Assembly: GCF_000177335.1 (NCBI RefSeq)
Contig: NZ_ADFP01000061.1
Span: 1-32,359 of the forward strand
DNA length: 32,359 bases
Origin: Pyramidobacter piscolens W5455
GTDB lineage: Bacteria; Synergistota; Synergistia; Synergistales; Dethiosulfovibrionaceae
Direction: 5' to 3'
Shown here: positions 1-32,359 of the stretch, one piece after another
Layout of the letters: every line of letters begins with the position of its first letter
Numbering within the stretch: the stretch's first letter is position 1
Made by a program: the position numbers and the translations under genes
The notes under the pieces: model-generated
The model's database searches: none
Seen by the model: only the letters and a program-made list of their open reading frames with translations
What the model was told of the DNA's origin: nothing

Positions 1-213
1 GGGGCCGTCACGGCGGAGTTTACCAATCCCGAGCAGGTGCTGATCGACGTGGGCATCAACGTGAACGCCGAGGGCAAGCTCTGCGGCGACGTCGCCCCCG
101 AAGCGGCGCAAAAGGCGCGCGCCTGCACGCCCGTGCCCGGCGGCGTCGGCTCCGTCACCACCACCGTGCTCGCCAAGCACGTCGTCGAAGCGGCGCAGCG
201 GACGCTGGACTGA
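1..213 (+). CDS. folD: Bifunctional methylenetetrahydrofolate dehydrogenase/cyclohydrolase FolD, 3' end (partial)
   Basis: Only the last 70 codons are present; the gene enters from the left edge in frame 1 and stops with TGA at 211-213. The fragment shows the NADP-binding domain end of FolD: a strand ending VLIDVGINV, a GDV segment (normally following the conserved 'GDVD' position) and the family signature TPVPGGVG, followed by the C-terminal helix. FolD interconverts methylene-, methenyl- and formyl-tetrahydrofolate in the cytoplasm. The residue after the signature is Ser-Val where Pro-Met is usual, a minor variant. A strong terminator follows at 327-370. The identification rests on the signature and the length of the tail; upstream catalytic residues are outside the window. 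Confidence 0.9.
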   Translation, partial: GAVTAEFTNPEQVLIDVGINVNAEGKLCGDVAPEAAQKARACTPVPGGVGSVTTTVLAKHVVEAAQRTLD

Positions 214-237
214 TTTTTCAATCGAAAGATATCAGTA

Positions 238-303
238 ACGCCGCGCGTACGCACGCCGCAAAGCGAGTCCTTTAGGACGCGATTTATGAAGTTCGCGCGG
301 CGT
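238..303. other. Nested inverted repeat in the folD 3' region
   Basis: Ten-base arms ACGCCGCGCG (238-247) and CGCGCGGCGT (294-303) are exact reverse complements and enclose a second small hairpin, GTCC-TTTA-GGAC (267-278). No run of T follows, so this is not itself an intrinsic terminator. It may be a structured 3' UTR or a binding site. The function is unknown. Confidence 0.4.
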
Positions 304-326
304 CCGCCTATGCCGCAGCAAGATCG

Positions 327-370
327 AAAAAAGAGAAGGCTGCATCGGCAAGCAGCCTTCTCTTTTTTTT
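327..370 (+). terminator. Intrinsic terminator after folD
   Basis: A 12-bp perfect stem (332-343 with 352-363, arm AGAGAAGGCTGC) is flanked by an A-run on the left and eight T on the right, so it can work in both directions. It separates folD from the SRPBCC gene. Confidence 0.9.
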
Positions 371-399
371 CGCTCAAGGGAAACAGGGAGGAACGAGAA

Positions 400-801
400 A
401 TGCCCGTTTCGCGAGTTCACGCCGTTTTGCCCGCCCCGGTTCAAAGCGTATGGGAAATCGTCACTTCGCTTGAAAATTACGCGTGGCGGAGCGACGTTAA
501 AAGAATCGAAATCATCGGGGAAAAACAGTTTGTCGAGTACACGGCACACGGCTTCGCGACCCTTTTCACCGTCGTCGTCCAAGAGCCGTGCCGGCGCTGG
601 GAGTTCGATATGGAAAACGACAATATCTCAGGCCGTTGGATCGGGCTGTTTACGCCCCAAGGCGGCCAAACTGAAATCGACTTTACTGAAAACGTTGTCG
701 CGCGAAAGTTTTTCTTGAAACCGTTCGTAAAATTTTATCTGAAAAAGCAGCAGGCGCGATATCTTTCGGATTTAAGACGAGCGCTCGAGGCGAAGCGCTG
801 A
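400..801 (+). CDS. Small SRPBCC-fold protein
   Basis: The protein has 133 residues and no signal peptide. The pattern PAPVQSVWEIVTSLENY near the N-terminus, a WRSDVKRIEII strand, the central RWEFDMEND and W-GLFTP-GG--T-IDFTE strands, and a long basic C-terminal helix (residues about 100-130) match the START/polyketide-cyclase-like SRPBCC fold. That fold binds a hydrophobic ligand in a helix-grip pocket; the ligand here cannot be read from sequence. The start at 400 is chosen because AGGGAGG lies 8-9 bases upstream; a longer open frame back to 286 would cross the folD terminator stem and has no ribosome site. The gene converges on the Sel1 gene with only 18 bases between the two stops and no terminator. 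Fold assignment is likely; function is unknown. Confidence 0.75.
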   Translation: MPVSRVHAVLPAPVQSVWEIVTSLENYAWRSDVKRIEIIGEKQFVEYTAHGFATLFTVVVQEPCRRWEFDMENDNISGRWIGLFTPQGGQTEIDFTENVVARKFFLKPFVKFYLKKQQARYLSDLRRALEAKR

Positions 802-819
802 TTCGCTTCCGCAGGACAG

Positions 820-3255
820 TTACGGCTTCGGAGCCGGCTGCCGCGCGGCGTCCCGACGGGCCGCTTTTTCCTTGCGGTCGAGACGCCCCAAAGCTTCCTT
901 GGAACGAGTGCAGCCGACGTCGCATCCCAGTTGATAATATTGGCGCGCTTTGGCGAAATCGACCTCGACGCCGCGCCCTTCTTCGTAGGCGCTGCCGAGA
1001 TACCAGGCGGCGAGGGGATGTCCCTGATTGGCCGCCTGTTCGAACCAGCTGATGGCCGCGGAAGGATCGCCCTCGGGGCTGTAGCTGTAGAGCAGGCCGA
1101 GATTGAACTGCGCGGCGGCGTAGCCGCTTTCGGCGGCGGTCTGAAGCCAGCGCTGCGCCACGTCGAAGGAACGCTTCACTTCGATGCCTTCGGAATAAAG
1201 CGTGCCCAGCAGGTTCTGCGCGGGCGCGCACCCCGATTTGGCGGACTCTTCCAGCCATTTGAGGGCCTCGTCGGCATCTTTCCAGGTGCCGATGCCGCGC
1301 AGCCGCATCAGGCCGAGGTTGTACTGCGCCTGCGCGCTGCCGCCTTCGGCCGCGGCCGTGTACCAGCGGAAAGCTTCGCGTTCGTCCTTGTCCACGCCCG
1401 AACCGGCGGCGTACATGGCGGCGACGTTGCACTGCGCCAGTTCGCTGCCCTGCCGGGCGGCGGCGAGATACCAGCGGAACGATTCCTGAAGGTTGACCGA
1501 ATAACCGTAGTCGCCGCGCTTCATGATGCCGGCCAGACGGATCTGCGCGTTGGCGTCGCCGCGTTCGGCGGCGCGTCGGTAATGGATGACGGCGCTGCGG
1601 ATGTCGCGTTCGCCCAGCTGTCCTTGCTCGTACAGCAGTCCCAGCGTGTACTCGGCGGGGACGTAACCGGCTTCCGCCGCCCGCTCGATCATCGCCGCGG
1701 CGGCGCGGATCTCGCTGTCTTTTTCGGCCGCGTCGAGACGGAACAGACCCATGGCGCACATTGCCGGGGGATGGCCCTGTTCGGCGGCGGCGTTGTACCA
1801 CTTGACGGCGCGGACCAAGTCGGGCGTGTGCCAGTGATCGTCGGAGTAGCATTGGGCCAGCGCGAATTGGGCGTCCGCGGAGCCGCTCTCGGCGGCTTTT
1901 TCGTAGTACTTCAGGGCCTGCTCCATTTTTTCCCGGTCGGTGTCGGATTTAAGCTGCTCGCCCATGACGAACTGCGCGCGCGGGTTGCCTCGTTCGGCGG
2001 CTTCGCGGTAAAGGCGCAGGGCTTCGCCGCGGTTGGCGGCGACGATTTTGCCCTCCATGTAAAACGTTGCCAGGGCGGTCATGGCTTCCGATTCGCCCAT
2101 TTCGGCCGCTTTTTTCAGCTTGGCCAGACCGGCCCGCTCGTTCTTCTCGGTGCCGAGGCCGTAGATCTCCATCCGCCCCACGTTGTACAAGGCTTCGCCG
2201 TTGCCGCCTTCGGCGCCGAGCGCGTAAAGGCGGTAGGCGTTTGTATAAGACTGCGCGATGCCGCTCCCCTTTTCGATCAGGCGCCCCAGTTCGTTGCATC
2301 CGGCGGGGTCGCCGGCATCGGCGGCCATCTTGTAATAGCGCGCCGCGGCCGCCGGATCCTTTTTCACGGTTTTGCCTTTTTCACTCATGCGTCCCAACAG
2401 GACATAGGCGCCCCACGAACCATTTTTGCCCGCTTTCAGCAGCAGCTCGGATGCTTCGGCGCCTTTGCCTTCGTCCAGAGCGAGGCGCCCCAGCTCGTAC
2501 ATGGAGGGGGCGTAATCCGCCTTGGCCGCCAGCCCGTGCAGTCTTTTGGCTTCATCCACGTGGCCGCGTTTTTTTTCCATATTGGCGGCCACGTAATAGG
2601 CGGTCACATCGCCCTTGGCCGCGGCTTTTTTCAGCAGCTCCAGAGCGGCGCCCTCCGGGGCGGCTTCGCGTTCGCCCAGGGCCGCGCCGTAAGCGGTCAT
2701 GGCCCAGAGCTGTTCGCCCTCGGCGCATTTTTTCACGTATTCGAGCGCCTCTTCGCTCTTCCCTTCCTGGAGAAGCACCTGATAATATTCCTGGCAGGCC
2801 ATCGGGATGTTCTTTTCGATGGCGGCCTCGAGCATCTCCATGGCTTCGCCGGGATGGGCTTCCCGCTCCGGGTGGGCGTGCATGAGTTCGTAGAGGGCGT
2901 ACATGGCGTACGGCTCGCCGCTCGCCGCGGCCATACGGTACCAGCGCATGCCGACGGCGAAGTCTTCGGGCACGCCGCTGCCGATCGTGTACATGTAGCC
3001 GAGGGCCGTCATGGCCTGCGGCGAACCTTTTTCGGCGTTGGCCTGAAAAATGCGGTAGGCCAGCTCGTAATCCTTGGAGCCCCACGCCTTGATGCCTTCG
3101 TTAAAGGTCGCCGCCTCGTCGGCCTCGGGTGCCTGATCGCCGAGGGTCGGCGGCTTGTCTTCGCTGACGGACGCCGGCGCGCCCCACGAAGGGACGCCGC
3201 ACAAAAGCGCGGCCAGGATCAGAAGCGGCCATTTTTTCATTGCGTTTTTCGTCAT
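820..3255 (-). CDS. Exported Sel1-repeat protein, 811 residues
   Basis: The N-terminus (MTKNAMKK, then a hydrophobic stretch ending near GVPSWGAPA) is a Sec signal peptide. The rest is almost entirely tandem Sel1-like repeats of about 36 residues, each carrying the A--LG-----G----D---A--WY--AA--G pattern; well over a dozen are visible from residue 50 to about 790. Such repeats form a solenoid that scaffolds protein complexes, in this case outside the cytoplasm. The tail is basic (RKEKAARRDAARQPAPKP). Start 3255 is preferred because CGAGG lies about 9 bases upstream; the internal ATG at 3240 has no such site. A second, different Sel1 protein lies at 25060-27051. The partner is unknown. Confidence 0.88.
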   Translation of the reverse strand: MTKNAMKKWPLLILAALLCGVPSWGAPASVSEDKPPTLGDQAPEADEAATFNEGIKAWGSKDYELAYRIFQANAEKGSPQAMTALGYMYTIGSGVPEDFAVGMRWYRMAAASGEPYAMYALYELMHAHPEREAHPGEAMEMLEAAIEKNIPMACQEYYQVLLQEGKSEEALEYVKKCAEGEQLWAMTAYGAALGEREAAPEGAALELLKKAAAKGDVTAYYVAANMEKKRGHVDEAKRLHGLAAKADYAPSMYELGRLALDEGKGAEASELLLKAGKNGSWGAYVLLGRMSEKGKTVKKDPAAAARYYKMAADAGDPAGCNELGRLIEKGSGIAQSYTNAYRLYALGAEGGNGEALYNVGRMEIYGLGTEKNERAGLAKLKKAAEMGESEAMTALATFYMEGKIVAANRGEALRLYREAAERGNPRAQFVMGEQLKSDTDREKMEQALKYYEKAAESGSADAQFALAQCYSDDHWHTPDLVRAVKWYNAAAEQGHPPAMCAMGLFRLDAAEKDSEIRAAAAMIERAAEAGYVPAEYTLGLLYEQGQLGERDIRSAVIHYRRAAERGDANAQIRLAGIMKRGDYGYSVNLQESFRWYLAAARQGSELAQCNVAAMYAAGSGVDKDEREAFRWYTAAAEGGSAQAQYNLGLMRLRGIGTWKDADEALKWLEESAKSGCAPAQNLLGTLYSEGIEVKRSFDVAQRWLQTAAESGYAAAQFNLGLLYSYSPEGDPSAAISWFEQAANQGHPLAAWYLGSAYEEGRGVEVDFAKARQYYQLGCDVGCTRSKEALGRLDRKEKAARRDAARQPAPKP

Positions 3256-3440
3256 CCACAGAGCCTCGTTTCACTCAGTTTTTCGTTTGTCTGGCGCGCC
3301 GCGACGCGCAAAGCGCCAAACGGGCGTTTCCGTTTTACGGCCGCGGCGGGTCTTCCACTTTTTTTTTGCCACAGCTGTCAATTTTGAGTTCATTTTATCT
3401 CATCGAACAGCGTCGGTCAAAATTTTGCCCGCGGACGCAA

Positions 3441-3474
3441 AATAAAAAAGGGAGCCGCGCGCGCCGCGGTTCCC
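3441..3474 (-). terminator. Intrinsic terminator of the YjiH-family gene
   Basis: On the minus strand a 10-bp GC-rich stem (3450-3474, one G-T pair) is followed directly by TTTTTTATT. It lies about 50 bases beyond the stop at 3525. Confidence 0.85.
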
Positions 3475-3524
3475 TCGTGATTTCGAGGCAGCGCGCCTTT
3501 GGCGGCGCCGTCTTCTTTTTCGCG

Positions 3525-4874
3525 TTATTTCGCCGCCGCCTGCACCGCGTCGCTGAAGCCCATCCACATGCCGATGGGAATCGTGATGACGATCGAAAGC
3601 ACGACGCGCTCGAACCAGATGACGAGAATGTCGCGGATCTTCAGCGGGATGTCGGTGCCCATGATGCAGGGGATGCTGGCCGAGAAGAACAGGATCTCGG
3701 AGATGCTGACCACGGCGATGACGAACTTGAGCAGCATCGTGCCGGAACTTTTGATCAGGATCGCGGGCAGGAACATCTCCGGCAGGCAGATCGCCGCCGC
3801 CTTGCCGCCGAGCACCGGCTGCGCCGTGCCGAAGACCTTGAAGAACGGGTAGAAAATGTAGCCGAACCAGTCGAACACCGGCGTGAACTCCGCCAGCCAG
3901 AGGCCGAGCAGCCCCACCGACGTGATCGCGGGAATGACGGCAAACGCCATCTTCAGCCCCGCCCACAGATTGTCGCCGCAAAGTTTGAACACGTTGGGCT
4001 GGGCGTCGGCCGTGCGGATGCCGAGCTGCCAGGCGCGCTCCAGGCGGCCGCCCTCGAGCGGAGGCTCGGGCGCCGCCGCGCCGCCGAAATACGTGTCGGG
4101 AATCGAGCACAGCGGCCAGAGGCGCGCCGTGATCGCCGTGACGGCGAACGTCACCAGCATCGCCACGAAGAAATACGGCGTCCAGTGATCCATCAGCCCC
4201 AGCGTGCGCGCCACCACCAGCAGGAACGTCATCGAGACCGTCGAGAACCCCGTGGCGATGACAGCCGCTTCGCGGGCCGTGTAGCGGTTGGAGCGGTACA
4301 CGCCGTTGGTGATGATCAGGGCAATCGAATAGCTGCCCACGAACGAGGCCACCGCGTCGATGGCCGAGCGCCCCGGCGTGCGGAACAGCGGGCGCATCAC
4401 GCAGTCCACCAGCACGCCGATGAACTCCATCAGGCCGTAGCTGGCCAAAAAGGCGAGGAACACCGAGCCGATGGGGATCACCAGCCCGACGGGGATCGCC
4501 AGCTTGTCGAACAGGAACGGGCCGATGTCGCCGCGCCACAGCCAGGCGTTGCCCTGCCACAGGCCGAAGTACATGATCGTGCCGATCGCGGCGCCGCAGA
4601 CCTTCGCAACCGACATGAAGACGTCCATGCCGCTTTTGTTCCATGTCCCTTTGATAAAGGGCATCGCCGCGCCGACGTACATGACCGCGAGGATGAAGAT
4701 CTTCACGGCCGGCATCGCGCGGTGCTGCAGCGAGCCGACGATGAAATCGACGGGAACGCTCTTCAGATTCGGGCTGAGCCACTCGAGCTTGAAAAAGAAC
4801 ATGAACAGGCCGAACAAACTGAAAACGACGAACTTCCATAAAGCCGAACTGCGGGGCGCTGCGTTTGCGGGCAT
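3525..4874 (-). CDS. YjiH-family membrane protein (nucleoside-recognition/Gate domain)
   Basis: A 449-residue polytopic inner-membrane protein. It starts with a short soluble tail and a first span (WKFVVFSLFGLFMFFF), and has about ten further hydrophobic segments. The paired regions carrying SYSIALIITNGVYRSNRYT and the later KAAAICLPEMFLPAILIKSS are typical of the Gate domain in YjiH proteins. The transported substrate of this family is not established. It is divergent from an AbgB-like hydrolase, so import of a conjugated amino acid or peptide for that enzyme is a reasonable inference. Start: ATG 4874 has GGTGGAGGA directly before it; an in-frame GTG at 4895 is possible but lacks a ribosome site. 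A TATAAT at 4975-4970 with TTGATT at 4997-4992 (16 bp apart) forms a likely promoter. Confidence 0.8.
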   Translation of the reverse strand: MPANAAPRSSALWKFVVFSLFGLFMFFFKLEWLSPNLKSVPVDFIVGSLQHRAMPAVKIFILAVMYVGAAMPFIKGTWNKSGMDVFMSVAKVCGAAIGTIMYFGLWQGNAWLWRGDIGPFLFDKLAIPVGLVIPIGSVFLAFLASYGLMEFIGVLVDCVMRPLFRTPGRSAIDAVASFVGSYSIALIITNGVYRSNRYTAREAAVIATGFSTVSMTFLLVVARTLGLMDHWTPYFFVAMLVTFAVTAITARLWPLCSIPDTYFGGAAAPEPPLEGGRLERAWQLGIRTADAQPNVFKLCGDNLWAGLKMAFAVIPAITSVGLLGLWLAEFTPVFDWFGYIFYPFFKVFGTAQPVLGGKAAAICLPEMFLPAILIKSSGTMLLKFVIAVVSISEILFFSASIPCIMGTDIPLKIRDILVIWFERVVLSIVITIPIGMWMGFSDAVQAAAK

Positions 4875-4969
4875 TCCTCCACCACAACCTTTCACGAAAA
4901 TCGTTCGGCGCCGGCCATTCGCAAAGAACGAAAAGGCATCTCGCGTTTTTAAATTTTCGGCGCGTTTTT

Positions 4970-4997
4970 ATTATATGCTTTAGACGTAAAAAATCAA
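4970..4997 (-). promoter_or_regulatory. Candidate promoter for the YjiH-family gene
   Basis: Minus-strand -10 TATAAT (4975-4970) and -35 TTGATT (4997-4992), spacer 16. The divergent 326-base spacer (4896-5221) is AT-rich on this side and otherwise holds no gene. Confidence 0.5.
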
Positions 4998-5090
4998 ACG
5001 CCGTCACTGATTTTTCTTGCATTTTCTCGAGCCCTCTTTTTTTTAGCGGCGCGCGACGTGCGCCGCCGTTCGCCGCACGATTTCCGCCGC

Positions 5091-5119
5091 TTGGTTTTCA
5101 CGCGTGCCGCCGCTATAAT
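5091..5119 (+). promoter_or_regulatory. Candidate promoter for the AbgB-like hydrolase
   Basis: Perfect -10 TATAAT at 5114-5119, 17 bp downstream of a weak -35 TTGGTT (5091-5096). It lies about 100 bases before the start at 5222. Confidence 0.5.
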
Positions 5120-5221
5120 AAAGAAGCAGCACGAAGAAAAAATTTTCAGACTCCAACGCCTTTATCGGGAAACCGCACGGCAGTCCGCCGGCCGTGAACA
5201 ACCGGGAAAGAGGGATAAAAA

Positions 5222-6586
5222 ATGACCCAAAAAGCATGCTGCGCCGCCATTGATGCGCACGCGCGAGAGTTGATCGAGCTGTCGAAAAAGATCTGGGAGC
5301 GGCCGGAAATGGGCTGGACGGAAAAGAACGCCTCCGCTTGGACCGCCGATTACCTGAAAAAACAAGGTTTTGCCGTCGAACGGGGGGCCTACGGCATGCC
5401 CACGGCCATCCGCGCCGTCTGGGGCAAAGGCGCGCCCGTCGTCGGTTTCTGCGGCGAGTATGACTGCCTGCCCGGACTGAGCCAGAAAGTATGCCCCGAC
5501 TTCGAGCCTGTCGTCCCCTCCGGACTCGGGCACGGCTGCGGCCATAATCTGCTCGGCGTCGGCTGCGTCGCCGCCTGCCTTGGGCTGAAAGCCGAACTGG
5601 AAGCCGGCGGCGCCTCCGGCACCGTTATTTTCTACGGCTGCCCCGCCGAAGAGCAGATGACCGGCAAAGGGTTCATGGCCAGAAAAGGCGCGTTCGGCGA
5701 ATGCGATTTCACCGTGGCCTGGCACCCCAAGAACAACAGCCATAACACCTACGGCAACCACACCGGCGCCGAAGGGGCGTTCTTCCGTTTCAGAGGGCGC
5801 ACCGCCCACGCCGCCGGAGGTCCCGAGCAGGGACGCAGCGCGCTTGACGCCGTGCAGCTCATGAACACCGGCGTGGAATATCTGCGCGAGCACGTCACCG
5901 ACGATGTGCGCATTCACTACATCATCGTCGACGGCGGCCTGGCCCCCAATATCGTCCCCGAAACCGCCGGCAGCAAATATTTTGTCCGCGCCCTGAGCCG
6001 TGCCGCCGTGACCGACGCCTTCAAGCGCGTGGAAAACTGCGCCCGCGGCGCCGCCATCATGACCGATACCAGCTACGCGGTGGAGCGCATCGGCGGCATC
6101 TACCCCACGCTTCAGAACCGCGCTCTCATGGACGCCATGCAGCAGGCCCGCGAGGAGATCCCCCGCAACGTTTACACACAGGAAGAATTGGATTTTGCCG
6201 AGCGCATCAACAGCCACGTGTCCGGCTACCGCAAGGGCGTTACCGTCCCCATCGACGACGCCACCGTGCCCGTCGGCCATGAGAACACGTTCGGCTCCAC
6301 CGACTACGGCGACGTACAACACATCGTCCCCGGCGTGCAGATCGTCGAAGCCACGGCCGCTTCGCTCGCTCCCGGGCACAGCTGGATGATGACCGCCTGC
6401 TCCGGCTCGTCCATCGGCATGAAGGGCATGCTTCGCGCCGGCAAGATCATGGCCGCCGGGGCCTACAAAGTCATGATCAGTCCCGAACGGCTCCAAGCCG
6501 TCAAGGACGAGTTTGCCCGGGCCACCGGGGGCGCAAAATACGAATGCCCCGTCACCGACGAGATCCCGTGGCCTTACAAGGAGTGA
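5222..6586 (+). CDS. M20-family amidohydrolase, AbgB-like
   Basis: A 454-residue cytoplasmic metallohydrolase with no signal peptide. The M20 metal site is complete: GEYDCLPGLSQ (about 79-89), HGCGHNLLG (104-112), CPAEEQ (140-145), AWHP (166-169), then the lid-domain segment FRGRTAHAAGGPEQGRSALD and a final acidic/His region (HSWMMT). It aligns segment by segment with the B subunit of p-aminobenzoyl-glutamate hydrolase (AbgB): GHGCGHNLLG, TAHAA--P--GRSALDAV-LM--G---L-EH. Members cleave an amide between an amino acid and an acyl or aromatic group. No AbgA-type partner and no AbgT is nearby; the divergent YjiH protein is the neighbour. The ribosome site AGAGGGA lies 6 bases before ATG 5222. The family is secure and the exact substrate is not. 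Confidence 0.88.
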   Translation: MTQKACCAAIDAHARELIELSKKIWERPEMGWTEKNASAWTADYLKKQGFAVERGAYGMPTAIRAVWGKGAPVVGFCGEYDCLPGLSQKVCPDFEPVVPSGLGHGCGHNLLGVGCVAACLGLKAELEAGGASGTVIFYGCPAEEQMTGKGFMARKGAFGECDFTVAWHPKNNSHNTYGNHTGAEGAFFRFRGRTAHAAGGPEQGRSALDAVQLMNTGVEYLREHVTDDVRIHYIIVDGGLAPNIVPETAGSKYFVRALSRAAVTDAFKRVENCARGAAIMTDTSYAVERIGGIYPTLQNRALMDAMQQAREEIPRNVYTQEELDFAERINSHVSGYRKGVTVPIDDATVPVGHENTFGSTDYGDVQHIVPGVQIVEATAASLAPGHSWMMTACSGSSIGMKGMLRAGKIMAAGAYKVMISPERLQAVKDEFARATGGAKYECPVTDEIPWPYKE

Positions 6587-6594
6587 TCGACCGC

Positions 6595-6646
6595 AAAAAA
6601 ACAGGCGGGGCCCGCCGGACTGTTTCCTCGGCAGTCCGGCGGGCCC
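6595..6646 (-). terminator. Strong hairpin with its T-run on the minus strand
   Basis: A perfect 15-bp stem (6608-6622 with 6632-6646, arm GGGCCCGCCGGACTG). The A-run at 6595-6601 makes it a textbook terminator only for minus-strand RNA; on the plus strand the stem is followed by TGCTTCAC. No minus-strand gene reads through here, so it may stop antisense RNA into the hydrolase gene or stabilise the 3' end of its mRNA. Confidence 0.6.
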
Positions 6647-6775
6647 TGCTTCACGCGCAGCGCGCTTCGGGCAGTTCGGGAAGCGGCCGCAAAGATCCAT
6701 CCCCCGCTTGCCCGGCTTTTCACGACATGCTGAAGGCACGGTTCGCAGCTTTTCCCCGAAAAGAATTTGTTCGTA

Positions 6776-6836
6776 TTGACTTTGTCAGGCGCGGATGAGA
6801 TACTCATAGTGTCTAAACGACCTCGTTGATGACAAA
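6776..6836 (+). promoter_or_regulatory. Promoter and candidate operator of the alkyltransferase-dinB operon
   Basis: A -35 TTGACT (6776-6781) and -10 GATACT (6799-6804) are separated by exactly 17 bp. The -10 is covered by an inverted repeat ATGAG-ATA-CTCAT (6795-6807), and a wider pair TTTGTCA (6781-6787) / TGACAAA (6830-6836) brackets it. This layout suits a repressor. It is not a standard LexA box as far as I can see. Apart from this and the hairpin, the stretch 6587-6898 shows nothing else. Confidence 0.6.
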
Positions 6837-6898
6837 TTGATTTTCGACCGCGCGGCGAGGCGCCGTTTTGCGCGGGCGATTCAACAGGAAGCGAGTCG

Positions 6899-7267
6899 AT
6901 GAGAAACGAAAAATTTGCGGGCGAGATCCCGATCACGCCCGCCTTTGAACAGACTGTTCACAAAATCGTGGCGACCATTCCCAGAGGGAAAGTCGCCACC
7001 TACGGCCAGATCGCGGAAATGGCGGGCGCGCCCGGCGCCGCCCGCGAGGTGGGGCACGTGATGGCCCGGGTCGCAGCGGGGCTGGACCTGCCCTGCCACC
7101 GGGTCGTGAACAAAACGGGAACGCTGGCGCCCGGCTTCGCCTTCGGCGGACAGGAACGCCAGCGGGATATGCTGGAAACGGAAGGCGTCACGTTCCTCGC
7201 CGACGGCCGCATCGACATGGCGCGGCACCAATGGGGGCGCGACGAACAGCTGACGCTGTTTTCGTGA
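6899..7267 (+). CDS. MGMT-family DNA alkyltransferase, single domain
   Basis: A 122-residue protein consisting only of the DNA-binding/active-site domain of O6-alkylguanine-DNA alkyltransferases. Visible motifs are IPRGKVATYGQIAEMAG (28-43, the DNA-binding helix-turn-helix region), the active-site sequence LPCHRVV (64-70, Cys66) and the following GG turn. The alkyl-accepting Cys is present, unlike alkyltransferase-like proteins, which carry Trp there. The usual N-terminal domain of Ogt/Ada-C is missing, and the C-terminal tail ends in GRDEQLTLFS. It probably removes or flags alkylated guanine. It is first in an operon with DNA polymerase IV. Start ATG 6899 has AGGAAG 8 bases upstream. Confidence 0.85.
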   Translation: MRNEKFAGEIPITPAFEQTVHKIVATIPRGKVATYGQIAEMAGAPGAAREVGHVMARVAAGLDLPCHRVVNKTGTLAPGFAFGGQERQRDMLETEGVTFLADGRIDMARHQWGRDEQLTLFS

Positions 7268-7375
7268 AGACGCCTGATCGCCCCGGCCCAGCGTCTCGAG
7301 CCGGAAACGAGTCAGTACCGGACCGACGCCGAAAAAGCGCTTTTACGATCCGCATCAGGACAAGGAGGGGAAGCC

Positions 7376-7816
7376 ATGAGGAAACTGCCGCCGCCAGAAA
7401 AGGCGGCCGAGGCGTACAGCGCGATCGCGGACGGCCGCGTGACGCTGTTCGCCGCCGAAGAGCGCGCCGAGGTCATCTCGTCGGACGGAGAGAAAAAATA
7501 TGCCGTAGCATGGCGCGGCAACGTTTACACGTCAACCGACAACGCCACTCGCTGGCAGGGATATGCCGGCTACCCCGTGCTGGCCGTGCTGATGCTTCAA
7601 GGGCGGCTGCCCTTGGATCGCGAAGTCGCCGCGTTGTTTTCCGGCATCAACTGGACGGAACTGAACAGAAAGCATCGCCGCGACTATGCCGCCGCGCTCG
7701 ACGCCGTCGTTCGCGCGCGAAACATGGACGCCGCCGCGGTCCGGGCAGCCATGGACCAGGTTTTCGAGCGGCTCAGCGCGCTTGACGTCGAGATCAGGCG
7801 CAGCTTGGGGCGCTGA
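7376..7816 (+). CDS. Hypothetical protein between alkyltransferase and dinB
   Basis: A 146-residue soluble protein that I do not recognise. An N-terminal alpha/beta part (residues 1-75) contains AEVISSDGEKKYAVAWRGNVY and a Gly/Tyr-rich GYAGYPVLAVLMLQG. The C-terminal half is helical and charged (KHRRDYAAALDAVVRARN, then VFERLSALDVEIRRSL). There is no signal peptide, Cys pair or known catalytic motif. The ribosome site AAGGAGGGGAAGCC precedes ATG 7376. It ends 12 bases before dinB and starts 108 bases after the alkyltransferase with no terminator between, so it is probably co-transcribed with both. A role in DNA damage handling is inferred from position only. Confidence 0.75.
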   Translation: MRKLPPPEKAAEAYSAIADGRVTLFAAEERAEVISSDGEKKYAVAWRGNVYTSTDNATRWQGYAGYPVLAVLMLQGRLPLDREVAALFSGINWTELNRKHRRDYAAALDAVVRARNMDAAAVRAAMDQVFERLSALDVEIRRSLGR

Positions 7817-7828
7817 CGGAAGAACGCC

Positions 7829-9067
7829 ATGGGACAAACCGTCATCCACGTCGACATGGACGCGTTCTACGCCGCAGTCGAGATCCGCGACAACCCGGCC
7901 CTGAAAGGGCGGCCGCTGATCATCGGCGCGCTGCCCGACGAGCGCGGCGTCGTCGCCACGTGCAGCTACGAAGCGCGCAAGTTCGGCGTGCATTCGGCCA
8001 TGAACATCAAGGAAGCGTACCGGCGCTGCCCGCGGGGGATCTTCATGCACCCCAACCGGGAAAAGTACCGTCAGGCGTCGGACCGGCTGCACGGCATCTG
8101 GAGTTCCTACGCCGACGTCGCCGAATACGTGGCTCTCGACGAAGGCTACCTCGACGTCACCCGTTCCGCGCTCCGGTTCGGCGGCGCCCGGCGCGTCGCG
8201 CGCCTGATCAAGGAACGTACGAGAGCCGAAACCGGCCTGACCTGTTCCGTCGGCGTCGGCTACTCGAAAACGTCGGCCAAGCTCGCCAGCGAAGAGAAAA
8301 AACCCGACGGCTACTTCGAGATCCTCACGCCGCGGGACTTCATCGGCCTCATCATCGACCGCGACATCACCGTGCTCTACGGCGTCGGCGCCAGGACCGC
8401 GGAAAAACTCTACCACGCCGGCATTCACACCGTGCGCGACGTTCAGAACAACCGCGAACGGCTCGCCGCCCTGCTCGGCGGCAAAACCGGCCGGCACCTC
8501 GCCGAGCTTTCCCTCGGCATCGACGACCGCCCCGTCATTCCCGCCGACGAAGCCGACGCCAAGTCCATCAGCCGCGAGGTCACGTTCCAAAAGGACACAT
8601 CCCACTTCGGTTACCTGCGCGACGTGATCCTGCTGCTGTCGCTCAACTTGGGCGACCGGCTCGCCGCGCTCGGGCTCAATGGGCGAACCGTCACCCTCAA
8701 GGCGACTTACTGGAACATGAAGACCATCACCCGCTCCCACAGCGGCGAAAGCGTCGACCACCCGTACGAGATCTATCAGGCTGGCTCCGCCCTGCTCGCC
8801 GGGATCGAAAAAAGCCCGGTGCGCCTGATCGGCGTCGGCCTCCAGAACCTCAGCGAAACGTACGCGCGCCAGCTCACCTTTGATACTCTCGACGGCGAAC
8901 GCGAGCGCCGGCACGCCGAACGCCTCCGCGCCCGCCTGCTCGACCTACAGCGCCGCTACCGCGTCGATCCGCACCCGGCGCTGCGGGACGAGAGCGGAGA
9001 ACTGCTGTACCAGCTCATCGATCTGATGCAGACCCGCACCTTCCCGACGACGCCCAACGGCGCATGA
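7829..9067 (+). CDS. dinB: DNA polymerase IV (Y family)
   Basis: A 412-residue translesion DNA polymerase of usual DinB length. The palm begins with VIHVDMDAFYAAVE (metal Asp9, steric-gate Phe13). The second acidic pair is in VALDEGYLDVT (Asp104, Glu105; Gly where Ala is usual). VGVGYSKTSAKLASEEKKPDG marks the palm-thumb boundary, and YGVGARTAEKLYHAGI is the helix-hairpin-helix of the thumb. The little-finger domain occupies the C-terminal 150 residues. A degenerate clamp-binding motif, QLIDLM, is near the end. Such enzymes extend past bulky or alkylated lesions, which fits the alkyltransferase in the same operon. Start ATG 7829 follows ACGGAAGAACGCC. A strong terminator follows. Confidence 0.96.
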   Translation: MGQTVIHVDMDAFYAAVEIRDNPALKGRPLIIGALPDERGVVATCSYEARKFGVHSAMNIKEAYRRCPRGIFMHPNREKYRQASDRLHGIWSSYADVAEYVALDEGYLDVTRSALRFGGARRVARLIKERTRAETGLTCSVGVGYSKTSAKLASEEKKPDGYFEILTPRDFIGLIIDRDITVLYGVGARTAEKLYHAGIHTVRDVQNNRERLAALLGGKTGRHLAELSLGIDDRPVIPADEADAKSISREVTFQKDTSHFGYLRDVILLLSLNLGDRLAALGLNGRTVTLKATYWNMKTITRSHSGESVDHPYEIYQAGSALLAGIEKSPVRLIGVGLQNLSETYARQLTFDTLDGERERRHAERLRARLLDLQRRYRVDPHPALRDESGELLYQLIDLMQTRTFPTTPNGA

Positions 9068-9071
9068 CATG

Positions 9072-9122
9072 AAAAAAGTTCCGCGGGACACCGTTGGGGC
9101 GGTGTCCCGCGGAACTTTTTTT
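9072..9122. terminator. Bidirectional terminator between dinB and cdaR
   Basis: A perfect stem with arm GTTCCGCGGGACACCG (9078-9093 with 9100-9115), loop TTGGGG, A-run at left and T-run at right. It ends both the dinB operon (+) and the convergent regulator gene (-). Confidence 0.95.
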
Positions 9123-9158
9123 ACGCTCCGTCTTCTTTCGGCGTTTCGATCGCCCGCT

Positions 9159-10316
9159 TTATAAATGCAGAGCGCCGGCCGCCGCGTCGGATCTCAGCGT
9201 CTTGTGGATGGCGAGGGCGATCTCGAAAACGGCGGCGTTTCTCAGATCGCGAGGATCGAGGCGGGTCAGCTTGTGGATGCGGCGCAGCCTGTACTGCACG
9301 GTGTTTTTGTGCAGGCAAAGCGCTTTCGCGACGGCTTGAATGGAACCGTTGCCGTGAAAGTAGACGGACAGGAAGTCCATAATCTCGCCGCGGCCGCGCT
9401 CCGAACAGCCGTGAAAAAGATGCGCGATGAAGTCCTGGCGCGCTTTGAGGGGCACTTCGCCGGCGAGAATCTCAAGATCGACGCCGTCATAAAAAGCGCA
9501 GCATTCGCCGTTCCGTACCGCGGCCCGAAGCGCTTTGCCGGCGCGGTCGCAGGCGCCGCGGACGTGCCGGCAGTCGACGGGCTCGGCGTCGATGCCGATA
9601 AAAGAGCGAAAACCGCAGCGCGCCACGTTTTCGCCGATGCGGCCGGCCATTTCGCGCAGTTTTTCCTCGCTGGCGGGCGACACGAAGCAGACATAGCGAA
9701 AGGGCAGCTTGTAGTAAAACCCGTCGGCTGAAGCGCGCACGACCGCACGGATCTGCTCTTCGACGCGGCCGAGCCGTTCCTGTTCGTCCGCCGTCGCGGC
9801 GCTGCCTTCCAGCGCCACGACGAAAATCTGAAACGGCTTACGAAGGTCGATGCCAAGCTCAAGACCGCGCTCGACGAAGCGGTCGGTGATCAGTTCCTCG
9901 GCGGAGAAAAGCCATTCTTCCATGAATTGGCTCCACATCGCGGCGCGTAGTTGTTTCTGACGTTCGCCCCATGAGTCCAGCAGCAGGATCTCAGTCATTT
10001 TCTTGATGATCTGGCTGTATTGCTGCACCTCCTCGCCTCTGCCGGTGATGCCGATCACGCCCGCCGTCGCGCCTTCGAAGCAGACCGGCAGATTGATGCC
10101 CTGGCGCGCGCCCGGATATTCGCCGTCGCAAGTTACGACGAGTTCGCCAAGCCCCTGACGAAGCAGCTCGCGCGCCCCGCCGTGGAACGCGCCGAGGCGC
10201 TCCGGATCGGTGCTGGCGATGATGACGCCGCGCTCGTCCATCATGTTGACGTCGTGCCCGATGATGGAACTCATTTCGGTGACGATGCGCATGGCGCTGT
10301 CGTGAGAGATGTTCAT
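9159..10316 (-). CDS. cdaR: CdaR/PucR-family transcriptional regulator
   Basis: A 385-residue cytoplasmic regulator. The first 135 residues (MNISHDSAMRIVTEMSSIIG, DERGVIIASTDPERLG, GVIGITGRGEEV) match the sugar-diacid recognition domain of CdaR. The middle is a GGDEF-like domain without catalytic residues. The C-terminus carries the PucR-type helix-turn-helix, SIQAVAKALCLHKNTVQYRL, with RR(I)HKLT following. CdaR in E. coli activates glycerate, glucarate and galactarate genes, and here the gene is divergent from glycerate kinase, which supports the same logic. The most likely effector is glycerate or a sugar diacid. Upstream minus-strand TATAAT lies at 10440-10435, and a palindrome at 10453-10462 overlaps the expected -35. 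Confidence 0.88.
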   Translation of the reverse strand: MNISHDSAMRIVTEMSSIIGHDVNMMDERGVIIASTDPERLGAFHGGARELLRQGLGELVVTCDGEYPGARQGINLPVCFEGATAGVIGITGRGEEVQQYSQIIKKMTEILLLDSWGERQKQLRAAMWSQFMEEWLFSAEELITDRFVERGLELGIDLRKPFQIFVVALEGSAATADEQERLGRVEEQIRAVVRASADGFYYKLPFRYVCFVSPASEEKLREMAGRIGENVARCGFRSFIGIDAEPVDCRHVRGACDRAGKALRAAVRNGECCAFYDGVDLEILAGEVPLKARQDFIAHLFHGCSERGRGEIMDFLSVYFHGNGSIQAVAKALCLHKNTVQYRLRRIHKLTRLDPRDLRNAAVFEIALAIHKTLRSDAAAGALHL

Positions 10317-10434
10317 TGAGCCGTTCTCCTCCGTTTGTGATGTGCGAAATCACGCTTCACCCGAAAATAAGCGCTCGACGCGCGACGGTCGACATTGATC
10401 CGGCGCGCACGAGAAATCTATTTTTCATAACAAT

Positions 10435-10440
10435 ATTATA
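10435..10440 (-). promoter_or_regulatory. Candidate -10 of the cdaR promoter
   Basis: Perfect minus-strand TATAAT in an AT-rich divergent spacer. Its -35 position is poor and is covered by the palindrome at 10453-10462, suggesting self-regulation. Confidence 0.4.
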
Positions 10441-10452
10441 CATAAAATTTCA

Positions 10453-10493
10453 TTTCATGAAACATAGTAATCGGACATGAACTTTTTTATAAT
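10453..10493 (+). promoter_or_regulatory. garK: Candidate CdaR operator and garK promoter
   Basis: The perfect palindrome TTTCATGAAA (10453-10462) lies just upstream of a TATAAT at 10488-10493 that has no usable -35 (TAGTAA at 10465-10470). With a start near 10500 the palindrome centres close to -42, the classic place for an activator that contacts polymerase. A weak -35 plus a site there fits activation by CdaR. The operator assignment is inference. Confidence 0.45.
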
Positions 10494-10539
10494 TGTTTTA
10501 CAGGATCCGAAGACTTCGGATGGCAAGGAGACGATCAGC

Positions 10540-11700
10540 GTGAAGATTGTGGTGGCGCCGGATTCATTCAAGGGATGCTGCACGGCCGCGGCCGCTTCGC
10601 GCGCGTTCGCGCAAGGGATCGCAGCCGTTTTTCCGCAGGCGGAAATCGTGCATCTGCCCGTGGGCGACGGCGGCGAAGGCACGGTGGACGCTTTGTTGGC
10701 GGCGCTGGGCGGCACGAAGGAGACAGTCGACGTCACAGGGCCTCTGGGGGAGAGGGCGGCAGCAGTATTTGCGGTGCTGCCCGACGGCACGGCAGTCGTC
10801 GAAGTGGCGTCGGCTTCGGGGCTGCCGCTGGTGCCGCGCGAACGACTGAATCCGCTGATCGCCACGAGCCGTGGCACGGGCGAACTGATTCGGGCCGCCT
10901 TGGACAGAGGCTGCCGGAAGTTCCTCGTCGGCCTCGGCGGTTCGGCGACGAACGACGCGGGCATGGGCATGGCGCAAGCCCTGGGCGTTTCGTTTTTCGA
11001 CGCCGCGGGGCGCGAGCTCGGCCCCGGCGGCGCCGAGCTGGAGCGGCTGGATCACATCGACGTGTCGCGCCTCGACGCGCGGCTGTCGCAAAGCCGCTTC
11101 ACGGCGCTCTGCGACGTGAAAAACCCGCTCTGCGGACCGGACGGCGCGTCGGCGGTCTACGGGCCGCAGAAGGGAGCGACTCCCGAGATGATCGCGCGGC
11201 TTGAAGCGGCGCTGTATCGTTTCGCGCAGATCGCGCGGCGCGACCTGGGGCGCGACGTATTGGCCGTTCCCGGCTCCGGCGCGGCCGGCGGCCTGGGGGC
11301 GGCGCTGGCCCTGTTCTGCGGCGCCCGGATCCAGCCGGGCATCGACACCGTGCTCGAGCTGATCCATTTTGACGCGCACATGAGCGGCTGCGATCTGGTG
11401 ATCACCGGCGAAGGCAGCATCGACGGGCAGTCAGCATACGGCAAAGTACCCGTCGGCGTGGCCCGGAGAGCCAAACGTCACGGGAGGATCCCCGTGGCGG
11501 CCGTCGTCGGCTCCATGAAACCGGGCGCGGAGAAAGCATACGAGTACGGCATCGACGTGATCATGCCGACAGCGACAGGCCCAATGACGCTCGACGAGTC
11601 GATCGCCCGCGCCCCGGAATTGCTGTCCGGCGCGGCGGAACGGCTGATGCGCATCGTCAGAATGATGTTAAAACACGTCCACCTAAGCACAGAACAATGA
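10540..11700 (+). CDS. garK: Glycerate 2-kinase, GarK/GlxK family
   Basis: A 386-residue cytoplasmic kinase of standard length that phosphorylates D-glycerate with ATP, feeding it into glycolysis. Signatures: KIVVAPDSFKG at the N-terminus, LPVGDGGEGT (about 45-54), LGGSATNDAGMGMAQALG in the middle, GSGAAGGLGAAL, and ITGEGSIDGQSAYGKVP near the C-terminus. The start is the GTG at 10540: AAGGAG lies 9 bases upstream, the protein then begins exactly like its relatives, and the in-frame ATG at 10477 lies before the probable transcription start. It is divergent from the CdaR-type gene. Its stop overlaps the ribosome site of the next gene, although base composition changes at that point. Confidence 0.95.
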   Translation: MKIVVAPDSFKGCCTAAAASRAFAQGIAAVFPQAEIVHLPVGDGGEGTVDALLAALGGTKETVDVTGPLGERAAAVFAVLPDGTAVVEVASASGLPLVPRERLNPLIATSRGTGELIRAALDRGCRKFLVGLGGSATNDAGMGMAQALGVSFFDAAGRELGPGGAELERLDHIDVSRLDARLSQSRFTALCDVKNPLCGPDGASAVYGPQKGATPEMIARLEAALYRFAQIARRDLGRDVLAVPGSGAAGGLGAALALFCGARIQPGIDTVLELIHFDAHMSGCDLVITGEGSIDGQSAYGKVPVGVARRAKRHGRIPVAAVVGSMKPGAEKAYEYGIDVIMPTATGPMTLDESIARAPELLSGAAERLMRIVRMMLKHVHLSTEQ

Positions 11701-11710
11701 GGTGACATCA

Positions 11711-12946
11711 GTGAACTTTTTAAGAAAAATCCATATGCCAGTTGCCTTCTATCTGCTCTTGGTCAGCGTTGTACTTTCGCTGGCAACGGGATACGGAGTG
11801 CCGTATCGGCAGTTAATCGAAGGTGAGTTTGGTTATTTGAATATTGTCGTGGTCATCCTGACAGGTGTAATGTTCCTCCGCGTTTATGAAGCTAGTGGCG
11901 CAATTGACCTGTTGATGCAGCGCTTGGCCCGTATGATGGACCGTCATCCGTCGTTTTTCCTGTTTACTGTCATGGCGCTGCTCTATATACCTGGTATGTT
12001 TACCGGTTTAGGAGTTCCAGCCGTGTTGATCATTGGCGGGCTGGCCTATCCATTGCTGATAGAAATGGGCTTCGTTCCTGAAAAAGCGGTGGCTTTTATA
12101 TCTCTCGGCGCCATGCTGGGCAGCGTTACCGGGCCGCTCAATATCCCTGTTATGATCATTGCCTGTGCAATTAACATGCCTTATGAAGGGTTTGGACTCG
12201 TTCTGCCAGCAATTACAATTCCATTGGGAATCATAATCGTATTGTGTATGGGGACTAAGACAGCACACCGTTTTAAAACATCTGAGAATCATAAGTTGAC
12301 GAACAATCCACTCTCTAGTGCTCTAAAACCTGTTGTATACCTCCCCATCTTTGTACTCCTTCTGCTGATTGGCCTGCCCCGTGCATTCCCCAGACAGGTT
12401 CCCGACCTTGGCACACCGTTGGCGTTCACAACAGCCATGTTATGTGTGTTACTGACAGGACATGTCAAAGGCATGGGGACGGTGTTGCTCAGATCGATCG
12501 ACAATCCCGTGCTCGACACAGCGGCACTGCTCCTTAGCGTCGGTGTTCTGGTGCAGATCGCAACGTTGACCGGCATCAAAGGTGACATCATCACCTCTTG
12601 TATGAGCCTGCCGCCAGTTGGTATTTATCTGGTTCTGCTGGTTGCGCTGCCGTTGTTGGGCGGTGCGGTTTCCATGCTAGGCGGTGCAGCGCTGTTTGGA
12701 CTGCCGTTGGTTCTGGCTCTGCTGGGACATAACACAATCGTGGTTACGGCCGGTTGCTCGGTACTGTGTGCTTTGAGCCAGCTTATTCCGCCCACAGCCA
12801 TCGTGAGCAAGGTCGCCGGTGAAGTGCTGGGGGTCAATGATTACGGCAAGATCTTGCATTCCATGATGCCGTATATCATCATGATCGCTCTGCTCTCGCT
12901 GCTTTTCGTGATTTTTTCCAACACGATTGCTCGTGTATTCGTATAG
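11711..12946 (+). CDS. DctM-like permease of the ion-transporter superfamily
   Basis: A 411-residue protein with 11-12 membrane spans, resembling the large permease subunit of TRAP transporters. Two similar halves each contain a glycine/proline turn: GLGVPAVLIIGGLAYPL with GSVTGPLNIPVMIIA in the first, and LIPPTAIVSKVAGEVLG in the second, the latter like the DctM 'PP-S/T' hairpin. No DctP binding protein or DctQ is adjacent; a 53-residue two-span protein follows directly. The substrate is probably an organic anion or small acylated amino acid, judged only from the hydrolases downstream. Start: GTG 11711, with GAGGTGA six bases upstream; that site overlaps the garK stop, so translation may be coupled. 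An in-frame GTG at 11702 lies inside the site. Confidence 0.7.
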   Translation: MNFLRKIHMPVAFYLLLVSVVLSLATGYGVPYRQLIEGEFGYLNIVVVILTGVMFLRVYEASGAIDLLMQRLARMMDRHPSFFLFTVMALLYIPGMFTGLGVPAVLIIGGLAYPLLIEMGFVPEKAVAFISLGAMLGSVTGPLNIPVMIIACAINMPYEGFGLVLPAITIPLGIIIVLCMGTKTAHRFKTSENHKLTNNPLSSALKPVVYLPIFVLLLLIGLPRAFPRQVPDLGTPLAFTTAMLCVLLTGHVKGMGTVLLRSIDNPVLDTAALLLSVGVLVQIATLTGIKGDIITSCMSLPPVGIYLVLLVALPLLGGAVSMLGGAALFGLPLVLALLGHNTIVVTAGCSVLCALSQLIPPTAIVSKVAGEVLGVNDYGKILHSMMPYIIMIALLSLLFVIFSNTIARVFV

Positions 12947-12960
12947 GTGGTGGTTTGAAA

Positions 12961-13122
12961 ATGGGCATTTATGATGGAATCACATGGTGCTACCGTCTCA
13001 TTTTCATCCTGATAGCTATGCTGTTCGCCGTTAATATCTTCAGGCATAATTCGATGACGAAAAAAATTCTCGGTATCATCGTTCTATTGCCATTGTTGCT
13101 GCGCCTGTTCAACATCAAATAG
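12961..13122 (+). CDS. 53-residue two-span membrane protein
   Basis: Begins MGIYDGITWCYR, followed by a hydrophobic helix (LIFILIAMLFAVNIF), a short basic loop (RHNSMTKK) and a second helix (ILGIIVLLPLLLRLF). The ribosome site AGGTGGTGG (12945-12953) overlaps the end of the permease gene, and the stop at 13120-13122 overlaps the ribosome site of the next gene. Tight packing in an operon supports real translation. It could be a small accessory subunit of the permease, but it is far shorter than DctQ (normally four spans). Family not recognised. Confidence 0.7.
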   Translation: MGIYDGITWCYRLIFILIAMLFAVNIFRHNSMTKKILGIIVLLPLLLRLFNIK

Positions 13123-13134
13123 GTGGCGGAGACC

Positions 13135-14286
13135 ATGGATAAAAGAATCTTTTCCTCCGACAATCTCATCAAATCGCTCTGCGCATTTGCCGTTCTTGGC
13201 GGACTGTTCGTCGGCAGTCGGAAGATTTTCATCGAATCGAGACAACAGTTCCCTATTTATCCTAGCGCTGCTCTGACTCGTATCGCCCGTCTCAGCGAAT
13301 ATTTCGACGGCGTCCGAGGGACGACAGCCGACGGTGAGGTTTATGTGTTCGACAGCGGCATGTCCGGCGCTTCTATGCTAATCCTCGGCGGCACACATAA
13401 CGACGAGCCTTCAGGTCACGTCGCCGCAATTGTGATGATTGAAAATCTTCGCGTGAAAAAAGGACGCATTTTTATCGTACCACGCGCCAATCCCAGCGGT
13501 CTGACACATACAACGCCACTGGAAGGTTTCCTCGACCGCTATTACGTTGATACACCGAACGGCAAACGCTGGTTCAAGTTCGGTTCGCGCTACACCAACC
13601 CCATCTACCAGTGGCCAGACCCCGATATTTTTGTACATCACCAATCGTTGCAGAGCATGGCTGGCGAAGAATCGCGCAATCTGAACCGCTGCTGGCCCGG
13701 CCGTCCTGACGGTACCTATACGGAAAAGCTCGCATACGCTTATATGGAACTGATGCGCAAGGAAAAAATTGATCTTGCCGCCGACTTTCACGAAGCGCCG
13801 TTGGAATATTTCTTAATCAACGCTATCTGCTATCCCGAGAAGAGCAACAAAGTGGCGTTGGGAGCCGAATTCAACCTCTCCATGGAAGATCTGCAGTACA
13901 CCATGGAGGCCTCTCCAAGCAACCTTCATGGATTCTTTCATCGCGAAGTTGGCGATTACTCCCCCACAACCATGCCGTTCCTGATGGAAACGCCCAATCC
14001 GTCACAGGGTCGTTTCCATGGCAAAATGACAAACGACTTGATCGTAACCGGTCGGGATACAAACTATATCAAAGCCGGCAAACTGGGACGCCTGTTCGTT
14101 AATATGGATGAAAATGGTTGGCCATTGTCGTTGCGCGTCGCACGTCAGATCAAGAGCGCTGAAGAAATTATCAATTCCTTTAATGAGCTTTATCCAGATC
14201 GCGCCATTGAAGCAGAGGGCATTCCGCCGTACAGGGAAGTTGTGGAAAAAGGTGTGGGAGCCTTCCTTCACGCACCAGAGAAATAA
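13135..14286 (+). CDS. Membrane-anchored succinylglutamate desuccinylase/aspartoacylase-like enzyme
   Basis: A 383-residue protein with one N-terminal membrane helix (LIKSLCAFAVLGGLFVG, residues 11-27) and a zinc-carboxypeptidase-like catalytic domain. The zinc ligands of the AstE/AspA family are visible: GGTHNDEPSG (His88, Glu91) and DFHEAP (His219), with the catalytic Glu expected downstream. NLNRCWPG (182-189) matches the substrate-binding N-LNR-FPG segment. These enzymes remove an acyl group from N-acyl amino acids. The single helix would place the enzyme on the outer face of the inner membrane (cytoplasmic relatives lack it). ATG 13135 has AGGTGG 8 bases upstream. Neighbours are a permease and secreted hydrolases, suggesting extracytoplasmic deacylation followed by uptake. 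Confidence 0.82.
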   Translation: MDKRIFSSDNLIKSLCAFAVLGGLFVGSRKIFIESRQQFPIYPSAALTRIARLSEYFDGVRGTTADGEVYVFDSGMSGASMLILGGTHNDEPSGHVAAIVMIENLRVKKGRIFIVPRANPSGLTHTTPLEGFLDRYYVDTPNGKRWFKFGSRYTNPIYQWPDPDIFVHHQSLQSMAGEESRNLNRCWPGRPDGTYTEKLAYAYMELMRKEKIDLAADFHEAPLEYFLINAICYPEKSNKVALGAEFNLSMEDLQYTMEASPSNLHGFFHREVGDYSPTTMPFLMETPNPSQGRFHGKMTNDLIVTGRDTNYIKAGKLGRLFVNMDENGWPLSLRVARQIKSAEEIINSFNELYPDRAIEAEGIPPYREVVEKGVGAFLHAPEK

Positions 14287-14319
14287 AACGATATTGTTAT
14301 ATTGTAAGGAGGAATCATT

Positions 14320-14874
14320 GTGAAAACGCTGAAAGTTGCCATTTTTATTCTTCTGACCATAATGCTCATGACAGGTTCCGCTCTTGCACAGAATACCTTT
14401 GAGGCACCTGTGCTCATCACGTCAGCCGGTCAAAGCATCGAAGCGGCCACCGTAAATTTTCACTTTGAAAAGGCCAACATCAAGACCATTTTAGAAAATC
14501 TAGCCAAGCCCGCCAAGCTCGAAGGCATTAAAACTCTTGTTATCGTTCCCGGACACAGCCTGAAAGGCCTCGGCAGCGCTGGCATCGATGAAACATCCGA
14601 GTTGACTCGCGTCAACGATCTGGTCGAAGCCGCCCACACCGCTGGTATCCCCATCATTTGCGTCCACATTGGGGGCAAAGCCCGACGCGGGACCACCTCG
14701 CAACCTTTTATCGAAGCAAGTATGAAATACGCGGCCACCTGCATCGTTTATGATGCTGGCAATGAAGATGGTTACTTCACTGATACCTGTGCAAAGAATA
14801 ACATTCCGTTGATCACTATGCCCAAGGCTGCCTTCCTCGCCAGGAACCTAAAAAAACTGTTCCCCAACCAGTAA
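14320..14874 (+). CDS. Secreted protein of unknown function, 184 residues
   Basis: Sec signal peptide (MKTLKVAIFILLTIMLMTGS, cleavage likely after ALA23). The mature part is a compact alpha/beta domain with two Gly-rich motifs, IVPGHSLKGLGSAGID (about 76-91) and HIGGKARRG (about 119-127), followed by NEDGYFTDTCAKNNIPL. The layout resembles a Rossmann-like or flavodoxin-like sheet. I think it belongs to a small domain-of-unknown-function family (possibly DUF6305), but this is from memory and unchecked. AAGGAGG lies 7 bases before GTG 14320. It could be a periplasmic ligand-binding or accessory protein for the adjacent hydrolases; nothing catalytic is evident. Confidence 0.78.
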   Translation: MKTLKVAIFILLTIMLMTGSALAQNTFEAPVLITSAGQSIEAATVNFHFEKANIKTILENLAKPAKLEGIKTLVIVPGHSLKGLGSAGIDETSELTRVNDLVEAAHTAGIPIICVHIGGKARRGTTSQPFIEASMKYAATCIVYDAGNEDGYFTDTCAKNNIPLITMPKAAFLARNLKKLFPNQ

Positions 14875-14887
14875 ATTCGCAAAAACT

Positions 14888-14927
14888 AGGTGCAATACAG
14901 GCACCGCGGCAATACGACTTGGTGCCT
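14888..14927 (+). promoter_or_regulatory. Leader with alternative hairpins before the C69 gene
   Basis: Three related arms: GGTGC (14889-14893), AGGCACC (14899-14905) and GGTGCCT (14921-14927). The middle arm can pair with either neighbour, and GCAATAC is repeated at 14892 and 14909. No T-run follows, so this is more likely an RNA processing or translation-control structure than a terminator. Confidence 0.35.
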
Positions 14928-14976
14928 TCAGGGAAAAGTTTTAAACGTTGTTCAATTTATGAAAGGAGAATGTTCT

Positions 14977-16443
14977 ATGCGTAACGGACTCAGAAAGTTA
15001 AGTGTTGCTATGGCTATTGTTTCTTTGGTTGCTAGTGTGGCCGCAGCATGTGACATGGTTGTCGTTACCCCTAAGGGTAGCGCTGACGGCAACATGATGT
15101 GGGCCAAAAATAGCAATCGGAACAACGAAGAGTGCATGACCTTCAAGTTCCATCAAGGTGGCAATCATGCCGTCGGCGAGACCGTCAAAGTCAGCCACTG
15201 CAAAATTCCCCAAGCTCCTGTTACTTACTCCGTGATTGGCGCTGAACCCTACTGGGGCTGGGGTGGCGAGATCGAAATGAATGAAAAAGGCGTCTGTTGC
15301 GGAAACGAATTGATCCTTACCAAAGACCCTGTTCATCATGAGGAAGAGGGTATGAATGGCCATGACCTGAACCGGCTTGCTGTTGAGCGCGGCGCCACCG
15401 CTTATGAAGCTATGCATGTCATCATTGACATGATCGAAAAATACGGTCAGGGAGGCAATGCCAATCCTCCCAGCACTTCCGATCTATACGTATACTGGAA
15501 TTCCTTTCTGATCGTTGATCCTCATGAGGCTTGGGTGCTTGAGACCTCAGACCGCCGCTGGATCGCCCGCAAGATCGATCCTAATGAAGGTGTTTTCGCC
15601 CTCACCAACATGTGCTCCATCGGCGCTGTTTACGATGAGTGCAGCGAGGACCTGATCCAGCATGCCATCGACAAGGGCTGGCATGCCGCTGGTGACGAAT
15701 TCAACTTCTTCAAAGTTTACAGCCAGATCAACCCTCGCCCCAATTTTGAGACTAAAGGCCGCCGTGCTTATGACATGCTTGCCAAGAAAATGGGTAAGAT
15801 CGTCCCCTCAGACATCATGGAAGTTATGAGAGACAACAAACTGGCCGGTTCGTTCCTCGAATCACGTTTCGGCATGGCCAAGGTCACTCGCGCCCTCAGC
15901 GAGCATATGATCGGCAACAGCATTGCCGGCAGCGCCGTCGTTCAGATGCGCACGAATCCCGAGATTCCTGAAGCGATGCGTACGCTGATCTGGGCCGCCA
16001 TGGCTTCGCCAGACTGCTCCGGTTATCGTCCGTTCTACTTTTGCGCCAAAGTTCCTGAAGAGCTTTCCATTGGTGAAAATACCTATGACATCAAGTCGCC
16101 TTGGTGGTGCTTCGATATGCTCGATCGCATGGCTCGTGCTAACGAAGATTGCTACTTCGACGTGCTCAAGGCTATCTGGACGCCTTACGAAAACCGCATG
16201 TTCAACGAGAACAAGATGATGGAAAAGCAGGCTATCAAATTGTTCGACGCAGGTAAAGACGAGGAAGCAAAAAAACTTATCAGCGACTTCGTCCAAACTT
16301 ACTGTGACAAGAGCTGGGACATCGCCAAGGGACTTCAGGGCGTGTTCAAGGAACTCAACAAGGTCGTCCCTGGCCCCAAGGTCAACCTGATTGATCCTGA
16401 AGGCGTCAGCAACAAAAACGCCAAGGTCATTCTGTTCCAGTAG
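14977..16443 (+). CDS. Secreted secernin-like C69-family Ntn-hydrolase
   Basis: A 488-residue protein: Sec signal peptide (residues 1-24, ending ASVAAA), then Cys25-Asp at the start of the mature domain. From there it matches secernin/C69 peptidases: CDMVVVTPKGSADGNMMWAK, PVTYSVIGAEPYWGWGGEIE, MNEKGVCCGNE, IIDMIEKYGQGGN, WNSFLIVDPHEAWVLET. C69 enzymes are N-terminal-nucleophile amidases/dipeptidases that use an N-terminal Cys. Here signal-peptide removal would itself free that Cys, so secretion could activate the enzyme. AAAGGAG lies 8 bases before ATG 14977; the in-frame ATG at 14959 contains that site. The sequence favours codons such as GCT, CCT and ATC unlike the GC-rich flanks. The substrate is probably a peptide or N-acyl amino acid. 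Confidence 0.85.
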   Translation: MRNGLRKLSVAMAIVSLVASVAAACDMVVVTPKGSADGNMMWAKNSNRNNEECMTFKFHQGGNHAVGETVKVSHCKIPQAPVTYSVIGAEPYWGWGGEIEMNEKGVCCGNELILTKDPVHHEEEGMNGHDLNRLAVERGATAYEAMHVIIDMIEKYGQGGNANPPSTSDLYVYWNSFLIVDPHEAWVLETSDRRWIARKIDPNEGVFALTNMCSIGAVYDECSEDLIQHAIDKGWHAAGDEFNFFKVYSQINPRPNFETKGRRAYDMLAKKMGKIVPSDIMEVMRDNKLAGSFLESRFGMAKVTRALSEHMIGNSIAGSAVVQMRTNPEIPEAMRTLIWAAMASPDCSGYRPFYFCAKVPEELSIGENTYDIKSPWWCFDMLDRMARANEDCYFDVLKAIWTPYENRMFNENKMMEKQAIKLFDAGKDEEAKKLISDFVQTYCDKSWDIAKGLQGVFKELNKVVPGPKVNLIDPEGVSNKNAKVILFQ

Positions 16444-16489
16444 CATCCACATGTCATACTGATTTTTTTATAGAAAGCATTAACGGTTT

Positions 16490-16556
16490 GCAGGACACTG
16501 CGAGAGAGTTCAGTCGAGACAGACCTGAGCGGCTGAACTCTTTTACAGTGCCCTTG
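16490..16556 (+). terminator. Extended hairpin after the C69 gene
   Basis: A core stem AGAGTTCAG/CTGAACTCT (16505-16513 with 16533-16541) is followed by TTT; outer pairing CACTG/CAGTG (16496-16500 with 16546-16550) extends it. It is likely a terminator dividing the low-GC region into two transcription units. A T-run at 16463-16469 lies just before it. Confidence 0.55.
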
Positions 16557-16571
16557 CGTTCGCTCTTCTAA

Positions 16572-16599
16572 TTGAGAAACAGCATTATCATTTTATTCT
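16572..16599 (+). promoter_or_regulatory. Candidate promoter of the Tat cassette
   Basis: TTGAGA (16572-16577) and TATTCT (16594-16599), spacer 16, located after the terminator and 60 bases before the 28-residue reading frame. Confidence 0.4.
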
Positions 16600-16658
16600 C
16601 GCGTCATTGGTGGAATAAGAGCTTATCAGTAAATCTTGTCGCTGAAAGGAGTTATAAA

Positions 16659-16745
16659 ATGAAATATTCAGCCGGTCTGATTGTCGGCCTTTGTGTTGGA
16701 ACCGCGGCTTTTGCCGTCATTGTTATGCTGTGCCTGCATTGCTAA
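16659..16745 (+). CDS. 28-residue single-span membrane peptide
   Basis: Reads MKYSAGLIVGLCVGTAAF followed by AVIVMLCLHC. AAAGGAG (16645-16651) lies 7 bases before the ATG, a strong site. The peptide is one hydrophobic helix with Cys near the middle and at the C-terminus (His-Cys end). It precedes the Tat-exported enzyme by 36 bases. Too short for family assignment; a regulatory or complex-stabilising membrane peptide is possible. Confidence 0.5.
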   Translation: MKYSAGLIVGLCVGTAAFAVIVMLCLHC

Positions 16746-16781
16746 AAAGCACAAAATTGTTGAGAAGGAGAAAGACACATC

Positions 16782-17867
16782 ATGGATGACATGAACAGAA
16801 GAGATTTCATCAAAGGAGCCAGCGTTGGCACATTAGGTGCTTTTTTAGCAAGTGGCGGCATTGCTTCCACTTTTCTCCGAGATCGTCTGATCCCCAAACC
16901 CGCAAAGCCCACTGTCGAAATCGGCGAGCTGAAAAGTATTCACGTCAAGTGCATTACTGAAACCAGCTGGTTCGACAATTATGTGCAGCAGCAGGATTTT
17001 AAAAAGGCAGGCGGAGCGCTTGTACAGCAATATGATGTCAAGTTCAGCCATACCGGCGTGAAAGAGGGCTTTGAGGGCGACAACGCCGGTGGATATTCAG
17101 CGCTGATAGAGTTTGAGTTTATGAACGGAGACCGCAAGAAGGTACTTCTCGATACTGGCTGGAACAACAAGTGGATGACCAAACGCTTTGAAGAGGAAGG
17201 CATTGACGCGATGCTCCGCAGCGGCGAGATCGACACGCTGATCATCTCACATGACCACTATGACCACTACTGGGGCATCCAGACAACTCTCCAGTGGAAA
17301 CCGGATATTACTCTGTACATCCCTGACTCGTTCCGCAAAGAAAGCTACCAACTGCTCTCGGGGGCCGACTTCCCCAAGCCGCCTATTTCCAACACAGTGC
17401 CGTTTAAGGGCGAATTGAAAAAGTTCGCTCTGAAGAAGGTTCACAAAATTTTCCCCGGCGTGTCGTTGGTTGCTTTTGACTGTCCGTGCGGACGCGGAGT
17501 GTTCGGCGAAGAAGTGCTTGTCTGCAATGTTGCCGGCAAAGGGCTTGTGACAATATCAGGATGCTGCCACATGGGACTTTTGTCACTGCTCAACTTCACG
17601 AAGAACAACTTTATCGGCGGAGACAAGATTTACGGCGTTTACGGCGGAGTCCATATCTCTCCCTACGACAACTGGAATCCTGCCAACGACGATTTGGTAC
17701 GCTCGATCAACAACTATCATGTAGAAAAACTCGGCGTCAATCACTGCACCGGCTATATCACGGTTGAAAAAATGATAGCCGCAGGTGTCCCAGTCATCAA
17801 AGGCACTGCACGCAATAAGACAAAAAGAGATCTTTATCTGGGCAACGGCGATGAGATTTTCTTCTAA
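16782..17867 (+). CDS. Tat-exported metallo-beta-lactamase-fold hydrolase
   Basis: A 361-residue protein. The N-terminus has a twin-arginine signal, NRRDFIKGA (5-13), followed by a mildly hydrophobic stretch GTLGAFLASGGIAS. The catalytic domain carries the two-metal motif SHDHYDHYWG (156-165; His157, His159, Asp161, His162), SGCCHMG (259-265, His263), YGGVHIS (287-293, His291) and NHCTG (320-324, His321). The last three motifs match the subfamily typified by archaeal MJ0301 (annotated as dihydropterin-aminobenzene-phosphate synthase-like), normally cytoplasmic. Export through Tat implies folding with metal inside the cell. AAGGAG lies 11 bases before ATG 16782. It is followed by a membrane protein and, three genes on, by TatA and TatC, its probable exporter. 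Confidence 0.87.
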   Translation: MDDMNRRDFIKGASVGTLGAFLASGGIASTFLRDRLIPKPAKPTVEIGELKSIHVKCITETSWFDNYVQQQDFKKAGGALVQQYDVKFSHTGVKEGFEGDNAGGYSALIEFEFMNGDRKKVLLDTGWNNKWMTKRFEEEGIDAMLRSGEIDTLIISHDHYDHYWGIQTTLQWKPDITLYIPDSFRKESYQLLSGADFPKPPISNTVPFKGELKKFALKKVHKIFPGVSLVAFDCPCGRGVFGEEVLVCNVAGKGLVTISGCCHMGLLSLLNFTKNNFIGGDKIYGVYGGVHISPYDNWNPANDDLVRSINNYHVEKLGVNHCTGYITVEKMIAAGVPVIKGTARNKTKRDLYLGNGDEIFF

Positions 17868-17879
17868 GGAGAATGACAA

Positions 17880-19139
17880 ATGAAAATTGAAAACTGGACT
17901 GAAAAAAGGAAACTCGCGCCCCGAGGAGGCGTCTTTGTCGCAGGACTGGTTGATCTGATCCTTATGCTGGCGGTCTTCATGGGGATTTGGTACGTGTTCA
18001 TGGATCCCCGCGGCATTCTACGCATGTACACGCCGATGTATGGCTATGCCTATGTTCAGTGGTTCCTTGTCTCGGTGCTGACCGCACATTTCGTATTCCG
18101 TCTCTGTCCGTTCCAGAACAGCTCATTCCTCACAAAAACCCCTCCTTTGATCAAAGGGCTCCTGTTCTCGATCGTTGCAGCAGCACTGATGCTCCTTATC
18201 GTCGATGGAATCTTCAAGATCGTCCTCGGCAATCTGGCAGTTCCTTACTTCAGCGAGGAAACGCTTCTGTCTCTGAAACAGAACGCTTTTACAGCCCGTG
18301 AATACGCGCACCAGGCGATCACTATGTATGGCGGAATCACGGCGCTGTTTATTCCGCTTTGGATCATCCACCTAAACAACTGGCCTGCCTGTGAGATTCA
18401 CAGTTACAAAGGCTACCTGACAAGCTTTTTCATTATCTTCGCGCTGGCAGGCTTTGGCTTCCTGATTCTCTTCCACCCTCACATGGGCGTGCTGTTTTAT
18501 CCCTGGCAGACGTGGACGGCCGTTGCTCCATGGTGGGAAGATTACGCACAAACGCTCAGCGGCAATTTCTGCCTTGGCGGCGTCATGTGCTGGACGGCTG
18601 TAATGTGGATCTTCAATGTCACATTTGAGGGATATCCCTTCAAAAAGATCAAGGCGCAGCCGTGGCGGGCACTGGCCGGCATTTTCGGCACTTTGCTCGT
18701 TGCCGTGATTTTCTTCAAAGTGTTCCTGCTGCTTCAGGACCTTGTCTGGGGCGTGCCGATCCGCGGCAGTCAGCTGCTCATGGCGGTTGATTGGCGTTAC
18801 CTGCACAGCGGCGAATGCGCTATGTTCATGCTTCTTATCGCGCTGGTGTGGGGATTCTATTTTGACAACTGGCCGAGAAAATACACTTTCGAGGCAAACG
18901 TCCTCATTCGCTTCGTTATAATCTGCATGCTGACGTTCGCATTTTATGTCTTCTACTACAGATATAACCCTGAAATTCTCGGCCAGCAGACAGGCTACTC
19001 CAATCCCCTGCAGTATCCGCTTGCAGCTACGAGTCTCATCGTCGCACTGCTTCTTGCGCACAATTGGTTCTTCGACCTGACTCCTGGCTATAAGGTCGTA
19101 AACAAGGACGAGTTTGCCAACTCCAGCGAGAAGCAGTAA
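17880..19139 (+). CDS. Unrecognised polytopic membrane protein, about ten spans
   Basis: A 419-residue protein with hydrophobic segments near residues 15-40, 54-76, 88-115, 141-162, 176-195, 229-248, 264-290, 307-327, 338-360 and 379-400. It is rich in Trp and aromatic residues, with conserved-looking pieces WIIHLNNWPACEIHSYKG, LFYPWQTWTAVAPWWEDYAQ and YFDNWPRKYTFEA between spans; the first and last contain His, Cys or acidic residues suited to ligand or metal contact. I cannot place it in a known transporter family. Its ribosome site TAAGGAG overlaps the stop of the Tat-exported hydrolase (12-base gap), so the two are probably made together. A role as membrane partner or importer of the hydrolase product is inference. 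Confidence 0.75.
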   Translation: MKIENWTEKRKLAPRGGVFVAGLVDLILMLAVFMGIWYVFMDPRGILRMYTPMYGYAYVQWFLVSVLTAHFVFRLCPFQNSSFLTKTPPLIKGLLFSIVAAALMLLIVDGIFKIVLGNLAVPYFSEETLLSLKQNAFTAREYAHQAITMYGGITALFIPLWIIHLNNWPACEIHSYKGYLTSFFIIFALAGFGFLILFHPHMGVLFYPWQTWTAVAPWWEDYAQTLSGNFCLGGVMCWTAVMWIFNVTFEGYPFKKIKAQPWRALAGIFGTLLVAVIFFKVFLLLQDLVWGVPIRGSQLLMAVDWRYLHSGECAMFMLLIALVWGFYFDNWPRKYTFEANVLIRFVIICMLTFAFYVFYYRYNPEILGQQTGYSNPLQYPLAATSLIVALLLAHNWFFDLTPGYKVVNKDEFANSSEKQ

Positions 19140-19147
19140 AATCAAGC

Positions 19148-19426
19148 ATGGATCCGTCGCGCAGGCACTTTTTAAAACGAGGGCTCTTGGATTATCTGGC
19201 AGAATCGTGCGCCTCATTTCGTGAAGAATGCAAAACAGTTTCTCAGAACAGGGAGGAATCGCTCGATCGTTACTTTTTAACCGACGACGCCTGCCAGGCG
19301 CTTCTTGCGGATTACACACTAGAAGATCTGCAGGAGGATGCCAGAAAAGCAGGTATAGATCCGGACGGTCTTAGCAAGAGAGAACTCGCAAAAAAACTCT
19401 TTTCTAAATCTGAAGAATTAAATTAA
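19148..19426 (+). CDS. 92-residue protein with twin-arginine-like N-terminus
   Basis: Starts MDPSRRHFLKRGLLDYLAES: the S-RR-x-F-L-K consensus of Tat signals is perfect at residues 4-10, but no hydrophobic segment follows; the next residues are amphipathic and charged. The C-terminal part, YTLEDLQEDARKAGIDPDG then SKRELAKKLFS, looks like a helix-extension-helix (SAP/Rho-N-like) module. No signal cleavage site. Start ATG 19148 is 8 bases after the previous stop and has only a weak ribosome site, suggesting coupling. It lies directly before tatA. It could be a Tat-docking or assembly factor, a signal-binding decoy, or a soluble redox-associated protein; none is proven. Confidence 0.72.
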   Translation: MDPSRRHFLKRGLLDYLAESCASFREECKTVSQNREESLDRYFLTDDACQALLADYTLEDLQEDARKAGIDPDGLSKRELAKKLFSKSEELN

Positions 19427-19437
19427 AGGAGTAAAAA

Positions 19438-19593
19438 ATGGGAAATCTCGGTTTTTCTGAATTATTCTTGATCTTGGTTGTCTGCCTTGTTATTTTCGGC
19501 CCCGCCAAACTGCCGGAGATTGGCAAAGCAGCTGGTAAAGCTATCAGAGAATTCAAATCGGCCGTCAACAGCAACGATGAGCGCAAGGACTAG
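19438..19593 (+). CDS. tatA: Twin-arginine translocase subunit TatA (short)
   Basis: A 51-residue protein: polar start with Glu8, one membrane helix (FLILVVCLVIF), the invariant FG hinge (Phe20-Gly21) and amphipathic helix KLPEIGKAAGKAIREFK, then a short charged tail. These are the hallmarks of the TatA/E pore-forming subunit of the inner-membrane Tat translocase. It is shorter than most TatA proteins, the acidic tail being reduced to SNDERKD. AAAGGAG (19425-19431) overlaps the preceding stop and lies 6 bases before ATG 19438. tatC follows after 39 bases; no tatB is present, giving a minimal TatAC system in which TatA would do both jobs. Confidence 0.95.
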   Translation: MGNLGFSELFLILVVCLVIFGPAKLPEIGKAAGKAIREFKSAVNSNDERKD

Positions 19594-19632
19594 CGAAAAC
19601 GACATTTCCGCATTCTCCCTAGAGGCAATGCA

Positions 19633-20382
19633 ATGGAGGAGTTGAAAAAAAGCGACGTTATTAAGCATCTTTCAGCTTTACGCCGTCTTATTCTCGTTTC
19701 ACTCCTCCTTGTCATCGTAGGAACTGTTTCTATTTATGCGTTTGCTTATGATTTTGCACAGAATGTATCTTTAGCTCCGCTCAAAGCCCTTAACATAACA
19801 CCGGTGGTCATTGGCGTAGCTGAAGGGTTTATGGTGAAGCTGAAGCTGTCATTTAGTTTGGGCTTTTTCGTTTCTCTGCCAGCGCTTATCTTTTTGCTCC
19901 TGCTGTTCATCTTTCCCGCTCTTTACAGAAGAGAAAAGCTGCCCGCAATCATCCTCTGTGTCGCTGGAACGGGGCTGTTCATTACCGGAGTCTTTCTTTC
20001 CTACAGGTACATCGTAGGACTTGCACTGAGATTCTTCCTGCTTGAGCAGGCACCCGGCTTTCAGGTTGTTCTCTCATATGAACGATACTTTTCGTTCCTG
20101 CTGAATTTTTTGTGGCCTTTCGGCATTCTGATGGAACTGCCTCTTGTCGTTTTCATCCTGACGAGTTTGGGATTATTAAGACCCGCATGGCTCAGAAAAG
20201 TCCGCAAATATGTATTCGTTATATCCTTCATCGCCGGCGCTTTATTAACGCCGCCTGATGTCGTGTCTCAGGTGATGCTGGCGATACCAATCATTGTCTT
20301 TTATGAGATTTCAATCTGGATTTCCGTCTTCACATGCTGGCTAAAAAAGCCAAGGAAGAAAGAGCTTTCAGCAGAGGAATAG
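19633..20382 (+). CDS. tatC: Twin-arginine translocase subunit TatC with altered signal-binding motif
   Basis: A 249-residue inner-membrane protein with six spans, the signal-peptide receptor of the Tat pathway. Family features: KHLSALRRLI (11-20), SLAPLKAL (46-53), FIFPALYRREK (92-102, Glu101 equals E. coli Glu103), ILMELP (165-170, Glu169) and LLTPPDVVSQ (204-213, Asp209). Oddity: in the HLxELR motif the Glu that equals E. coli Glu15, one of two acidic residues contacting the twin arginines, is Ala15 here. The residue equal to Gln90 is Leu. AGAGG lies 8 bases before ATG 19633. Together with tatA it closes the low-GC operon; a terminator follows. Confidence 0.95.
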   Translation: MEELKKSDVIKHLSALRRLILVSLLLVIVGTVSIYAFAYDFAQNVSLAPLKALNITPVVIGVAEGFMVKLKLSFSLGFFVSLPALIFLLLLFIFPALYRREKLPAIILCVAGTGLFITGVFLSYRYIVGLALRFFLLEQAPGFQVVLSYERYFSFLLNFLWPFGILMELPLVVFILTSLGLLRPAWLRKVRKYVFVISFIAGALLTPPDVVSQVMLAIPIIVFYEISIWISVFTCWLKKPRKKELSAEE

Positions 20383-20391
20383 CAGAATTGC

Positions 20392-20436
20392 AATGGAGCT
20401 TCCCGAAAGGATTTCGGAAGGCCCCATTTCTTTTTC
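20392..20436 (+). terminator. Intrinsic terminator after tatC
   Basis: Stem CTTCCCGAAA/TTTCGGAAG (one bulged C), with outer pairing AATGG/CCATT, followed by TTCTTTTTCT. It ends the low-GC operon. Confidence 0.8.
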
Positions 20437-20461
20437 TCTTCATCTCTTTATAGAACGATAG

Positions 20462-20507
20462 GACGGCCGAAACGCAGAAGGAAAATTCCCTTCGCGTTTC
20501 GGCCGTC
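20462..20507. other. Long hairpin between tatC and the RND gene
   Basis: Arms GACGGCCGAAACGC (20462-20475) and GCGTTTCGGCCGTC (20494-20507) with inner GAAGG/CCTTC give 19 pairs with one bulge. There are few T on either side; it may protect the 3' end of the RND mRNA on the minus strand. Confidence 0.55.
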
Positions 20508-20574
20508 TTATCTTCCGCGCCAAACGCCGGCGTCCGTTTTTTCAGTCCGGCCGCCGCGGCGCGGACGCTTTCGG

Positions 20575-23500
20575 TCAGCCGCGTTTTTTCGGCAGGCAGG
20601 GGACTTTGTAGACGACGGCGGTGAGGACGGGGATGACGATCAGCGTCAGGATGGTGCTGACGGTGAGTCCGGCCATGATGGTCACGGCCATGGGGCCGAA
20701 CATCAGGTCCCAGATCAGCGGGACCATGCCGAGCACGGTGGTGAGCGCCGACATGGCGACGGGGCGCAGGCGGCCGACGCCGTCTTCGACGATGGCTTCG
20801 TAACGGTCGCGTCCGGCGGCGAAATCGGCGCTGACTTGATCGAGCAGTACGATCGAGTTCTTGGCCAGCATGCCGACAAGGCTGAGCGTGCCGATGATGG
20901 CCAGAAAGCTCATGCTCATGCCCGCCAGCCACAGGCCGCCGACGACGCCGATGAGGATCAGCGGCAGCACGCCGAAGATGATCAGCGGCTGGCGGAAGCC
21001 GTTGAACAGGAACACCATGATCGTGAACATGGTCAGCAGCGCGGGCAGAAAGGCCACCTTCATGCCGCCAATAGCGTCGTCGGAAAGTTCCTTTTCGCCG
21101 CCCCATTCCAGCGAGTAGCCGACGGGCAGCTCGATGGCCTCGATCGGGGCGCGTACGCGCTCCAGCATGGCGTCGGCGTTGTGCCCGAGCTTGACTTCGC
21201 TGGCTACGGTGAGCACGCGGCTGCGGTTGCGGCGCATGACGATATTGTCTTCGTAGTCCACGTCGAGCGACGAGATCACGGTGCCCAGCGGCACGGTGGC
21301 GTTCGCGGCCGGCGCCCAGACGGGCAGCGATTTGATCCGGTCGATCCGATTGCGCTGTTCGGGCACGAGGGCCGCCATGATCGCCAGCGTCTTGTCGCCG
21401 TCGCGGAAGGCGCCGATCGGCAGCCCCGTGGTGGCGATGAGCAAAGCCTGGTTGAGCTGCGGGCGCGTCAGGCCGAGATTCTGCATCTGATCCTTGAGCA
21501 CGCGCGGATGGATCACTTCCACGGGCTGGCGCCAGTCGAGACGCGCGAAGTTGTGGCTGGGATCGGCCTCGACGATGCGCAGCGCCTGCTCGCCCAGATC
21601 GCGCAGCACGGCCGGATCCTCGCCGTAAAAGCGGGCTTCGAGTTTCGGCGCCATGCCGCTGCCCTTGGAGAAGAGCTTGCACACGCCCGTCAGTTGCGGC
21701 ATTTCTTCGTCGAGGCGCTGCTGCGTTCGCAGCAGCATGGCGCGGGTGTCTTCGGGATCTTTCATCTCCACCAGCAACTGCGCGTAGGCCGTGTCGGGAT
21801 CGGGCGGCGAATAGGTGAGCATAAAGCGCAGGCTGCCACCGCCGATGAAATCGGTAACGTTTTTCACGTTGGGCTGCGCGCGCAAAAACTGATCCAGCTC
21901 CATGGCGGCCGAACGTTGCGCCGCCAGCGACGCGCCCTCGTCGCTCCACAGATCGACGGTGTAGTAGGCCGTGTTGGCGTCCGGGAAGAACGACGTGTCA
22001 AGGCGCGCCAGCCCCCAGCAGGAGAGCGCGAACAGCGCCGCCGCCAGCGCCATCGAGAGAAAACGATGGCGCAGGCAGCCTTCGAGCAGGGCGCGGTACG
22101 CGCGGAACAATGGCCGGTCGTAAGGATCGTCCTTCTGCTTCGACGGCTTGAGCATGATCTGCCCGAAAACGGGCGTCACCGTCAGCGCCGCGCCCCAGCT
22201 CAGCATCATGGAAATGCCCACAACCTGGAGCAGCGAGCGGCAGAATTCGCCGGTGCTGTCCTGCGACAGGCCGATGGGGACGAAGGCCAGCACGGCGATG
22301 AAAGTGCCGCCCAGCATGGCCCATTTGGAGCCTTCCACGGCCTGATCGGCGGCGTCTTCGATGTCCATGCCGCGTTCCACGCCGACGAGCATGCTCTCGG
22401 AAACGACGATGGCGTTGTCCACCAGCGAGCCGAGCGCGATGATCAACGCTCCGAGCGACACAATTTGCAGGAACACGCCGCAGGCGTTCATGAAAACGAA
22501 TGTGCCCGCCACGGTGAGCAGCAGCACGGCGCCGATGATCAGCCCGGTGCGCATGCCCATGAACACGAGCAGCACGCCGACGACGATGGCCAGCGACTCG
22601 ATCAGGTTGACGATGAAATCCTGCACCGATCGCGTCACTTGGTCGGACTGCATGTAGATCTCGTTCAGTTCCATGCCGATCGGGCGGTGCACTTCCAGCT
22701 CGCGCAGGCGCTTCGAAACGCTCTCGCCCATCGTTACGACGTTGCCGCCGGTGACCGTGGCGATGCCGATGCCCAGCGCCGGACGGCCGTTGAAGCGCAT
22801 CATGAAACTCTGCGGGTCGACGAAATCGCGGCGCACGGTCGCCACCTCGCGCAGGCGGATCAGCTGCCCGCCGACTCCGCCGATGACGAGATCGCCGATG
22901 TCGTCCACCGACATGATGGCGCCCGTCGGCGAGACGCGCACAAAGCGGTCGCCCAGCGTCGTCGTGCCCAGAGCCGAGAGCGTGTTCTGCTGGTTCAGCA
23001 CGTTGAAGATGGCATTCGGCGCCAGCCCCAGCGACGACAGGCGCGTAGCCGAGAACTCCACGTAAACGGCTTCTTTCTGCTCGCCGAGAATCTTCACGCT
23101 GGCCACGCCGGGCACGAGCACGAGCTGCTTTTTGAGAAAATCGGCGTAGTCCCACAGCTCTTTCATCGTGTAGCCGTCGCCGACGAGGGCGTAATACTGA
23201 CCGTAAACGTCGCCGAAGTCGTTGTCGACCATGATCGCGCTGCCCGCGGGCATGGAGACCTGCACATCGTTCAGCTTCTGGCGCAGCACGTCCCAGATCT
23301 CCGGCAAATCTTTCGACGTGTATTTGTCCTTGATGTCCACGTAGACGATGGCCATGCCGGGCACGGAACGCGAGCGGAGGCGCTTGATCTCGCCCATGGC
23401 CTGCACGGCGTCCTCGACGCGGCTGGTCGCCTCGCGTTCCACCTCGTAAGCCGTGGAGCCGGGATAGACGATGGTGACCACGGCGGTCTTGATCGTGAAG

Positions 23501-23616
23501 GAAGGATCCTCCAACTTGCCGATTCGGAAATACGCCGCCACGCCCGCGATCGCCACGAGGGCGCAGAGGAACAGGACGACGGCGCGGCGTTTCAGGCTGG
23601 CGCGCGCGACGCTCAT
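20575..23616 (-). CDS. RND-family efflux transporter, inner-membrane pump subunit
   Basis: A 1013-residue pump of the AcrB/MexB type: a first span (VVLFLCALVAIAGVAAYF), a large periplasmic porter loop beginning KLEDPSF with VYPGSTAYEVE, a block of spans in the middle, a second periplasmic loop (DTSFFPDAN), and a final block of spans. The proton-relay helix reads LGSLVDNAIVVSES (Asp400-Asn401), with one Asp where AcrB has two; the VDN variant is common in a subgroup of RND pumps. It overlaps the stop of the adaptor gene by four bases (ATGA), so translation is coupled. No outer-membrane TolC-type gene is in the window. Drug or solvent export is the family role; the substrate is unknown. Confidence 0.93.
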   Translation of the reverse strand: MSVARASLKRRAVVLFLCALVAIAGVAAYFRIGKLEDPSFTIKTAVVTIVYPGSTAYEVEREATSRVEDAVQAMGEIKRLRSRSVPGMAIVYVDIKDKYTSKDLPEIWDVLRQKLNDVQVSMPAGSAIMVDNDFGDVYGQYYALVGDGYTMKELWDYADFLKKQLVLVPGVASVKILGEQKEAVYVEFSATRLSSLGLAPNAIFNVLNQQNTLSALGTTTLGDRFVRVSPTGAIMSVDDIGDLVIGGVGGQLIRLREVATVRRDFVDPQSFMMRFNGRPALGIGIATVTGGNVVTMGESVSKRLRELEVHRPIGMELNEIYMQSDQVTRSVQDFIVNLIESLAIVVGVLLVFMGMRTGLIIGAVLLLTVAGTFVFMNACGVFLQIVSLGALIIALGSLVDNAIVVSESMLVGVERGMDIEDAADQAVEGSKWAMLGGTFIAVLAFVPIGLSQDSTGEFCRSLLQVVGISMMLSWGAALTVTPVFGQIMLKPSKQKDDPYDRPLFRAYRALLEGCLRHRFLSMALAAALFALSCWGLARLDTSFFPDANTAYYTVDLWSDEGASLAAQRSAAMELDQFLRAQPNVKNVTDFIGGGSLRFMLTYSPPDPDTAYAQLLVEMKDPEDTRAMLLRTQQRLDEEMPQLTGVCKLFSKGSGMAPKLEARFYGEDPAVLRDLGEQALRIVEADPSHNFARLDWRQPVEVIHPRVLKDQMQNLGLTRPQLNQALLIATTGLPIGAFRDGDKTLAIMAALVPEQRNRIDRIKSLPVWAPAANATVPLGTVISSLDVDYEDNIVMRRNRSRVLTVASEVKLGHNADAMLERVRAPIEAIELPVGYSLEWGGEKELSDDAIGGMKVAFLPALLTMFTIMVFLFNGFRQPLIIFGVLPLILIGVVGGLWLAGMSMSFLAIIGTLSLVGMLAKNSIVLLDQVSADFAAGRDRYEAIVEDGVGRLRPVAMSALTTVLGMVPLIWDLMFGPMAVTIMAGLTVSTILTLIVIPVLTAVVYKVPCLPKKRG

Positions 23617-24785
23617 GACCGTTCACCGGCTTTCATGAGGCGGACTTTCTGACCGTCCTTCAAAAAATGCACGCCGGCCGTGACGATCAGGTCGCCGTCG
23701 CGCAGTCCCTCCCCGCTCACTTCGAGCTGCGCTCCTTTCCAGCCGGCCACGGTCACGGGCACGCGCCGGACCTGCCCGTCCTCGAAGCGCCACAACCAGC
23801 GCGCGCCGTTCTCTCCGGCCAACACGGCCGGCTCGGGCACGAGGAAGCGGTTTTCCGCCGCGCCGGCGGAAAAATCCACCGTCACGGTGACGGCCATGCC
23901 GGGCAGCACGCGCGCGCCCTCCGGCTGAGGCATGACGACGGTGACGGGATAGGTTTTGGTGCGCGGATCGGCCTGCGCGGCGAATTCCTTGAGACGCACC
24001 GGAAAAGCCCGCCCTCCGATGGCGTCGAAACGGGCCTCCATGCCGAAAGAAGCGGCGTACCGCGCCAGATCGCGGGCGTCGATGCCGGCCGGCACGGGCG
24101 CGCTCAGCACGTCTTTGTCGGGCACGGCGAAGACGATCTCCAGCGTGGAAATATCCTGAAGGCTGAGAACGGGCTGCTTGGGCAGCACGTCCTGAAATTT
24201 CTCGGCCATGCGGTCGACGACGACGCCGTCGAAGGGGGCGCGCAGCTCGGTGTCGCGCAGCGCGTCGGCGGCCGTGCGGGCCTGGGCCTCGGCCTGCTGC
24301 ACGGCGGAGCGCGCCACGTTCAGCTGCGTCTTGTAGGCGTCGTACTGCGCCGCGGCGATGACCTTCTGCCTGTAAAGCTCGTCGTAGCGTTTGAAGTTGG
24401 TGGCGGCGTCGTTGTACTGGGCGCGCGCCTGCGCCAAAACGGCCTGCGCCTGTGTCAGGCGGGTCCGGAAATCGCGCGGATCGACGCGCCCGAGCAGGTC
24501 GCCTTTTTTCACGGCGACGCCCTTTTCAACCGGCAGTTCGAGCAGCGGCCCCGAGACGCGGAACGACAGGTTGACGCGCTGCGCCCCCTGCACGGTGCCG
24601 AAATAGCGATGTACGTTCTCGACCGCGCCGCCGTCGAGCCTGACCGTGCGCACGGGGCGGACGATCTCCGGCTCGGGCTTCGGCTCGCGCAGCTGGCGAA
24701 ATCCCTCGATCCCCGCGCAGGCGGCGAAGATCGCGGCCAGCCCGGCGGCCGTTTTCAGCAGCGAAAAAGCGGAAAATTTTTTCAT
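23613..24785 (-). CDS. RND membrane-fusion protein (periplasmic adaptor)
   Basis: A 390-residue AcrA-like adaptor: an N-terminal hydrophobic anchor or signal (LLKTAAGLAAIFAACAG), a beta-barrel/lipoyl half (GPLLELPVEKGVAVKKGDLLGRVDPRDF), an alpha-hairpin (residues about 110-165, rich in Ala, Gln and Arg), the returning lipoyl half (LRAPFDGVVVDRM), and the membrane-proximal domain (DGDLIVTAGVHFLKDGQKV). It bridges the RND pump and an outer-membrane channel. Start: GGAGGA lies 6 bases before ATG 24785; the in-frame ATG at 24791 touches that site and is less likely. An extended -10 (TGATACAAT, minus strand 24872-24864) is a probable promoter for this two-gene operon. Confidence 0.9.
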   Translation of the reverse strand: MKKFSAFSLLKTAAGLAAIFAACAGIEGFRQLREPKPEPEIVRPVRTVRLDGGAVENVHRYFGTVQGAQRVNLSFRVSGPLLELPVEKGVAVKKGDLLGRVDPRDFRTRLTQAQAVLAQARAQYNDAATNFKRYDELYRQKVIAAAQYDAYKTQLNVARSAVQQAEAQARTAADALRDTELRAPFDGVVVDRMAEKFQDVLPKQPVLSLQDISTLEIVFAVPDKDVLSAPVPAGIDARDLARYAASFGMEARFDAIGGRAFPVRLKEFAAQADPRTKTYPVTVVMPQPEGARVLPGMAVTVTVDFSAGAAENRFLVPEPAVLAGENGARWLWRFEDGQVRRVPVTVAGWKGAQLEVSGEGLRDGDLIVTAGVHFLKDGQKVRLMKAGERS

Positions 24786-24863
24786 CCTCATTCCTCCAGT
24801 GCCATCCGTTCGCTTTCGCAGGCGGCGCTCCGCGCCCGCTGATTCAACAAACTCATCGCGTTG

Positions 24864-24872
24864 ATTGTATCA
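24864..24872 (-). promoter_or_regulatory. Candidate extended -10 promoter of the RND operon
   Basis: Minus-strand TGATACAAT (TGn plus TACAAT), about 80 bases before the adaptor start; no good -35, as is usual for extended -10 promoters. Confidence 0.4.
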
Positions 24873-24979
24873 CGCGCGCCCGGCCTTTGCACGGACGGCG
24901 CGGGAAGATTTTCCGCCATGCCATGCGCGCCCCGCGGCGGGCGATTTTATGAAAAGAGCTTTTTGAACCGCGCCCGACG

Positions 24980-25031
24980 AAAAGCGGCCGGAAGCCGATG
25001 GATTCTCGATCATCAGCCTCCGGCCGCTTTC
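24980..25031 (-). terminator. Long hairpin ending the second Sel1 gene
   Basis: An outer stem AAAGCGGCCGGA/TCCGGCCGCTTT continues inward as GGCTGATG/CATCGGCT (one G-T pair), about 20 pairs in all. The minus strand continues TTTTCG after it. It lies between parS and the RND operon. Confidence 0.75.
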
Positions 25032-25033
25032 GG

Positions 25034-25049
25034 TGTTCCACGTGGAACA
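25034..25049. promoter_or_regulatory. parS chromosome-partition site
   Basis: The perfect 16-bp palindrome TGTTCCACGTGGAACA matches the ParB-binding parS consensus (Bacillus form TGTTTCACGTGAAACA; the CC/GG form occurs in pseudomonads). It is bound by ParB in chromosome segregation, usually near the replication origin. It sits in the 3' region just after the Sel1 stop at 25060. It is the only such site I found in the window. Confidence 0.85.
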
Positions 25050-25059
25050 TCGTTGCCGG

Positions 25060-27051
25060 TCAACGGTTTTCCGTTTCATCGTCCGCGGACGACGAAGCGT
25101 TCATTTGTTCAAAGAGCTTCCGCGCGGCCTCCCGGGCGCGTTCGCATTCTTCCGCCGAAAGCCTGGCGCCGCGGAACATGCCGCGCCCTTCCAGCCTGTT
25201 GATGAGGCGCGCCGTGCCGGCGGCGCCGTTCAGGCGAGCCAGCCACGTCCACTTGTAAGCCTCCTCGTCGTCGCGGGGCACGCCGGCCCCCTTGCTGTAC
25301 AGCTCGCCAAGGGCCTTCTGCGCGGGAGCGTAGTTCTGGCGGGCGCTTTTCAAAAACCACGAAGCGGCCTCGGCCAGATTTTGCCCGACGCCGCGGCCGG
25401 CGCGATAGCAGCCGCCAAGGCTGAATTGCGCCAGCTCGTTGCCCTGCCGGGCGGCGCGCAGATACCAGCGGGCCGCTTCGTCGGCGTCTTTCTTCACGCC
25501 GTCGCCCCGCTCGCACAGGCTGGCGTAACGTTCCTGAGCGACGTCGCTGCCCTGTTCGGCGGCCAGCCGGTACCATTTTGCCGCTTCGAAGGGTTCCTTT
25601 TCGCCGCCCCAGCCGTTTTCGCAAATCTGACCGAGCAGGAACTGCGCGCGCTCTCGCCCCTGACCGGCATAGACGCGGCAAAAGTTCGCCAGCGCCGCGT
25701 AAATTTCGCCGCCGCGCCGCGCCAGATCTTCGTGGCGAGCCAGCAGAGATCCCGCCCGGACGCGTCCTTGAGGCACGCCGAGGCTGCCGCGCCACAGCTG
25801 CGCCTCCACATAACAGGGCACGGGAGCGTCGGGATGGAGGCGCCGCAGTTCCATCGCCATGCGCCGCGCCGCGCCGTCCTCGTGATTGAACCACGCCGTC
25901 AGCAGATCCAGCGTCTCCGCAGGCGCGTTCACATTCGCCAGCACGCGCCAAAACTCGCGGCGGAAGTGCGTCATGTCGAAATCGCCGGACTCCATGGACG
26001 CGAGCACCACAGGGCTGATCTGCGTTTCCGCCTCGAACAGCACGTTGTTGCGCACGGCCGTCATTCCCGCCTTGCGCTCGCCCAGCGCCCAGCTGACCGT
26101 GCCGTAAAAGAGATTGTCGAGCCAATCGCGCGGCCCGATGTTCTCCCTGATCTCGGCCAGCAGCTCTTTGAGGCGGGACGGCGGCAGGCTTTGGTCGAGC
26201 AGGATGCGCTGTTTGGCCGTCTGCACTTTGTACGGGTCGCGGCGCAGCACGCGCCGCCACTGGCGGTCGAACTCGTCGAAGCAGGCCAGCGCCGTCTTCA
26301 CATCGCCGCAGCGGCCGGCCGCCTCGCCATAGTAATACCAGAACGGAGGATAGGCGCCGAACGACTTCTTCAACGCCGGAAACATCAGCAGCGCCTTGTG
26401 CTTGTCGGGCTGCGCCAGCGTCTGCTCGAGATAGTCCAGATCCTCTTGGCTGATGCGGTAGGCGTCGGGCAGGCGGTATTTGCGCAGCAGCGCCCACGAG
26501 TCGGCCAGCAGCTCCTTCTGCAAATCGTTCAGCGCCGTCAGCGCTTCTTTTTTCAGCGCCCACATCTTCTGATCCATCGTGTTGCGGATCTCCGCCATTT
26601 CGCTGCGGTAGCCGAAATAGGCCGTGATGCCGCCGCTGAACAGCGAAGCGAAGAAACTGTCGAGGTCGCCGCCGACCGGCCACATCTTCGACAGCGACGA
26701 GACCAGGGCATGATGCTGCTGTTTGTCGTACACGCCCTGAAAAACTTTGCCTTCTTCTTCGGTGAGACGGTAAGTGTTGATCGTGTCCAGCAGGCGGCTG
26801 TAAAGCTTGACGATTTCGCCGTCGCTGGCGATGTCGCCGAGACTGAGGTTGTTGATGATGCTGCGGTACTCCTGATCGAGCACGATCCGGTCGCGGCTGG
26901 CCGTCATGTGCTTGACCGAGACCACGGCCATATTCAGCGCCACCACCGTGTTGACCGGATCGTAATCGTCGGCGGCCGCCGATGCCGTGGGCGCAACGCA
27001 CAGCCACAGCGCCGCGAGCGCCGCGAAAATCCTCTTCGTAAAACGCTCCAT
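25060..27051 (-). CDS. Exported protein with unknown N-terminal domain and C-terminal Sel1 repeats
   Basis: A 663-residue protein with a Sec signal peptide (KRIFAALAALWLCVAPTASA). Residues about 30-450 form a mostly helical domain that I do not recognise; it includes FASLFSGGITAYFGYRSEM and later TPR-like helices (YYYGEAAGRCGDVKTALACF). Sel1 repeats follow from about 475 to 620: AKWYRLAAEQGSDVAQ, ARWYLRAARQGNELAQ, ASWFLKSARQNYAPAQ. It ends with an acidic tail. AAGGAC lies 6-7 bases before ATG 27051, and TATAAT at 27116-27111 (minus) is a probable -10. It is probably a periplasmic or surface scaffold; it differs from the all-repeat Sel1 protein at 820-3255. The partner is unknown. Confidence 0.85.
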   Translation of the reverse strand: MERFTKRIFAALAALWLCVAPTASAAADDYDPVNTVVALNMAVVSVKHMTASRDRIVLDQEYRSIINNLSLGDIASDGEIVKLYSRLLDTINTYRLTEEEGKVFQGVYDKQQHHALVSSLSKMWPVGGDLDSFFASLFSGGITAYFGYRSEMAEIRNTMDQKMWALKKEALTALNDLQKELLADSWALLRKYRLPDAYRISQEDLDYLEQTLAQPDKHKALLMFPALKKSFGAYPPFWYYYGEAAGRCGDVKTALACFDEFDRQWRRVLRRDPYKVQTAKQRILLDQSLPPSRLKELLAEIRENIGPRDWLDNLFYGTVSWALGERKAGMTAVRNNVLFEAETQISPVVLASMESGDFDMTHFRREFWRVLANVNAPAETLDLLTAWFNHEDGAARRMAMELRRLHPDAPVPCYVEAQLWRGSLGVPQGRVRAGSLLARHEDLARRGGEIYAALANFCRVYAGQGRERAQFLLGQICENGWGGEKEPFEAAKWYRLAAEQGSDVAQERYASLCERGDGVKKDADEAARWYLRAARQGNELAQFSLGGCYRAGRGVGQNLAEAASWFLKSARQNYAPAQKALGELYSKGAGVPRDDEEAYKWTWLARLNGAAGTARLINRLEGRGMFRGARLSAEECERAREAARKLFEQMNASSSADDETENR

Positions 27052-27110
27052 TTTTGTCCTTTTCTCCCCTTCCGGCGGGGAAAAAGCGCGCCATTTTCCC
27101 GCCGGATCCT

Positions 27111-27116
27111 ATTATA
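27111..27116 (-). promoter_or_regulatory. Candidate -10 for the second Sel1 gene
   Basis: Perfect minus-strand TATAAT about 60 bases before the start; the -35 position (TTACGC) is weak. Confidence 0.4.
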
Positions 27117-27220
27117 CACAGATTGCCCAACGCGCGTAAATTCCCGACGCGAACGGCGGCAAAAAATCTCCGGCAAAAAAATCCCCGCCGCTTTCGAGGC
27201 TTCTGCCGCCGCGAATTTTC

Positions 27221-27268
27221 GCAAAAACAAAAAACCGCCTTCCCGGCCGCAGCGCCGGGAAGGCAGTT
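27221..27268 (-). terminator. Intrinsic terminator after iadA
   Basis: A 10-bp perfect stem GCCTTCCCGG/CCGGGAAGGC (27237-27246 with 27255-27264), followed on the minus strand by GGTTTTTTGTTTTTG. Confidence 0.92.
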
Positions 27269-27297
27269 TTCGATCCTCCGTGATTTTTCGCGGACCG

Positions 27298-28437
27298 TTA
27301 CGCTTCGAAGGTGCCCTTGGCGAGCACTTCGCCGTCGCGCATCATCACGCGGCCGCGGCCGATCAGCGTGCGCAGGCGGTAATCCCTGTCGAGGATCATC
27401 AGGTCGGCGTCGCAGCCCTTTTCCAGCCGGCCCTTGCCGGGAAGCTTGAGCCAGGCGGCGGGATTGGCGCCGGCGAACGCGAAGATCTTTTCCAGCGGCG
27501 CGTCGCCCGCCCGCGCGCAGTCGCCGATGGCCTGAAGGATGGAGGCGGGATCCCCGACGCCCATGCCGGCGAAATTGCCCGCCGCGTCGAAGCGCGGCAT
27601 GCTGCCGTTGCCGTCGGAGCTGAAGCAGACGTGCGACAGGTCGGCGCCTTCGGCCACGTAGCGGGCGACCGCGCCGGGCGTCTTTTCGTCGGCGGTGATG
27701 TCGGCCACGCCGCCGGCCTTGACCCAGGCGATCGCGTCGTCGAGAAGTCCGGGGCAGCGCGTCGTGTGCGTCGGCATGAACTGGCTCAGCGGCACGCCGG
27801 TGCCGCTCACGGCTTCGCGCAGCGGCTCCAGTCCCGAAGCCTCGCTGCCCATGTGCACGCAGACGACGCCGGCTTTGCCGGACAGCATCCCGGCCACGCG
27901 CGCTTCGGAAACCAGCGCGCGGATCGTCTCCACCGCAGGATGCGAGGAGCGGTGATCGGACAGCGCGATCTTGCAGCCGATGACCTTGTCGATCCAGGCG
28001 ATGTCGTGGCCGACCTTGCCCGTGATCGTCGGCCCGGGCAGCTGATAGGAGCCCGTGTACATCCACGTGCTCAGCCCTTCGATGTCGAGCGCGCGGGCCT
28101 TCGCCAACAATTCGGTGAGCGAGCGGCTGAATCCGTCGGTCCCCAGCAGGCCGACCGCGGTCGTGATGCCGGCTTTGACGAACGTGGAAAGCTGAGCGGG
28201 CGGCGTGCGGAAATTGAACGCCCCTTCGCCGCCGGCGCCGCCGAAATGATTGTGATGATCGACGATGCCGGGAGCGGCGACGAGCCCCTCCGCGTCGATC
28301 GTCTCGAGACCGGGGATTTTCACGTCGAGCCCTCTTTCCACGGCGGCGATTGCGCCGCCAAGGATCAGCAGATCGGTCAGGCCCACGTGCTCGGGCGCGT
28401 ACAGGTCGATATTCTTCAGAAGCAGCGGATTATGCAT
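27298..28437 (-). CDS. iadA: Isoaspartyl dipeptidase (beta-aspartyl-peptidase)
   Basis: A 379-residue cytoplasmic binuclear zinc amidohydrolase that cleaves beta-aspartyl (isoAsp) dipeptides from damaged proteins or diet. All metal and catalytic positions known for E. coli IadA are visible: HNHFGGAGGEG (His62, His64, Glu71), VGLLGTDGFSRS, IGCKIALSDHRSS (carboxylated Lys156), VCVHMG (His195), MPTHTTR (His224) and FSSDGNGS (Asp275). The ribosome site GAGGAAAA precedes ATG 28437. It lies 97 bases after nhaC on the same strand, with an intervening hairpin that may reduce read-through. Together they look like a peptide-use locus under the GntR-type regulator. Confidence 0.95.
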   Translation of the reverse strand: MHNPLLLKNIDLYAPEHVGLTDLLILGGAIAAVERGLDVKIPGLETIDAEGLVAAPGIVDHHNHFGGAGGEGAFNFRTPPAQLSTFVKAGITTAVGLLGTDGFSRSLTELLAKARALDIEGLSTWMYTGSYQLPGPTITGKVGHDIAWIDKVIGCKIALSDHRSSHPAVETIRALVSEARVAGMLSGKAGVVCVHMGSEASGLEPLREAVSGTGVPLSQFMPTHTTRCPGLLDDAIAWVKAGGVADITADEKTPGAVARYVAEGADLSHVCFSSDGNGSMPRFDAAGNFAGMGVGDPASILQAIGDCARAGDAPLEKIFAFAGANPAAWLKLPGKGRLEKGCDADLMILDRDYRLRTLIGRGRVMMRDGEVLAKGTFEA

Positions 28438-28482
28438 TTATTTTTTTCCTCGATTCGCAACAAACGATCCATAAAACTTCAC

Positions 28483-28518
28483 GAAAAGAAATCGCAGGCC
28501 GGTGCGGTCTGCGATTTC
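28483..28518 (-). terminator. Hairpin between nhaC and iadA
   Basis: Stem GAAATCGCAG/CTGCGATTTC (28488-28497 with 28509-28518) followed on the minus strand by TTTTCG. Probably a partial terminator or mRNA stabiliser inside the operon. Confidence 0.6.
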
Positions 28519-28534
28519 CTGTCCCAAAACGCGA

Positions 28535-29947
28535 TTATTTGCTTTCCGCAGTCTTGTTGCGGAAAATCGCAATGTTGCAGAACGCGTAGATCCACGCCAG
28601 CACCGCGCCCGCGTAGCACATGACCGTCCAGGGCAGATACTCCAGCACCGGCACGTCGAGCACCGACGCCATGTAAACGCCCGCGGCCGACCAAGGGATC
28701 AGCGGCACGACCACCGTGCCGGAATCCTCGAGCGTGCGGGACAGCACGTTGCGGCGAATGCCGAACTCGTCGAACGGATCGCGGTACATGATGCCGGGCA
28801 TGATGATGCTCAGGTAGGAGTTGCCCGTGCCCAGCGCGGTGATAATGCCCGTCAGCGAGGTGGAGAACACCAAGCGGCCGACGCTGCTCTTGATGAAGCG
28901 CTCGCGCATGGCGTTGGTGATCACCTTGATCGTGCCGGTGCACTCGAGCTGCCCGGCGAAGATGTAGGCGAAGAACACGACCACGACCGAGCCGGACATG
29001 AAAGAAAGTCCGCCGCGGCTAAGCAGGCTGTCGACCACCTTGACGCCCGTCGCCGCCTTGGGGCCGCTGGCCATGATCTTGACGATCGCGGGCAGCGAAT
29101 GGCCCTGCATCATCGCGAACGGTATGGCCGAAACCATCGACGCCCAGAGCACGGGGATCGTCGGCTTGCCCATGTAGGACAGCACCAGCATGACGCCCGC
29201 GGGGATCAGCACGAGCGGCGTCAGCTTGTAGGATTTCTCGATCGCGCCGACGATCTCGTTGATGCGGGTCATGTCCATCGTGTCGGCGCTGGACGAGCCG
29301 ACGTAGGCGTACACGGCCAAGCCGATGCAGAACGCCGGCAGCGTCGTCCACATCATCGACTTGATGTGGTCCATGATGTCGCACTCGGCGGTCGCAGCCG
29401 CCAGGACCGTGGTGTCGGAAATGGGGCTGATCTTGTCGCCGAAGTAGCTGCCCGCGATGACCGCGCCGGCGGTGGCGGCGGGATTGATGCCGAGACCGTG
29501 GCCGATGCCCATCAGCGCCACGCCGAACGTGGCGGCCGAGCCCCACGAAGTGCCCGTCAGCACCGAAGAGATGGCGCAGATCACCGAGGCCGAGATCAGG
29601 AACGTACTGGGACGGAGGATCGACAGGCCAACCTTGATCAGATACGGGACCGTGCCGCCGGCCATCCAGATGGCGATCATCGGGCCGACGATCAGCAGGA
29701 TCAGGATCGCGCCCGAGGCGCGGGCGACCATCGGGATGACGCCCTCTTTGAACATATAATCCCAGGTGAAGCCGTAGCCGAACACGTACACGACGGTCGT
29801 CGCCAGCGCGACGATCAGGCACAGCATGCCCGTGTCGAAGTTCATGAACAGTTTGCCGACGATCATGATCGCGAGGATCATCACCATGATCGCAATCGCG
29901 CCGCCCAGTTTGACTTCCTTGTGCGGCTTTGCCGTTTTTTCCGCCAT
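28535..29947 (-). CDS. nhaC: NhaC-family Na+/H+ antiporter
   Basis: A 470-residue inner-membrane protein with about 12 spans. NhaC hallmarks: LTGTSWGSAATFGVALMGIG, ISPISDTTVLAAATAECD, GQLECTGTIKVIT, TALGTGNSYLSIIMPG and LEDSGTVVVPLIPWSAAGVY. The family exchanges sodium for protons or, in some branches, carries amino acids or organic acids with sodium. Beside isoaspartyl dipeptidase it may import or export a dipeptide-related solute (inference). Start ATG 29947 follows GAGAGG and GGGAGG sites; an open frame continuing upstream to 30475 overlaps the regulator gene and is rejected because the promoter lies at 30127-30099. Confidence 0.92.
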   Translation of the reverse strand: MAEKTAKPHKEVKLGGAIAIMVMILAIMIVGKLFMNFDTGMLCLIVALATTVVYVFGYGFTWDYMFKEGVIPMVARASGAILILLIVGPMIAIWMAGGTVPYLIKVGLSILRPSTFLISASVICAISSVLTGTSWGSAATFGVALMGIGHGLGINPAATAGAVIAGSYFGDKISPISDTTVLAAATAECDIMDHIKSMMWTTLPAFCIGLAVYAYVGSSSADTMDMTRINEIVGAIEKSYKLTPLVLIPAGVMLVLSYMGKPTIPVLWASMVSAIPFAMMQGHSLPAIVKIMASGPKAATGVKVVDSLLSRGGLSFMSGSVVVVFFAYIFAGQLECTGTIKVITNAMRERFIKSSVGRLVFSTSLTGIITALGTGNSYLSIIMPGIMYRDPFDEFGIRRNVLSRTLEDSGTVVVPLIPWSAAGVYMASVLDVPVLEYLPWTVMCYAGAVLAWIYAFCNIAIFRNKTAESK

Positions 29948-30098
29948 ACCTCTCAATCCTCCCGTATCAAAAACAAAACCGTGCCCTTCGTCAGGGCCCT
30001 TTACGCCGCGGGCCGGCACGGAACCGCCGGCCGCAAAAAAACAACGCGCCGCCTTTCGGGCGACAAAAGATTGGATACAGATTTGAATCCGTGCGATT

Positions 30099-30127
30099 AG
30101 TATAGTTAAAGATACTTCACTTGTCAA
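30099..30127 (-). promoter_or_regulatory. Near-consensus promoter of nhaC-iadA with possible operator
   Basis: Minus-strand -35 TTGACA (30127-30122) and -10 TATACT (30104-30099), spacer exactly 17. An inverted repeat AGTAT-N8-ATACT (30099-30116) overlaps the -10 and could bind the neighbouring GntR-type regulator. The rest of 29948-30261 holds an A/T-run (30209-30216) with a weak 4-bp hairpin, possibly the end of the regulator transcript, and nothing else. Confidence 0.8.
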
Positions 30128-30261
30128 TAAAAGACATTCTCCCGCGCGAAAATTTCTTTCGTTCGCGTCTCCGGCAATCTCCAACGAAAAAAGCGGAAAC
30201 TTCCACGCAAAAAAAATGACGGACGCCGCGTGTGCGGACATTCCATCATAGAAAAAACGCG

Positions 30262-30969
30262 TTATTGTCTTTCCGTTTCCTCCAACAGCGAGCGGTAACG
30301 GAACGTGTTCAGCACGTGCTCCTCCATCAGCCGGCGGCTGCGCTCCGCCTCGTGAGCCTCGAGCGCGTCGATGATCAGGGAATGTTCCTTCCAGCTCGGC
30401 ACGTTTTCGCCCGTCGGGCGCGTTCGTTCCCGATAAAAGCGGGTGTAAAGCAGCGTATACATCGTGGAGCGCCAATAACTGCTGTTGAAGAAGCGCAGCA
30501 GGTACACGTTGCCGGAAAAGGAGACGATCAGGCGGTGCAGCTCTTCGTTCAGTTGCGCGTACTGCGCTTTTTCCTCAGGGGTTTGCCGCTCTCGTCCGAA
30601 CAGCTCCGCTTCTTTGGCGTTGATCGCGCGCAGCACCATCACGTGCTCCGGCGTGCAGGCATGCGCCAGCCGCGCCGCGGCGGCCCCTTCCACGGCGGCG
30701 CGGCTGTAGAAAATCTGCCGCATATCCTCCGACGACAATGCCGGCAGCAGATAGCCTTTACGGCCCCGCTCCTTGACCAGAATGCCTTCCGCAACCAGCC
30801 GGCTGAGCGCGGTGCGCAGCGGCGTGCGGCTCATCGACAGCCGTTTGGACAGATCCGGCTCGAAAAGCCGCTGCCCGGGGACGATCTCGCGCTGACGGAT
30901 CAGCTCCACTACGGTGTTGAACGCGCGCAGCTCGGCGTTTTGCTTCAACGCTTCCACCTGTTGCTCCAT
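30262..30969 (-). CDS. GntR-family regulator, FCD (FadR C-terminal) type
   Basis: A 235-residue DNA-binding protein. Residues 10-75 form the winged helix-turn-helix: RQREIVPGQRLFEPDLSKRL, SMSRTPLRTALSRLVAEGIL, then KGYLLPALS. The C-terminal helical FCD domain (from about 80) has the metal/ligand residues expected of the type: Asp/Arg near DMRQIFYSRAAVE, LNEELHRLIV with His, and a late EEHVLNTFR His. Such proteins bind an organic acid or amino-acid ligand and repress adjacent genes. It precedes nhaC-iadA on the same strand, and the inverted repeat in their promoter is a candidate target. ATG 30969 has AAGGGAG 8-9 bases upstream; the in-frame ATG at 30993 lies too close to its only purine run. 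Confidence 0.9.
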   Translation of the reverse strand: MEQQVEALKQNAELRAFNTVVELIRQREIVPGQRLFEPDLSKRLSMSRTPLRTALSRLVAEGILVKERGRKGYLLPALSSEDMRQIFYSRAAVEGAAAARLAHACTPEHVMVLRAINAKEAELFGRERQTPEEKAQYAQLNEELHRLIVSFSGNVYLLRFFNSSYWRSTMYTLLYTRFYRERTRPTGENVPSWKEHSLIIDALEAHEAERSRRLMEEHVLNTFRYRSLLEETERQ

Positions 30970-31176
30970 CGAAAATCTCCCTTCCGACATCACTCTCGAC
31001 GCTCAAAAAAACGTTCTTCCGGCAATGAAGCGCCGCCGAACGGTGTCCTGCTTTCCGAGACCAATTTTTTTCAATGAAAAAGCCTCATCGAAAATGCCGC
31101 GCTTCGCGCGCCCGTGCCGCAAAAAAACGTGCGGCACGCGATTCCATGCAGATTTCGACGCGCCGTTGGCGCTCTG

Positions 31177-31206
31177 AAAAAGGGCGGAGAAACTGTGCCC
31201 TTTTTT
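31177..31206 (-). terminator. Bidirectional terminator after the MATE gene
   Basis: AAAAGGGC...GCCCTTTTTT: a short GGGC stem flanked by A- and T-runs, 28 bases beyond the stop at 31234. A second hairpin, CGTGCCGCA/TGCGGCACG (31113-31138), lies nearby without a T-run. Confidence 0.7.
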
Positions 31207-31233
31207 ACGAAAACGAGTATGAATATCCGCTCT

Positions 31234-32359
31234 CTATCGGCCGGTGCGCGCGGCGAGGCGGCGGCTCTTCAACTTCCAGCGGCCGGAATTGAAATAAAGC
31301 CACAGCAGCGCGCCGCGCACGCCCAGATCGAGATCCATGGCGTACCACGCGCCGGCCAGCCCCAGCCCCAGTTCGCGCACGAACAGCCAGGCCGCGCCCA
31401 GACGCAGCCCCAGCATGGAGAAAATGCCCAGCCACAGCGGCATGACCGTATCGCCCGCGCCGCGCAGCGCGCCCGAGCTGGTCAGCGCCGCGCCGAAAAG
31501 CGTCTCCACCCACGCCACGATGCGCAGCGCCCGCGCGCCCTGTTCGATCACGGCCGCGTCGGACGTGAACACGCGGATCAGCCATTCGGCCCCGAAATAC
31601 ATGCCCGTGCTCACCACCGCCATCACGGCCAGACAAAGATGGATGCAGGCCCGGCCCTCGGCCTCGGCGCGCCGTTCGTCGCCCGCGCCCAGAGCCTGAC
31701 CGACCAGCGTCGTGGCGGCGATGGCGATGCCGTAAACGGGATTGTAGCACACGCCTTCGGCCGTCGTCGCCAGATAATGCGCCGAAACGGCCACCGTGCC
31801 CAGCGCGGAGATCACCGACATGTAGAGGATCTGCCCGCTGGAGAGCACGATGCGTTCGGCCGCGATCGGCACGCCGACGCGCAGCAGATCGTCCAGGCGT
31901 TTTTTCTCGAAGCGCAGGAACCGCGGCGCCGACAGCTCGAGCTCGTCCCGGCGCTGCCTCAGCGCCGCCGCCATGGCGGCGGCCGCCAAAACGATCGAAA
32001 CCGCCGTCGATACCGCCGCGCCGCGCACGCCCCAGCCCATGCCCCACACCGGCAGGCCGCCCAGCCAGTCCAGATTCCGGCTGGGGTAGATGAGCAGGAA
32101 GTTGCCCGCCACGTTGCACAGGTTGGCGGCGACGGAGATCTTCATCGGCGTCACCGTGTCGCCGGCGGACTGGAGCACGCCCGCCATCGTCCGCTCCGCC
32201 ACGAGAAAAGGCATGGACGCGCCGACGATGCGCATATAGGCCGCCGCGTCGGGAGCTACGTCGGGCGCGGCGTGCATCCAGGCGACGTACGAATCGGCGC
32301 AGGATTCGGCGGCCGCCGTCATGCACAGGCCGATCAGCGCGCCGAGCACGACCGCCTGC
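31234..32359 (-). CDS. MATE-family multidrug/cation efflux protein (5' end missing)
   Basis: 374 codons to the window edge, still open there, so about 70-80 N-terminal residues lie outside. The protein is a polytopic MATE transporter: repeated halves with VLQSAGDTVTPMKISVAANLCNVAGN and, in the second half, GALRGAGDTVMPLWLG, the G-GDT-P motif seen once per half in this family; VGVPIAAERIVLSSGQIL opens the second half, followed by GQALGAGDERRAE. It exports drugs or other solutes using a sodium or proton gradient. The C-terminus is basic (RWKLKSRRLAARTGR). Terminator at 31177-31206. The substrate cannot be told. Confidence 0.92.
   Translation of the reverse strand, partial: QAVVLGALIGLCMTAAAESCADSYVAWMHAAPDVAPDAAAYMRIVGASMPFLVAERTMAGVLQSAGDTVTPMKISVAANLCNVAGNFLLIYPSRNLDWLGGLPVWGMGWGVRGAAVSTAVSIVLAAAAMAAALRQRRDELELSAPRFLRFEKKRLDDLLRVGVPIAAERIVLSSGQILYMSVISALGTVAVSAHYLATTAEGVCYNPVYGIAIAATTLVGQALGAGDERRAEAEGRACIHLCLAVMAVVSTGMYFGAEWLIRVFTSDAAVIEQGARALRIVAWVETLFGAALTSSGALRGAGDTVMPLWLGIFSMLGLRLGAAWLFVRELGLGLAGAWYAMDLDLGVRGALLWLYFNSGRWKLKSRRLAARTGR

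Follow-up and report, generated by a model that had tools for sequence, protein, structure and literature searches.

On the MIC island of Methanococcus maripaludis OS7, as at the locus described here, TatA and TatC accompany a Tat-signal metalloenzyme; the island is reported to hold no transposition genes and to be lost through direct repeats (PMC6181927). As described in the passages available, it is archaeal, spans 12 kb and has a [NiFe] hydrogenase with its maturation protease as cargo; the genes named in those passages include no MBL–p419 pair of the kind found here. In a two-gene Tat module of Desulfofundulus salinum, a Tat cargo, a membrane partner and tatAC likewise lie in an apparent operon, but the passages give the cargo as a tail-anchored iron–sulfur protein with cytochrome b (PMC10924467). 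Bacilli are described in part of a third source as having gained TatCy by lateral transfer, with tatC adjoining its own substrates phoD and ywbN; substrate proximity is shared with the present locus, whereas the substrates are other ones and the Tat proteins are Bacilli isoforms (PMC3827258).

The window analysed is the whole stretch of 32,359 bases from Pyramidobacter piscolens W5455. Eleven same-strand genes, bounded by glycerate kinase (10477–11700) and an RND gene on the minus strand (20575–23616), form a block with 49.1% GC across 11701–20436, compared with 62.8% to its left and 64.1% to its right; 600-base windows inside it have 43.5–54.5%. GC3 ranges over 0.43–0.66 for the block's eight larger genes and over 0.77–0.88 for the three neighbouring genes measured. 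The layout, the lower GC and the different codon choice proposed in a sequence-only reading were thus borne out. Its protein descriptions were also right (a DctM-like permease, below the Pfam cut-off, AstE/AspA, DUF6305, C69, a Tat-signal MBL, a ten-span protein, a 92-residue protein, TatA and TatC), as was the absence of tRNA genes from the block and of an integrase among its plus-strand genes scanned.

The block is two adjoining units, an older hydrolase operon (11702–16443) and a later imported cassette (16468–20461); what looks like one island is thereby partly inherited and partly imported. On balance, we favor the reading that a hydrolase operon long present in the genus was joined by a horizontally acquired cassette encoding a cell-envelope metalloenzyme complex with its own translocase.

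The MBL-fold protein, p419 and the microprotein

The Tat-signal MBL-fold metalloprotein (361 residues; 16782–17867, plus strand) matches PF00753 over cut-off, and its model has a pLDDT of 89.7. The family alignments excluded L132, which has an early stop, and truncated ORFs; in the MBL alignment, which used 44 of 99 rows, H157, H159, D161, H162, H263, H291 and H321 are invariant, giving HxHxDH and further metal-binding histidines. The nearest solved fold is that of the phosphodiesterase tw9814 (PDB 7dck; Foldseek E 1e-18), an MBL fold. The cassette protein is like tw9814 and its relatives 2p4z and 3h3e in fold and sequence profile but is longer, has 18–19% identity to them, bears an RR leader and is linked to a membrane protein.

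The twin-arginine leader scored 24.7 bits in one scan and 19.9 in another with PF10518 (cut-off 22.7), and 18.6 bits with TIGR01409, over its cut-off of 16.7. Among the motif matches listed, RRxF was present in 62 of 62 p419-linked MBLs compared with 14 of 47 other MBLs. Across six genomes of the genus, no TAT_signal match other than this leader exceeds the cut-off, so that the specificity of the P. piscolens TatAC can be studied with one substrate. A defence role was rejected: the sole PADLOC matches, at E 0.001 and 0.004, were weak and lay in the HxHxDH region of the MBL.

The adjacent p419 (17880–19139, plus strand) is a membrane protein with ten spans and belongs to an unnamed family (model pLDDT 85.3, pTM 0.89). 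No Pfam match over cut-off was obtained for the P. piscolens protein and none stronger than E 0.00022 for other members, while NCBIfam gave none below E 0.0058. Foldseek found no PDB match to the model at E ≤ 0.001, and the best VIA-align 2 Z-scores, 9.4 to a de novo helical barrel and then 5.0, have little meaning for helical models. Judged by these searches, p419 appears to fit none of the recognisable families of transporters or enzymes. The p419 alignment comprised 57 of 58 full-length rows. In all 57 the positive-inside count favors an N-terminus inside, and Q210, W219, R306, H309 and E312 would therefore face outside.

A single-span microprotein of 28 residues (16659–16745, plus strand) is equivalent to an eleventh helix that is fused to p419 elsewhere. 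An HMM from which its own sequence was left out matched it at E 1.3e-5, inside a longer frame that ends with the microprotein. With an HMM of eight sequences, 40 of 45 tailed p419s had their best site in the extra helix at the C-terminus, although 23 of these roughly 40 matches had E-values above 0.01 and any helix can be caught by a hydrophobic model. For tail-less p419s, the best site was a separate ORF in 9 of 11 cases, five of which are in the HMM itself and one of which is weak (E 0.063). None of the 24 tail-bearing loci tested (of 45) had a separate ORF at E ≤ 0.01. A helix that is either fused or separate predicts a physical complex, one that includes a 28-residue protein easily skipped by gene callers.

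TatAC, p92 and the possible metal-handling partners

TatA (19438–19593, plus strand) was identified by PF02416 (71.3 bits, cut-off 21) and TIGR01411 (63.5 bits, cut-off 53.9), and TatC (19633–20382, plus strand) by PF00902 (169.3 bits, cut-off 25.1) and TIGR00945 (152.2 bits, cut-off 132.7). Cassettes carry TatAC mostly where no other TatC was found: the cassette TatC is the sole one found in eight of ten genomes with a Tat-bearing cassette, and TatC is encoded elsewhere in seven of eight genomes whose cassette has no Tat. Fisher's two-sided p is 0.015, a value that overstates independence because the 18 genomes are related and partly incomplete. The exceptions are G185 and G188, which have a second TatC, and G212, whose MBL bears an RR leader although no TatC was found there. 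This distribution suggests that Tat can be acquired as the private accessory of one cargo.

The p92 family member (19148–19426, plus strand) has an SRRxFLK-like start followed by weak hydrophobicity, and had no Pfam, NCBIfam or PADLOC match. In relatives, a c5 domain or a c5–CobW fusion gene with the GTPase domains PF02492 and PF07683 lies beside the MBL gene. Aligned by hhalign, c5 and the N-terminal domain of the fusion gave 99.6% and E 1e-23; c5 is that domain. The fusion shares its GTPase domain with the COG0523/CobW metal-chaperone GTPases, as they are described in part of PMC2770081, but has the extra N-terminal c5 domain, and the GTPase is missing from the P. piscolens cassette. That cassette also lacks c5, and the c5 profile, searched without a positive control, found nothing in the P. 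piscolens genome. The metal-supply step may therefore be missing here or be done by another protein.

Proposed function

We infer a physical complex that would form in the following way. The MBL would fold and take up its metal in the cytoplasm and then be exported in folded form, via the twin-arginine leader, by TatA and TatC, which the cassette would carry because TatC appears to be otherwise missing from the family. The exported MBL would work with p419 on the outward-facing side of the inner membrane, where the 28-residue microprotein would complete p419 by adding an eleventh helix to its ten spans. Accessory roles in metal supply, assembly or proofreading would fall to p92 and, in relatives, to the c5 domain or c5–CobW fusion. 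The chemistry is likely to be hydrolysis of a small substrate outside, and p419 would bind or carry substrate or product. Chances seem about even that the cassette represents an unnamed envelope system of wider occurrence: a Tat-exported MBL complexed with the new membrane family p419 and its fused or separate eleventh helix, aided by p92 and by a metal-handling c5/CobW protein, that crosses phyla and brings its own TatAC into lineages without any. The translocase would then travel as the accessory of a single cargo. At the level of titles and abstract openings, no description of an MBL–p419–CobW system was found in the open papers searched.

The MBL might instead hold a redox-active metal centre, with p419 as a quinone-binding subunit like NrfD or ActC; the cassette would thus be a small respiratory complex. 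Redox enzymes typically use Tat for their export, the names of many carriers indicate reducers of sulfate, sulfur or metals, and a distant p419 relative (L248) adjoins genes that were named by eye as probable fumarate reductase/succinate dehydrogenase. In the Foldseek search with p419, alternative complex III C chains, which we take to be ActC, occupied ranks 1, 4 and 10 (best E 0.029), but these rows had TM-scores of 0.14–0.16 and do not stand out; VIA-align 2 listed no ActC row, which says little either way. NrfD is not among the eight Pfam families listed for 57 p419 members (E ≤ 0.1), the cassette holds no haem, iron–sulfur or molybdenum protein, and the MBL is nearest to hydrolases. A respiratory role is, on this evidence, unlikely.

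Another candidate is a ComEC-like machine, in which an MBL nuclease at the outer face and a membrane channel would process and import nucleic acid or nucleotides. The layout is the same, an enzyme with a polytopic protein, the nearest solved MBL fold is that phosphodiesterase, and 29 of the 44 MBL members reach E ≤ 0.001 with TIGR00361 (ComEC_Rec2), the best at E 1.6e-8. The match of the P. piscolens MBL, however, spans only residues 117–187, the HxHxDH region, and scores 24.0 bits against a cut-off of 190. No competence domain was seen in p419, and no competence genes were noticed in the vicinity. Such a machine is quite improbable, and the exported hydrolase complex is retained as the preferred function of the cassette.

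Histories of the two units

The five genes of the left operon lie on the plus strand. A DctM-like permease of 414 residues (11702–12946; PF06808, 19.4 bits, under the 23.8 cut-off; 95–99% identity in the sister genomes G114 and G116) is followed by a 53-residue membrane protein (12961–13122; an ORF with no Pfam match, 92–94% identity in G114 and G116 and 62–68% in G117 and G118). The third gene encodes a membrane-anchored metallo-deacylase of AstE/AspA type (13123–14286; PF24827, 35.8 bits, cut-off 25), with a close orthologue in four of the five other genomes of the genus. A DUF6305 protein with a Sec-type leader, assigned by eye (14320–14874; PF19823, E 1.9e-44), and a C69 peptidase (14977–16443, ATG at 14977; PF03577, E 3.1e-18) complete the set. 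The cysteine behind the C69 leader would presumably be the N-terminal nucleophile, as in that family. The permease adjoins AstE in 26 of 29 AstE loci read, including the four orthologues, and uptake of acylated amino acids may fit the operon.

All five genes are syntenic in G114 and G116, with 92–99% identity, and in G117 and G118 the set has 58.1% and 62.4% GC, near that of its own neighbouring sequence (57–60%). Horizontal acquisition, which had been considered likely for the entire block, appears to lack support for this half, as the five-gene set is found in five of six genomes of the genus. For the right half (16468–20461) the proposal held up, with an empty site in two sister genomes.

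The inserted cassette of about 3994 bp (4.0 kb, plus strand) encodes the microprotein, the Tat-signal MBL, p419, p92, TatA and TatC, and is missing at the same site in G114 and G116. The alignment of the window stops at 16467 with G116 and at 16464 with G114 and restarts at 20462 and 20464, respectively; the first five genes are therefore present there without the last six. With its genes kept apart in related genomes, a result that the sequence-only reading had itself named as a refutation, the block as a whole is not the single unit that had been described. Direct repeats had been reported as missing, but the 9-bp TTTATAGAA is present at both edges of the insertion (16467–16475 and 20447–20455, plus strand), its two occurrences in the whole window. 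As a control, 21 of 4000 random pairs of 40-base windows from the block shared at least 9 bases, pairs less than 200 bases apart being skipped yet counted. No integrase or mobility gene was found among the six plus-strand cassette genes scanned. The cassette has the form of a genomic island, a discrete insertion with a Tat cargo and TatAC that is missing in close relatives.

Three hairpins mark the edges. A strong one at the left end of the cassette (16480–16580, plus strand; −40.1 kcal/mol) is terminator- or attenuator-like; a riboswitch was rejected, as Rfam gave no match at E ≤ 1 in 11000–20600. A hairpin with a T-rich tract 3′ of tatC (20390–20440, plus strand; −16.1 kcal/mol) forms an intrinsic-terminator-like end. 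The third, a long hairpin of the old site (20458–20512; −43.3 kcal/mol), also aligns in G116 and G114 and is probably the shared terminator of the C69 and RND operons.

These separate histories in the sister genomes contradict a joint acquisition of all eleven genes as one module that hydrolyses and takes up acylated amino acids or peptides, the explanation offered in the sequence-only reading. The halves do have similarly low GC (50.0% in the left operon and 48.1% in the cassette), lie on one strand and combine hydrolases with a permease. Nevertheless, the MBL–p419 relatives are unlinked to the AstE, DUF6305 or C69 genes in the loci searched: these three and the permease had no match at E ≤ 0.01 in 80 MBL loci, and no gene was so labelled in 31 wider MBL loci. 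We regard the single module as very unlikely. That the cassette is an assembly artefact or contamination, a 4-kb piece from another organism in a metagenome, would agree with a genome of 140 contigs, an estimated contamination of 1.29% and the presence of p419 in this one alone of 185 genomes searched in the phylum, but is highly improbable given continuous flanks, 90–93% identical to the sisters on both sides, two junctions at one empty site, and a piece with open genes and its own terminator-like end.

Horizontal acquisition of the cassette (16468–20461) is supported by the empty site, by the rarity of p419 and TatC and by the trees, in both of which its nearest sampled relatives fall outside the phylum. 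TatC occurs in 68 of the 185 phylum genomes; in the family, 14 genomes of which some are incomplete, it was found in one. In the TatC tree, the P. piscolens protein groups with the cassette TatC of G185 (support 95/91), on a long branch whose placement was flagged as unsure by the program. The tree of MBL plus p419 (65 rows, quick method), in which P. piscolens is again a long branch, joins it with G185 at 99 and with G186 at 100 (SH-aLRT only). Cassette TatCs do not form one clade, as those of G189, G190, G191 and G193 group with 5 of 12 TatCs sampled from the phylum of P. piscolens (99/97); such groupings would count against a single origin.

Relatives were collected by a motif scan of genome contigs, which gave at least 116 stretches and is a sample rather than a census. 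Among the motif matches listed, p419 is present in 62 of 113 MBL loci, where it always shares the strand of the MBL gene and lies no more than 220 bases away; for the other 51 no p419 was found in the piece read, many pieces being cut at 8 kb. All 30 genomes picked as carriers contained p419, a count that is no frequency because they were so chosen. Single-sequence scans with p419 gave 34 pattern stretches and no relative in genome contigs, and nothing in plasmids. In viral contigs, nothing was found by single-sequence scans with MBL or p419 or by the motif pattern. Searches of plasmids by tblastn returned five distant records for MBL and none for p92, while TatC matched 109 plasmid records, every one below 60% identity.

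The MBL–p419 system was seen at least in Thermodesulfobacteriota, Campylobacterota, Pseudomonadota, Deferribacteraceae, Anaerolineaceae, Negativicutes and Clostridia. Such a spread would suggest an envelope system conserved across many anaerobes, whose membrane family went unnamed in the Pfam and NCBIfam scans. In four of the loci (L105, L111, L137 and L141), ExbB-like genes were named by eye.

Boundaries of the block and its two halves

The sequence-only reading had treated 11701-20436 as one extracytoplasmic hydrolase module, likely to be horizontally acquired. Its composition step is real, with a GC of 49.1% over 11701-20436 against 62.8% and 64.1% outside, and a GC3 of 0.43–0.66 in the eight larger genes of the block compared with 0.77–0.88 in three neighbors. 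The gene content was likewise confirmed: the plus strand carries eleven genes, and Pfam and NCBIfam named AstE/AspA, DUF6305, C69, the metallo-beta-lactamase-fold protein (MBL), TatA and TatC. The permease gave a DctM-like match under the cut-off, while the ten-span protein p419, the 92-residue p92 and both tiny membrane proteins had no family above the cut-off in these scans.

The block is not, however, a single unit. Two sister genomes of the genus, G116 and G114, possess the left genes (11702-16443) and none of 16468-20461. In whole-locus alignments, G116 follows the window over 7838-16467 and then 20462-27149, and G114 over 7838-16464 and then from 20464 onward. As the alignments break at 16464-16467 and resume at 20462-20464, AstE is close in the sisters but p419 and MBL are absent; nothing of 16468-20461 is found at their site, which holds about 19–23 unrelated bases instead. 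Among 185 genomes of the host phylum, p419 was present in one, and MBL had no close match (other listed matches were partial, with 23–41% identity). The direct repeat TTTATAGAA lies at the edges of the insertion, at 16467 and 20447, its only two copies in the window. It is suggestive only, because the relatives' sites lack it. A strong hairpin (16480-16580, –40.1 kcal/mol) inside the insertion, between C69 and the 28-residue microprotein, matched no Rfam family.

The interval between the glycerate kinase and RND genes is a variable slot, since in G115, another genome of the genus, it is filled by a different insert of about 2.9 kb (L227:10305-13250; GC 61%), carrying another C69-type gene of about 32–42% identity.

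Both sisters share the order glycerate kinase, permease, small membrane protein, AstE, DUF6305, C69, RND. AstE orthologs are 96–97% identical in G116 and G114 and 82% in G117 and G118, where the left gene set is placed after a CdaR gene and has a GC of 58.1% (G117) and 62.4% (G118), with neighboring pieces there at 57–60%. Owing to this presence across the genus and the near-neighbor GC in G117 and G118, the left operon counts as an element of the genus whose GC is low in three closely related members. Horizontal acquisition thus stands for the cassette, given the empty site in the sisters, whereas recent import of the left operon is unsupported. The left half is an ordinary hydrolase operon whose permease and AstE genes are paired repeatedly across the phylum (in 26 of the 29 AstE loci read). 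The right half is a portable cassette that pairs Tat genes with a cargo and belongs to an uncharacterized, widely spread envelope system.

Recurrence of the cassette

Scanning genome_contigs with the motif pattern H[DE]HxDH[YF]WG returned at least 116 stretches. An MBL relative scored at least 60 bits in 114 of 116 stretches listed, or 113 once one with an early stop was dropped. The pieces read around the matches were 8 kb at most and often cut. Among the matches listed, p419 occurred in 62 of the 113 pieces, always (62/62) on the same strand and within 220 bases of MBL. Organisms named for the listed stretches included Thermodesulfobacteriota, Campylobacterota, alpha- and gammaproteobacteria, Deferribacteraceae, Anaerolineaceae, Negativicutes and Clostridia.

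Proteobacteria-like groups have the layout p92–p419–MBL–CobW fusion, the last being a GTPase gene joined to the accessory domain c5. Firmicutes-type loci typically read p92–c5–microprotein–MBL–p419–TatA–TatC, with exceptions in L199 (sensor genes interposed) and G185 (p92 and c5 behind p419). The window itself shows microprotein–MBL–p419–p92–TatA–TatC without c5, and a c5 profile search of the host genome, run without a positive control, gave no match. Regulators adjoining the relatives scanned included GntR-FCD, a sigma-54 response regulator, and PAS/GAF and Cache-domain sensor proteins. In G185, the nearest relative, the p419 frame is interrupted close to the 3' end, a break that belongs to either the assembly or the gene (L148; G185:C93:11452-12655).

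The distribution of p419 is sparse and patchy: 7 of 398 sampled genomes in the phylum of G185 (five of the 7 distant) and 31 of 395 in that of the cassette carrier G202 (12 of the 31 at E below 1e-219). Distant p419 relatives were found without an MBL of the cassette type, and a transport role would fit their scatter. One (L245:1246-9592, genome G369) adjoins two B12-binding proteins, a GntR-like gene, a RACo-type corrinoid activator and a pterin-binding protein. G361 has three distant paralogs (L249, L250 and L251; 74–85% alike), and next to the L249 copy is a gene for a different sort of MBL-fold protein (Lactamase_B E 7.8e-19, ODP). Accumulibacter/Competibacter-type loci (L083, L103, L139, L157, L160 and similar) hold a same-family MBL with no RR leader and no p419 in the piece, adjoining a gene that clusters with a Nitro_FeMo-Co (PF02579) protein; this MBL is perhaps a cytoplasmic offshoot.

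Cassette proteins

A simple hydrophobicity filter picked up counterparts of the microprotein (16659-16745) 5' of MBL in seven of nine close loci, and an HMM found those of the remaining two (E 8e-10 and 2e-15). The HMM was built from eight microproteins; built without the window's own sequence, it recovered that sequence at E 1.3e-5. In 40 of the 45 p419s that end in an additional C-terminal helix, this helix was the best within-protein site for the HMM, at a best E of 1.4e-7 with many matches weak. Tail-less p419s had a separate microprotein ORF in 9 of 11 loci (5 of the 9 used in the HMM, one weak at E 0.063), the two without it, L091 and L107, both having divergent p419s. No separate ORF was seen at E ≤ 0.01 in the 24 tail-bearing loci tested of the 45. 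Fusion in one lineage and separation in another is a classical mark of physical partnership, and the pattern here would be such a sign for the microprotein and p419.

In the CobW fusion, c5 makes up the N-terminal domain (hhalign 99.6%, E 1e-23). In several Firmicutes-type loci (L202, L206, L226) c5 has a Cys/His-rich stretch, possibly a metal-binding loop. Proteins of the p92 family (19148-19426 and relatives) frequently begin with an RRxF[FL]-like motif, and hydrophobicity after it is weak in three of four measured (own 0.17, one 1.03; mean of MBL leaders 1.49). This may be a Tat-like motif that has almost no signal-peptide core.

The p419 model has ten long helices (mean pLDDT 85.3, pTM 0.89), and the positive-inside rule favored a cytoplasmic N-terminus in 57 of 57 members. 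With the N-terminus so predicted, the invariant residues Q210, W219, W305, R306, H309 and E312 would lie on the outer side, and R263 and R344 toward the inside. No PDB structure reached E 0.001 among 580 matches listed at E ≤ 10, and VIA-align 2 gave nothing firm. Scans of the 57 members gave nothing beyond scattered weak matches, both with Pfam (commonest Ureide_permease, 6 members, best E 0.00022) and with NCBIfam (best E 0.0058). The MBL model is confident (pLDDT 89.7) except for its low-confidence leader, and is nearest to 7dck, 2p4z and 3h3e by both sequence profile and fold.

Tat genes and the proposed mechanism

Among 14 genomes of the host family, a few others of them incomplete, TatC was found only in the host. 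TAT_signal matched above the cut-off only the MBL leader in six genomes of the genus, with p92 far down the list (E 1.2). Among the matches listed, RRxF occurs within 40 residues in 62 of 62 p419-linked MBLs compared with 14 of 47 lacking a p419 match in the piece. The cassette TatC is the sole TatC found in 8 of 10 genomes with TatAC-bearing cassettes (the host, G187, G189, G190, G191, G192, G193 and G494); the other two, G185 and G188, have a second copy. Where the cassette lacks TatAC, TatC lies elsewhere in 7 of 8 genomes (G186, G194, G195, G202, G204, G208 and G213), and none was found in the genome of G212. The sole-TatC contrast gave a two-sided Fisher p of 0.015, with genomes non-independent and partly incomplete.

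The host TatC, on a long branch, groups with the G185 cassette TatC (95/91), apart from 12 TatCs sampled from the host phylum; in the MBL plus p419 tree, its cassette, again a long branch, groups with G185 (99) and G186 (100). Because cassette TatCs do not form one clade (those of G189, G190, G191 and G193 group with five of the 12, 99/97), the Tat genes were joined or replaced more than once, which counts against a single origin.

In our interpretation, the cassette specifies a metalloenzyme complex of the cell envelope, both complex formation and chemistry being inferred. MBL would acquire its metal and fold in the cytoplasm, leave in folded form through the cassette's own TatAC, and act on the outer face of the inner membrane with p419 and the microprotein. 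CobW-type GTPases are tied to metallocenter assembly in the literature (PMC2770081). No description of this MBL–p419 system was found among the open-licence papers searched, as judged by titles and abstract openings. The closest precedent is the MIC island, a mobile element that carries Tat cargo together with TatAC (PMC6181927), and Tat cargo adjoins tatAC, as in the cassette, in PMC10924467 and PMC3827258. A second, weak TAT_signal match in the host (G000:C24:23758-23790; E 0.007, under the cut-off) falls in a 75-residue frame, possibly a further Tat cargo.
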